Source: Hydractinia symbiolongicarpus (lineage: Eukaryota > Cnidaria > Hydrozoa > Anthoathecata > Hydractiniidae). From it: a stretch of DNA of 64,000 nt. The notes under the pieces are model-generated. The model searched no databases and was not told the origin of the DNA. It saw nothing but the letters and a program-made list of their open reading frames with translations. Each line of letters begins with the position of its first letter. Within the stretch, counting starts at the first letter, position 1. Positions 1 to 64,000 of this stretch are shown one piece after another. The translations under genes and the position numbers were made by a program. The stretch covers positions 10,292,001 through 10,356,000 of the forward strand of contig NC_079882.1 in assembly GCF_029227915.1 (NCBI RefSeq), read 5' to 3'.

Positions 1-64
1 GATGCTTGTGGAACGTTTCTTTTTTTTAAAAAAAAAGTGAACCAGAGTATTGTTCCTCTTTTAG

Positions 65-3000
65 AAGGAGATGTTTAAGGAAGTAGAAAAGAAAAGTCAG
101 CCATCAAACACGGTTACTTGTGAAGTTTGCACAGTTGCCATGGGATACTTAGACGATATTTTAAAAGATCAAACAACAGAAGCTGCAGTGAAGAAAGGTT
201 TAGACGAGTTGTGCGCCTATTTACCACCATCTCTAAAATCTGAGGTAGTTTTATGTGTTCACTGTTGTTCACCGTTACATCAGGGTCATGTCAACATAAG
301 CAAGCATGGCTGATTAAATCTCTATATTAATAAAACCTGTTGTGTGTCTTTCACATGAGCTGATGTCGTGTTAAGAATGCATCAAATTTTTTTAGGCCAA
401 ATGCGATATATTTTGGATTTTTCAAGGACCAACGACTAGTTTTTGTTTTATAGTGCACCAGTCTAGTTGACCAGTATGCAGATGAAATCATCAAACTGAT
501 TGTTTCAAAAGTTGCTAATCCTGCTCAAGTTTGTAAGGTGAGGAGTTGCCTGCTTTTATGTAGCTTCAATGCTAATTTGCGATCAAAAGTAACTTGTCTG
601 TTTATTTTGTTGTAGGAATTGGGATTGTGTACATCGCAGAAAAAAGGTATTTTTTTTAAGTTCCTGGTATTTCTTTGGTGTTTATTTTTTGTAGCGGTGT
701 TTTTATTAACCAAAATGAACACTGCGGCCTCAATGACATCAATTTCGCCCCTGCAGTAAAAGCAAAACAGAGGGTTAAGGAAAAGTTTAGCGGTAATTTA
801 ATCTCATTTTTCGCAGGAGCTTCTTCAGCAATACAAGCCTAAGGTGATCAACCGCGCAAGTTTATTTCGGCGAAGTTTCAAAAGTTAGGAGAAAAAAATG
901 CAAACATTAATTCTTGCGAAAAAAAATGTGAACCTATCGCGAAATACTTGCATACGCGAAAGTTTATTCCCACAATAATTTCAAAAAACCCTAACAAAAA
1001 ATTAGCCGCGAAAACTTCTTCCCTTACAATGGATTGCTTTTGTTCACTGGTGTTTTTTATTCTTTTAGCCATTCCAGTTGTTAAGACGCCAACTAATAAT
1101 GCTGTCACGTGTGAAGTTTGTACTGTCGCAATGGGCTACCTGGAGGGTATTTTAAAGGGCAAGCGAACTGAAGCAGCTGTTAAAGAAGGTCTAGATAAAT
1201 TGTGTGGATATCTACCAACTTACTTGCAAGTAGATGTAAGTAACGTTTGCTTCTTTTTAAATATCAAGCAAATGCTTCCATAACGAATCCGTTAACCCTC
1301 TTTTTCAGTGCTCGAACTTGGTGAGCCAGTACACAGATGAAATCATTAATCTACTGGTTAATGAACTTGCTGATCCAGCTATTGTTTGCAAGGTAGGACG
1401 ATATTTTTTAGAGTTAAGCGAGAGGATTTTTATTTGTTATGGATAATAATTATAACTTTTCGTATTTTAAGGAAATAAAACTATGCAGCGCAAGCAAAGG
1501 TAGGAACGAATGTTTACTTCGAACGTAGAAATTTAGCTGGCACTCAAACGTGGGGATTTGAAACAAGCTAGTAGCGATGATATTATTTGTAAAGTATTCA
1601 TTTTTTCTTCTCTTTCAAGTGATAGTATCTTTTCAATACATTCAGGTGTCGTTAAGTCTCAGCCTGGAAATCCAATTACCTGCGAAGTTTGCACTGTTGC
1701 CATGGGCTACCTTGAAAATTTGTTAAAGGGGAACCAAACAGAGGCTGCTGTAAAAGCAGCTTTGGATAAAGTTTGTAGTCTGCTGCCTTCCGAAGTTCAA
1801 AGCGAGGTAGAATATTACTGTTCCCTGTATTTATTTTGTTATTATTATTTTTATTGTTATTTGTATTTTATGTTTTCAAACTAGTGCACCACCTTGGTAA
1901 ATGAGTACGCTGATGAGATTGTTCGGATCATCGTTGCGGAATTGGGCGATCCTAAAACTGTGTGCACGGTAAGACCTCTAAAAATATGCAGTCTTATTTT
2001 TAGGGTTTTATTTTTGCTAATTTAACGAAAATTTTTAACCGTTAATTATTTTTATAATATTAGGAAATTGGATTGTGCTCTTCAAAAAAACGAAAGAGTG
2101 AGTTTATTTTCTGTAGTGATTCAATATTAATTTTATTTTGGCCGGTGATGGGAGGTTTTTCAGAAAGTGTCGCCTACTAAACTTTCATGTTTCAAAAATG
2201 TTAAAACTGGAACACTAATAAAATGTCTTGTTTTTAGTAGCGAAACAGTCGGTTGCCGGTAGCGTGACTTGTGAATTTTGTACGTTTGCCATGGGGGAAC
2301 TTAGTTCCCTTCTCAAGGATAAGTCGACGGAAGCCGAAATTAAACAAGCTTTGGACTCTCTGTGTGGAAGACTACCACAATACCTTAGTGGCGAAGTAAG
2401 TATTTTTTTTAAGTTCTTACGTATGTAACCAAGTTGCTCAGATCAAATATTTTGACTTTAAAACTAAGAAATCGCTCAGCGTCTGGCCAAGTAAGTTAAA
2501 TTTTAACAACTTTTTGCAAATTAAAATTTGCAAAATTAATTATAAATACCACGCTTACTAACTTTCACACCTTCGAAGCTAAAATCAAAATTCTACTGTA
2601 GCAACTAAGGATGAATAAAAATTGATGAATTTTCTTGCAGTGCAAAACTTTGGTGGATGAATATGCCGATGTGATTATTACTGTGTTAGCTCAAGAAATG
2701 GATCCATCCGTTGTGTGTAAGGTTAGTAAAAACGGGATAATTATTTATAATTATTTTATTTTTGCATCGTACTTTCTGGACTTTTTATCTTGTTGATTTA
2801 GACAATAGGCTTGTGTAAGGCGGAAAAAGGAAAAGCCAACCGAAAATACATGTTAGGTATGCCTTACTTCACTTAATATATTTATACCATATAATATATA
2901 CCAGCGATCAGGACTTCAAGATTTGTATTTATTTCAGCCATGCGACTATCGTTAAAGGGAGTATCTTGCGAAGCTTGTGAGTTCGCGATGGGATACCTTG

Positions 3001-3355
3001 ATGGCTTGTTGACTAAAAATTCAACGGAGGCTGAAATTGAGACTGTTGTAGAAAAGTTGTGTGGAGAGCTACCACAAGCCTTCAAAAATGAGGTTTGAAG
3101 CTTTTTATCTTTTTTCTACGATCGTATAGCATTATTCTAGAAGCAACATGATTTATCTTGGTTCGTTTTTTTATTAGTGTGACGCCCTGATCACAGAATA
3201 TGGCAATGAATTGATCAAACTTATCGTTCAACAGATCCAACCAGATCGCGTCTGCAAAGTTAGTCAGTTTTTTATATTTTAGATATGTACAATCAAATTA
3301 TTTGACAGTTTTAATATTTCTTATTTTTATTTTTTAGTTACTCAAACTGTGTTGA
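65..3355 (+). CDS. Saposin-like (prosaposin-type) multi-SapB protein, 3' part of gene
   Basis: Five successive saposin B-type domains are visible; the 5' end of the gene lies before the window. Each domain uses three exons. The first carries the CxxC start (TCEVCTVAMGYL or close variants) and the third Cys; the second starts exactly with TGC or TGT and encodes the fourth and fifth Cys; a short third exon ends in LC. Exons: 65-244, 454-537, 616-646; 1069-1235, 1309-1392, 1472-1499; 1646-1806, 1885-1968, 2064-2097; 2238-2395, 2641-2721, 2802-2856; 2938-3092, 3178-3258, 3338-3355 (TGA stop). All borders are GT..AG, and the joins between domains 1-5 are phase 1. The spacing gives six Cys per domain, as in disulphide-bonded saposins, which bind lipid in lysosomes or act as secreted pore-formers. 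Whether the product is prosaposin itself or a secreted SapB protein cannot be told without the N-terminus. The first exon in view appears to enter in phase 0, unlike the others. Confidence 0.9.
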
Positions 3356-3443
3356 AAATATGGTTTCTGAACCAACTGCTGGAACCTCACACTCCTGCAC
3401 CAGTTTTGTATTCACTTTCTTATATAAATGCTATTGCAAAAAA

Positions 3444-3449
3444 AATAAA
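3444..3449 (+). terminator. Polyadenylation signal AATAAA of the saposin-like gene
   Basis: AATAAA lies 89 bases after the TGA of the last saposin exon, in an A-rich tract. It is the first canonical hexamer on this strand after the stop. Confidence 0.5.
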
Positions 3450-4312
3450 AAATAATAATAACGAGCGTGGTAATTAAAAAAATGTATTAATAATTATGTT
3501 ATTTGAGAAGTAAATTCATTTTGTAGATATGTCTTTTATATATGATTCCCTTTATCTTGAATTCCATCGATGAATCTTTGGAAAGCTCTTTAGGATTTCT
3601 AAAACATACAAAAAACAAGTTATTGTCTGTGTTATCTGAAAGAAGAAACTTTTGAAACTGATTTTTACGATTGAGAAGCCTAAAATCAGTTTTTTGGGGA
3701 TATATTTTTGAAAACGAGATTGTCATAAAGGATTTAATTACCCGTGTTGTTTATTTGTTTTCCTTCAAGTTTGCTCCATACCCATCTTGTCTATAAGATA
3801 AAACTTGGCAATGTAAAATTTGAAACTTTCAAGTGAAAAAATCGTCACAAGTATGGAGAGAAATTGCCATTTATTGCGTTATTTCCTATTCTATCACTTA
3901 TCCCATTTTTATATAAGAAACACAATGTTTCTTAATTTGGGGCTAAGATTACAGGTACTTTCAATTTGCAAAATTGTCCCCAAATCCAGGCTGAACCCAA
4001 GAAGTAGGTTTCTTTTAAAAAAAACACCTGTACTCACAGCATATTTACGCTCAACTTTACTTAAAAGTAACCGTAACGTGAGTTTAATGTCCAGGCATAC
4101 CGTGAGCATGTTTCGAACCTGAAGATGCAGTTAGTTTCGAAAAGGTCCGGCTTTTGATGAGATGTGTTAGTGCTAAAAAAACTTTGGAACTCTAAACCTT
4201 CAATTTTTTTACCGACGTTTATAGTTTTTTCAATAAAGAAACGAAATGAAATGTTTTTATATATCCTTATTTCTTAATTACATAGTGTGTGTTAAATAAT
4301 TCACAGTTATAA

Positions 4313-4376
4313 TCCAACTTTAACTTCAGGGCTTTTTTCTCTTTTTCATAAAAAAAAGCCCTGGGATCGAGGTTGA
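4313..4376. repeat. Short fold-back repeat, CTCG/CCAGG family
   Basis: A near-palindrome with arms AGGGCTTTTTT and AAAAAAAGCCCT. It ends in CTGGGATCGAGGTTG, the terminal motif shared with other inverted repeats in this window (6553, 39350, 54036, 61049). Confidence 0.55.
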
Positions 4377-4680
4377 GTTATTATAGTCATCAGCGTTGTC
4401 TGTAGCATGTTTTTCTTTTCTGCTTTCTTTTAAAAGAAATAAATCCTAACGATTGCGTATAGCACCTTGTCCCGCAAAAAGCCTTGGACCGAGGTTGGGC
4501 GTATAATATTTTAATTTGATTAAAGTTATGGTGAAATTTTGTAAAAACATCGGTTGCGAAAATTTCTAATGAAAGTAATGTTTATTATACAGGTATTTTA
4601 AACGGAAATTTGTTTTGAAGTGGGGGTTGAAAGTTCAATGATCCGCCTGAGGGCCAACTATCCTATTTTGATATCGTATA

Positions 4681-4897
4681 TCAAATGTAATAAATTCTGC
4701 AAGAACACGAAAAGAACATTTGTTCAACCTGATTTGGATAATGTGTGAATGTCATTTTTGGTTGAGGGTTATTCTTCCGGTGGGGTGAGAAAGGAAGTGG
4801 TTTTCTGCGAAGTTCAGTGTTTGCATGTTGAAATTCATTTTTGTACGTCGTTTGACCAAAACCACATCCTACATATTGAGTTCTCTCTGGCGCATCC
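4681..4897 (-). CDS. Candidate terminal exon of a small unknown protein
   Basis: On the minus strand a CAG acceptor at 4900-4898 opens an exon of about 70 codons ending in TGA at 4681. The predicted peptide begins DAPERTQYVGCGFGQTTYKN and is rich in Pro, Asn and aromatic residues, like many small axonemal proteins; this is only an impression. A possible upstream exon lies at about 5730-5555 (-), but its best donor (GTAAGT) gives the wrong phase and only a weaker GTGTTT donor keeps the frame. Family not recognised. Confidence 0.25.
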
Positions 4898-5020
4898 CTG
4901 AAATGAATCAAGCAATAAAAAGTCACTTAAAGCTGTCCCAGTTCCATTAGTGATATTCTAAACTATTTCACTTTATTAAATTTCAATTTTAACACAAGTT
5001 CAATATACTTACGATTCGTT

Positions 5021-5130
5021 AGCACCAATCTCGTTTCTATTCAAAGATTTCTTTTTCGCGTTCTAATATATAGTTAGCGCCAGCATTCAGATCAGAAAAA
5101 GCAAAAAAAGCAAAAAAACAGGGACGAGAT
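5021..5130. repeat. Inverted repeat, CTCG/CCAGG family
   Basis: CCAATCTCGTTTC near 5028 faces GGGACGAGATTGG near 5118-5132, giving inverted ends about 90 bases apart. The ends match the termini of the other copies in this window. Confidence 0.45.
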
Positions 5131-6552
5131 TGGCGCGAGGAAAAAAGGTCGACGAAATCGCGAAGGTAGAGAGAGCGCTATTTCCTCCCTTCTAAGACAG
5201 TAAAAAATTAGAATTTGAATAGTCTCGGAGCTCTTTTTTCTAATTTTCTAGGGTAGCCCCAATAATACTTGGGCCTTAACTTTACCATTTTGTAATTCCC
5301 GGTTCGCAATGCATCCTGGACGGCTAGGGTGCATTAGAAAACAAAACATTATCCCTATACTCCCTACGTCATACCAATAGTATTGTCAGTTTTATATCTT
5401 ATATATTTTATATCTTGCAGTTACATGAAAAAAAACCTACTTGCGAATATAAAATAATTGAAAAGCACTCCACTTGTGCAATGTAGGAACTTGTTTATAA
5501 TTATAGGACCAACTCCAAGAAATGTGACCCTAAAGGTATTAAAAACACTTACTTCCAGCTGTGTGGGACAGGAAATGGTGCATACCGAAAATCGCGTTGA
5601 TATTTTGTCTCATAGATCGATGGAAAAGTGGGATATTTGTGAAAGGTTGGGCGATATAATTCAGATAAAGTTCGAACTCGTGTATTGTTAATACATTCGC
5701 CTGTAACATAACTACTTTCCCTGGATTCACCTAAATGAATATGTAGAACTGTTTAGTTAAAATATAAGAAATGAAACACAAGTAGAAATGTCGACGTACC
5801 GGTTTGTCGTGACGTGCGACTTTTTATTGACGACTCTGTTTGCTGTGTTGACAAACATCTTGTGCTAAGATTTCGTTCGTTGAAAGAACTTTCACTTTTC
5901 TCTTCCATTTTAAGTATTTAACATATTTGTTTGCGGAGAGAGTTGATTCTACCTTTTAAAGTTTTAACAATCGTTTTTGTCACGCGAAATCGTTTCTTTT
6001 TGTTGAATAATTTCAAAATTTAATTGCAGTGACAAATCGGAGTTGTCATAGCAATAAGAGTTTGTTTATTATGAAGTATTTCAAAATGGTAGATGCAATA
6101 AGAATACATTATTTGTGATGCCGTACCTTTCCCATCATTTTCATGGAAAAGAAAGAAGAGGCGAAGAGCCACCATGGGGATTCGAAAAAACTCAAAAGGG
6201 TAGGATACGAAATCTAAAAGTACTATTTTTTTAATGGTCTTACGACACGAAACAGCCGATCATATTAAGTTTTTTTTCAGTTCATATGCATCGAAAAACA
6301 ACAAAAACTCGGAAAAACTATGTACTAACTGCTTGAATGACAGTTACAATTTATTATAATTAAGTGAATAAACTTCCTCTGCCGAATAAGCGCCATGGTT
6401 GAAATTTCTAATAAATACAACAAGTAAAGCATTTACAGTAAGTAAATATAATTTCTTTTCTAGGGGGCGGTTTGTTGACCACCAATAAATTGATGTTTCA
6501 AGGACTGGCGGGACCGCCAGCCCAACCAATTAGGTACGTCTTGGCAGAAACC
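5131..6552. other. Non-coding stretch
   Basis: Nothing firmly coding. A minus-strand ORF of 63 residues at 5730-5539 contains the possible upstream exon mentioned for 4681-4897. The rest shows A/T runs and no recognisable family. Confidence 0.4.
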
Positions 6553-6641
6553 TCCGACCTCGCCCCCAGGACTTGTTAAGATTTTTTTTATTTGAAAAGT
6601 TTGAATATAAAAACCTTACAAGTCCTGGGAACGAGATTGGT
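6553..6641. mobile_element. MITE-like inverted repeat, CTCG/CCAGG family
   Basis: CTCGCCCCCAGGACTTGTTAAG at the left matches, as reverse complement, CTTACAAGTCCTGGGAACGAG at the right with few mismatches; the whole is about 90 bases. This is the clearest short copy of the family. Confidence 0.65.
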
Positions 6642-7740
6642 TTATGCAAAATTAATAGTTTTATGATTTACATCTTCTCAAAGTTTGCTGGTTGATTTCG
6701 AGCTTATTAATTTTTAATAGTTACTCTTATTTCTCTATTTTTCTAAACAAACAAGACTATCTTACATAAATTACATGTAAAACATTTTGTACTTTCTTTC
6801 TGAAGGAACCGAACTGATTGCGAACAGGCTTTTTAACCGTAATTGTTTGAAACCCTAATGTTTACTACCTTTTCTTTTATTATTTGTGGAATAATTATAA
6901 CTTGTGCAAATTAATACGATCATACTGCGCGAAAAGTAGTAGCTACGCGTAAAATGTTTTTTTTTTCACTGCGCGAAAATTATTACACGTAAAATTAGTA
7001 AGATTTCGTAAGCGCAAGGGGGCTTATCAACGTCATTTCCAGGGATTATTGACTTTTTCAAACAACATTGGTATTTAACATCCAGGTAAAAACATCCTTT
7101 TTTTTAGAAATAACACGACAAATCATTTCGACCCTCAAAACTGGCGTCACCGGAGTTCTTACAGCGAAACATTTTTCACTCCACAACCATTCAGCCGACA
7201 CGTTATCGATAAAATTTCTCCACACCGCAACCACCGACCGCACCCTAGTCACATAATTTGGCCACTAGCACCAAATAAAGTAAATATTTACTTTAACCCA
7301 TACAAAATTATTCAAATTAAGTATATTTATGAGCTCGCTTACTACAGAAGAAAATGACCAAATACGGTATTTTCTCGACTATTCAAATGCCCAGGATCAA
7401 CATATTTTAAAAATCTGTTTGGGTATTCCAAAATACCAGCAATTTCCTGGCAACACTATTAGAACTTTACGTAAACAATGTAAAAATTGTTTTTGGATAA
7501 AATTTTGGGAAAGAGCAATATTAAATAAGAATATAGATGAGACTTAAATTGTCCCTGTTGTGTTTTAAGGGATGAATTACAGATTCTGACGTATGGAGGA
7601 ATTTAAAGCTCCAAAACTTTTGTCATTTTAAAATACTGTTTAGTCAATTGAAGCAAGGATAATCGAGGAAATACTGTATTACAAACTCGCTTTTAGCAGA
7701 ATAATAAAATTCGAACCTTTTTTTGTTTTTTGTCATGTAG
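6642..7740. other. Non-coding stretch with GCGCGAAAA-type repeats
   Basis: Between 6925 and 7015 the strings ACTGCGCGAAAA and ACGCGTAAAA or ACACGTAAAA recur, typical of decayed short elements. Open frames at 7058-7256 (both strands) and 7329-7547 (+) have no family signature and are not called. Confidence 0.4.
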
Positions 7741-8214
7741 TCTTATATGATTTGGAAACCAAAAGTTCTTGATGACACCAACAACATTCAATCCAAACCA
7801 TACAGCGCCCCTTCCTTGCTTCGCCAGTATAATGAAAACAACTGGAAAACCACGTCACAGACAACTTATCAAAACTACTTTGACACGAAACGCCTGCAAC
7901 CCTTTCAACAACATAGAAACAAGCCTCATAGTCAACTAGATGAGAGAGGGGACAGGATAGAATTAAAAAGTCGATCGTGTATAGAGAGTAGGTATTTCAA
8001 AAAAATATAAAACAAATCGTCATTTGAAAATTGGGAATACAAATGTTTCTCAGTTGTCAAAACAAACTCATGTATATAGACTTTTATTTTTTCAGCTGCA
8101 TCCACGCCCCAACATTTACGCACGATGTACAAAAGTACCTACGTTGGAGAGCCAGGTAGACCTTCGACAAATTCAAGACCTCCTGATTATTCGTGGAGAA
8201 ACATAAAATATTAG
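7741..8214 (+). CDS. Small two-exon protein of unknown function
   Basis: Exon A follows a T-rich acceptor ending TAG at 7740, has ATG at 7747 and runs to 7987 (donor GTAGGT). Exon B follows TTTTTTCAG and runs 8096-8214 to a TAG stop. The join is phase 1 and the frame stays open, giving about 120 residues. The start MIWKPKVLDDTNN and the tail motif EPGRPSTNSRPPDYSW, with several Tyr-Pro-rich turns, recall small ciliary microtubule inner proteins. That is an inference from composition, not a recognised family. A 5' UTR intron before 7741 is likely. Confidence 0.45.
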
Positions 8215-9197
8215 CTACTTTTTATATAAACTATTTTTTTTAATATATTAACTTGCGTGTCAAGTCAATCGTAAAAATTCTGTCACTCAAAGTATAATTT
8301 TTTTTATAATAATCAGTAGTTAATTTTCGCGAAAATAATACCTTGAGAAGGGGAAAGTTGGCGTGCTTTAAATTTGGAGGTTTGGAGAATCAAAAATTTC
8401 CCATTGGACACGTTGTTTTTTTATTCAGCGTTGGCGAATACTTTAAAATTAGTGTTGTGCGTGTAAAAATATTCGCCAACTTCCCTAAAATTTCTCCATG
8501 TTAAAATTTATTCGCCTTATTTTTGATGAATATGGGAAAAACTTGAGAACAAGATCGTTTTGCAAATATCTGTTCTGAACAAGTGCCATACGGACGCTTC
8601 TTAAGAAAGAATACACAAATATAAACCAAAGAAATTTCACAAGAAACATCAAATCAGTATTAGCGGTAACAAAATCGAATTTATGAATTAGTCAATTGGT
8701 ATCAATATTTTTGAATAGGCCTTTCGTTTGGAAATATTCATAATTAAGATGATGAGATAATTATTCTGAATAAATTATGATATCATACACGTACTAGTCG
8801 TCACAGTTTTTTCATAAGAAACTTTTTTTAGATTTAAATTGGATCCTAAACAGCAGTAGGTAAGTGACGGAGAAATATGGAAACCATTAAAACCACTCTC
8901 AGAATAGCGCTAATTAACTCGCACCAGGCCCCTTAAGTTTTCAATAACAAGACAGTGACTTCGGATTTCCACGAAATACCGATACAGAAAGTATATACGA
9001 TGGGTGAAAATCTGAGGACCGGTGAACTTGTGGTTTTTTTACCACAGGTTAACGACTAGTATACGTAAATATCATAATTTATTATGATGTCTTTCTCCGA
9101 AACATCAGGCAGATACTATACTAAGACTTAAAACAACTTGTTTTAAAATATAAAAATCCAATTTAGCGAAAATAAAAGCTTATCACAAAGGTTGTTT
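8215..9197. other. Intergenic stretch between convergent genes
   Basis: The unknown gene ending at 8214 and the HEAT gene ending at 9198 converge here. A MITE-like pair GGGGAAAGTTGGCG (near 8349) and CGCCAACTTCCCT (near 8474) marks a decayed inverted element. TTTATT at 9078-9083 is a possible minus-strand polyadenylation signal for the HEAT gene. Confidence 0.4.
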
Positions 9198-11165
9198 CTA
9201 CATCCCACCAAACCTCATATGAGGACTGGTTTCTTTCAACGCATCTTCTAAATTGCGAACATATGATGGGTTGTACTGCTCTACTCGACCTTTTAAAATG
9301 TTAGGACCAAGTGCTTGACTTAAATCTCGCAAGCACTCCTCCGCAGCAGTCCTCGTGAGTGCGTTTTCACAAGTGAGTGAAAAAAATATCATCTCGAAGA
9401 AGCTTTCAACGTACTGTTTGAATACACGTTTTCCCAATCCCTTCGCGATAACTGGAATGATTTTATTAACAGTTTCATAGAAATGCAAATAGTGTGTATA
9501 ATGCTTGAAACGAGTTGCTTCTGCTATTAACTTCACACAGCTTTGCACGTTAGTATGAGCTTTCGGATAACTCGCCATCTCACTGACTAAATAAACGCAA
9601 CCGTCAGCTACTTCCCATGGCTCAGAAGCACGCTTAAAGCAATGATCCATACAACCACCACGGTTCATTTTGGGAGCAAGTGAACCACAGGAGTACATTT
9701 GCTGGTTGGAATGCAAATCATAATCGTTATCTCGCATCTGTTTGATTACTCCATAAGTTGCAACGCCTTTTTCCAAACCTTCGTACCTTTCAGAATTAGC
9801 ACTTTGCGTTTCGATTGACTTTATACCGATCGTAACTTTCCCAAATATCTCACTGACAGCGTCTTCACCGTAGGCTTTCGCAACGTTGGTAAGCGCTACA
9901 GCGGCACCCTGCCGGACAGATGGAATTGGGTCTTGCAAGTTTGTGAAAAATAACGGATATAGGACATCTAGGAGTGGCTTGCTCTCTTCAGGAAACGCAG
10001 CAATAAAATTGCCACAAGCAACACAGGCAGTGTCACGAACAGGCCAGCTCTCATCTTTGAAGCAGACATGAAGTGCGTCCAAAATTCGAGGAACAAACGG
10101 ACGCGTAGCCTCTTGATTGATTTTCGAGCCTAATTCCGCCATACAATGACAAGCAGCTTCTCTGACCGCATGATTGTCACTCTCCGTTTGCTGTATGTAA
10201 AATTCTACAATCTGTTCAATGTAAGTCTCTACGTATTTTTTTCCTTCTGTTCCTAGCACCATCCGCCATGTTTCTTGGTTGTAGAGCTTTACGCCCTCTG
10301 CTAAATAGTATCGATTCAAGCACATTGGTGGAAGTAGGATTTTAAAATGAACCTTTTTGTCGTCGTCGCTAAGGTCCTGAAAAAACTGACGCGTAGCAAC
10401 CGATGCAGCAAGTCGGACTTGACTCCAGTTGTCAGATAAACCTGCATGTAAATGCACCACAAGCTTATCTGCAATATTTTTGTTCGCTTTTTCTTTGGAT
10501 GTAACGCCATACCGAGCAAGAGACGCACAAAGGTAGTATCCAGTCTCCCTGACGAAACGATTCGTGTGGTGGAGAGTGTCGAATATTAGATCCAACAATT
10601 GCAAGTTGATAAACTGAATGAACGCTTCTCCACATCCTTCGATAGCACATTGCAATCCCTTCATGCTTGTTTCCAAACATTTCCATCCAGCTGTGTCGTG
10701 AAATATATCTTTTGCGTCTCGCTGACCTTTTGGCGAATCAGATGGCATGTCACGTGTCAAATTCTTTCGAATACTTTCGATAAGTACGCTCTCACATTCT
10801 TTGTATATATTCGAATCCACAAGATGGCACAATGCACCTAATACCTCTCCTGATAAAATTCGAACACGAAATTCATCATGCTCCAAAAATTTCAATCCCA
10901 AATAAAGAAGTTTCGACGTGTATTCAGAAGAATACATTTCACTTTCTAATAGCACTTTACAGGCTTGTAAGTATCCAAATACCTGTTCCCACTGCGCATG
11001 CTCTGCTTCATTTGTCAAGAAATTAATAAGTTTTTCTTCGAAACTGTGTAAAGTTGTGGTCTTCTGTTTCTTTAACGTCGTTAACTCGGCTGTTAATGCC
11101 AGTCTTCCTTTGTCTCGTTCTAACTTTGCATGGCTGCAAAGGAGAGATAATTCAGATGTAAACAT
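9198..11165 (-). CDS. HEAT/armadillo-type repeat protein, 655 aa
   Basis: One uninterrupted frame of 655 codons with ATG at 11165 and stop TAG at 9198. The product is all-helical in character with successive HEAT-like units: motifs such as HDEFRVRILSGEVLGAL, VREAACHCMAELGSK, PVRDTACVACGNFIAAFP and SVRQGAAVALTNVAKAYG show the D/N-x-x-x-V-R-x-x-A spacing. No catalytic motif is seen, so a scaffold or adaptor role is likely. An acceptor-like TTTAG at 11190-11188 (minus strand) just upstream of the ATG suggests a spliced 5' UTR. The frame is intact, so the gene is probably functional. I do not recognise the specific family. Confidence 0.85.
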   Translation of the reverse strand: MFTSELSLLCSHAKLERDKGRLALTAELTTLKKQKTTTLHSFEEKLINFLTNEAEHAQWEQVFGYLQACKVLLESEMYSSEYTSKLLYLGLKFLEHDEFRVRILSGEVLGALCHLVDSNIYKECESVLIESIRKNLTRDMPSDSPKGQRDAKDIFHDTAGWKCLETSMKGLQCAIEGCGEAFIQFINLQLLDLIFDTLHHTNRFVRETGYYLCASLARYGVTSKEKANKNIADKLVVHLHAGLSDNWSQVRLAASVATRQFFQDLSDDDKKVHFKILLPPMCLNRYYLAEGVKLYNQETWRMVLGTEGKKYVETYIEQIVEFYIQQTESDNHAVREAACHCMAELGSKINQEATRPFVPRILDALHVCFKDESWPVRDTACVACGNFIAAFPEESKPLLDVLYPLFFTNLQDPIPSVRQGAAVALTNVAKAYGEDAVSEIFGKVTIGIKSIETQSANSERYEGLEKGVATYGVIKQMRDNDYDLHSNQQMYSCGSLAPKMNRGGCMDHCFKRASEPWEVADGCVYLVSEMASYPKAHTNVQSCVKLIAEATRFKHYTHYLHFYETVNKIIPVIAKGLGKRVFKQYVESFFEMIFFSLTCENALTRTAAEECLRDLSQALGPNILKGRVEQYNPSYVRNLEDALKETSPHMRFGGM

Positions 11166-11187
11166 TTCGTTCTATATTGCTCTGAAA

Positions 11188-13049
11188 CTAAATATAAAAC
11201 AAATATTGTAAAAATAAAGAGAGAAATAGTCACTGCATGAAAGAGGTGGGACAGTGATACAGTGCCTACCCAAGGTTCTTTAATAGGCAGGAATTTTGCA
11301 AACTGAACTGTTTTATCCTCAAAACCGATGCAATTTATGTACTATAAAATTTCATTACCGCGAGGCAATTGTACCCTTTAAAGTGCAGATATTCGATGAC
11401 TTTTTGTACTCGTTTACCTAAATACTTCTCTCCAAAAATTGCCCTGGAAATTTAAAAACAAAGTCTAAATAAATTTCTTTTGTTGACCAAATTGAATGTT
11501 CAAAAAGGCAGGATTGTTAAGCAGCAACACCGTTAAGTTTTGTACCACCCTGTAAACAGAAATTGGAAGATAAACTATACTTTATCACCATCACAATTAT
11601 AAACAGGCATTACATCTATATTACTTTGTCTACCCACTTTCTTGTTACAAATATGTCAATATAACTTCAAGTATCTCACTGAAGCTCTAATGCACATGAC
11701 CTGAACACAATACGTATCAACAAATCTGTGTTCTAACATTTCAACTATTTTACCTGCTTACTTACCATTATCTATTTGATACTTGGGTATCAGTCAATGT
11801 GAGACCTAAAATCTGCCCTAAACTGTGTGCAACATCTTTACTTCTTAGAGTTCCAGTCTTGTTTACCCAATTCGTGTGGTCAACTGTTCTCATGGCCATT
11901 AATGTAGTTTTAGCATACTTTTTAAAGCTGCATGCCATTTTTATTGTCACAGGACCTTTACAATCACATCTTTAAACTAAAGTATATGATGGAGCAAATT
12001 TAACTGATCTCTTGTTTCACAAGGATACCCCTTATCCCTTGAAGATATCCCTCACCTCTTGAAAAGAACCCTCACTCATTTAAGAAATAGACTTAAAATA
12101 TTATTTACTAAGAAAAAAGAATAAAAATAGCTCAATGGAATTTTCTACTACAGAATTTACTGATCAGTGGCAATGTCCCATATTTGACAGACAGTTTTTA
12201 CCAGTATACTATATATATTTGATATGTTCCAACTATCCCGCTATAAACAAAACATACCATTGACAAAAGCTCCTGTCCTATAGTCCTGTTGACAAGTTGT
12301 TGGCACTGCCGCACGTAATTGCGGACGTAAAATACGAAGAAATCGTAGTTGTGTTGGCAAAAAAATTGCCGACGTAATTTTGTTGTGAAAATTTTAAATA
12401 ACAATAGTTTGATTTTGTTTGAGCTACTCCCACTCATTGCAACTACAAAATAATTACATTCGATTTTTAGTAAGTTAGGCCACTATCACTAACTAAAATC
12501 ACTCAGGCTACTGAAATACTGTGGTACCATTTGATTCGTTATAATAATCGAAAAAATTGTATATCGTATTAAAAAGAAGTTCTCTATTCCACACGACACA
12601 GCAGGCATAAGTCAGCCCTGCCCTCGGTTTTGTTAGGAGAAATGCTCTGCTAAGACTCTAACAATTGAGTCTCCTGTACAGTTTTGCTTCATATTAAACT
12701 GTGCCGGTGACAAGCATTTTCGAAGCATGTCACCCGTCTCATCGAGTTATGAGAGGTCAAGCTCTAATAAAAAGTGAACGACAGAAGTTATTACCAGCTG
12801 AAAAAATTTAGCTACAAAAAATATTGCCAACGCAATGCCGACACAAATCAGTTGAAATGTATCTCACGTCAAAAAATTCTAATTTTAAGAGCTGTCTGTG
12901 AGTATATAGTGCAAGCTGAACTTTAAACCCTCTGTTCTCGGTAGCAAAACCTATAAAACAGTGTCAAAATGTAGTGGCTCTGCTTAGAGATTTACATTTC
13001 ATCTTGGGATGTTTTTTCTTATTCTTATATTATGTTTTTATTCTTTTAG
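11188..13049. other. Intergenic or 5' UTR-intron region with a possible unknown repeat
   Basis: No supported coding exon; minus-strand ORFs at 11768-11950 and 12198-12437 lack signatures. The stretch 12590-12780 is higher in GC and looks like a distinct dispersed repeat, but no second copy is in the window. Confidence 0.35.
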
Positions 13050-13323
13050 GTGTGGTAGTTTAGTAGTTATAACTCTCGCATATTGTGCAAGAGACTGGGG
13101 TTCGATTCCCCTTAGTGACAATTCAATATGGGCAAGTAAATGTTACCATAGCCTCTGGTTAACTCCAGCCATGTAAGGGAAATTAGGGAGATGGCACACC
13201 ATGTAGGCCACTGAATATTGCACTGAGTTGTCTGGTAAAGATTAAAATAAGCATTAAATACTCTAGGATCCCTGATCTAAGCCATGGCCCCTCCTGGAAA
13301 TAACACACAGGGTATATCTATCA
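13050..13323 (+). mobile_element. tRNA-derived SINE-like element
   Basis: The head (13050-13120) has a tRNA shape: an A-box-like GTGGTAGTTTAGTAG, an arm CTCTCGC/GCAAGAG around a 7-base loop, and a perfect T-arm and B box GGGGTTCGATTCCCC at 13097-13111. The acceptor ends pair poorly, so it is not a working tRNA. A non-tRNA body follows, and its last part (about 13245-13323) recurs at 13670-13746. Confidence 0.6.
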
Positions 13324-13669
13324 TCTTATATATCAGCAACTTATTTTACGCCTCTCAGGTCTTGTTTTATAGAAAAATTATATAAAGTTCCAACACATTT
13401 CGAAACCAAGGAAATTTGAGAAGTATATAGCTTATCACATTATGCGAGGTCTAGAAGGGGTCCAGAATTTAATACTAGTGCTCAAATGGAAACAAAAATG
13501 TGCAAAGATAGGCGATAAATCTCTCATAAAGAGCTTCTCCTTTTTAGCACCTTATGTATGCTTCACTACTGAGGAGAACGGAGGGTTCAAAGTCCAACTT
13601 ACACCACTCATGAAAAATTAAGTATGGCTGCACGCTAATTCTGTAAAAACATATAGGGTCAACGTAGCG

Positions 13670-13746
13670 TAAAATAAGCATTATACTCTAGGACTTCCCT
13701 TCTAAGCCATTGCCCCTCCTGGAAATGACAGACAGGTTATATCCCT
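13670..13746 (+). repeat. Second copy of the SINE 3' segment
   Basis: The run from AAAATAAGCATTA through CTCTAGGA, CTAAGCCAT and CCCCTCCTGGAAAT to ACAGG matches 13245-13323 in the same orientation with scattered mismatches. The tRNA head is missing, so this is a 5'-truncated copy. Confidence 0.6.
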
Positions 13747-15169
13747 CGATATTTGTGAGGCTAGCTAGAGCCATGTAAAATATGCACACCTAGCTATCTA
13801 GCTTATATCCTAGCTACCAAAATGATCTCCAATGTCATCAAACAGATAAAATTACAGTAAAGCTGCAGGGAAATTTACTTACACTAAGATTCAGGAGCTT
13901 TGTTTTCCAAGTTTCAACTCTATTGAACGGTCTTATCCCAACGGTGTGAACATCGACAATCAAAATTTAGGGCACAATTATGACTAAGAATAATGTTGCA
14001 GCATGGTGGACAAAATTCAGTTCCAAAAAAAATGTGCGAAGGTTCGACCCTTATTGAAGGTTCGTAGTTTTTTTCTTGTTTTTTTTTAGTTTTTTTATTT
14101 ATGTTTTTTTTGTTTAATAATTCTATTATATTCTATTGTAGATTTTCATTTTATTTCATTTATTTATTTTTATATCTATTTATGCAGTTAGTCTTAGTAG
14201 TATTAACAAAAATTGTAGTTTAGGTAATTTAATTTACGAAAAAGATGTCAGCCAGGCGTTTATATCCAGGACAACCCAGCTGTTGTTCTGCTCGCATTGC
14301 TAGTTTGCGACTTCTTTTGCGAAAATCAATTTTCATTGTTAGCGGCTTTCCCATAAGCAGAGTTTTCCAGAAAATATCGTGGTATTAAAAAAAGCTGAGA
14401 GCCTTGTGCAGTTGTGGCTGAAGTGCATCTAAGGAAGTTGTCCTTCCCGGGAAGGTCTGAGACAAATGTCGCTTTCTCCCCGTGATGGGGGTCGAAATAA
14501 GAAGTGTGGAATTGACAGCGATACAGGGCTATAGTAAAAGATGTGATCTGTCGGATCATTGATACTTACCTGTAATCGCTCAAGAATGCACCACGACAAG
14601 CTACTTGAGTGCGATTGATGCAGCAGTGTCCTGCCGACGCTGAAACTCAATTCAGACTACTCTCAGTCACTCCTTTTCACGTCTATTTCTACTTTATTTA
14701 CGAATACGGAAGTTAGTAATTCAAAGAAAAATTAAAACAAAAATAAAGGAACTGCGCATGTTCAAATCTATTTCAAGCGCACTAGATGCGGAATTGATCA
14801 AATTTGAGGAGTTACTGACGGACAACTTTTAAAAGCCAATACATGATGGCAGACTATCACGGGAATTGAGCATATTGAGCTAAAACCCTGAAGAGGTTCG
14901 GTTATGAACGCTTTTATGGAAAGTAGCTTCAAATAGCTGATTTCATTACGAGTTTTCTTATAACTCTTCTATTACCTAGGGGTCATTATATTTCAGTTGT
15001 TTTTCAGTTATAAATACTGATCACTATTAACTTCTTTTAGCATAAACACTTTTGGTTTTGGTTTTCCACAACTTTTTTAAGAGGTATAGTATTAGACTAA
15101 TATTGCTCATATAATACTCTGTGTCTCTAACTACTATTAAAATTCGCCGAATACTATTTTTTTAAAATC
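13747..15169. other. Intergenic stretch with one possible minus-strand 5' exon
   Basis: Around 14570 the minus strand has a strong donor context, ACAG followed by GTAAGTATC, ending a GC-richer segment (14571-14650). It could be a 5' exon of the HEAT gene at 9198-11165, but this is inferred only from strand and the acceptor near 11188. Otherwise T-rich tracts and no coding signal. Confidence 0.25.
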
Positions 15170-15179
15170 CCCAATGGAA

Positions 15180-15300
15180 AACAACCGCTAACAATGGAAA
15201 AGAACCGTCATTTGAATTTTGATGACGTTAGCAATGTATAGGAAAATGTATAGGATCATGTGCTTTTAACGAACGGTTAAGAAGATATAAGGCAGTGGTT
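15180..15300 (+). repeat. Partial copy of the repeat found at 33573-33960
   Basis: AATGGAAAAGAA, TTGAATTTTGATGACGT and CATGTGCTTTT followed by AACGAACGGTTA occur in the same order as in the tandem units right of the Polinton, with a large internal deletion. The copies lie on both sides of the element in direct orientation. Confidence 0.6.
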
Positions 15301-15800
15301 TACAAATCAAAAGTACAAAAAAATTGTTTATAGAAATTTGTATACCTGTTGTCTTCATTATATAGATCCTGATGCGCACTGATGAAGAAAATGTATAGGT
15401 TAAAGGGATTTTGGGGTTAAAAGGTGTTTAAGGGAACTCGCTCAATTTGGTCCCGGTGATCCCCCTAGTAGTTACCCATAGGGGAGAAGACGCCAGTTAT
15501 TTCCAGCTGTTTTCAAGATATAAGGCCTTGAACATAAAAGTTAGAGACTTCATATGCCGTAACGTCTAGGCAGTTGCCAAGTAAGACATGTATTATTCGG
15601 CTAGATCAAAGAGACACAAGAAGCCCTGCGACTTTAAGATCTCCGCCATTAGCAATAATCTGAAAATGATATAAAATCGTGACACCATGTCAAGATTTTA
15701 TAGCTATAATACATTATCTTTCACCAAAAATATCCAGCCTTAACAATTCCTCTTTAAAATAAAATTCATGAATAATTAATTAGTTCTACTGAATATAGCT

Positions 15801-16108
15801 TTAAGGGGGATTTTCACGGAGCGAATTGAATGGCAAATTCGACGGCGAATTCGATGCCGAATTCGCTTTTCAATTTTCATGACAAAATAAATTAGGCGCC
15901 AAATTCATTGTGTACAATAATTAACCGCGTTCTGATTGGTCAAAAACTAGCAGCGAAACCTTTAGCCGCGAAAAAGTAAGAATTGTTTCTACTTTTCAGC
16001 GAAGCGATTATTTCGATGCAAAATCAAAACAAACAAAACTGCGCATGCTCAGATACAATTCGCCGTCGAATTCGCCGTTCAATTTGCTTCGTGAAAATCC
16101 CCCTTTAA
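15801..16108. mobile_element. MITE with TTAA target duplication
   Basis: TTAA at 15801-15804 and 16105-16108 flank about 300 bases. The ends GGGGGATTTTCACGGAGCGA and the reverse complement of TTCGTGAAAATCCCCCT match closely, and further inside both ends have GCGAATTCGACGGCGAATT-type sequence. TTAA duplication is known for piggyBac and Kolobok families; the family is not decided. Confidence 0.7.
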
Positions 16109-16564
16109 GGCTAAGATACACGGTAAGTTGAAACGGACCGTTTAGTTGTAAGAAAAAAACTTATAAGTTCAGTTGCAGGTACTACACCTGTCTACACGTT
16201 AAGTTAAAATGTATATGTATAAGTTTTTCTAAAAAAAATTTTTTTACAATAAATATTAAATAAAAAACACGTTTATCTTTCATTGCGGTTATTGCTATAG
16301 CAGCAGAAAGGGTAAGCGTAGAAGAAAAAAAGCGGACTACTGGTTAGAAACCGAAAATATATGCTCAAATCTTTAGTTTAACAATAGCTCATTAATTATT
16401 CTGATAATTTCAATAAAAAAAAATTACCAAAAGTTGAACATGTCCAACTTTTAAAAAAACTTATAAAACCGAGAAAAGCTGTACATCTTTGCTGTTTACA
16501 CGGTAAGTCTTTTTTTCTTACATTTAAACGGTCCGTTTAAACTTACCGTGTATTTTAGCCCTTA
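16105..16564. mobile_element. Second MITE abutting the first at TTAA
   Basis: The left end (16109-16160) GGCTAAGATACACGGTAAGT, then AACGGACCGTTTA and GTAAGAAAAAAA, is the inverted copy of the right end (16508-16560), with about 50-base arms. It shares the TTAA at 16105-16108 with the preceding MITE. The right flank reads CTTAG, so its duplication is imperfect. No coding capacity. Confidence 0.7.
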
Positions 16565-16941
16565 GTCTACGTGCTTGCGAAATTGTACAGAAGGAAATGA
16601 CGTAATTATTAAAGGGAAACGTTAATAACATCAAAGATGGCGCATTATAAGACGATCTTCATTATGCTACACTGCACGAGCTTTAACTTTCGATTATAAA
16701 CTTTAAAGTAAAGTTTTATTCATTGGATAATAAAACAATTTGTTGCACTGTTAGGATTCTTATTGGCTGAAAACTCATTTTAGCCTCGTTCTCAGAAAAA
16801 AATCTCTCAAAACGAGGATTTAAGCTTTAGCCTGGATAAGTTTTAGGCGTCCAGGCTCTGGGCCGTCTCTATCTATTTATCTCCCCAGGCGATTTTAGAG
16901 ATTCCGCCTTTGCCGGCTAAAATCAATAAACACACCAACTT

Positions 16942-17150
16942 AGATAGTAAAATGTATGTTCTAGCACAGTCGACGACGACGACAAGGGAAATTCCCAAAA
17001 TCCGATATCCCAATTCCGATAAATCCGACAATTCCGGGAAAACCAACATTCTGGAGCATGCACAATAGGCAACTAAAGGGAATTATGCTGACATCAACAA
17101 AATTTCGAGCATGCGGAATTGAGCAGGGGAAATTCTCATACTCAAAGGTG
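16942..17150 (+). repeat. Left terminal inverted repeat of the Polinton
   Basis: About 210 bases pair with 33275-33482 in reverse complement. The outer 50 bases are nearly identical; further in there are point changes and a 7-8 base indel caused by one fewer AAATCCG unit. It includes a short GAC repeat. Confidence 0.92.
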
Positions 17151-17170
17151 TGACCGTGCTAGAAATTTTA

Positions 17171-17184
17171 TTGATTGAAATCAA
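17171..17184. promoter_or_regulatory. Small palindrome before the first Polinton ORF
   Basis: TTGATT-GA-AATCAA lies 16 bases upstream of the ATG at 17201. It fits the pattern of palindromes beside start codons elsewhere in this element; a regulatory role is inferred. Confidence 0.3.
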
Positions 17185-17200
17185 AAAATCCATATAATAA

Positions 17201-20200
17201 ATGAATGAATACACCGTGAAACATTTACATGCTATCGCGAAAACCCGTGGACTTACGGGCTATTCCAAGCTACGCAAAGCCGACCTTGTTGCACTCCTGG
17301 AGGCACCACCACAACCCGTTCCTGCTCCAGGAGCATTTACACCAGATGCCTTGGATATTTTCGAGCGCCAAGAGATGGCAAAAACCCGTCCTATTAAGAG
17401 TAAGATTGAGCCTTAACTCCCCACAGCCGAAGCTATGAATGTATTTGAACACCAAGAGATGACAAAGACTCCTCCAGTGGTGAAGAGTAAGCTGCGAGAG
17501 TGGTCTGACTGGCTTGTGAACTATGTGCTAGAGGGTATAAGAAAGCCGGTGCAAAGTATATATGCATCAGTAAAAAATCGCATCCTTGCTCTTTATGATG
17601 GAGCAAGGAAGACCCTGATGGGTGAAATTAAAGAAGAGGCAAGGGAGGATCATGCTGAAGATAAGCAGCAATCGGAGCAAGACTTCACCCTCCAGGAACA
17701 TAAGCATGTTCATCATAGGACTTTCAGGAGTTTTCGCATCCCTGGCATAGACGGTAGGGATGTCGATGGTTACTTGTGGATGGTGCGATCACACGTGAAA
17801 ACCCTGGTCGAGAAGCAGGTTAAAGACATGGGGTCTGCGAAGGTGCAGTGCTCCCTCTGGATTTTATGGAAGAAGCCAGTGGAGGGTACGAACGAGTTTT
17901 ATCGAAGTCGATAAGGTCTTCCACAGCAATATGACATCGGTTTTCCCGGGTAGCGTCGTGGATGAAGTGTTGGAATAATGTTTGCTCAAGTCAGGACGCA
18001 TGTAGAGAACCCAGCGCTGCCCAAAAGTGGCTTTACAATCAGTCGAATTATGCACCTCGACGTGGACTTTCACAAGCTTAAGCTGACGAGGAGTTCCTCA
18101 TATATCGAAGCACCCAAGTGGATAGCCACGAAAAAGCCCATTATTAAACCTATGAATGAAGATAAGGAGCGCTTCAAGTGCAGCAGTATTGCTGCTCTAC
18201 ATCATGAGGAGATAGGAACGAACCCCCAGAGAATAAGTAAGCTGAAACCCTACATGGAACAGAATAACTGGCAAGGCATCGAGTTTCCCACAAGCATCAA
18301 GGACATCTCTAAATTTGAGAAGAAAAACCCCGACATTGTGGATAACGTCTTGTACGTGACGGGGAAGACTTTCAATATTCTGCGTCGATCTACACACAAC
18401 GGACGCGAGAAACAGGTTAATCTGTTACTCCTCACGGATGACAAAAAGACACACTATGTAGCCGTCAAAAATCTCTCACGGCTATTGGGCAGCGAGACAT
18501 CGAAGAATACGGCGAAAATGCACTTCTGTCTGAACTGCTTGCAAGCCTTTCCAACAATCGAATCGCGTGATAAGCACTATACCTACTGCAGGGACAACGA
18601 AGCGGTCAAGATCATGATGCCAAACGAAAAGGAAAAGTGGCTCTACTACAAGGATGGTCAACAGCAATTTAAGGTACCCTTCGCCATCTATGCGGACGTC
18701 GAAAGCCTGCTAGTCCCGGTAGTAGATAAGAGGGGGACCAAGACGAAGAAGCTAAACAATCACGTACCATGTGGATGATACACGTACGGTACCTTTGCCT
18801 ACGGGTCAGTGCCAGACCCACTGACCGTCTACAGGGGTGAAGACTGCGTGAAGAGGTTCGTCGATCATCTAGAGGATGAGGTAAAGCGACTCTATATCAC
18901 CTACACTCAGCAGGACATGTTACCACTAACGGAGGAACTAAAGAGGGAGCACGACTCCGCCACGACTTGTCACATCTGCATGAAACCTTTTGACAATGAC
19001 GAGTATAGCCGTAAAGTTCGGGACCGCTGTCACTACACGGGGTTGTATAGAGGTGCAGCGCATGCGATTTGCAACCTTAGATACAAGATACCTAGCCACA
19101 TGCCCTTTATCTTTCACCCAGGATATTGGTTGCATCGCTGAAAACAACGAAAAGTACATCTCCTTCAACGTTAAAATCAGGGTGCCCATTGCAGGCATGG
19201 TGCACGGTGATGGTGATACGTACAAGACCATAGTGATCAGATTCATAGACAGCTGTCGCTTCATGGCCTCGAGCCTGGACAAATTGGCAAGCAACCTCAT
19301 CGGTACAAACACGGCAGATATGAAATGTCAGCAGTGCGCAGATACATGTCTGAAATTTCAGAGCATCGACGCCAAGTATGTGGCAAGCTTTTAGTGTAAA
19401 AATTGCAACTCGAATACCACAAAGAAGCTAGACATGAAGCAGGCAAAGGCAAACGTACCATCCATGGCCAAATTCATCGACAAAGATGATGTCTCCAGGC
19501 TGATGCTTCGAAAAGGCGTCTACCCCTACGAGTACATGGATGGCTGGCGACGATTCAAGGAGACGGAGCTACCTCCCAAGGAGGCTTTCTATAGCAAGCT
19601 GAACATGAAGGGGATCAGCGACAACGACTACAAGCATGCTCAAAAAGTATGGAAGCGCATCACTCCAGAAGGTGCTGAGGTCACCATGGGAGACTATCAC
19701 GACCTGTACCTCACTACAAACGTCCTGCTGCTGGTCGATATCTTCGAGAGCTTTTGAAGCGTGTGCTTAGAGAACTACAAGCTCGACCCTGCCCATTTCT
19801 ACAGCGCACCAGGCCTGGCATGGAAAGCAGCGTTGAAGTACACAGAAATCAAGCTGGAGCTCCTTACGGACCCCGACATGCTCCTGATGTTTGAAAGAGG
19901 TATCCGTGAAGGTATAACCCAAGATGCGCACAAGTATGCCAAAGCCAACAACAAGTACATGGGGGAGCAATACGATCCGGAGGTTGAGTCGTCATACTTG
20001 CAGTACCTCGAAGCCAACAACCTCTACGGCTGGGCTATGTGTCAAGATCTGCCCACGCATGGATTCAAATGGTTATCGAACGTTGAGACCTTTACGGAGA
20101 ATAAGATCGAAAGGCTCATCGCTGACAACAAGCATGGATACATCTTGGAGGTTGACATCGATTATCCAAAGAGCCTGCACGACAAGCACAACGAGCTACC

Positions 20201-21239
20201 TTTCCTGCCGGAGCGCGAGGTGATTCACAAGGTCGAAAAATTGATACCAAATCTCGAGCACAAGCGGAGGTACGTGGTGCACATCATAGCCATTCATCAA
20301 GCTTCAAAGCATGGGCTCGAGCTTAAGAAGGTGTATAGAGTGATCTAGTTTAACCAGAAGCCCTGGCTGAGAGACTATATCGATCACAACACAGGCCTTA
20401 GAACAGCCGCCAAAAATGATTTCGAGAAGGACTTTTACAAGCTCATGAACCTCTCGGTATTCGGCAAGACTATGGAGAACCTGAGGAACCACCGCAACAT
20501 CCAGCTGGTTACCAACGACGACAAGTACGGGAAGCTCGTCATGAAACCTAACTTCAAGGGTGGAAACTACTTCAGCAGCCATCTCATGGGCGTGGAAATG
20601 GGTAAGACTGAGATAAAGATGAACAAGCCGGTGTATACTGGGCAAGCTATTTTAGATCTTTCAAAGACCGTCATGTACGACTTCCACTACGACTACATGC
20701 AGCCCAAGTACGGTAGCGAGCTGCGGGTCTGCTATATGGACATAGATTCTTTCGTCTATCACATCAGAACAGAGGACTTTTACCGCGACATTGCTGATGA
20801 TGTCGAGACACGTTTCGATACGAGTACCTATAGCAAAGATGATGGCAGACCTCTCCCCATCGGGAAAAACAAAAAGGTAGTAGGCCTCATGAAGGATGAG
20901 TTAAATGGTAAAATCCTGATAGAGTTCATCAATCTGAGAGCAAAACTCTATGCTTACAAGAGCGTCGCGAAAGAGGGCGGTGATCGCAAAGCGAAAGGTG
21001 CAAAGAAGTGCGTAACCAAAAAATCCATCACCTTCGAAGACTATCAGCGCTGCCTAGAGGATGGCGTTGTCATATACAAGAGCCAGGTGCTGATCCAAAA
21101 CAAGGGACATCAAATCTACACGCAGGAAGTGAACAAGCTAGCACTAAATAGGGCAGATGACGAACGGCAAGTGCAACCAGACCAGATCACAACTCTCGCC
21201 AGAGGTCATTATCGCTTAGCGGCTAAGGGGTGTCAATAA
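17201..21239 (+). pseudogene. Protein-primed-type family B DNA polymerase of the Polinton, broken
   Basis: The N-terminal 30 residues form a SAP-like helix pair (HLHAIAKTRGLTGYSKLRKAD). The exonuclease DxE motif is in YADVESLL (about 18690) and an Exo III-like DYHDLYLTTNVLL lies at about 19692. Polymerase motif A is YLEANNLYGWAM (about 20008), motif B lies around MNLSVFGKTMENL (about 20442), and motif C is YMDIDSF (about 20736). A CxxC region CHICMKPFDND lies between exonuclease parts. Stop codons at 17414, 18776, 19392, 19755 and 20346 interrupt otherwise continuous frames, and frameshifts lie near 17910-17975 and 19110-19150. Motif A has Glu where family B enzymes carry the catalytic Asp. 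The role was replication of the element; this copy is surely inactive. Confidence 0.93.
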
Positions 21240-21640
21240 ATGCTGGAAGCCTTGTTACTGATCTCTATACTCCTACCGTATGTGGCTCTCGTGCTCTGTT
21301 ATCTGAAGTACAGGAGGCTATTAATAAATATGTCTAATCTAGCCGCTATTTTTGATGAAGCCGACACGCCAGCAGAAGCCTTTGAGCAACGTGAAAAACC
21401 CCACGACAAGCGCCAAGCCTTGAAGGATGCACGTAAAAGTAAACAGCACCTCCTACCAAAGAAGTGTACAGAAGTCTTCTGTGACAAAGCATCAGATGAG
21501 GTAATCGATAAAGTATACTCTGAATTCATTTAACGCGAACTCCAGGAAAAAGGGGAAAAAACAGCCAAGGCTCTGTCCTCACAGGCGATCAGTCTATATA
21601 CCAAGGCCGAGGGAGTATGGTTCAGTTGGATAGTGCCGAA
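21240..21640 (+). pseudogene. Small Polinton protein with N-terminal membrane helix, broken
   Basis: It starts at an ATG directly after the polymerase stop. One hydrophobic helix at residues 1-20 (LLLISILLPYVALVLCYL) is followed by an acidic and then basic helical part (EQREKPHDKRQALKDARKSK). A TAA at 21531 ends the frame, but coding-like sequence goes on in the same frame to about 21640. Function unknown; the position suggests an accessory or virion protein. Confidence 0.5.
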
Positions 21641-21656
21641 GGTCTAAGGGCGGATA

Positions 21657-22070
21657 TTGAAGACGATCCCATTATCCGGGACAGTATGGCTGACTTGGGT
21701 ATACTATATATATACTTGGGTATACTATTCAGCTTTTGGGAAGCTCCTGGCACTTCTTTTAGTTGCTGCGCATACGATTAATCACACCCAGCTCTCAACG
21801 TCCAATAGTGGTGAAGAGAAGGTTGATGAAGAGCAAGAAAACAATGGGAAACAGTCTATCAAAGATACACATGGACAATCGTGAACGTTACGAGCATGGC
21901 ACTAGATTTATACAAGTTACCATCCCTGCGTTATTCGGATTGGTGTAGTACATCTGCTAATTTGGGTGTACATGATACCGTCATCATAACACCTCCAGCG
22001 GCTCGCTTCCCGCCACATGTCTGTGTTCTAGAGACGAGATCTTAAAAGAATTCACTAGAGTATGAGGGGA
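21657..22070 (+). pseudogene. Degraded Polinton ORF region
   Basis: Two overlapping frames (21657-21884 and 21763-21948) share a hydrophobic segment and a hydrophilic tail, suggesting one frameshifted small membrane protein. A 14-base direct repeat ACTTGGGTATACTA occurs twice around 21692-21727. No family recognised. Confidence 0.3.
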
Positions 22071-22112
22071 GATTTGGTTCGAAGGGGTCTTCTTAACGCG
22101 GAGGGTGCGATT

Positions 22113-22134
22113 TTGTAAGTCTCATGACTTACAA
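22113..22134. promoter_or_regulatory. Palindrome upstream of the ORF at 22138
   Basis: TTGTAAGT and ACTTACAA face each other across CTCATG and end three bases before the ATG at 22138. The placement matches other palindromes in the element; possible operator or hairpin. Confidence 0.4.
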
Positions 22135-22137
22135 GAA

Positions 22138-22514
22138 ATGAGCGAACAACAACCACAAGAAGTAACAGTCTTCACAAAGCCAGCAAAGCACCCCGGGAGA
22201 GTCGCGTGGGGTCACAAATTGGCGGCACTGAAGACGAAAAGAAGAAACTGAAGCAACAAGAGGGCACAGTAGAATCTACAGTCAAAACCTCTTCTGGGAT
22301 GAGTTCTGTACAGTCAGGCAGTGTATACATTGGTGGAGGCATCGTTGCTATACTCGCCTGTGCAGGAGTTGGATTCTATATTTTTCGTAAGCAGCCCGCA
22401 GCGACTCAGCAGCCCACCACACCAGAGCCATCGCCTGGCGGATACGGAGGGGTAGGTGCGCCCCAGCGAGAGCCTACAGCCCAGCCTAATAACGACTTTT
22501 TTCACATGCACTAA
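22138..22514 (+). pseudogene. Single-pass membrane protein of the Polinton, one frameshift
   Basis: The ATG at 22138 gives a basic N-terminus (EVTVFTKPAKHPGRVAWG) that closes early. The +1 frame from 22206 continues through a Lys/Glu-rich part, a membrane helix (YIGGGIVAILACAGVGFYIF) and a Pro/Gln-rich tail ending at 22514. The natural reading is one protein with a single frameshift near 22210. Small single-pass proteins are common in Polintons and may be virion membrane components. Confidence 0.5.
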
Positions 22515-22526
22515 GCCCCATAATAA

Positions 22527-22784
22527 ATGAGTTTTAACGTGACGCCTCAACAGAAGGAGATTATAGACATGGTATATGAAACAGTCGTGGACCTGGGTTT
22601 TACTTTCGCTTACACCTTGACTGGGAAAAAATCGGGATCTCGAGCCCCAGCACCAAGATGGATACTAACGATGTCATGAAGATGGTGGTATACTTCACAG
22701 CAGGATGGGGAAGCCGTGAAATGGCGGTACCAAAAGGCTGGATTCCCGCCTCCATAGTACCAAAGCCCAAGTAAGTACATCCAA
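22527..22784 (+). pseudogene. Short Polinton ORF, frameshifted, unknown
   Basis: ATG at 22527 gives about 50 residues (MSFNVTPQQKEIIDMVYETV) before a stop. A second frame on the same strand, rich in Trp, Gly and Pro, runs to the TAA at about 22784. The two are probably halves of one small protein just upstream of the ATPase. Confidence 0.4.
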
Positions 22785-22817
22785 GGCTTCTGTCTACTCA
22801 AGGCAGATAGAATAAAT

Positions 22818-23417
22818 ATGACTCTAGATGTGGTGCTTCAACCACATACAGCAATCTTCACAGGGCCTACCTCGTGCGGTAAGACCCAACGAGTGCTCGA
22901 CGTACTGGAGAACGAGTACAAGCACCATTTCCACAACGTTGTCATACTCTGTCCAACGATCCGCTCTTATAGGACTTACTTGGAAAGGTCCGCACTGTGG
23001 CAAAATGACTATGTGTTCTTGATAGAGCCGGGTGATCAACTCTTTTACTAGATTGAGCAACTATCGAAGCTGCTAGCGGGTAAAAAGACTCTGTTCATTG
23101 TTGACGATCTTATATCGGACGAGAGCCTGGATAAGAAGCGTCAACCCATGCTCGAGCTGGCTATCAGTGGGAGGCATAGAAAGCATAGTCTCTGGTTATT
23201 AACACAGTGTTATACGGCCTTGCCAAAGAACCTAAGAACTTAAGACGTCAAAAGAAGCAATTGCCCACCCCGGGAGAGGTCAGATATGAAGCTAGTGGAT
23301 GAGGAAACGAACATGATCTCGGATTGGGAAGGGATCAAGACCCAGCTTAGGAAGTCGAAACATGCGTGCTTGTATATGAGATTGGAACACCCTCGGACCT
23401 GGAAAATTTTGGAGTGA
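22818..23417 (+). pseudogene. Packaging-type ATPase (FtsK/HerA-like) of the Polinton, two in-frame stops
   Basis: A single frame of 200 codons has Walker A GPTSCGKT at residues 16-23 and Walker B LFIVDD near residues 92-97, followed by a conserved SGRHRKHSLWLLTQ stretch (sensor-like Gln). It is cut by TAG at 23049 and TAA at 23241 but has no frameshift. The length fits Polinton genome-packaging ATPases, which move DNA into the capsid. Two nonsense codons should abolish function. Confidence 0.85.
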
Positions 23418-23491
23418 CGCGGACATCAGGTGTACCCGGCGGGTACAACTGATCAGACACGCATTTTGCATTGACTTTCAACTGAACAAAT

Positions 23492-23713
23492 ATGTCTTGT
23501 ATCGAAATATTACGAGAGGAGTTTGAGGGAGAGATCCAGAAATTGGAGGAAACAATCGAGAACTTGGAAGCGAGTCATGAGGAACTCGCGATTAGAGATT
23601 GTGGGCTGTATGAGATGATGAGGCAGAGGAATAAATACAACGACCGGATCGCTTTAATCGCCTGTGTTTCGTCGCTGGCTCTTACCATGATCCACTATAT
23701 GATGAAATATTAA
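23492..23713 (+). CDS. Coiled-coil, membrane-anchored small protein
   Basis: An intact 73-residue frame. Residues 5-45 form a Glu/Leu-rich coiled coil (EIQKLEETIENLEASHEEL) and residues 53-70 a hydrophobic C-terminal anchor (IALIACVSSLALTMIHY). It sits between the ATPase and the BRO-N gene. Function unknown; a tail-anchored accessory or virion protein is plausible. Confidence 0.55.
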   Translation: MSCIEILREEFEGEIQKLEETIENLEASHEELAIRDCGLYEMMRQRNKYNDRIALIACVSSLALTMIHYMMKY

Positions 23714-23837
23714 GACCCGGACGTTACGGCGCTAGAAGATTAAGTCGCTGTTTTGTGGTTTATCAAAGCAACAAAAATTTACGAGCACCGTCCTCGCACC
23801 ATGATCCCCGAATCCAAAAAAAAAATTACAAGTAGAT

Positions 23838-24607
23838 ATGTCTCTTGTAGCAGTTGATTGTTTTCAGGGAAAACAAGTCCGATCCTTTTTTGTGAAGGGT
23901 AAAGGCCAATGCATCGTGGCCTCCGATGTTTGGAGAGCTGCAGGCTATAGGCGGTATGCGGGAGTAAAAGCTATTCAGCGATATGTGCCTGACAAGTATA
24001 AAATGCGGAAAGGTGACGCTGTTGTTGAGCTCCAAGGGGTGAAAACCGGAGTCCACCCATGGCCAGATACAGTTTTACTGACGGAAGCAGGTTTTTATTG
24101 CTTCCTCTTGAGGTGTGGCAGACCTGAAGCAGAATCATTTTTTGGGTGGGTTGTTGAGGAGTTACTCCCAAGAGAAATTCGAAAACTTACGGAAACCATC
24201 GAGGCCAGAGATATTGCCGTTACCATGCTGGAGGAAGATCCAGACAAGAGGGACGAAGAAATCATTGAACTACGAGAGAGATATGTCCCCCAGGATACCC
24301 GTACGACAATATGCTCTGCGTTGTTAAAAAGAATGATCCTCACGAGTGTGGAAAGAAAGGTAAGCATCCCTACTATATGATCAGATGTCAGCGTACATGC
24401 CTGGGAAAGAGCATTGCCTCCAGTTTGACAAAATATCCTGAGGGCACTGTAATCGGGAGATGTGACAACCCAAATGCCGTGCATACGTGGAAGCGTTTTA
24501 GAGACAACACTCTGGGTGCTGCGAACTCTTACAAAAACCACTTTACCCTACCTGATGATGATACACGTGAGTTGTTCGAGGGAAAGTTCGACATCGGCAT
24601 AATATAA
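23838..24607 (+). pseudogene. BRO-N domain protein, one frameshift
   Basis: Residues 1-110 match the BRO-N (baculovirus repeated ORF) fold: a short start strand, ASDVWRAAGYRRYAGVKAIQ, then PDTVLLTEAGFYCFLLRCGR and FFGWVVEELLPREIR. A coiled linker follows. Near 24300 the frame shifts by one, and the second frame (24311-24607) encodes a Cys/Trp-containing C-terminal part ending at TAA. BRO-N proteins of large DNA viruses bind DNA and are thought to regulate genes. In a Polinton this is an accessory gene. Confidence 0.8.
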
Positions 24608-24652
24608 GCAATATATGAGATTTTAATTACGTCTATAAATATCAACTGAGCA

Positions 24653-24971
24653 AGTCCCCCGCAGCGGGGCACTTAGTGGAATGGCCCTCGGACTCGAGAA
24701 ATTTACCACTCTTTTACATGTCCCCAACAAGTACAAAATACGGCTTGGGGACGCTATTACCGATCTCCGGGAGGTATTTAGATCCAAGTACCTACACCCA
24801 GACACGGAGTACACCCAAGCAGACACAGTTTTACTGACGGAACCACGAGCCACGTGGTCAAAATTGATACGTGTCGGTGGCACCGAAACATTTTTAACTG
24901 AGTGGTTCGCCCGCAGCAGGGGAACCAGTGAAATGGCCCTCGGAATCGAGAAAATTACCACTCTTTAACAT
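24653..24971 (+). repeat. BRO-N gene fragment between two direct repeats
   Basis: Segments 24660-24719 and 24910-24970 are direct repeats sharing GTGGAATGGCCCTCGGA or GTGAAATGGCCCTCGGA and ACCACTCTTT. Between them the translation PNKYKIRLGDA and ADTVLLTE mirrors PDKYKMRKGDA and PDTVLLTE of the full BRO-N gene. It is a partial, decayed duplicate; the end of the integrase gene overlaps the last repeat. Confidence 0.65.
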
Positions 24972-25928
24972 GCTCCGGAGGTACTTCAACATCCTCTGGT
25001 ACTAGCATCAACTCCTCTGACACAAAACTACGTTCAGGCCCATCAGCCAAATAGTACAGGAGACGTGTACCTGTCACAATACGTTCGAGTCTATACGTTT
25101 TCTTGCTCCACCAAGCGTCCGTAGCGCGTCTTTTTTGATCACCTTGCTCTTCGCCGGGCTGCAGCAGGTAAAGATAGGGACCGTCATCAGGTAGAGGCTT
25201 TTCTTCATGCTTTTCCTTACCTTGCGGCACCTCCTCGAGCTTGATGGCCTTGCTTGGTTTTATGCCGATCATAGCTGTTTTGGTGTTGTTCAAACTTTTG
25301 ACGATAGTGTACAAGTGTTTAACCCATGTACTACTTTGTTCATCACTGACCAACTCTTGAGCATCTTGAGGTTTGAAGAGCCTCTCGGCGAGCACCTTGT
25401 TATACGATTCGACGAACGCCGTGAAAGTGTGGTGGTATTTGGTAGTTGCGCGCTTTATCTCGACCCCTTTGCTTTCTAGCAGCTTACTCACGTCTGACTT
25501 GAACTCTGAACCATTATCGAACTGGAATATACTCGGATAACGCAGAGGTCCCGCTTTGTATATGTTGAGCATGTCCGCAACCTCGCTAGCCTTTTTCGTA
25601 CGTAAATGCCTCACTACTTTGTACCTCAAAGCCACGTCGATGCCCGTGAGTATATACTTGTACGTGTTTCCATAGACTTTATCGTGAGGCATATAGAGCA
25701 AATCGAATTGGTACATTTCGTTGGGCTTTGCGATGGTGAAATGCGGATAATTGATGCGCTTGGGCCCTTTAATATGTCTAAACCACAGGAGTTGACGAGT
25801 CAACCAGTGAGTAACTCTTTTGTTAGAAAGACCACTCTGCTCGGAGAGTAATTTAATGACTTTCCATCCCGTCCAGAGATGTTCCGGGGTGTAGTAGATC
25901 TTCCGTGAGGATGTTTTGCTTTCGACAT
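24955..25928 (-). CDS. Polinton integrase (rve superfamily, DD35E)
   Basis: This is the best-preserved core gene. The uninterrupted frame covers 24955-25803 and stays open upstream to about 25936. Counting from the Leu-Thr-Arg-Gln at 25803, the catalytic residues are D34 (QFDLLYMP), D96 (QFDNGSEF) and E132 (FVESYNKVL), with exactly 35 residues between D96 and E132. The C-terminal WWSKKTYRLERIV region resembles the chromo/SH3-like tail of Polinton integrases. The upstream frame has no in-frame ATG; the ATG at 25928 is in another frame, so a small frameshift near the start is likely. The enzyme inserts the linear element into the genome. Confidence 0.92.
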
Positions 25929-25948
25929 GTTTATTTTACATGTCGAAA
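25920..25948. promoter_or_regulatory. Perfect 11-bp-arm palindrome at the integrase start
   Basis: TTTCGACATGT and ACATGTCGAAA are exact reverse complements around a 7-base A/T loop. It fills the gap between the stop of the upstream minus-strand gene (25956) and the integrase, and contains the candidate ATG at 25928. Could be an operator, promoter element or RNA hairpin. Confidence 0.5.
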
Positions 25949-25955
25949 AAGTTCT

Positions 25956-26354
25956 TTACATATACTTATACGCTGCAAAACCCTGTAGAGCCAAGGATCC
26001 TACGATGAACGTCAGCTCGCCGTCTTGTTGCTGTTTGCTTGGTGTATAGAAGTCGGAGAGCTTGGGAGCTTTTTTGATCGTGCCGATGTAGTACTCTCGC
26101 ATGCCTTCGTCGAGCTCTTTCAAGCTTTCGCCAGCTTGACACTTAAGCTCTCGCTGCTTGCTGTACCAATCGATTTTCGTTTGCCTATCCCGAACCCACT
26201 GTGCTTGAGCTGCTTGTAATTGTTCAATAGCTTTGTCATGCCTCTTACGTTCTGCTTCACCATGCCCCGAGAGCTTGCTAAAAAGGAAATTAGACCCGCT
26301 AAATGCCAACGCGTTAATCAACGCTCCTCCTGCCATTACTGCTAAGGTAGCCAT
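25956..26354 (-). CDS. Conserved Polinton protein with hydrophobic N-terminus, unknown
   Basis: An intact 132-residue frame. The start LAVMAGGALINALAFSGSNF is small and hydrophobic, like a fusion-peptide-like or membrane-active helix. A charged helical middle follows (HDKAIEQLQAAQAQWVRDRQ), with a second mildly hydrophobic stretch at the C-terminus. It sits directly after the major capsid gene (9-base gap) and before the integrase, so a virion or minor capsid role is likely. This is context, not homology. Confidence 0.6.
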   Translation of the reverse strand: MATLAVMAGGALINALAFSGSNFLFSKLSGHGEAERKRHDKAIEQLQAAQAQWVRDRQTKIDWYSKQRELKCQAGESLKELDEGMREYYIGTIKKAPKLSDFYTPSKQQQDGELTFIVGSLALQGFAAYKYM

Positions 26355-26362
26355 CTTTATTT

Positions 26363-27636
26363 CTAGTACTCCGTGCTATACCATCTGCCATCTTTGATGT
26401 TCAGCTGCGCATCTTGGAGCAAGTACACGTAGCAGCGGATATCCCCAGTTCCGTCAGCCTTCTTCGTCATGTGGAGAGTTACACCATCCGACAACCTCTG
26501 TAGAGGCATTCCAGAACCGTGCAAGCTGTGATCGGGTGTCGCACGGAAATCGATGAAGAGCGCGTATCTTTCATAAAAGAACTGTCCAATGGTCATTTTG
26601 CTATTCACATCCCCGAAAAGTTTAAAGACTTGCTCGAGATGATCTTTCGGGAGCATGGCGTGGCTATACAGTTCATTCGGCTCACCTTCTACCGTGATCG
26701 CGATTTTCTCGATCTTAGGGGTTGTAGAAGACCTCGTTAGTGCCAGCATAAGGTTTCACTTTCCCCGGATCCACGAATAGTAGTAATACACCCTTCAAGC
26801 TCTTGGCAGGAGTGTCGTCTGGAGATTATAGCTGGTATCAGCCTTTTTCATCGTTATAACCTTGCTGCGAAGTACACGCTCATAGGGCAGAGCGAGCCTC
26901 GAGTATTGAGACATCATAGGACTCGCGAGACCTTCCTTTGTCACTTTATCAAACTCGAAGCAGATTTTGGTAATTTTATAAGCGCCATAAACTGGTTTAG
27001 CTGCCGTGCTTTCAGCATCAGCAGCCGTACCAGCATCTTTGATGACTTGGTCATGGGGTGCGATATGTATGGCAAACTGGAGCAAGTCGTGCTTGGTAGA
27101 AGCCTGCTTGGTAGAAGGGCAAGCCTCTGGTGAGTTCGAAAAATTTGCCGATTAGGATGCAAAAGGTGTTGCCGTAAGCTACCACGATCGCTTCTTCTTC
27201 ATCATTTCCAACAGGAGGGGGTCACTAGCTTTTACTTGCAGCACGCGGATTCTACCATCGTTGGGATTGATGCCTTCAAGAATCAAATTGATCTCTCGGT
27301 CAAACTTTCCCTATATACTGCGAACACATTGAAATCGCTGATGTTTTGCACTTCGTGGCCGTTCAGGCTTATGCGAAGAATTTGAACGAGGGCTTTGCCG
27401 ATGTTGCTGACGATGGTGCGTTTCGTGTTGGTGTCAGTAAGTTTCAGGTCGAATAGGAGTTTAAGGGACCCTGGGAACATTACATCGGTTTCTTCCAAAT
27501 TGGGTACGTCCACATACAAGTCTTCGTTTTGATTAATCGTACTGGGGTTGTGGAAGACTTTGACACGCTGTTTCTTGCCTTTCATAGCCAGCATAGTCTT
27601 TAATTCCTTGTGAGGATCTAACTTCGTTCCGTACAT
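26363..27636 (-). pseudogene. Major capsid protein (double jelly-roll type) of the Polinton, fragmented
   Basis: Three collinear minus-strand frames (27636-27283, 27085-26795, 26749-26363) give the N-terminal, middle and C-terminal thirds of one protein of about 420 residues. Signature segments are FPGSLKLLFDLKLTDTNTK (N-terminal strands), AYKITKICFEFDKVTKEG (middle) and DHSLHGSGMPLQRLSDGV near the C-terminus. The position beside the integrase and the total length match Polinton capsid genes. At least two frameshifts separate the parts. The product would form the icosahedral shell. Confidence 0.8.
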
Positions 27637-27664
27637 TTATTAATGGGTTGCAGAGGTTGAATAA

Positions 27665-28923
27665 ATGGATGATAATCCAGGATACGATAACGTAGGCTTT
27701 ATACAAGAGGAAGATATTCAAGACAAGCCTGAGGAACTCAGCAGCGCGAGTGAGATCCTTCGACCCGAGGATATTCCCTTACCAAGCACTACGCCCGCAC
27801 CACCTTTAGGAAATACCACGACGCGACAACAACAGCTCACGGCAAGGCAGGAGCTACTAAAATCAAAAGTTGATAGCCTTTACGAAGCACTTAGTGGGAA
27901 GCTGGGGGAGCCTAGTGCAAGATACTATAACGAGTTTGAGGTCGGCGGGAACCGGCTTCTTTACGATGGTATAGAGCTCACGAAAATGAATGGTGAATTA
28001 AGGAGTGTTGCCGAGATACAACGGAGGTTGAGGACGAATCGTTTGCGGGCCATGGGGTTCATCGACTATACTACACCACACAAGGGCAGTAATACTATGG
28101 CCCAGAGCCTCGCGAATGAGGTCGATATTCTTGTATTGAATAGAGGTGAGGAGGAGGCTTCGGGTAAAGAGGAGGGTGAGACGATTGAAATGCAAACAAT
28201 TGATAGCATTCAAAATTTTGCTCGTGACGTAGAGGGTTATGTAGATAATTCGTTCGCAGGCGTCGATGATGAGATCGAGGTCCCTGATATGAGAAATTTA
28301 AAGGTCGAAATCGAAAACTTGCAGAAGACTATTAAGGAGGTGAAGGATAAACTTGTACAATATGATAGCGATATAAATACGAAAGAGGCCAAGCTTAAAG
28401 GCCTTAAGAAGCAGAAGCCCGGGGTGCGAAGGAAGATAAGAAGGATGAACTGGGTAAGCACGGTCTTTCCTCCGAGGTTTTTAGGCAACTGAGGTCTATT
28501 AAGTCCGAGCTGATGAAGATTGCTGGAGACGATAAAACCTTGCTTGAAAAGCTTAAAACCCTTTTCCGGGAGCAAGGCTTGACTATCGCGAGCATCGTCT
28601 CAGCTGTTGGGTTGCTGGTCTCTACCATCGTCCTGGCAGTTTTGGGAGGTGGAGGCACTGCCGGAGGAGCTGCTGGAGGAAGTACAGATGGGAAAGGTTT
28701 TGTACGAAAACAGCTTGAAAGACTCGGGAGATTTTTGAAGTATCTAGCAGGGAAGGCAGTTGCAGCGTTACCAGGGATCATTGGCAGCGTGGTCTCGTTC
28801 TTTTTCAGAGTTGCAGCGAGAGTTGTCGAGTTCGCAGCAAAGCACTTGTATATGGCTTTGGCTGCTGCTGTGGGTATTGTTGTTGCGTATGTAGGTAACA
28901 GGAAGAGTAAGGGAAAGAATTGA
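27665..28923 (+). pseudogene. Large Polinton structural-type protein with coiled coil and membrane segments, one frameshift
   Basis: It starts at ATG 27665, divergent from the capsid gene with 28 bases between starts. Residues 1-60 are acidic and Pro-rich; the middle is helical; residues 215-255 form a coiled coil (NLKVEIENLQKTIKEVKDKL). The frame closes at 28492 while the next frame (28513-28923) continues into two or three hydrophobic, Gly/Ala-rich helices (SIVSAVGLLVSTIVLAVL; LYMALAAAVGIVVAYVG) and a basic tail. The shift lies near 28420-28440. The architecture suggests a virion membrane or minor structural protein. Confidence 0.6.
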
Positions 28924-29065
28924 TGAAGAGTCTAGTATGTTGAGCAACACATTAGACCTATTTCTTCATCCAAATGAAAGCGAGGATTAGCCTTACTCAA
29001 ACGGTGATAACGGTAGCCTTGGTATTCTCATGCTGAGTTGCATCAACTCCTGGCGCAGTGTGCGA

Positions 29066-30080
29066 CTATGATAGAGGGAGGGTGGCACCCTCCCCTACAA
29101 TTTCTTCCCTTGCTGCTTGATGTTTGGAACTCTGCGGTCTGGCAGCGTTAATCTGCGGGTTAACACCAATCGAGAAGTACTCATTGCTGATGAGTATCTT
29201 GTTCGTGAAATTCACGACATTCCCTATATGAAGACTCAGATCGGAAGGGATCATGTATACCCCATGAGCAACGCTGAAATCGACCTTGGACCGCGCGTAC
29301 TTGAGCACATTTTGGAGTCGCTTTTTTGCCTCACCCGTGTCACTAGGCCGGAGGATCAGCTCTTCAAAAGTCGTCAAGTACAAGTGTTGAGCATGATTGC
29401 CTATGATGTTGGACCTCGCGTTAGCTTGGCTTTGAAATATGAGGTAAGCATGAAATCTTACACTTTGGAAAAGCTTCTCTATGCCTATACGAGTAAGACC
29501 TTGAAAGGTTTCGAGAATCCACCGGCTCCATGAATCTCCATCGAAATAGCTCGATCCACTGCCGAAGTAGTCTTCACGAATAGCTTGCCAGCTACTGAAG
29601 AGAGTCTCGTTCCTCCACTCTTGCTCGCTACTACTTACCCCGAATTCACGTGCTAATTACTGGAACTTTTGCATGTTGAAAGGGTTGTTGAGACGTCGAA
29701 ACCTATCGGAACCCTTTAGAGACACTTCGAGATCTTGAAGTATTTTACGAATACACGTAGAAACGGTAAACGAAGCGAACAAGAGGTAGGGATGTGGTTA
29801 GATGCTGCATAGAAATAACACAAGCTGAAGTTGCGCAGTAGGTAGCAAGATTGAGCTGAGTGGACCAGAGGCTGAAAGGTTGGCTTTGCCAGGTATTCAA
29901 CACCGCCCCGGAGTGGAACTCATAGTCAACAAAGATGTTGGGGAATTTAACCTTAAATGAGGATCCCTTTGTGTCAATAACGATGTCTTGCATTGAGGAA
30001 TCATCACCCTTGAGTCTCCCAAGATAGCGCCCATGTGTAGGGACATAGTTTTCTTTGGGATTATACGAGTAAATGCTCAT
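29066..30080 (-). pseudogene. Conserved Polinton virion-type protein, broken
   Basis: ATG at 30080 (the palindrome edge) begins MSIYSYNPKENYVPTHGRYL. The frame stays open to 29745, then stops; other frames on the same strand carry the protein on, ending with 29383-29066. Strand-rich segments such as GSSFKVKFPNIFVDYEF suggest a beta-sandwich fold. It is divergent from the gene at 30097. A minor capsid role is possible but inferred from context only. The plus-strand ORF at 29117-29533 is its shadow. Confidence 0.55.
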
Positions 30081-30099
30081 CTTTGTTATAACAAAGATG
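30078..30099. promoter_or_regulatory. Perfect 22-bp palindrome carrying both start codons of a divergent gene pair
   Basis: CATCTTTGTTA is followed directly by its exact reverse complement. The outer CAT is the ATG (minus strand) of the gene ending at 29066, and the outer ATG is the start of the gene at 30097. The two coding regions are thus only 16 bases apart, so promoters must overlap the other gene or transcription must start within the palindrome. Confidence 0.65.
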
Positions 30100-30775
30100 A
30101 AGCAGCCGTATGTCACAGATATAGAGAACCTTACGATGTTTGAGGACTATCTAGGCCAGGACACGAGGATCGCTCTGAAGTCAATCAGCATTAGACCACG
30201 TGGTTGAATCTCTACAGTAACAACGAGTTTACAATCCGTAAGGTAGGGCCTGATCAAAGGGTTACTCGAATTGAAATAATGAATGGGTTGTACAAGATCG
30301 AGGATTTAGAGAGTATCGTCAACAGTCGGGCAGAGGGCAAGATTGAGCTGTTTGTTCTGAATAACGGACTCTGCAGACTCCGTGTCAATGACGGGTACCC
30401 GGTGGTGATTCATCGATAACTGCAAGAGCTCTTGGGTCTACCCTACGATCCCAGTAAAAAGTACTATATGAAGGGTGACCACGATTCATTCTATAGGACT
30501 GACGTATACCAGCGGCTGAGACTTGTTTGCCCCCAGTTAGATGAAGATGACTGCCTGCTGTATGGTAAAAAGTCCAAAATTTATGCCATGCTTCCTACCA
30601 AAGAGCTAAACGCATGGGGGAACATGCTTACATGGAGTTTTGATAATCCTGTATACCTCCTCTGAAGGGCTCGACCGATCGTCTCGAGTTCATGCTCACG
30701 GATGAGCATCACCACGATAAGAATGTTTCGTTCGTGGGCATAACCATGCACTTGCTTATAGAAAAGTATGAGTGA
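30097..30775 (+). pseudogene. Candidate minor capsid (penton-like) protein of the Polinton, broken
   Basis: ATG at 30097 gives MKQPYVTDIENLTMFEDYLG and a beta-strand-rich start. A frameshift near 30195 moves reading to the frame 30204-30663, itself cut by TAA at 30417. The last part (FVGITMHLLIEKYE) lies in a third frame ending at TGA 30773. About 225 residues in total. Motifs like GLYKIEDLESIVNSR and the DEHHH-near-end pattern are strand-rich. A single jelly-roll penton is the working guess from size and position. Confidence 0.45.
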
Positions 30776-31317
30776 CATTGCTAAGGTTTACCCGAGCTTA
30801 CCTTCTGCACCTCCGGAGGGTATGGAGGAGGACAGTTCACAAGTCTACAGACTCAAAAAATCGAAGAAGTCGAACAATACTTGCGGGCCGAGATTAAAGA
30901 GCGGGACAAGCTCGCTAAAAAGTTCAAGATGCATGGTACGTGGGTGAGGTTCTGCGACCACGGGTTACTAGCGGTAAGTGTGATAACTTCCGGCGTTGGT
31001 ATCGGTAGTATACTCTCGGGAATCGGCGTACCATTGGCTCTGGCTATGGGTTAAATGAATTACGATGAATGAATTACGATTGCCGTAGGAATGCGGGGAA
31101 GAGGCTAGATGTCAAGAGTAAGAAACATGATAGCATCAGACTACTGGCGGAGACCAAGTTGAACTCTATCGTTGATTTGATAAGCAGAGCTGTCGAGAAT
31201 GGTGTGATTAGCGACCACGAGTTCAGCCTAATCATGCAGGAAAAGCAAAAATCATTGGCGCTGAAGGGGCACATCAGACAGCGAAGGATAAACTAATCAA
31301 AAAACTTCAATCTGCGC
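30768..31317 (+). pseudogene. Membrane protein with N-terminal PSAP motif, frameshifted
   Basis: The ATG at 30768 overlaps the stop of the previous gene (ATGAGTGA). The N-terminus SDIAKVYPSLPSAPPEGMEE contains PSAP, the core of P(T/S)AP late-domain motifs. The reading shifts near 30855 to a Lys/Glu-rich coil, then a Gly/Ile-rich membrane hairpin (GLLAVSVITSGVGIGSILSG), and stops at 31052. After a 14-base duplication (GAATTACGAT repeated), a hydrophilic helical domain (31069-31296) probably forms the tail of the same protein. A virion membrane role is inferred. Confidence 0.5.
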
Positions 31318-31372
31318 AGTATGTCAGCGGTGCCTAGAGGAGCCGCCAGCTTATTCATAGATCTGGTGTGTT

Positions 31373-31660
31373 GTTTAACACATTACACGATTTTGAGTAC
31401 TTCTCCAGTGTCTCGATCGATGATAAGGTCGCCATCATGTGCGACACGTCGCTGCTTTTCGGAGAGCTGTCTCGAGTATTCTTCGAGATTTTTCTTCAAG
31501 CGAGCCTGGTACAAGGTTCGCAATAGAGACCATCTGTCTGTGTCGAAGCGTCCTTTTACTTGACCTTGCGGATCGCTTCGAGAAGAGGACCCCTATACAT
31601 AGTTGAGTAGTTACGGATCTTTAATGCTTTCGCTTCTATTTTCAGTTCATTAACGTTCAT
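31373..31660 (-). pseudogene. Small SAP-like domain protein, broken
   Basis: ATG at 31660 (minus strand) opens MNVNELKIEAKALKIRNYS, followed by a Leu-rich second helix (GPLLEAIRKV), the two-helix pattern of SAP/Rho-N DNA-binding modules. The same pattern begins the polymerase at 17201. The frame stops after about 34 residues, and coding-like sequence continues in shifted frames. Probably a DNA- or nucleoprotein-associated factor. Confidence 0.45.
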
Positions 31661-31664
31661 GTTT

Positions 31665-31682
31665 GTTTTGATGTGTCAAAAC
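31665..31682. promoter_or_regulatory. Palindrome upstream of the SAP-like minus-strand gene
   Basis: GTTTTGA and TCAAAAC flank TGTG, ending four bases before the minus-strand ATG at 31660. Same placement as the other start-site palindromes of the element. Confidence 0.4.
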
Positions 31683-31694
31683 CTCTCACATCTA

Positions 31695-32307
31695 GTCTAG
31701 TACGACGAAGCTTTCTTCATCATCAGAGTCACTGAAGTAAAAAGTGCTGTATCCTTCAACCTCTTTATATTTACACTCTTCCAAGTGTGTCTATGCGTGG
31801 TAGTTGCGCCCTTGTCTGTAGATACTCGCCAGCTTGATGAAGGCCTTACACTCGCAGCTTTTTTTTTAGTGGTATCTTCTTATGGAATTTTGTTCTGACT
31901 TTACCATCCCACATCTTGAGCTTGGTGTTGAGGTATCGCTCTTTTTTCACGCTGGCATTGGTGAAGCAAATCCCCGCCAAGGACTCCACCTTATTCAATA
32001 TCTCTTCATATTTAGCCAACCACTCGGGATAGCTGGCCAGATCAAACGACATAGTAAACGCGGAGACTCCTTCGTTGTATTCAGAGACACCCCTGGAACG
32101 GGTCTTTTCGGGGGTGAGGATCAATAACGGTCCTAGGTTGCCGTCTTGGTCGTGATACCCAATCACGAAGCGTTCATCTTTACCATTGTTTGCTGGGATA
32201 GAATCGCTCAGTACGAGGTTTTCAATGTTCACTTCTTCGATTTTTAGTGGTTTCGAGTTAGTATAAAAGTCTTCAGACTTAACAGTTTTATCTTCAAATT
32301 TCAACAT
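31695..32307 (-). pseudogene. Unknown conserved-looking Polinton protein, one frameshift
   Basis: The frame 32307-31846 (153 residues) begins MLKFEDKTVKSEDFYTNSKP. Its core is strand-rich (ERFVIGYHDQDGNLGPLLIL; VSAFTMSFDLASYPEWL) and it ends very basic (KFHKKIPLKKKLRV). Another frame carries on with a Cys-containing part and an acidic end (DSDDEESFVVLD) to about 31695. Function unknown; the acidic C-tail is reminiscent of single-strand DNA-binding proteins, but this is only an analogy. Confidence 0.45.
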
Positions 32308-32331
32308 CCTTTCATTTGTGGAGAGAAAACC

Positions 32332-33225
32332 TCAACCGGCATCACATGGACAGCTACCACCGTTATACGTGATATACTCTTGGTAACAGTACCAACAGAG
32401 CAGCTTACCTCTTATGAAAAACCTACAACCACAACTACATCTATCGTATTCGTCAAGTACTCGTTCACACTCATCGCATTGTTCCTTCATCGTTTTATTT
32501 ACTCCACAAGAGCTCGTGGTCTGCCTTTTCATCCTCTGCAAAAAACACCAGTCTATATCTCTGTTGGGATGACAGGCCACCGGTAGCAACTCCTTGTTAA
32601 TCCTGTACCTCACCGCTTTCCGCTGACGATATGACTCGAACAGCGAGGGATCATATTGAACCACCCTGGTACACATTTCCCGGGCAACAAACCAGTCCGG
32701 AATATCCTCGAATACTCTGGGATCCTCTTCAACTGCAATAGTCCACATTTCCTGGGTCTTGAAATGAACCGGTACAAACCTGGGTGCCAAGGGATCCTTT
32801 TGAAACGCCCTGGTACACATTTCCCGAGTCATGGGATGCTCCGGAACAAACTCGAGTGACCAGGGATCCTCTTTAACTGCCGTGGCGCACATTTCCCATG
32901 TCTTGAAATGATCCGGAACACAATGCAGTGACGCGGGATTCTCTTAAAGAACCATGACACACATTTCCTGGGTCTTTAAATGACCCGGGACATACCACAG
33001 CAGCCAGGGGTACTCTTGAAGCACACTGGTACACATTTCCTGGGTCTTGAAATGTTCTGGAACAAAATTGATCGCCTTAGGATATTCTTGAACCGCCCTG
33101 GTACGCATTTCTTGGGTTTTGAAAAGGTCCGGAATATACTGCAGCAGCCAGGGGTATTCTTGAACCACACTGGTACACATTTCCTGGGTCTTGAAACGAT
33201 CTGAAATATTTTGAAGCCACTCCAT
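32332..33225 (-). pseudogene. DUF4116-like tandem-repeat protein with Cys-rich tail, one in-frame stop
   Basis: One continuous frame of 298 codons from ATG 33225 to the stop at 32332, cut only by a TAA near 32945. It holds at least seven units of about 24-26 residues on the pattern FKTQEMCTxxVQEYPxxLxxxPD, matching DUF4116 repeats known from giant viruses and protists. The C-terminal 60 residues have many Cys (CDECERVLDEYDRCSCGC; CWYCYQEY), a zinc-ribbon-like module. The repeats are also visible in DNA as units of about 75 bp. The gene lies next to the right terminal repeat. Function unknown. Confidence 0.75.
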
Positions 33226-33274
33226 CTTTCTTTTAGGGAATAGAACCTCGACCAGAGTTTTGGGGACAGCCTTT

Positions 33275-33482
33275 GATATCGGGACTCTCCCCTGTTTAAT
33301 TGCGCATGCTCAAAATTTTGTTGATGTCAGCATTATTCCTGCTAGTCGCTATTGCGCATGCTCAAGAATGTTGGTATTCCCGGAATTATCGGATTTATCG
33401 GAATTGGGATTTCGGATTTCGGATTTCGGGAATTTCCCTTGTCGTCGTCATCGACTGTGCTAGAACATACATTTTACTATCT
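33275..33482 (-). repeat. Right terminal inverted repeat of the Polinton
   Basis: Reverse complement of 16942-17150 with over 90 percent agreement by eye in the outer 120 bases. It has three AAATCCG-type units where the left has fewer. It ends at CTATCT, 33482. Confidence 0.92.
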
Positions 33483-33572
33483 CTAACGTTGCCTGTGACA
33501 GACAGACGAATCTTCGTACTATTATAGAGAATAGTCGTTAAGGCCTATGTAAAAATCCACTTACGAAGGAGA

Positions 33573-33960
33573 TCAATGGAAAAGAATACCATCACTTGAA
33601 TTTTGATGACGTCTGCAGGCACCCGTCAATACACAAAAAAAAATTTTTCCGACATATGTTTACCCAAGGTTTTCACAATAGAGGCAATATCCTCTATTGT
33701 GAAAAACTTGAAACACCGATCAATATAATGTATGGAACAATGTGCTTTTGAACGAACACCTAATAAGCAGAAGAACAATGAAAAAGATTCTTCATTTAAA
33801 TCTTAATTACGTCAGGAAGAACCCGCCTTAAACAAATAATTTTTTCAGAAATTCCTCAACAGGTTGTTGCTCTATTGTGTAGAGCTTGAAACGCTGATTA
33901 AGAAAAAAAACCATGTGCTTTTGGCGAACGGTTATAGAAATATTGTGGTTTAAAGGTTTT
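33573..33960 (+). repeat. Two tandem units of a repeat of about 190 bp
   Basis: Unit 1 (33573-33770) and unit 2 (33771-33960) share AATGAAAAAGA or AATGGAAAAGA starts, a TTTGAATTTTGATGACGT or related stretch, CTCTATTGTG, CTTGAAAC, and GTGCTTTTGGCGAACG-like ends. Unit 1 also contains a hairpin at 33671-33704 with 14-base arms (TTTCACAATAGAGG). A shortened copy lies at 15180-15300. Confidence 0.6.
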
Positions 33961-34223
33961 TTTGAGGATGCGATCGACCCGTCTATTCTAAAACGGATTG
34001 GGGGACTCAGGTCTGAAAAACTTACCCAATTTATTCCCTACCTGCGCGGTTAAAAACTGACGTCACCACCTCTTTCCAAGTTATTTGGCCTCAAAGTTAT
34101 ATGTGCATTATAATTTATTTATTTTTTCTTTATTATATAATATAATATACAAATTATGATTTAGGTAAAAACAAAAATAAGAAAGAAAAAAATAAAATAT
34201 TCAACGGTACGTTGCGTTCTCGT

Positions 34224-34890
34224 TCACACGTCAATTCTACCAACTGACTGGGATATAAGGATGTTTGATGGATCACTTGACATGTCATTCCTTTTCAAAG
34301 TTCTCGATCCTCTTATGCACAAGATTGCTGATTTCAATAGCGTAAATGATATTTTCGTTTGTAACCAGCTCATCACAACACCTACTTCCGTTTCTTGTCT
34401 ACGTGCTAACTTCAACGAAAGTTCTTTAACGAATCGTTTTGTCTCACGATTACAACCACCATGACCCGTAAACACCAAAGGAGTAAATGAGCCGTGCTCT
34501 ATTTCAATCACTCTTTGGTTGTATTGTCGTTTCTTCTCTTTTTCATTGTTGCAAAATACCTCCTGAAGATTCTGATTAACATGGCTTGAAGCGAACGGGT
34601 TGAAAACCCTTACATCGAAGAATGCTCTTTCACCACGTTGCCAGAAACTTCTAGCTGAAATATCTAGTCTATAGCTTCATCACCTTGAATAGCATTTTGT
34701 AGAAGAGCTTCCCCAGTCAGATGGATTAGTCGCGGCTCTATCTCAACGTCTTTGCATGTTTCTTGCAAAAGATTGGCGAATCTTTTATTTCATCATGTCT
34801 CATGTATAAAAATCCACCTTTTGGACAAGACATGGCATGATTTACACTATACACTTTACTGCAGGGACTGCAGGACATTATAATTGCTCC
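34224..34890 (-). pseudogene. Retroelement-type polyprotein fragment
   Basis: Minus-strand frames carry collinear pieces: CPKGGFLYMRHDEIKD, FWQRGERAFFDVRVFNPF and IEIEHGSFTPLVFTGHGG, ending at a stop at 34224. This pattern is familiar to me from the C-terminal region of reverse-transcriptase-type ORFs that are common in cnidarian genomes. Frameshifts lie near 34780 and a stop near 34680. No intact polymerase motif is present. Confidence 0.5.
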
Positions 34891-35837
34891 AGTAATTTTG
34901 AATTAGGCTTTTGACGTTAAATTAGTGTTATTGGCGTTATGCCGTAACGTCACACAAGTTAACAAATAAGATATAATTTTTTATGTTCGTCACAGACACA
35001 CGGACACATTCATAGTAAGATTATAAGGGATCAGTGAAACAAGTTTGGAAACAAGCGATCATTCCATTGGTGTAATTTACATTTCCTTTCAATCAACTTT
35101 TACCAATTCCAAAGTCTCCCAAGAATCAAAGCTATAACGTAAATATTACGAGTAAAATATACAGCTTGAAAAGTAAATTATATTGTGGAAGCAAAAAACG
35201 GCCCATTGGTGACATACATGACGTGATTTCTAATCCTTAAAACGACATCAAACATACATTTACCTAGAATGAGTTTGTATGAAGATATCCTGTAAATATA
35301 TGACCTGCGGACATTTAATATGATAATAAACACTGAAATACGAATTTTTAGTTTGATCCATGGAAAAAGAAGTTTTATTTTTTATAGATTCTTCCAAAAA
35401 AGAGCAATTTAAAAATTCCAACGCCAACCGAACTCTTTGTATTCTGTTTTGTTATTTACTCTCGATACGTCAGCATAACGTCGTCGTTCAGAAAGCAAAA
35501 AAGCATAACATGATTAATCCGTTTATGAGAACGAAAGAAATGTGATTGTTTTTGTTGTTTCAAATCGCCGTCATATTGAAGAAGGAACAGAAACAAACTG
35601 GATTAATTAGCAATGTTTGTCTTATAGCTAAAAGGGCTAATTGACTCGTTTAATTGATAAGCGTTGTAGTGAATATAAAAATCCTTTACAATGCTCGTTT
35701 TTCTGAAGCTTTTTAAAACCCACACTTGATCTTAGTATTGAATGAGAAAGTGGCTGGAAAATGGTCATAGATCTATTGCACACAGGATTTTATGTTAATA
35801 AAGTTTAAATGAAAAACTTAATGTGAAGTAAACAATA
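34891..35837. other. Intergenic, upstream of the ankyrin gene
   Basis: No coding signal; the ORF at 35360-35545 is unsupported. ATATAAAA at about 35673-35680 is a possible TATA box about 160 bases before the ankyrin ATG. Confidence 0.35.
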
Positions 35838-36515
35838 ATGGCAAACTCCGGAAATACGTTAAGCGCCTTTATATCTTCGCTAAAGTTTATTAAGAAGTCA
35901 AAGATAGACGGAGAAGGCGATAAGACGTTGCTACGATGTCCCTCCCCAAAGTTGTTGAGTTCGCCTTCATTGTTCAGACATCGTACCCATTCTGTCGATT
36001 CTGCGTTTGATGATAGCCTTTTAGAGGATGTTAATGATGTTTTAGAAACTGATAGTAAGCGAATCAAAAAGTTACACGGCAGAATGCGACGAAAGAGTAT
36101 CAGTCGTAAACATCTGAGCGACGACTCGCTTTGTAATGCTGTTATGGTAGAAAATGTGGAGTTAGCAAGACAAGTTCTACTCTCTGATAACAATATAGAT
36201 GTTAATACATTCAGTGCACCCGGATGGAACCCCTTGCATCATGCTTGTAGACTTGGTAACATTGAGTTAATAAAATTACTACTGGATGCCGGTGCAAATA
36301 CATCACTGGAAACTGTGGAGGGTTTTTCTCCGCTACGGCTGGCAGTAATTTATGGTCACTTTGATGCTGCTGCGTACCTGATACACGAAAGAGGAGTTTG
36401 TTGTCATGAAATACGTGACGGGATGCAAGAGTGTAAACCCAGCCTTAGTATCAGCACTACTAGAGTGACAATGAAGCATGCTAAAATAGTCAAAACAAAG
36501 GGAGGAGGAGAGTGA
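35838..36515 (+). CDS. Ankyrin-repeat protein, 225 aa, single exon
   Basis: An intact frame from ATG 35838 to TGA 36513. The N-terminal 90 residues are Ser/Lys-rich with basic patches (SKRIKKLHGRMRRKSISRKH) that could be phosphorylation or docking sites. Two clear ankyrin repeats follow, GWNPLHHACRLGNIELIKLL (about residues 128-159) and GFSPLRLAVIYGHFDAAAYL (about 160-190), preceded by a weaker unit (LCNAVMVENVELARQVLL). The compact size and C-terminal repeats recall NRARP or PPP1R27-type regulators, but I cannot assign it. No intron needed. Confidence 0.8.
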   Translation: MANSGNTLSAFISSLKFIKKSKIDGEGDKTLLRCPSPKLLSSPSLFRHRTHSVDSAFDDSLLEDVNDVLETDSKRIKKLHGRMRRKSISRKHLSDDSLCNAVMVENVELARQVLLSDNNIDVNTFSAPGWNPLHHACRLGNIELIKLLLDAGANTSLETVEGFSPLRLAVIYGHFDAAAYLIHERGVCCHEIRDGMQECKPSLSISTTRVTMKHAKIVKTKGGGE

Positions 36516-38346
36516 TATGTAGTTCAAATTGTACTTTTTCATCGAGCAACGTCCTGATTGTATAATATTGTTTCTTATTTAAATAGATACTACTTACAGA
36601 AAAAATTAATACTTACCGCTAAATGTTTTAGAATTAAGAATCAGAAAAAAAGGAAACGAACCTAAATTTATTAGATCTGACTGTTTTGCATTGTGAGACC
36701 CTGCTATAGCACTCTTGTGCTTATGACCTATTCGATGTTATGAACCATCAAATGTTCCTGTAAAAGATGGGAAAACTTCGCCAGGAAAAATATGCTACTT
36801 TCCCAAACCTCAATTATAAACGCCTCAGCATTATTTTTATATATTGAAAGCTGAGATCTGGGTCGACTTTTTATCGATAATGTTTGAAACTATGTTACGT
36901 AGTGTATGCGGAATCATTTTAAAAGGCTCTGGCGTTGACATCTTCATGCTCTGTTATACATCTCTTATCAAAAACACAATAGAAACCTTGTACCCAGGTT
37001 CCCCTAAGTTTAAATGAAAGGGAACAGGATAAATGTAAGAAAATGATTAAAAAAAAGGACCTTTAAAATTTCACTCATTTGTCGCCGGAAAGTTGTTCCT
37101 CAAGTGGTATTTTATTACCGTCGCTTATTTTCCGATAAAGTGTCGTCACGATAAGTATTGTATCTTACAGGAAAATTAAAAAATGTGTTGGAAACGTATA
37201 TTCCTCACCATGGTTTGTTTACCTTTTTTGAAAATTAGAACTAAGATTTTCGAACTCGACACTGCGCGTTTTTGTTTTTTAGATTGGCTGGTCCTTACGA
37301 AATGGTGGCAGATTCAAAATATCGTGTAGCAGGTCCGTAATAATGACCGATTGCTGACAGGTCCAGGTCGTGTAACTTTAAGTTTATTATGGTTTAATAT
37401 CACTACCCGAGCAGAAAGCAGTATAAGAAACATGGTTTGTTCATCTGATGAATCCCATATGTTTCTTAGACCATCACTTTATCCACAACATCCTTTCACT
37501 GCATACACGATGCTCTGAATCTTCCACCGGAGAGTAGAGACAGCCAATCTAAAAAAATGAAAAATTGTTTGAGGAAAGTCTGTATGGTCGCTTAATTCGG
37601 TTACATTACATGTTACTACAATTCAACATTGTTCTTAAGACTAATTGCTCTCACATACACTTTCAATTTGTTTTTGATTGTTTGTAGGTAAAATTTAGCC
37701 CTATTAGCACAGGGGCAAGGGCATGAAGTACACGGGGACTCTTTGACTTCGAATAACTTTTGTTCCGCATGGAATTCAGTTTTAAAATTTTGTGACATTT
37801 TTCTAACTTTTCCTGCGACTTGAAATGCAAAAAAAAAATGTTTTTAGAAAATATTTATACTTTGAGGGGTATTTTTCGGACAGGGTAACTTTCTATACGT
37901 TTTCTGTAAAATGTTGTATTGGTTACAACATTGTTTATTACATGTATCTTAGTTACGAGGTGGTTACTAAGGTGTGGCTGAGTTATGGGTCCTAGAGATA
38001 AAATAGAAACAAGGTTTGAAGTAAATTTTAATGCAGCGACATGACGTCATTTTTAATCTTAATGACGTCATTATATTATTTTTTACACCCCCAACATTTA
38101 TAAATGCCATATTTTAAACATGTGCTTTTATCTTTATCGTTAAGAAAAGAAACTTTGGTATAAATATGAAGTCATTTTAAATTATAATTATGCCATTATT
38201 TTTTTTTATATGAAAACTATTTTTTCTGTTCAGTGAATAATTTGACTAAAAATTAGGGTCATATTGTCAGTAATGCTTAAGATATTCACATTTAGAGCAA
38301 AATTGGGGAAATAGCCTGTACTTATTACGCATGTTGAACGTTATCT

Positions 38347-38474
38347 CAACCTTGTTCCCAGTGTCTATTGTCTCTTTTTTATATTTTTCATATTTTTTTA
38401 TATTGTCGAACAATGTTCGTATCGCCGTCCCGATCTCAGAAAAGGTACAAGATGCCCCTGGGGACAAGGCTAAC
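38347..38474. mobile_element. MITE-like inverted repeat, CTCG/CCAGG family
   Basis: AACCTTGTTCCCAGTG at the left and the inverted CCCCTGGGGACAAGG at the right, about 125 bases apart, with GATACGAACATTG-type interior. Same terminal motif as the other copies. Confidence 0.5.
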
Positions 38475-39349
38475 GTTATCTCTGGTCCCCATGGCGTCTT
38501 AAAATTTTTTTACCTAAAATTTGTAGTAAATGCCACGAAAGTTCGGTGTTTATAGATTTAACAGGTAAATAAGGTAAATACTTTGCTTGTCTAAGGAAAT
38601 TAATAAATAGGGTGGGACTTGAATATGTTGGGAAGGGGCGCGCAAAGGATTAAAGAAAGTCGGGAGGGGGAGGGATGATTATTCGAAACACTAGAGTACA
38701 AAGTTTCATTTCATTCATAGCCTTTAATTTTCATGTGTTTATGAAGTTAGGGCTATAATAGGGTCGATTGCGACTAAATCTGACAACGTTCACGTAAACC
38801 GGATATGAATATATTGCTCATGTAGTTTGAACAACCTTTTTAAAAAATACTTCGATATCTGAGTTTGAAATCTGAGTTTAAGTTATACAAGCGAGTATAG
38901 GCGAGTAACTTTCTGCTTTTAATCAAAGCGTAAAACATTTCATCCGGTTTTAGTGGAAATTTTGAACACATTTAAGAATGGTACAGTTCTGATAATGAGT
39001 AAATTTAATAAAAACGAAATGAAAGTATGTTATAATAGTTAGAAATTTAGCAATACAATATACACACATCTTGAATCGCCATGGAGACATTCAAGAAACT
39101 ATCGGTTAACGGTTTTTTAACGATCACAAAATATCAACAAATACCTTCAGAGAAATGAAATTGAAGAAATGTGTGGACTAAAAATATGGCCAATAAAGAT
39201 AGACAACGAGGAAAATTTGAAAATTAATATAAACACACCCTTAAATGTTCAACAACGTAGTTAATATTCTCGTAAAATCATTACAGGCGTAAAAAAACTT
39301 AGTTTATGTTACCTAGAATAAAATAGGGAAGAACTGTGTATCCAGACCA

Positions 39350-39440
39350 ACCAATTTCGTTCCCAGGGCATCTTGTATCTTTTCTGACATCGGGACAGCA
39401 AGGTCAAAAAAATACAAGATGCACTGGGGACGAAGTTACT
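39350..39440. mobile_element. MITE-like inverted repeat, CTCG/CCAGG family
   Basis: TTTCGTTCCCAGGGCATCTTGTAT at the left pairs with ATACAAGATGCACTGGGGACGAAG at the right (both about 24 bases, two to three mismatches; strings shortened where reported elsewhere). A related partial copy follows at 39523-39571. Confidence 0.65.
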
Positions 39441-41717
39441 GATTAACCTGATTTTGGCTGTAGCTAAAAGGGTAGCAAAAAGATTGGAAGAATCGGTGAA
39501 ATTTTACTTATTTAAGTTGTACACCAATTTCGTCATGACAAAAAATCTACAAAGCCCTGGCGACAAGGTTACTTATGGATGTTTTAAAGTTTATTTCAGT
39601 AATTAAAATATATAAATTACAGTTTCTACGTAGTTACGGAACTTCACATTACATTTTTATTGTCAAGTTCTACTTTAATAGACATTTATTTCAATGAAAT
39701 ACAAGAATGCTTAAAGATTACCGCTATAAGCAATAATCTCAAAAAGTACTGTTTAATTCTCGATTATTATTGTAACTTTAAATCATAGCTAACTTAAATT
39801 GCATACACTATTTTCTCTATAAGAACAATTTTATAAGAACAACAATAAGGCTGAAAATTGTTGAACAATAAAACAAAATAAGAACAATGGCAAGGCTGAA
39901 ATTTTACCGAACAACATTGGAAATATCTTTCAACGCAGAATTTTTCACATAATCAATCAATAGATTCCAGGTCGCAAAAACTTGTAATATACTGTACAAT
40001 TCCAGGCACATCAAGTAAAAAATTAAGAACACTTAGCTAAATTTTCTGATTCTTGCAAAAAAACGTGTATATAGAATACAACTGAAAAAATAAAACATTT
40101 TAATTACAGATTTTATACATAGTAATATTTTTAAAAAAGGAAAAATCTGTAACTAGATACCTTTGAAATTAATGTAGAAACTTGGAGATTCCATGATAAA
40201 AAACGTGTTATATAAAATTGATTCTAAGGTATGAACTAAGTAGTTCAATATTTCATTTGTTCATCAATTAGCATTTGAATGTTTCGGTATTTAATCGTTT
40301 AAAACTTTACTCTCTCACTCAATATGGAACTTATCGTCGGTGTTTTGCTAACGGGTGATCTGAAAAAGGGCACATTTGGAAAATGAGGAGCAAGAATACA
40401 ATTTTATAGCAAACTGAAACAGGTTGCTATCCCCTTAATGTCTCTTTCTGCAATGCTTTAATTATTTGAAAAGGGAATTTATCAACAAGAGAAAAATTAA
40501 TGGAAAATTTTTATAAAATTGTATTTTTTTCACTTTCAGCACAAAAAAAAAAGAACCAATGTTCATATATTAAAACACACAAAAAATATATATGCTTAAG
40601 GTTAGGACATCTTCCCTTTTAGATATCCTCTATTTGTCCAGTTCATTGTAATAACGTCAGGCAAAATCTGAAAATAAATAACGACATATCGTTAAAAACA
40701 TGTGGGCGAAAGTGCCATGATCCAGAAAGGTGGGTAAGCTAAAGGTTTCAATAATTAAACCTGATTGTCAACTCCCCCCTACCCTAAACTTTATATTACT
40801 AAAAAGAGGTAGAGGGCTTCCTACATAGGTCACTGTTTTCTGCTTTCATCTAGCTAGACTAATCCAACAATTAGATTAGTAGGGTAACTATATACATTTG
40901 ACTAAAAAATATTTATTTTAAACTTGAGCAGTCAACAACATTTCAGGGCAGAATTTCGATAAAAAATCAACAATTTGATCTTTTTCTTGTTTGTGATATA
41001 TATAAATAGTTAGATAGCCATATGAATGCTGGGTAAACAGACAGCAACAAAGTAAAATTAATCTAGCGCAATTCAGGATATAACGTACTACAGCAGATCA
41101 ACTTTTATAGCAAATTAGCAAGGAACTTTTTAAAACTGAAAGCTCCTTTTTCATTTTTTAAACTAACGAATAATTTTATTAACAACTCAGAATATATTTA
41201 AGGCGCAAAGAAATAGAATATTCGGTCCACTATAAGACCAAATTCGGAAGTTAGTGGGATGAAAAAGTTTTTGGTCACTAATAGCGGAATCTTAATACTT
41301 TTCAGGTATGAAACTTGAAACTCTAGAAGCTATTAATTCAACAAACATTGGGATAAGTGATCAAATTTTCCTCCACCCCTGTTCTCGTCGTGTTTATTCG
41401 TTGGAATAAAACTGGATATTTTTAAATTCATTATTAGTCTTATTGTTACTATTTCCAGGTATAAACTTTATACCTTCTAAAAAAGCGTTGAAATTGACAA
41501 TCCCGCCTGTTCCTCGGTACTCTTCTTCGCCTATGATATTTCTGACGGGAGAAGCCTGTCCTGGTTGATATCCATGAAGCCGTAAATCTTGTTCGACAAA
41601 ATATGTTGTCTAAATGTAAATTTGTGAAATTAACGAGTTTGTTTTTGGGAAGTCAGTAAATAAGGAGGAAAGTGAAGCTGGGAGTATAATTTTTTTGAAA
41701 TCAATGTATTGGAATTC

Positions 41718-41791
41718 TAATTTTAATTCCACATGCTTGCAATCGTGATGCGTAGTGCATCACCATTGCAAGCATGTGTAATTAAAAATTA
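41718..41791. repeat. Long near-perfect hairpin
   Basis: Arms 41730-41751 and 41757-41778 are 22 bases each with one mismatch (start CACATGCTTGCAAT) around a 5-base loop GTAGT. Pairing extends outward through TAATTTTAATT and AATTAAAAATTA. It could be a small fold-back element or an expressed hairpin; the loop is short for a microRNA precursor. Confidence 0.55.
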
Positions 41792-42779
41792 CCACGGACA
41801 TCTTGCATACAGGATGTTTTGTTTCACATGCGCCTGGATGTTCAAAATGTTTTAGTAATGCATCGGCATCCTCTTTATCACACGTTTTTGTAAAAATCAG
41901 AAAAAATCCGGGCTGAGGATTTTTGGACCTTTTTCATCCTGACTAACTTATTTTTCCTTATTTTTCCTTTTTTTCTTAAATTTCTTTAAAATTAGCGTGT
42001 TTATTTAAAACTTGATGTTTTTCATGCTAATGAAGCTCTATAAATGTGTTCATGATCAATTGAACCACAATGAATATTTTTATGCAGTTTTTGTAATTGT
42101 GAAAATAAGCGATCACATGAAAAAAAACAATTATTGTTAGCTTGAAAGAGAATAAAAAGAGAATTCATATCCTGGGTATTTTATTCTATGGCAAAATTCA
42201 GATTGGGGTTGTTCTTAGTTTTAAAAACAACGATTTCAACCTGATTCTGTTCTTATTTTGTTCTTCTTTTTAGTGAAATCTGAGGCTTGTGTTCATATAA
42301 AATTATTCTCACAAAAAAGCGTTTAGGCATAAAAGGCTTAAAATTTAAATTTGGTTTAAGAATCTTCCTAAATCTTAATATTTTTGGATCCACTGGAAGT
42401 CAAACTTTAAAAAAAAGTGAGACTTATGTCAATGAGATATTCTTAAATTTATCTCCTAAAAATTAACCAAAAGGCTGAAATTAGTCTGACCAGAAACACG
42501 AGGTTCGAACACATAAATTGTAATTATTATTATTAATAAAATGCAAAGAAAACAAATACTAAAATGGTGTCGACTTATAGTATATGCATTAGATTCACAC
42601 TCTAATTTGTCAGTCTTCAGATAATAATAACAAAAAAAAAAACGTTTGTCAGACGAATATTACAAAAAAAAAGTGACAAAAATACCATTCTCTTTTGTTG
42701 CGTGGCCAATAAAATAACAACAACAACAACTATTTGGTCAAGCTCTCGATTCTAGAAAATTTAATTCAGATCCAAAAGC

Positions 42780-43925
42780 GTTCGACACAGAGTCGATGTT
42801 ATTATACAATCTTGGACATGGCATCGGCGGTGTTAGCCTATCATTGTATAAGTCGTTTTAAAAGAACGTAAGCACTATCTTTGATGCCACCTCTAAACTT
42901 CTCTGCATATTGCATGGTGTTACCCAAAGTTTGGTCCTTAGACCACTGCCTTTATAATCAATAACGACTTTATAATATTTATCTAACGGTTACCCTCTTT
43001 GCTGATGTAACAAATTCCAGTACTGCAGCAAGAAAATCCAAATTCGAAAAAATACAAATTACCCAAAATAGCCAGGCGCAGTGTTAAACTTAAAGTTTAT
43101 ATTGATTTGAAATGGTTAAACACAAATAAAATTTAGGTTTTAAAAAAACATTCTATCCTTCTACATTGACCTCAGACAAAATGATTTTGAAGTGTAGCTT
43201 AAAATGAATAGCAAAATAAATATTTATAAATAGTGAAATAAATATTTAGCCGTTTTTAGTGACGAAAACCTCAATTGGAGAAAACACGCAGATTCTATAT
43301 GGAATAAATTAAAACAAGATTTTGCAAACTCAAGCGTCAATATTCATCTTTTGAAACCCCAAGGGTGTTAAATCTGCAAAGAAAAAATTATGCTTATAAT
43401 AACTTTTTTCTGACTTTATTTCTCATTCAACCCTCTGTCATCTTAATTTTTTTGGATTTTGTTAATGTGTACAACTTTATTTTTTTTGCATCATAATCAA
43501 TAATAAACTATCTGCTATATTTATAATTGCAATTAATTCTTGCAATCGTCCAAATAGTCGTGCTTACCCGGGATGAATACGTTTACCGAGAGTTGCAACG
43601 GTCAAGTTTGGAGATAATTCTATACAGTATCAATCCATCATCTCCTGGAATCTTCTTTAACAGTTTAAGAAGTTATAATGTCGTAGGAACATCTAAAGTA
43701 TCTGGCCCAGTTTCAGCTTTTTATTGTTTTATTGACCATTTTTTATTTAGCTATCTATAAGTTTATTACTTTTATATTTTTTTAAATTTGTAATATGTTC
43801 TTGCTGCTGCCATGTCCAAACTTTAAGGAAGGAACACCATGCAATATGCTGGGCATTCCTCCTTTTTAGACTTTTTATCCTATCGGGAGTCAATTTATAC
43901 AAATAAATTCTTACTTACTTACACT
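42780..43925 (+). mobile_element. Decayed non-LTR retrotransposon, 3' part
   Basis: The plus strand shows a broken reverse-transcriptase palm region (CATGGTGTTACCCAAAGTTT, reading HGVTQS..LRPL like HGVPQGS..GP) followed by INND. A WLNTNKI-like motif and a thumb segment DENLNWRKHADSIWNKLKQD (about 43262-43321) come later, all in different frames. The 3' end near 43905-43945 has a short CTTA-type repeat, as in 3' tails of such elements. Heavily decayed; clade not assigned. Confidence 0.5.
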
Positions 43926-45804
43926 TAATTACTCTTACTTAATTAATATAAACAACAACAACAATAACAACAACCGCAGCAACAAAAAGCAAAAAAAAAA
44001 TCTACAACTTATTCCACAAGTTAAAAAACTTCTTATGCATTCGAAGCCCTGTAAAATCATCTACTTCCCCGACCTAACTGGGAAAATAGAAAAAGAATTC
44101 CACTCATAGATAAACTAATCATTTTCTATTAAAATCACCGGGCTAAAAAAAGTTAAGACTCATTGAATAATCATTTTGACCTATTAAATCTCAACGAACT
44201 CTGTCTATTCAAATATTTTATATAGAGAGCAGGCTGGGTCATGCGTTTTCGTATGAAACTCGTCAGAGACCATGCAACAAGAACATAACAGTCAGGCCTG
44301 TAATTACTTTAATGTTTTGCAAAAATTTGAAAAAATAGAAAATGCTATTTGCATTGATTATTCTGCATTGAATTAGCAAAAGAAATAACTGGTTAGAAAA
44401 CCAGTTATTTCCTAGTCGGGGGAAAAGGGGTCACAAAAAGGGGTCACAAAATGGCACTCACCAGTGTTAGGCACAAAAAAAAAATTGAATTAAAAAAACT
44501 CTCCAAAACCGCCTTAAATTGTTTCCTCCCAACTAATTTTTCATTTTAAATTACAGAAATACCATACCAATTCTTCAATATTTGCAGATAACTACCGATC
44601 TTTTTTAAGTTTTAAACATAAATTTAAAAAGTTAAACTTTGCAACAAAAAAATCGTTCATAGTAATAAAAATGTTAACAAAAAATCCCAAGCCAAACACA
44701 ACATGCACGTACTGTAAAAATTAAACAAACAAAAAAAATGAATGCATACTTTTTGGTGAAAGTAGAATCAGCCTCAAACTTTTAATTTCCTGTCGCGTCG
44801 AAGTAATTAAACCATTTCATTTTCCTTGACACTAAACGCAATAGCTTCAGTGGACAGCTCATTACTTTTTCTCATTCGTTGACGTGTAACAAATAAAGGG
44901 GCTATAAATCATCAATGTCCTGAATGTTTTTACCCAAGTCGGAATTCCTGTTGACATTGTGTCATACCCTGTCAGCTAATGTCCATCTTTGTTGACAAGT
45001 TATAGTAAGTGTAACAGAATACTGTAATTATTTAGCTAAACAAACAAATAATCAACCAATTTATCATGCTGAAATTGATTCTATTTAATTCTCCATTACA
45101 TAAATAAATATCATTTTGGGAGTGACCCACTTTCCTGTGAGGAATGCTTACATTTTCCAGAATTTCGCAATTTTGGGAAAAGGCACGAAACAATGCGGTT
45201 CATTTCTGTTTGTTAATTATCAGTCATTAAGAAAGACGTTGTCCAAAAAACTAATCAACGCCTCTAATTAACATTAATAAATTATTAAATGGGAGTTTAA
45301 GAGGACACTTAACAAGAAAGGATTGCTAATTATAAACACAAAAATTGTCCAACGAACTCGCAAAGAAAAAATCATTCAAGATAAAAAATCTGCAATCTGG
45401 TAAAGCCTTTAAACTACGTATGTACACCCATGTTATTTCGTTATATTAATATTGACTGTGCGGGCATGCGCGTTTCATAAAAGAACAGAACGCGTGTACT
45501 TACCTTCTGTTCCCGCTTTTTTTCTAATGAGAATTCTTCTCGTGAAAAGCATTATCGGGTACATTAAGTGATTTAATGTCCCAATCAAAGAAAAATAAAT
45601 TATTTTACGATGGTTTTAAATGGGTTTTTTCACATCATCAAATTCACAATAAAAACGCGCCGCTTTTTATAATCAAATGCATTTTTGTTAATAGCTTGAC
45701 GAAAGATAATAAAAAGAAGAGAGTAAAGAAGCACAACGAAAGTATAATTTTAAAACTAATTGTTTCATTGTAAAAAAAGTGCATGCAGGTGACTGGAAAA
45801 CGTC
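43926..45804. other. Intergenic, upstream of the Hox-class gene
   Basis: AT-rich with no coding signal; the ORF 45576-45773 is Lys-rich and unsupported. It may hold cis-regulatory DNA of the Hox gene; nothing specific is recognised except the TATA box next to it. Confidence 0.35.
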
Positions 45805-45812
45805 TATAAAAG
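45805..45812 (+). promoter_or_regulatory. TATA box of the Hox-class gene
   Basis: TATAAAAG lies 121 bases before the ATG at 45933. This would place transcription start near 45835 and a 5' UTR of about 95 bases. Confidence 0.5.
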
Positions 45813-45932
45813 CAACAAATATAATCATTGTTGCGACATAACAGATCAGACGACTATCATTCAATTTATGGGCCGATAACTAACCCATCAGATTAAAATT
45901 AAGTGAATTAAACCAACCAACGCCAGCTAATT

Positions 45933-46882
45933 ATGTATCCACCAACTCAGGGGAATCAACTTTATCCTAAAGAATGGATGTATCGTCAACTACCACAACA
46001 ACAGACTCTACCACCAGGAGCACAGCAACAACAGCTACACCATCAACATGAAACACAACCATCCTCTCAACAGCACACCCTACTGAACTATCCTCGAGAT
46101 AGATTATCGTCAGCACCGTCCTCGTTGTATCTGAAGCCGCAACGCACTGCAAGTGAATTACAAAGATGTCAGAGCGTCAACTCTCCGTCACCACAAAGTT
46201 ACCTAAATAATAACGATCACTCTGTTATTGATTATAATCATGCTTACGCAGGGATAAACAAACCCTACACAGAAAACCCACCACCCTCGTGGCACACTTC
46301 GTCTTCTTCGATGTACCATTCTGTTAGTCATAACTCACCCCCACCTCCTTGGTACCAAACACAAGTTGGTCCTCAATCAGTAGATCCAGGTTAGCAAATA
46401 TTTAAATATCTTTTATGCTATTGTAAGGATAAAAAATTTTATCTATAATATATTTTTTGTTATTTATAAAGTCTTATTTATATAAAGATTCGTAATATTT
46501 CGAATTGATCGTCGAGTTTATTCATTCATTCATATATTTTTTTTGTTCATCGATTCCTTCCTTCATTTATTCATTCATTCATTTAATTATTTAAATATTT
46601 ATTGTTGTTTTTTTAGCTGTTCTTACTTGGAATTGTTGTTTTAACGACGGCAAAAGAAAGCGCACGTCATACACGCGTCGTCAGATATATGAACTAGAAA
46701 AAGAATTTCACGTCAATCGCTATATCACACGAGAACGTCGTATCGAGATGTCGTTGACGTTAAATTTATCGGAACGTCAAATCAAGACATGGTTTCAGAA
46801 TCGTCGCATGAAAACGAAGAAAGAAAAACAAGTTGTGAAAGGAGAATCAAACGAAACAGAACAAAAAGATATAAATATATAA
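45933..46882 (+). CDS. Hox-class homeobox transcription factor, two exons
   Basis: Exon 1 is 45933-46389 (donor GTTAGC) and exon 2 is 46617-46882 (acceptor TTTTTTAG, stop TAA), joined in phase 1 for 240 residues. Exon 1 encodes a Gln/Pro-rich region ([19 protein letters not shown]) and, near its end, a Trp motif [10 protein letters not shown] (W140), the position of the PBC/Pbx-binding hexapeptide. Exon 2 holds the full homeodomain at residues 164-223 ([20 protein letters not shown] start) with W48, F49, Q50, N51, R53 in [11 protein letters not shown]. The intron between hexapeptide and homeodomain is typical of Hox genes. The subgroup is uncertain; a cnidarian Hox9-14-like or other Antp-class member fits best. 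It binds DNA in the nucleus and patterns the body axis. Confidence 0.93.
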
Positions 46883-47101
46883 ACTTATATTATTTTCAAA
46901 TTATCCAAATTGTTATTTAAATTCGTCACTGAAAGTGGTCGAAACAAGAATGTTCACTTTGCTAAGAAACTTTGATGCATACATCTATCTCCTTATCTCG
47001 TTTTTTATTTACTATTTTTTGTTTCTTACAAATATGTATATAATTTATAAATTTGAAGTTTATTCAAAATTTACTATTGACTTCGTGTCTTTTAATTTGT
47101 A

Positions 47102-47107
47102 AATAAA
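47102..47107 (+). terminator. Candidate polyadenylation signal of the Hox-class gene
   Basis: AATAAA about 220 bases after the stop codon in an AT-rich 3' region. Confidence 0.4.
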
Positions 47108-47287
47108 TTTTCAAAATATATGTTAACATTCAGGACACTGTAGTTTTTCTAAAATAGAGATCACACAATTTTAAAAACGTGGAGAAAGGCATATTAATTT
47201 ATCCAATCGACTCTCAATATTTAGACTTTCAATGAAATAATAAACAAGTAAAATGTCTAGCACATCAAGTACTTTTGTTAGCATTAG

Positions 47288-47323
47288 AGAGGTCCATACA
47301 CGTCCCCATGTGTATGGACCTCT
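47288..47323. repeat. Perfect 14-bp-arm hairpin downstream of the Hox gene
   Basis: AGAGGTCCATACAC and its exact reverse complement around GTCCCCAT. Beyond the arms pairing is weak. Possibly a small fold-back repeat. Confidence 0.5.
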
Positions 47324-47583
47324 ACGTCTCAACTAGACCAAGGGAAAAAGCAGTTTGAACCATTAACGTGTACTGAAACAAAATACAACAAAGGGGCAAA
47401 AAACAACAAAAAGAAGAGCAACAACAAATTTATCTAAAATTTATCCTGCTTTTTAACAAAAGTTTGATACGAAGAAAATATTTATTCTGAATATAGTTGA
47501 AAAAAATGAAATTAATTTTAATAGCTCGTTATAAAAGAACTGATATCAGACTCGTATTAAAGTTCCTTTAAACAAAAACAGAG

Positions 47584-47660
47584 TAAATAAATAAATGAAT
47601 GAATGAATGAATGAATGAATGAATGAATGAATGAATGAATGAATGAATGAATGAACGAAT
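47584..47660. repeat. TGAA tetranucleotide microsatellite
   Basis: About sixteen near-perfect copies of TGAA preceded by AAAT units. Likely polymorphic; no coding context. Confidence 0.9.
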
Positions 47661-50600
47661 ATATTGTTTTACTCCCATTTATATATTCTCACAGCGTTAA
47701 CTACCATTTTGATGTGCCATACATACAATCACGGAAATTAATGAAACATCTACTTTTCCCTCAGTTTAATCGGGATTTCGGAAAGATATTGGTTTATTTG
47801 AAATAATTTGCGCTGTGTGAAACCAACTTTGGCAAAGGGGGATTTTGGCAAAGCTTAAATAAGGTTTCAGTACTATCAGCAATTTTAATATGCATCAATA
47901 TTTTCCAGTGTTTCATTACACCTTGTCGACTAATGTAGTTTCAAAACTTTTGATCTCTTAAGCCTTTTAGAATTAGCGATAAAAATTTAACATAAAAATA
48001 AAATCCATCAGCACTCTTCAGCACTTTGTAGTTCATATCAATTGTTATCTTACAAAAAGGAAGAAACTTTTTGTCGTTGTTGACCCATTAATCCCTACCG
48101 AGAGACATTATCAGGTCTTCATACTCAGAGAGTAAGTGTTAAAGCCGTATACTTCTCCATAATTTGATTTCTACATAATTTGCCAGGAAATTAAAATTAT
48201 TAAGAGCACGATTTTATCATTAAAAATCTTCCTTATTATGCCTCAGCAGAAATTTGTGTTTTAGACAATATCTTAAATTCTTTTTCGATAATAAGATCGC
48301 GTACTTCTAAGCTGCCCATTAAAAACCAATCACAATTATGTGGACTACTTCCTCGAAAGATTTTCTTACGTTCGACATACTGCAACTCATTATAGCTAGT
48401 GTAGTTAACCACACCTTGAAATGCGGGTTCAAAAGAGGAATAAAAATCGGTCAAAAGGAGGGAATGATGGAGAACAAGATAAATATAAATATGTTAGTTA
48501 TGATGTATTAATGTATCTACACACAAAACGAGAAAACAACAAAATACGGGTTGTTTTAAGGTTAGTCTCACTGTGATTAAAATGAGCTAAACAGCAGCCT
48601 CGTTTCTAATTATTCTCTGTGGTATTTTTTTAAACAAATAGATAGAATTTCCACGTGTTGTACTTTCAAGGGGGTAATTAAAAAATAATTTACAACAATC
48701 GTTGCACTGAGATGAAGCGTTTAATTGTACAAGTTATTATCAAATTCTTATGAAAATATTACTGTTGTGATTCTACAGCCGTTAAAGACGCACTGCAAAT
48801 GCTCAAGTGAATAGAGTTGATAAAGAGCAAACTTTTAGCACCAATTTAAGCATGCTGTTTCCTCCGTTTAAAATAAAGACCTGATTTTTTTATAACAACT
48901 ACATGAAAAGAAGACCGTTAGGCGCAAACATTTTAGGCTTAATTGTGACAAAAGCTCTCTTCGCATGGTCGAGCGAGGGGCACTCGTTATAAAGGCAGAG
49001 ATAATTGTAAAATATTGTGTTCCTGGCTCGAAGCACGCGATGACTTTTAATTATTTCATTGCATGGTAAATGTTGACATCAGCTGAATAATTTGCCATTG
49101 TAGAAATTAGGTTTCAAATAATAAATTATAACATTAAAAATAATAATAATAATAACAATAATGATGATGATGCTCTAAATATGCAATTTTTTAAGAAAAT
49201 ATAACTTCTAGATTTTAGGCACAAATAGGAATTGGGCAATAAAAGAGCAATATTCGTCAGTCATGGTAAAAATATGTACTCAAGCAGTTAATACAAACTT
49301 AATTTTACACTTAATTAGTCTAATAAAAATGTTATTTGTGGTGGCCAATTTGTCATTATTTCACAATCAATAAGATTTACAACCTTCCGCAGAATGTCAC
49401 ATGTAATACATTTTTTTACTGATAAGTATCTGCTTTGGCCCTCTCTCGGTGCATTCAAAAAAAGTCAAATATTTTGATATGAGAATATATATGACCATTT
49501 AAGTAATCGATATTTTATCAATGATCTCTATTTAATTTAAAAAGTCCCTTTTTTGATTTTTTATTAGAAATGATTAGAAATTATAGTTTGCACTCAACAG
49601 ACCTTTTTGAAGGGTAAAATCTTCCCTGAAGGGTAGAACTAAGTTTAAAATAGTATACATGTGTTTCTTATTAGAACGTCTAAGTCCGGTGAGGATGGGA
49701 TGTGCTTGTTTTTGAATACTTCTTCACGTATAGTAAATCATACGAAGAGCAGCTGTCTGTTCTAAAAAAAATGCTTCTTAGACTCCCACCATTTTGTTTT
49801 TATAATCTATAACACAATCCAGGTTGTGTTTTGATTTTTTTCCAAAACCTCAGCCTTAACGTTGCTACAGCACTAGTTCTGATATAAAAAACAAAAAAAC
49901 GTGTAGTTCGATGCTTGCTTTTTAGACATAATCTTAATTAGGAAAAAAAACTTTGAGATAGTATCCCGACCCTTAACCCCTTAAGTCAATGAAAAGCCAC
50001 ATAATTTTAAGGTATTTCAGTTGCCATAACAACTGTGGTGAAATATTTTCTAACCATTAGCTCGTGGGTTAACTCGTCATAAACCCACGTATTTTCATTG
50101 AGGTAAAAATGTTAACCGCAAGAAGAACATTACGAAGATTTACGATTTGATATGGTTATTTATGAACGGACCCTTAAACTGTCGAATTATCAAAATTGAG
50201 TCATGAATCTAGTTTATTTTTTATTAATATTATTATTGATATTATTATTATTATTATTATTTTACTTGCAAGCAGAATCTTTTTTGTTCTTCGGGAGTAG
50301 GACCTGTTTTGAATAGGTATCGCTACTTTGTCAAAGCAATATTAGGCTAGAGTTTTTATTGTTTCGTTTTTGTTGAGGCCTTTAATTGAAGATGTTGGCC
50401 TTTAATTAAAGATTTTCAGCATTCTTTTTCTCTAATTTTTATCAGCATTATCATGCCGACTCGATAAAAAATGACACTTTAAGAGTTATCAACTGTCGTA
50501 CGATATTTATGACGTTTTATAAATCCTAAGAATCCTAAGAAGAAGTTCTAAGATTCAACTCAACTTTGTTTAAGTTGCTAAACAAACCACTTACACAAAG

Positions 50601-51712
50601 AATTGGTGAATAAAAAAAGAACTGACTGTAGGTCATAGTTTTATCTAGTTTTGAATAATAACCATATTATTGACGTCGCACTCTGTTAAACCCTTTTGCA
50701 CATCAAGCGTTCCTTATTTTTAGTTTTAAAGTTATTGCCTACTTGATTGTTACTCCACCGTCAAGAATATGTTCGTTAACAGCTGTAGCAGCCGAGGGGT
50801 TAAAAGGGGCTATGACCACACCCTCCTTCCATCAAAAAAAAATATTTTTGGCGATCATGGTTGTTACATGATGGACATTTTATACAGAGGATGCGTTTTT
50901 TTCCAGTTTGGGGGGTTAAAGTCTTTTCTAGCGCTTCAGCCCTAAACAAAGTGGATCGTCGCATTCTCCACCCCTATCCCCCACAAATACAAACAAAAAA
51001 ACTTTGGCGTTAGGACTCTTGTCAACATCAGATCTCAGGCCTCTTCATTGCCTCGCTTTATAAAACAAGTCAATAAAACAAGTCAATAAATAAAGGCACG
51101 TGTGTCCGCCCAATTATTTGAGCCATAAAGAACTGCAAAGGCTACTAAATAAAAGAACTCTCCAGATTTATAGAAATTAGCCTCTTCGAGTGTCGAAAGC
51201 GAAAACAGATTAAAGGCTGATGAAATCTCTAGGTTATCAAATGCATACTTGTTACAAAAATAGCAATCAATGATAGCAACCAGCCTCGTTATAGTTTACT
51301 TTCAAGCGTTTCAGACCTCGTGTTTATCTTGAAAGGAGAAAAAATAAGTACTCCGTCTAATGTCTGAATAACACAAAAATGTTGCGCTGTCTGTCTGTGA
51401 GACAAAGATGGTAGCTGCAGTCACGACTGGCGGATTTCCGTGAATTTTTCCACGAGATAACGATTAAAACGGCTGCATGCTGTTAAAACTTTTGCTAAAC
51501 TATAGCGCTTTCAGCAAGGAAATGGGAGAGAAAGTACGTAATTCATTTTAGGAACAATACATGCGTAAAAATTACTTTGACAATAAAGATGTATTATTCC
51601 TTTCATCGCCATCGGTAGTTAAACTTTTAGAATAAGCCTCCACTAGTTTGCTTTATTCAGCTGAGAAAAAAAGGCTTAATCCATGAAGTTAATTTTAGTG
51701 ACATTTACAAAT
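47661..51712. other. Long gene-poor stretch after the Hox gene
   Basis: No supported exon. A minus-strand ORF at 48454-48236 (72 codons) has protein-like composition but lacks a convincing start, acceptor or family. Simple repeats include ATAATAATAATAAC around 49140 and ATT repeats at 50221-50265. Confidence 0.4.
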
Positions 51713-51860
51713 GGAGACGGTGTAGTGGTAGCCGTATCAACTTGTAATCAAAAGGTAGCAGTCTCCACGTCGGCATACTTGTGTCGTAGCGTTGTGCTGT
51801 TAGCTCATTTCAAGCCATCTACCGGACGTTGGTCGACTTTTGTTACAAGCACAATGTTAT
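51713..51860 (+). mobile_element. tRNA-derived SINE-like relic
   Basis: GACGGTGTAGTGGTAGCCGT resembles a tRNA A-box region and ACTTGTAATCAAAAGGT an anticodon arm. The B box (GGTAGCAGTCTCC) is damaged and no acceptor pairing is left. Confidence 0.4.
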
Positions 51861-53100
51861 AATTATCTCTAGCGGATAATGTAATTTAGTTGTCGTCGAG
51901 GGAGAAGAAGAGCCAACCGTTAGGATGGGATCCTTAGGAAACTTAAGACCTTTCGTTCTTACCTACTTTTCTTAAGCTCATTCCAAATTTTGTTCGACAC
52001 AGTGCACAGGAAGGAAGACTTAAATAGTTTAAAAATAATAAATCAAATATAAATCGACGAGGCGGAGTCTTAAATTTCCTTATTCCTTTCCTTTGGTGTG
52101 GAATAACCACACGACAACCACGTGTTCTGAAACTCTAGTTACCTATCAGGACCATACTTTTTTTCACTCAGGGGGAAATTGTGGAGAGAAATTGTATCAA
52201 CGTACATCGGTGTTTGGACATAGCAAGTGCTCCTTCGGGTATCAAAGAATAATGCTTTTTTTCCTAAGAAGTTAACTGTAACAAGAAAGTGAGCACCAGC
52301 CAACTTCTTTGTCTGTTTGTTGGTTAGATCAGCATTTACCTAACTCGGACAATTTTTTTTGTGCTTATGGTTTTTGACCCGATTCAAGTTAAAAATTGAG
52401 ACCAAGCACTGGGGCGTTTATTTGGCGTTTGACTTACCAAGTGTTGCACAAAAAGCAGGTATTCCATTCCTTTGATGGGCGTTTTGTCTGCAGGGCGAAA
52501 AAGGCGTTTAATTAATGTATTCCACTCACAACTTATTATTCACAAAAATTAAAAACAGTATACGACTGACAGTTTCACGCTACATGCGATCATCAGATAT
52601 AAAATGGACTTATTTATATTTATCCACTCACAACTTATGTCAACTTTCAAACAAAGCGAAATGTCTTTATTACGTAATACACAAACTTTGCATTTCCATG
52701 GCAACTCAAGTGCCATCTTATATAGCTTTCATAGATTATCAGGTATTAAATAATGATGACGACTGCAAAATAAACAACTTAAAAACAAAACAAATAAATG
52801 CAAATAACGGAAGAGATATAAAATTGTTTTATTCATTGAAAATCCAAACAAAACATTGTTTGAAAAACTTTCTCAAGCAGGAACGAGGTGTAAACTTTCT
52901 CAGGTAAAAGTAAAGTATAACATTATGTTCTTAAAATATTGTTTCAAAAAGTATTAAATTTTCTCTGTGCTCTTTTGAACTTAAAAACGCGTTTTTTTCC
53001 AGTGGGAAAAACTGAAAGTTGTTTATAGGAAAGGGAGAGGTAAAAAAACTTGTAGATCGTCTAGTTTTAAACGGTTTTTTTTCGTCCGCTGCATTTCTAG
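51861..53100. other. Non-coding stretch
   Basis: A 130-codon open frame at 52515-52907 is Asn/Lys/Leu-rich with no domain or splice support, so it is probably chance in AT-rich DNA. Nothing else recognised. Confidence 0.35.
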
Positions 53101-53243
53101 TTTCAATATCCTCTCAACAGATCTCTTCAAATATGGATATGTCCAGCAGTGTTAAATTACATTTTGCAGAAGACTTGAAAATATTAGCGGCCAATAGTAT
53201 TTACGAAAACTCTTCTTCTTACGACACAGTTTCGTACGCCTGA
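53101..53243 (+). CDS. Possible terminal exon of an unidentified gene
   Basis: A pyrimidine-rich acceptor ending TTTCTAG at 53100 opens a frame of 47 codons (core KLHFAEDLKILAANSIYENS) to TGA at 53241. AATAAA follows at about 53283. No upstream exon has been matched, so this may be spurious. Confidence 0.25.
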
Positions 53244-54035
53244 ATTTTTTTTATCTAGTTTAGAGGTCTAGTACTAAGTTGTTAATAAAAACGTGTAATT
53301 ATATCTTTTATTTGCTTTTGCAAGCTGAAAAAACGAACTGTCTTTACAAACCAACCTCCATACCAGGGTCTGTAGTTTTCTTGTTAAATACAAACTTCGA
53401 AGACACGCTTTCGTCATATAGATAATGGACCTGGAATTAGGGACCTGGGATCAAAGTTGAACATACACTTTTCTCGCTCATAAAGACTAAATGTTGTTCA
53501 ATGAATGGGGTAGATTGAAAAACCATGATTAATTAATAAAACAAAAATCATATTGTATCTATCTTAACCACAAGTCAGCGTGAACGTGGTCTAATTTTAA
53601 AATTTTAGAAACAAAAACTTTTTTTGATAAGCAGTAATAAATTATGAAAATTGTATTATTAATGGTAAAAATGAAAAAAATTGAATATATACAGCTAAAA
53701 AATCAGAAAAAAGCGTAAAGGGGATCCTGTTGCACTTGTCATTAGCGTTCGCACCTAGGACGGTTTGCACTCAAAGGTATGGACAGTTAGACACTTGCAG
53801 AGAAAACATGAGTTTGTTAGATATAAAGGACTCGAAACAAAGTTGCTATTTTCTTTAAATTTTTCTCTTGACCATTTTGTTGTCGTTTTACTCTTTATCG
53901 TTGAAAGGATAAAATACACTGACTTTCTCGTTGAAACAAAAATCAGTCAATCGTTTGTGTGAAAAAAATTCGTAAATTTCGACTATTTGTGGCAAGACGA
54001 GGGTTCTAGTGAATTGAATCAGGTGCCTGTCTGAG

Positions 54036-54121
54036 TCAACCTCGTTCCCAGGGCATTGTGCCTTTTTAAAGAATTTCCGTAATAACCGCTCAGGGCTCAC
54101 AAAACTTTGGGGACGAGGTTG
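54036..54121. mobile_element. MITE-like inverted repeat, CTCG/CCAGG family
   Basis: CAACCTCGTTCCCAGGGC at the left and the inverted CTTTGGGGACGAGGTTG at the right, about 85 bases in all. This is a good example of the family termini. Confidence 0.65.
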
Positions 54122-54767
54122 TGTTTCAGCTGGACTTTTTCAAGCATCCTGTTTATGTTTTCAACTAAGAAGAGGGTAATATATTCTTCAGTAAAATCAT
54201 GAGTGACATAAATGCGAATAAGAATAACATATGTAACACATTCTCCTGTCTCCATAAGTTTTATCAAACATACGTTCGACATAGCTTGAAAAAGACCGGC
54301 AAAATCATTGGAATTACTGGAACAGAATTTTGTCACTTTTCACTGACTAAATTTAACGACTAAGTTTGCCAGCATAGTCACTTTCTGTCGACTAATTGTT
54401 GGAGAAATTTATGGAAAGGATTTTTTTTAGTTTTTAAATAAAAATGGATTTGTATTACATTTCATTTTTGAATAAAAATAACCAAACGTTGTATCTTCCA
54501 TTTATACTTTGTAATGCATTAAAAAAGTACAAAAAAAAGTAGCAAAAAAATTTTGATGGACAAAAAAATAAAGAAAAAAAATGGTCAATAATCAATCTCG
54601 TCCCCACCCCCAGAGCCTTTTCCACTTATTGATATACGTACTGGCTTTCGCACTGTCAGAAAAGAGAAAGGGAGTCCTGGGAAAAAATGGTTATTAAGCC
54701 AAGATTTGGTGACTTTTTACCGACGTTTTTTCTTACTTATAAAGTAAAATGTGTTTTTTGTCTAAGT

Positions 54768-54951
54768 TTGACCATCCTTGTCCCCAGGGTCCTTTACCCC
54801 TGAACTGTTACTACGGATAAGCCAATATCAATAATGACAATGGTACAGACTGATTACGTGATAAATGATCATGTGTCTTTCCTGTGCCAGGGCCTTTTCG
54901 CTGATCAACTTAATTATAAAGAAGAAATGTCCTGGGAACGAGATTGGCTTA
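54768..54951. mobile_element. MITE-like inverted repeat, longer copy
   Basis: CCATCCTTGTCCCCAGGGTCC near 54772 faces TGTCCTGGGAACGAGATTGG near 54928-54948. The interior includes a further CCAGGGCCTTTT motif, so two copies may be nested. Confidence 0.5.
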
Positions 54952-54961
54952 TTGTATACTT

Positions 54962-54962
54962 G

Positions 54963-54995
<33 letters not shown>

Positions 54996-54996
54996 A
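54962..54996. repeat. TTG trinucleotide microsatellite
   Basis: Eleven or so uninterrupted TTG units directly beside the inverted repeat ending at 54951. Confidence 0.9.
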
Positions 54997-56280
54997 GAGA
55001 TATCCTATGCTTACAAATGGAATACCATAAAAAGGCGTAATCAAGCGCAGCGCTTATCAGCGGTGATATTAGTAAAATGTTGGTGCGCTTATCTGAGGGT
55101 AGGCTTATTTACGAGTGCGCTTATAATAACGGAAAACGAAAGAATAACTAAATAATTTATTTCAATAATGTGTATTGCCCTAGAAGGTTCATATAAAGTA
55201 CAAATTAAAATTGCTCTATACGTACTAAAATGTCTCTCCTCCTTAGGTGCAATTATCTACGGGTGCGCTTAAACCGGGTGCGTTTGATTACGGCATCGGT
55301 ATCGGATGTGTTTTTCCTGATCCTAAAATTTTATACTGCATTTTATAGTAAAGGCTTATATCAACCTCATCTCCAGGGAACTTTTTCTCTTCCTGACGGT
55401 GAGATTATTAGCGTACTAATTTCCCACACGCGATTTTACGAAAAGGTGTTTACAACGGAACGTGTTGAGAAAGAAGTGATTGAAGTGTCTGTTTTCTTTA
55501 AATTTTACCTATTTTATTTACGCTGATCTAAAAATATAATTTGTACTGGCTTGTTCTCGTGGAATGTTTGTTTTTTCAATGACCCCATTGTTATTACTAG
55601 CACGAGAATGATAAACTCTGTTCAAAATCTTTTATTATTCATTATAAAGAATCTGTGTATAAGCTTTTTAGATTTGAAAAAGAGAAAAAAAAACGTTTAC
55701 TTCAAAATGTAAGTGCTGTAGCACATTGGGGGTCGAGGGGCGAGGTTTTGGCACGGCTCTATTAAAAGTTTTTGTCAATCACCCCATTTTTAATGGTAGA
55801 AAGGCTGGTGTAGAGGAATCATTTTTAGCTAATCTAGATGGCCTCCCCCCCCTCCCTTTCACTCCACAAAAACGTCGGTGCTAGCTGCAGCATTAAAGAA
55901 CTTTTTTAAAAAGTGTCGATTTTTTCCCAAAACCACAGGAAACGATTATATGCCGCACAAAATGTATCGACGTAATCTTGTGAACGCATTTGTAGATAAA
56001 GTGTCTAACTAAGCTGCACTGCCAGAGCAAACAAACACGTTTTAATTCATAAAATAAATACACGAACGAACATTCAACATTCAACATGCGTCCTTCAACT
56101 ACACTTAAGCTAGAAGTGAAGGGAAGAAGGACATGAAAAGACGTGTGACAACATCACGATGATTTTAACAATAGGTATGAATGTGCACTCGAAAATAACA
56201 ATTGAAAATGAAACTCAACTCTTATTCCACCGCATGCGAACTAACCACAATATTTCTTTATATTTTTTTAAGAGAAAAGA

Positions 56281-57923
56281 ATGTTATGTGGCGTAAAATC
56301 ATCACCAGCCAGATTGACTCAAAGTAGAAAGAAAAGATTTTCTTCAGCAAGTAGAAGTTCAGAGGAAGTCCAAACAGAGATGATTTCTTTGTACAAATGT
56401 GGAGACAACAGCACATCGCGTACCACATCTGTTGTTTGGGTAAGTGAGGTGATTTCTCGAGTGTATCTTGCAGGTTTTTTAAGCTATATCGAATTATACT
56501 ACTAATTCCAACTTATTTTTTGAAACAGTAAACGCGGGAAGATTTGCATAAACGTTCTTCATACGTTGTTTTTTTTATAATAACAAAAAAATGTTTTACA
56601 CGACGTTTCTGTTTGATATAACATGGATAAGCAACTTAAAAACAAACATTGACATTATTAACGACAATTTTTGACGATGTTCAGAGGCATTTTTCAGGAC
56701 GATGGAGCCTCGATTAAATCTCACGAGGAAGAGGAAGAAGCCTTCAAGTTTACACGAAGTCAATCTTACAAGCTAAAAAGTGGCAGTTTTCAACGCTCAC
56801 GTATAAGAGGAAAAATATCAGGTACTTTTTTAGTTTGTAATTCAACATTGATCATTGATTGGCGAATATTATTGAATGTTCCCCCAATTACAACTACGGA
56901 AATTTTCTTAAACTTTTAGAAGCAGATGAAGATATAGGCTCATTGGTAAGTTAAATTGCTTTGTCTGTGGTCTAACTTCGTCAAAAATAAATTATAAATT
57001 AATACTTTGACATTTGTGTTCAAAGGATGTAAATTTAAACAGATACAGTAAAGATACAGTTTTTAACACCCGGCTCGGCCGTCGTCGTAAATCTGCTTCA
57101 TTCAGTGAATTTAGTGTATTGGATACCTCTTCGACCAGTACCATCAACAGTGACAGAACGTCCGACTATCCTGTTAATAATCGAAGCAACAAGCAAAATA
57201 AAAGGTCTCGATCAACCAGTGTACAGAACGCGGGAAAAAGATACGCTCAAGTTCAAGTAAGTATTCATTTTATTTCTATTTAGAATCCTTAAATTTTGCC
57301 GTTTTTTAGTGGTCGCTTCTGTGTCTTGTTACCTGGCAACGTTGCATAGGAATGACGTAAAAGTTTGTTTATTTTTTTCGGGTTTTCTCATGTGCTCTTG
57401 AACTCCGATCTTTGTTTTGTAAGAAAAACATCAGAAAGTAAAAAAGAGACTTGCGAAAGTGAAATTTGTCTCAAAGGAGGAGGGTTCTAAAAAGATATAA
57501 TAAAAAAGGTCCAAAGTATTACCACTGAATATTTTTGCAAATGTTACCTTTTTAATTTGATATTTACAAATTGGTTTTAACGAAGTTCATCATCGTAGAA
57601 TTTTTTACAAATACAAAAACTTAAAATTACGCTCCTGGACTTTCAAGTAATTTTTGAAATCCAGAGAAGCCAACATGTTCATAGTTGAAAAGTTAAAACA
57701 TTGGATGTTTTTAATTTTTCGTAAACAGGCAACATCATTCGACGAAAATTTGACGTCGATTTCATATGCTCGAAGATTTCACCAGTACAAACAACAGCCT
57801 GATTATGCCGATAGTGTGACGGGGTCTTACCAATCTAGCGATGAAAACGTGTCCGATGGAAGTAACGAATTGCTGTTCAAGAGAGGAGAGACCTGGAGAA
57901 CACCCTTCGTAAGCCATCAAGGG
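56281..57923 (+). CDS. Ser-rich protein of unknown family, five consecutive exons (gene continues)
   Basis: Exons at 56281-56439 or so (the donor follows SVVW, GTAAGT), 56698-56821, 56920-56945, 57026-57256 and 57729-57923 join with one open frame (phases 0, 1, 0, 0, 0) and canonical GT..AG borders. The third is a 26-base microexon. The product is hydrophilic and Ser/Arg-rich: SRKKRFSSASRSSEEVQTEM, SHEEEEEAFKFTRSQSYKL, GRRRKSASFSEFSVLD, and a Gln/Tyr part RRFHQYKQQPDYADSV. RRRKS is a likely basophilic-kinase site. No folded domain is seen, so this is a disordered part of a larger protein. The ATG at 56281 may be internal, and the 3' exons are not found in the window. Confidence 0.6.
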
Positions 57924-60712
57924 GTAAATATCTTTTACGTTTTCTAAGCTGCTGGTTTATGTATTTTTAGACGCAATTTGAACTTGTTAATGTTCAAAGT
58001 GGACTTGGGTTCATTAGGTTATAATGGGTTTATTGTTGCTGACGAATTTCGGGGGCCCTGAGGGCTCTCTGACGTGAATTTTTCCGTGCAGCAGACGTGT
58101 TAGAAGATGGGCCTCGCTCCAGCACGACGTACATAGCCCTGCACGACTGTGCCAATGCCCACTAAAAACTAAAAAGCGCGCCCAAACTTGAAATTACGGC
58201 GATTCAAGAGTGAACTCATTGGTGGAAATCAGGAAGTACGTTATTATGCACTGCAGGGCTTTTAACGCTCATAAAAAATGATTTGGACTTTTGAAACGAA
58301 CAGCACTGGTAAAAGCGCTTCTCAACATTTGCGCAATACTAAGCGCTCTAAAACGTGCGCCTTGAAACGGCGTGCTGAAAATATTGAAGTAAACTTTCGC
58401 CTCCAACCAACTTCCGCAACTTGATACGTTTTTCCAAGTATGTAAAATCGCCGAACAAGTGCCAGTGTCTAATTATCTTTGCGGATGGTTTTAAATTTAA
58501 TTGTCTTTTTCTAGTAATACAAATTTAATAAACTGTTTTATGATAGCTGTAATGACTAATTGGCATTTATATCATTAAAAATATTTCATAATTATTAATT
58601 CTGTTAATGGGTATACGTACAAATTTTAAAAAACTATCTATAACAAGCCCTGCGTATGAAGTTGATTAGGAGACCTCTTGAATAAACAAATAATTTAGTT
58701 AAACACTCGAATGATTAATTTATTTTTCCTAAGAGACCATTTTAATCTGGCGACATGTGAATGGCCTAAAGACGTGAAATATGATTATTCTACATTCAGC
58801 TTATTTTCAAAATGGTACCATGAATAACCAGCTAATCAAATGATTTTATAGTACTTTGACACGTCACAAGTATTTTAATAGCCACTTCAAACTGGATTGT
58901 TGGAAATGAATTTTCTCACACATGGTCTATAATAAAAAAATTGTATCCAGTTTTACAGGTTTTGTAGAGTACAAGCTCTGCATATCATCACGCATACTGT
59001 ATCCGCACCAACATGTAGACAAAATTAAGTGCTTCGAAATTTCTTTTGAATTTCTTAGTGATTTTTAACCCTATTAAGGTTACGATCTAAGTGACCCGAT
59101 TTAAGCCCTCTCCCTGTAGCTACTGAACTTTAAAAATTACCAGTAAGATGTGATAACCATCACAAACTAAGATGGCGGTGTCTCCTAGTAATTCGCTGAT
59201 GTCAGCAAATATTGGTGCAACGTGTACCTTTCTGATAAGCTTTTTCCATTGCTGTTTTTAACCTTTTAAATGATGTAACTTTAATAATATAATAATATGT
59301 TTAATAATATTTCAATTTGTTATAATCGGTAAAAAATCGCAATGACTCCAAAAGTTCATACACGTCAAGCATATAAAAGCATTTACCTTGGAGCTGTAAT
59401 AACTTAAAAAGGGTATGGGTGTATTTTACGCCCTCCTGGAGTAAAAGGCATGAGAAAGGCACAAAACAGAAAGGAATGAACATACTGAGACCATTTAGTG
59501 GTCAAATAACCAACGTTATATCCATTGCAATCATAAATTTTTATATAAATTTTCAACTTTTGCCGCCGAAGGGTTTATAACGAAGGACATAATTGCCACC
59601 CTTGTTGTGACACAATACTATTTTTTTTAATTTATTAACCCCCATAAACCCCATAGTTCGAAATAAATCCTGTGAGGTAATCAAATGTTACAGACCGAAG
59701 GTAGAGCACTCAGTAGCTGGAATAGGGTTAAAATGTAGGGTACTGATTCTTAAATCATATCTATGAATTAAGTATCCAGAAAGGTATAAAACACATAGCA
59801 AATGATATGTTATGCATTACTACTGACTATGCTACTGTACACAAACATAACGACCTACTGTGTTGAATATAAATAATGTTGTAAACGATAGATTAAAGTA
59901 AATAAGTAAATAAGGAATTATGATAATGCCCTTAAGGAAGTAGACTCGGTGTTTGTCTTTTTACAAGCGACAAAACAAAGCCTGTAATGTTACTGGCAAA
60001 AATGTATTTATTGCAGTTGTTCATTGGTTATTCTTTTTAGCTTAACTATATAAAAATCCAGGTAACACTGACACAGGATTTAATTGAAACCAGATATCAA
60101 AACACTATATGAAAAAGTGACAATAAGAAGTCCTAATGCATTTATAAGGATAAAAAAAAGATCTTAGTAAAACTCAGTAAGTATGAAGATCAGATTAATA
60201 AAACACATCATTGTCTATATCATTCTTCTCTCCCACAGCAACTTATAAACAAAAGTAAAACCTTATTTAGCAGATTATTATATTTTGCCTAGAAGAATAA
60301 ATCAAACTTGATAAATAATTAAAAACTAACCAGTTTAAACAACAATCCAATCAAGGAAGTGAAAAAATTACATTTTTAATTCGTAATTTTTTGAAATTAT
60401 GCTTTAATTAACATCATTAGATTTTGCTGATGAAGTTGAAAGTGGTAGAATGTTGATGAGTCATTAGTACCTAATATTTCTGATATCCTAATAAGAAATG
60501 GCCAACATCCTTTAAAGAAAAACAATGCCTTCTAAGTATTTTGTGAATGTTTTTGTTTGTTTCTTAACTGCGAATGAAGATTAATTTTAATGAAACATTG
60601 AAAACAGTGTAAGGCGATTTGACACGTTGATAATACGGCTCTGTCGTTAAATTGTGGATTTTAAATAAATTTTGTTAGTCAAAGACTCCGAACTGTCGTA
60701 ACAAGTGTTGAG
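57924..60712. other. Probable intron or intergenic DNA
   Basis: No exon matched the phase-0 donor at 57924. A GC-richer block at 58030-58440 looks like a decayed element of unknown kind. The rest is AT-rich. Confidence 0.35.
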
Positions 60713-60841
60713 ATGGCTTTCGATAGATTTTCCTTATCTTCAAACGAGAGCTTCTCAAGTCAAGCTGAATATGAAAAATATTACCTCAAACTGTTTGATT
60801 TAAAAATTAATGGAATTTTTGAAGTAAATTACAGATATGAG
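60713..60841 (+). CDS. Possible first coding exon of an unidentified gene
   Basis: ATG at 60713 opens 43 codons (MAFDRFSLSSNESFSSQAEY) ending at TAT GAG followed by GTAACT, a phase-0 donor. Composition is protein-like, but no next exon is found within the remaining window. Confidence 0.3.
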
Positions 60842-63800
60842 GTAACTAATAATTATTAAATTTATTTATTTATTTATTGGTTTTGATATTAAATTTATGT
60901 TCGTATATTCCGCCACAAAAATTTATATAATTGTTTCTGAAATCTATATTTGCTCAAGAATGATGTTGGTTGCAAGTAAAGCTTACATTTAGTGCAGTAA
61001 AAGTAATATTTTGCAATAAAAAAATTATTTTTACTAGTGACAAACCTATAACGTCAACCTCGTACCCAGAACCTTTTGACCTTTTTATGATTGAAATGAA
61101 AAAATTGTTTGTTCGTCTTTTCATTATAATAAAAAATGTCCTGGGAACGAATTTTCTTATGATCTATATTGTCTCAAAATTTTACTGTAGCATGTTTCTT
61201 TTGGTATAAAAAGTGTTTTATAGATATGAACCAAGATGACTTGTCTTCTGTACTTTGTATTAGATTGACCATTATGAACCAACCTCCTTCTCTGGTCTAT
61301 TATACGCCCATAATATGCGGAGAGGATAGCTCTGCTATGTCCTCGTCCTTATTCCCTGGGGATTTTGCCTTTTTGATTAAATTAAGGCCCTGACAAATGG
61401 TGATCACATGATCGCTTGTAATTTATGAAAATTACAGCCCCGTCATAGTGGCTCAGAGGCCAAGACACCGGACGAGGATGTAGCTGTCTTGTCAAAGACA
61501 CCTATGCGTAAATAAAAGTCCTGAGAATGAGGTTGTATTGCGAACGTTATGTAAAAATATATTAATGTTTCATAGTGTCAATCCTCTCAAAGCTACAGGA
61601 CTATGTTTTCCGATTGTAAATAATTGAAATATGTGCGTGAATTTTCGCGCCAAAATAAGTAGAGCTATTAAGAAATGTTTTAAAAAAGGGAGCTTTCTCA
61701 ATAAGTATTGATGCATAGTGTTACCCTTGTAAAAAGGATAGACTTCGGAGACTAACAAGTGGCATGAAGAATAGCGGTCCATCCATCTTTATTGTCACTT
61801 AGCTATGATTCTACTTGTACCAGTAAGTTAAGAATGCACGAAACAACTTTGGAAAGATGGAACATTCTAGATAACGTAATCAAAATATTATTGTTTGCTA
61901 CGGTTGGCTACGGTTGTATGCAAAAAAAAGTGCAACTTAGCATTTCCTTTTTTTAATAAGTAACGAACACTTTTAACGAGCAATTGGTCACTAACCAATA
62001 AAATAGATTTACAAATAATAAAAAAACACCAACAAATTGACATTGTTTTGATGTGGTTACTTTCGCTCAAAGCTCCTTGTTATTTTTCAACAATAAAATT
62101 AAAACGAGGAGTTTCTTGAAAAACCGCATCATTCGCAACGCGACCAGAAATCTAAAGCTTGTAATTTTTTATTTTCTTGATTCGCACTGGTAAGACATTT
62201 TCCAGATTTTTTAAAAACAAATTAAAAAAAAGCGTAGGTTTGCAAGTCAAAATATTTTGCTTTTTAAAATCAGGAAAAGTTGCACGTGAGCAGTCATGCT
62301 GAATCTAAAGTTACTTGTAAGTACAAAAATATTACTGCTATTTCGTAGTAACAGGGTCATACAGAAACACATTTTTCAAACGTAGACGATGGATAACCAG
62401 TGATTACTAGCTTAAGGAAGAAAAAAAAAATCCACAAGAAATTTTGCGGAAATATTTTTTGTAAATAAATGGTGTTAAAATGCTTTATTTTTGCGGATTG
62501 TATTTTTGCGGATCTTGAAGATTCAATTAAATAATTCAATTGCTGAAGAGAAAAGGTATTAAATACCTTCTAAATCTAAAGCAAAACTCAATGACTTGTT
62601 TCCTCTACAGGAAATCGAAGTATAAGAAATAAAAGGTTTGACGGTAGAAATTTGTGCAGATGATCGATTTAATTTTTTTTAGACAGATTATGGCCAAACC
62701 TACATCACGTAGCATACCAAAAATAAGATACTCAATTTCTTTCGCAAAACATCGTTTACTACGTTCCAACAACATTCAATCAAGTTCTCATCTCCCCATA
62801 ACCCACAATAATGTTGTGTTTGTCAACATTAAAAAAAAAAATAACAAAACTTCTTTCCAATTTTTTTGCATGCTATTTAATCATTTAATTTCAGTACAAT
62901 ACCTCACAAAAATAATTATATATCAGATGAATCAATTAAACTACTATTGACTTCGTACAATAAAAATATACAATGATTTGTAGAAATAGGAGTAACACCC
63001 AACTGAGTTTCGCAGACCATTACAAAAACTTTGTCATAATAAGCAAGTAATTGCCAGATGTGTAAAACTTCGAACGTGCTCCATGCTCCTTTTAAACGTC
63101 AAGAAAGTTCAAAGACAGAAAAACATGGAATCATTTTTATCGATGTGTAAGGTATGGTTTTTGTAAACAAAGTGATGAAAAGCATGACTTTCTAAATTAT
63201 ATCAAATCACATGAATTATTTAAATAAATCGTAAAAAAAGTCAATTAATTAATTATAGTAATTACTTCCCTATTAAGTGGGCTTGTAATACTCACGTGAT
63301 CAAGTATTGAAGAGACACAAGCAACCAAGACCATGCAACGTTTTCACATATTTGTATAATCCATTTTTCTCTTGTTTTAAAGCCCAAATTGATTAAGGCT
63401 TTTTTTAATCAACGGAAGTTTGATTAAAAAGTTAAAGCAAAATTCTATTTTCTTATTTCCATAATACTTACACAACAATAGAGAACTTGACAATTTTCGA
63501 GGAGTTTTCGTCAAAGAAGTGGGGAACTTTTGTTTCGACCATATCTTGCGTTGAATTTTAGCTTAAAACCAGACTTCATGTTAAATTTAAGCGATACATA
63601 GCCTACAAGGTTCGCAGTGAATTCTTAACGTCGTGAACAACAATTGTAGTCTCGATTCCACAAATAAAATAGGCACATCCAGCCTCACACAAGTCTTGGA
63701 TGTGCTTATATATAAAATAACGTGTACACACCCAGATATGACGTCGTAAAAATGTCTTAAACTGGTGGAAACAGAAAATAGAAACAACATTTCGAATATT

Positions 63801-64000
63801 TAGCAAAACCTTTATTTGTTTTTAATGTAAAGACCTGCACGAAATAATTCCCCTGAGTATTAATTTAGATAAGGAGAGTATAATTGCTTATTCGGATTTG
63901 AATGTTTGTTATTTATTTATGGAAATAAATGTAATCGATAATCGAGGTTGTTTAGGGTCATAAGTGTTAAATTGCAAAAAATGCAATTTTGATTTTTAAC
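60842..64000. other. Non-coding stretch to the window end
   Basis: Contains inverted repeats (61049-61165; weaker at about 61268-61400 and 61508-61533), a tRNA-like GTGGCTCAGAGGCCAAGACA relic near 61449, and AT-rich sequence. Minus-strand ORFs at 63587-63806 have no splice or family support. Confidence 0.4.
61049..61165. mobile_element. MITE-like inverted repeat, CTCG/CCAGG family
   Basis: GTCAACCTCGTACCCAGAACC at the left and the inverted TGTCCTGGGAACGAATTTTC at the right. About 115 bases, AT-rich interior. Confidence 0.55.

Follow-up and report, generated by a model that had tools for sequence, protein, structure and literature searches.

The 16.5-kb unit at positions 16942-33482 of the window, by which we mean the whole 64,000-nucleotide stretch of a Hydractinia symbiolongicarpus chromosome that was analyzed, is a full-length, decayed Polinton/Maverick. 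Very probably it represents a decayed integrated copy, and at least two old lineages of such elements have exchanged genes in the germ line.

The unit is bounded by inverted arms of about 207 bp, in line with the matching terminal repeats of about 210 bp described in the first-pass annotation, and the arms pair in three gap-free pieces with 93, 92 and 80% complementarity. The K2P distance between the termini is 0.122 over the 206 columns of a gapped alignment, and 0.057 in the outer 127 columns. Several of the features that define a Polinton/Maverick are found here: long inverted termini around a unit of 12-25 kb, a retrovirus-like rve integrase, an A32/FtsK packaging ATPase and, as modelling of a homologue indicates, a gene for a double jelly-roll major capsid protein. 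The rve integrase has not been replaced by a tyrosine recombinase, as it is in Polinton-like viruses (PLVs; PMC12721341). At its exact ends the window copy lacks a target-site duplication (AACTT vs. CTAAC); the pair CCAAC/CTAAC, which lies two bases off on the left and matches at four of five positions, was rejected as no better than chance. Two of ten sister copies have 5-bp target-site duplications, and end-like inverted matches were obtained from four of the ten. In the window copy, stops or frame changes interrupt several genes, and the copy itself is a fossil.

Features of the element, in window coordinates. Counts of other copies refer to the ten copies compared.
Feature	Position	Strand	Remarks
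Left terminal inverted repeat	16942-17148	+	Begins AGATAG
Rho_N domain piece	17201-17416	+	Pfam Rho_N, E 8.3e-8; left-end side of polymerase region
PolB-like gene, type A	~17966-21239	+	Several open pieces; motif-like strings and homology
Small membrane-like protein frame	21240-21533	+	Present in 9/10 other copies
Small membrane-like protein	22128-22514	+	Present in 2/10 other copies
Packaging ATPase (Pox_A32/FtsK type)	~22758-23417	+	Three open pieces, two in-frame stops
Bro-N protein and next frame	23805-24607	+	Bro-N, E 4.9e-10
Partial BRO-gene repeat	24639-24968	+	Direct repeats D2 and D10
rve integrase	24958-25935	-	rve, E 1.9e-9; open frame, 326 codons
gX, small protein adjoining capsid gene	25956-26375	-	Present in 9/10 other copies
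Major capsid protein, double jelly-roll (modelled)	26366-27636	-	Three pieces
gY, candidate virion protein	27665-28923	+	Coiled-coil, then glycine-rich hydrophobic C-terminus
gM, exchanged cassette gene	29066-30146	-	One frame change
gP, conserved protein	30195-30665	+	One in-frame stop
gQ, membrane-like protein	30785-31296	+	Frame, copy comparison
Protein frame	31846-32331	-	Matched in 4/10 other copies
DUF4116 repeat protein, Cys-rich C-terminus	32332-33309	-	E 3e-14; one in-frame stop
Right terminal inverted repeat	33270-33482	-	Finishes CTATCT

The first-pass annotation had described a full-length Polinton/Maverick with a capsid gene, and the termini, the integrase, the ATPase, the PolB-like gene and the capsid gene all bear this out. 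The integrase it had named is of rve type and lies in an open frame, and its BRO-N and DUF4116-like accessory genes were both recovered by profile matches. Its SAP-like domain was not: Pfam scores the piece at the left end as Rho_N, and a SAP domain there was rejected. Copies L037 and L040 contain further SAP/Rho_N-like strings close to their right ends.

For the family B polymerase the earlier claim holds in part. The window gene is broken by several in-frame stops and by one or more changes of frame, but still carries strings at 20010 and 20733 that resemble motifs A and C; strings that presumably represent motifs A, B and C lie in this order in five sister copies (L022, L023, L026, L031 and L039). 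The window polymerase is also homologous (E 3.4e-7) to a type-B polymerase of a sister copy with canonical motifs. Its pieces gave no match in Pfam (four pieces), NCBIfam (three pieces) or the PDB (one piece), and a PDB sequence search with two pieces gave no meaningful one. The gene is thus best described as family-B-polymerase-like, a designation drawn from motifs and homology without a profile match.

The packaging ATPase and the capsid gene, both proposed earlier, are confirmed. One ATPase piece of the window matches Pox_A32 at E 2.8e-4, just below the curated cut-off, the sister frames L039 and L023 score above it, and the window pieces are 66-83% identical to those of other copies. Similarly, one capsid piece matches Capsid_N at E 1.4e-4, also just below the cut-off, while the other two have no match. 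The double jelly-roll fold was modelled on P0121, an open capsid homologue from the same genome, and the window pieces are 70-77% identical to nine of the ten other copies. Sister profiles and homologue fold place the ATPase and capsid regions in viral families like those of Polintons. Among the scanned frames, no Pfam match to an adenovirus-like cysteine protease was obtained and no penton or minor capsid protein (single jelly-roll) was identified. The integrase had no match in a phage collection, PHROGs gave no convincing match for ten pieces, and PDB sequence searches with the integrase, the capsid, gY and a gM profile gave no meaningful one.

In the right half, residues 1-130 of gY are similar to six B-type loci (50-56%) but to none of the A-type copies, and residues 131-275 match L028 at 79%. 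These similarities hint at a chimeric gene in the window, and only hint because the sample lacks the first half of an A-type gene. The structure model of gM was poor (pLDDT 54) and was not used. The DUF4116 gene contains about 7.6 tandem units of 72 bases. The idea that it is exclusive to the element found no support: among the matches listed, 112 of 118 DUF4116 loci lie more than 8 kb from any listed integrase. The locus lists for DUF4116 and capsid are incomplete, since the window's own two genes are absent from them.

Other genomic copies, the search for which had been proposed as a check, are abundant, with at least 123 integrase places in the host genome (the window included) and at least 98 capsid places. 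The combination that would have spoken against the first-pass reading, no other copies together with capsid and ATPase regions unlike those of Polintons, is therefore absent in both its halves. Among the matches listed, a capsid gene lies within 5 kb at 23 integrase places, and all 23 pairs have the window's order and strand. Ten other copies, picked among those nearest the window, were compared in detail, and their gene order is the same as in the window. The dN/dS values of sister integrase frames indicate purifying selection, in a sample from which 7 of 20 frames were left out because of stops, which biases the result towards selection; the lineage was therefore functional for a long time. 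Between the window and 10 of the 12 other stop-free frames, integrase dS exceeds 1. One copy in the genome is apparently young. The earlier view of a once virus-like element that could replicate is supported, and the particles it considered probable remain an inference.

Across the compared copies the integrase is 76-87% identical to that of the window, whereas in seven of the ten the polymerase either shares about 22-30% identity with that of the window or goes unmatched by it. Specifically, L033 carries the window's type of polymerase (A; 85% over 477 residues), the other type (B) is matched in six copies at 66-90% over 446-1207 residues, and one sampled copy carries neither. The two groups do not overlap, save that L040 has 37 residues of type A at its right end. 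In one copy a single gene, a tract of 1.1 kb, is of the window's type although the backbone around it is of the other, and the right-end cargo differs among copies (DUF4116, ankyrin). The similarity profiles show that genes have been exchanged between old lineages by way of conserved flanks. Because identity between the types is no more than 22-39% in the exchanged genes and integrase dS is mostly above 1, the exchange joined lineages that had long been separate. At the DNA level the window's Bro-N half is about equally near L033 (85%) and the B copies (83%), which suggests exchange there too but shows no direction.

That the polymerase swap is merely an artefact of poorly aligned, decayed frames is most improbable: the window polymerase is indeed in pieces and without a profile match, but the agreement with L033 and that with the six type-B copies fall into groups separate except for the L040 fragment. 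A possible if somewhat doubtful source of the mosaic is recombination among integrated copies, by ectopic gene conversion or by unequal crossing-over; no episomal or virion phase would then be needed, and the elements would now be plain transposons. Integrated copies are many and several are clustered, C3 holds large duplicated stretches (equal-scoring pairs), and the conserved genes that flank the exchanged ones would serve as homology. However, the low identity of the exchanged genes between types, the high integrase dS and the purifying selection on backbone genes all argue against it. Alternatively, an animal virus near the adintoviruses may infect the hydroid repeatedly, each lineage being a separate endogenisation and re-pairing taking place in free viruses. 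This is again conceivable and rather doubtful. High synonymous divergence between copies within one genome would fit, as would the alpha/beta pairings that passages of PMC11071296 describe for adintoviruses and the homologues in ENA (capsid 49%, integrase 62% identity; longest contig 19,088 bases for both). Those contigs may nevertheless be animal chromosomes, and three scans of IMG/VR viral contigs, with the capsid alignment, one capsid piece and one polymerase piece, returned no confirmed relative.

A bolder reading, to which we give slightly less than an even chance, is that the Hydractinia Polintons form one recombining germ-line pool, with a conserved integration/capsid backbone and, as cassettes, the polymerase (of two types, with one sampled copy having neither), individual genes on the virion side and, at the right end, cargo that encodes repeat proteins (DUF4116 or ankyrin). 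In the main explanation, which we regard as very probable, the integrase, judged by its sequence, would insert linear DNA bounded by inverted repeats, and a protein-primed family B polymerase, suggested by the motifs, would copy the element outside the chromosome. The ATPase, recognized by profile in sister copies, and the double jelly-roll capsid of the homologue fold would package the DNA. With at least two old lineages in one germ line, individual virion-side genes and the polymerase in its entirety were swapped via conserved flanks, presumably where several elements replicate in one nucleus, as in co-infection; exchange between integrated copies could also occur. The window copy, with no target-site duplication to show, has since lost its open frames.

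The element belongs to the known Polinton/Maverick kind, and re-pairing of polymerase and capsid has already been described for adintoviruses in the passages drawn on (PMC11071296). There, an alpha or beta polymerase pairs with an alpha or beta hexon, and Adintoviridae are defined by a PolB with an N-terminal OTU-like domain and an integrase with a C-terminal chromodomain. The Hydractinia elements share the rve integrase, PolB, DJR capsid and kind of exchange, but here the exchange is among integrated copies of one genome and reaches down to the 1.1-kb tract. Vertebrate Mavericks (PMC8097293) average 16,862 bp, similar in size to the present element, and like it have inverted termini, an intronless layout in two modules, an integrase, an ATPase and a major capsid gene; in both, most copies are degraded and some have open frames. 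They have 6-bp target duplications, in contrast to the 5 bp of two Hydractinia sister copies and the lack of any in the window; the Hydractinia element further differs in that no protease or minor capsid protein was identified, in its accessories (Bro-N, DUF4116, ankyrin and others) and in a backbone that carries two polymerase types. Polinton-like viruses of Oxyrrhis marina (PMC12721341) are likewise integrated and decayed with a Bro-N gene adjoining the ATPase gene, but their host is a protist and they rely on a tyrosine recombinase and a helicase-PolB fusion, whereas the present element has an rve integrase and an animal host. Also among the closest known systems are Mavirus-type virophages. 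Among the papers searched, none names both Polinton and Hydractinia; Hydractinia and Maverick occur together in PMC13119343 and PMC13327316, which mention Mavericks in giving the abundance of repeats. We also drew on parts of PMC11071308, PMC3671162 and PMC6431247.

According to the abstract of PMC8097293, particles of Mavericks are unobserved, and our findings bear on the question of whether the Polintons of animals count as viruses or just as transposons. If the Hydractinia elements do form one recombining pool, a single nucleus must at times have several of them replicating in it together, and perhaps being packaged together. With well over 100 copies, long purifying selection, one copy that is apparently young and old lineages that have exchanged cassettes, this laboratory-model hydroid offers a practical system for asking whether the elements co-replicate and form particles.

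Inverted repeats of ~207 bp lie at both limits of the element, which bears out the matching termini of about 210 bp proposed in the first-pass annotation. They differ by K2P = 0.122 overall and by 0.057 over the outer 127 columns of the gapped alignment. The G+C content of the element is ~0.43–0.48 in interior 2-kb bins, compared with mostly 0.30–0.38 in the flanking DNA. From the left, the element carries a Rho_N piece, a polymerase region divided into several open pieces, small frames of membrane-like type, an ATPase of the A32 type split in three, and a Bro-N gene with a partial Bro-N repeat. In the middle and on the opposite strand lie the integrase gene, one for a small protein and that of the capsid (three pieces); right of the capsid gene follow gY, gM, gP and gQ, and a DUF4116 repeat protein forms the right end. 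The PolB, ATPase, capsid, gM, gP and DUF4116 genes are broken by in-frame stops or frame changes, and the integrase is an uninterrupted frame of 326 codons.

The polymerase had been assigned to family B. Neither the pieces of it that were tested nor two long polymerase frames of a second type found in other copies matched a library profile, but we still read it as probably family B because motif-like strings occur in the right order (a pattern search) and because the two types are homologous to each other by sequence comparison.

Other genomic copies, to which the first-pass annotation had looked for support, are numerous. In the Hydractinia symbiolongicarpus assembly searched (480.9 Mb in 76 contigs), the integrase has at least 125 matches at at least 123 places, window included (123 scored of 2272 candidates), with a best non-self identity of 87% among the matches listed, and the capsid has at least 99 matches at at least 98 places (98 scored of 2492 candidates). 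A listed capsid lies within 5 kb at at least 23 of the 123 listed integrase places, where 0.25 would be expected, and in all 23 pairs it is upstream on the same strand, at 1404–2669 bases. DUF4116 has at least 134 matches (150 scored of 1847 candidates; 118 loci after merging) and none in 14 control genomes. Six of the 118 listed loci have a listed integrase at a distance of 6.1–7.6 kb (0.48 expected for distances up to 8 kb) and, when the two listings are compared, all six have the strand and order of the window, so DUF4116 is a recurrent cargo of these elements; the majority of listed loci are away from any listed integrase.

Age and selection were examined on 20 integrase loci, of which seven with stops were dropped; the 13 remaining frames give 78 pairs, 19 of them saturated. 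Medians over the 59 unsaturated pairs are dN 0.101, dS 0.932 and dN/dS 0.121, and the window integrase has a dS of 0.61 against one locus (L006) and values exceeding 1 against ten more, with one saturated. The lineages are therefore old and were kept functional, a result that the restriction to stop-free frames tilts towards kept function.

Of the 14 other integrase places that ranked highest, ten were fetched as half-loci (L021 to L040); the ranks were picked by eye, so that the sample leans towards copies closely related to the window's. The window pieces recovered keep the window's order, as judged by eye: integrase, one ATPase piece and the second gP piece are present in all ten copies, the first capsid piece in nine. 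In three copies the terminal repeat of the window can be recognised, and four have end-located inverted matches between their halves, flanked in two of these by a 5-bp duplication (AGAAT in L037/L038, GGATT in L039/L040). Identity between the termini of L039/L040 is 98.4% over 448 bp, so that one or more of the insertions sampled are young compared with the window's.

Identity to the window is 76–87% for the integrase in all ten copies and 70–77% for the capsid in nine. The polymerase behaves differently: the window's type (A) is matched at 85% in L033 (477 residues) and at 79% over 43 residues in L027, with 25–30% in five copies and no match in three. With the L039 polymerase (type B) as query, L021, L023, L025, L031, L035 and L037 match at 66–90%, the window at 22%, and L027, L029 and L033 not at all; type B is therefore present in seven of the ten copies, L039 counted, and L029 has neither type. 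Window-type gM accompanies a type-B polymerase in L021 (74%) and L037 (69%), and gM identity is 35–39% in L023, L025, L029, L031, L035 and L039; in these copies the type of gM does not track that of the polymerase. Within the window-type stretch of L037, seven successive 300-base windows are nearer the A set, at 72–78%, and those on either side are nearer the B set, most at 83–97%; its donor is absent from the sampled copies. The right-end frame of L040 is another junction product.

Features in the window, in half-loci of other copies, and on contig C3 of the host assembly (G000)
Location	Position	Strand	Feature
Window	9201-11171	-	657-codon open frame with HEAT repeats; probably an exon or gene of the host
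Window	14413-14671	+	Gene for nuclear RNase P RNA (84 bits, Rfam RF00009), ~2.3 kb left of element
Window	15799-16560		Two nested inverted-repeat pairs, 51-53 bp, MITE-like, adjoining element's left side
Window	16942-33482		Polinton/Maverick element
Window	35832-36512	+	Frame with ankyrin repeats, 2.3 kb to the right of element
L027	3647-5767	+	PIF1-like helicase frame left of polymerase remnant; may belong to another transposon
L029	7373-8998	+	SAP and YqaJ-type exonuclease frame at expected polymerase site, extending to ATPase remnants
L037	~5.0-6.1 kb		Window-type stretch
L039	5472-6377	+	Frame of the Fic/DOC family (E 6.9e-12), flanked by small membrane gene and ATPase; unusual cargo
L040	6618-7643	-	Open frame: type-B polymerase start, type-A fragment, ankyrin repeats
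C3	~3.74-3.78 Mb and ~9.61-9.65 Mb		Equal-scoring matches to integrase and DUF4116, mirrored; inverted duplication or assembly duplicate

In the proposed mode of working, sequence and fold support both rve-mediated integration and a set of packaging and capsid genes; replication would be protein-primed, and particles may form. Exchange between such distant lineages requires both in one nucleus, and could take place on replicating extrachromosomal DNA or between integrated copies; the data favour neither.

Polintons with capsid genes are already known. No paper in the literature searched names both Polinton and Hydractinia. Among other hydrozoans, Maverick elements are described as abundant in Podocoryna (0.75% of the genome; PMC13119343) and Nanomia (PMC13327316); PMC12721341 places Bro-N in Polinton-like viruses, and PMC11071296 describes alpha/beta re-pairing of PolB and hexon in adintoviruses. 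For the database homologues of the integrase (P0017, 62%) and the capsid (P0125, 49%), the longest ENA contig is 19,088 bases in each case, and the two possibly come from one whole element or virus. The interesting part of the finding is the exchange of cassettes within one animal genome.
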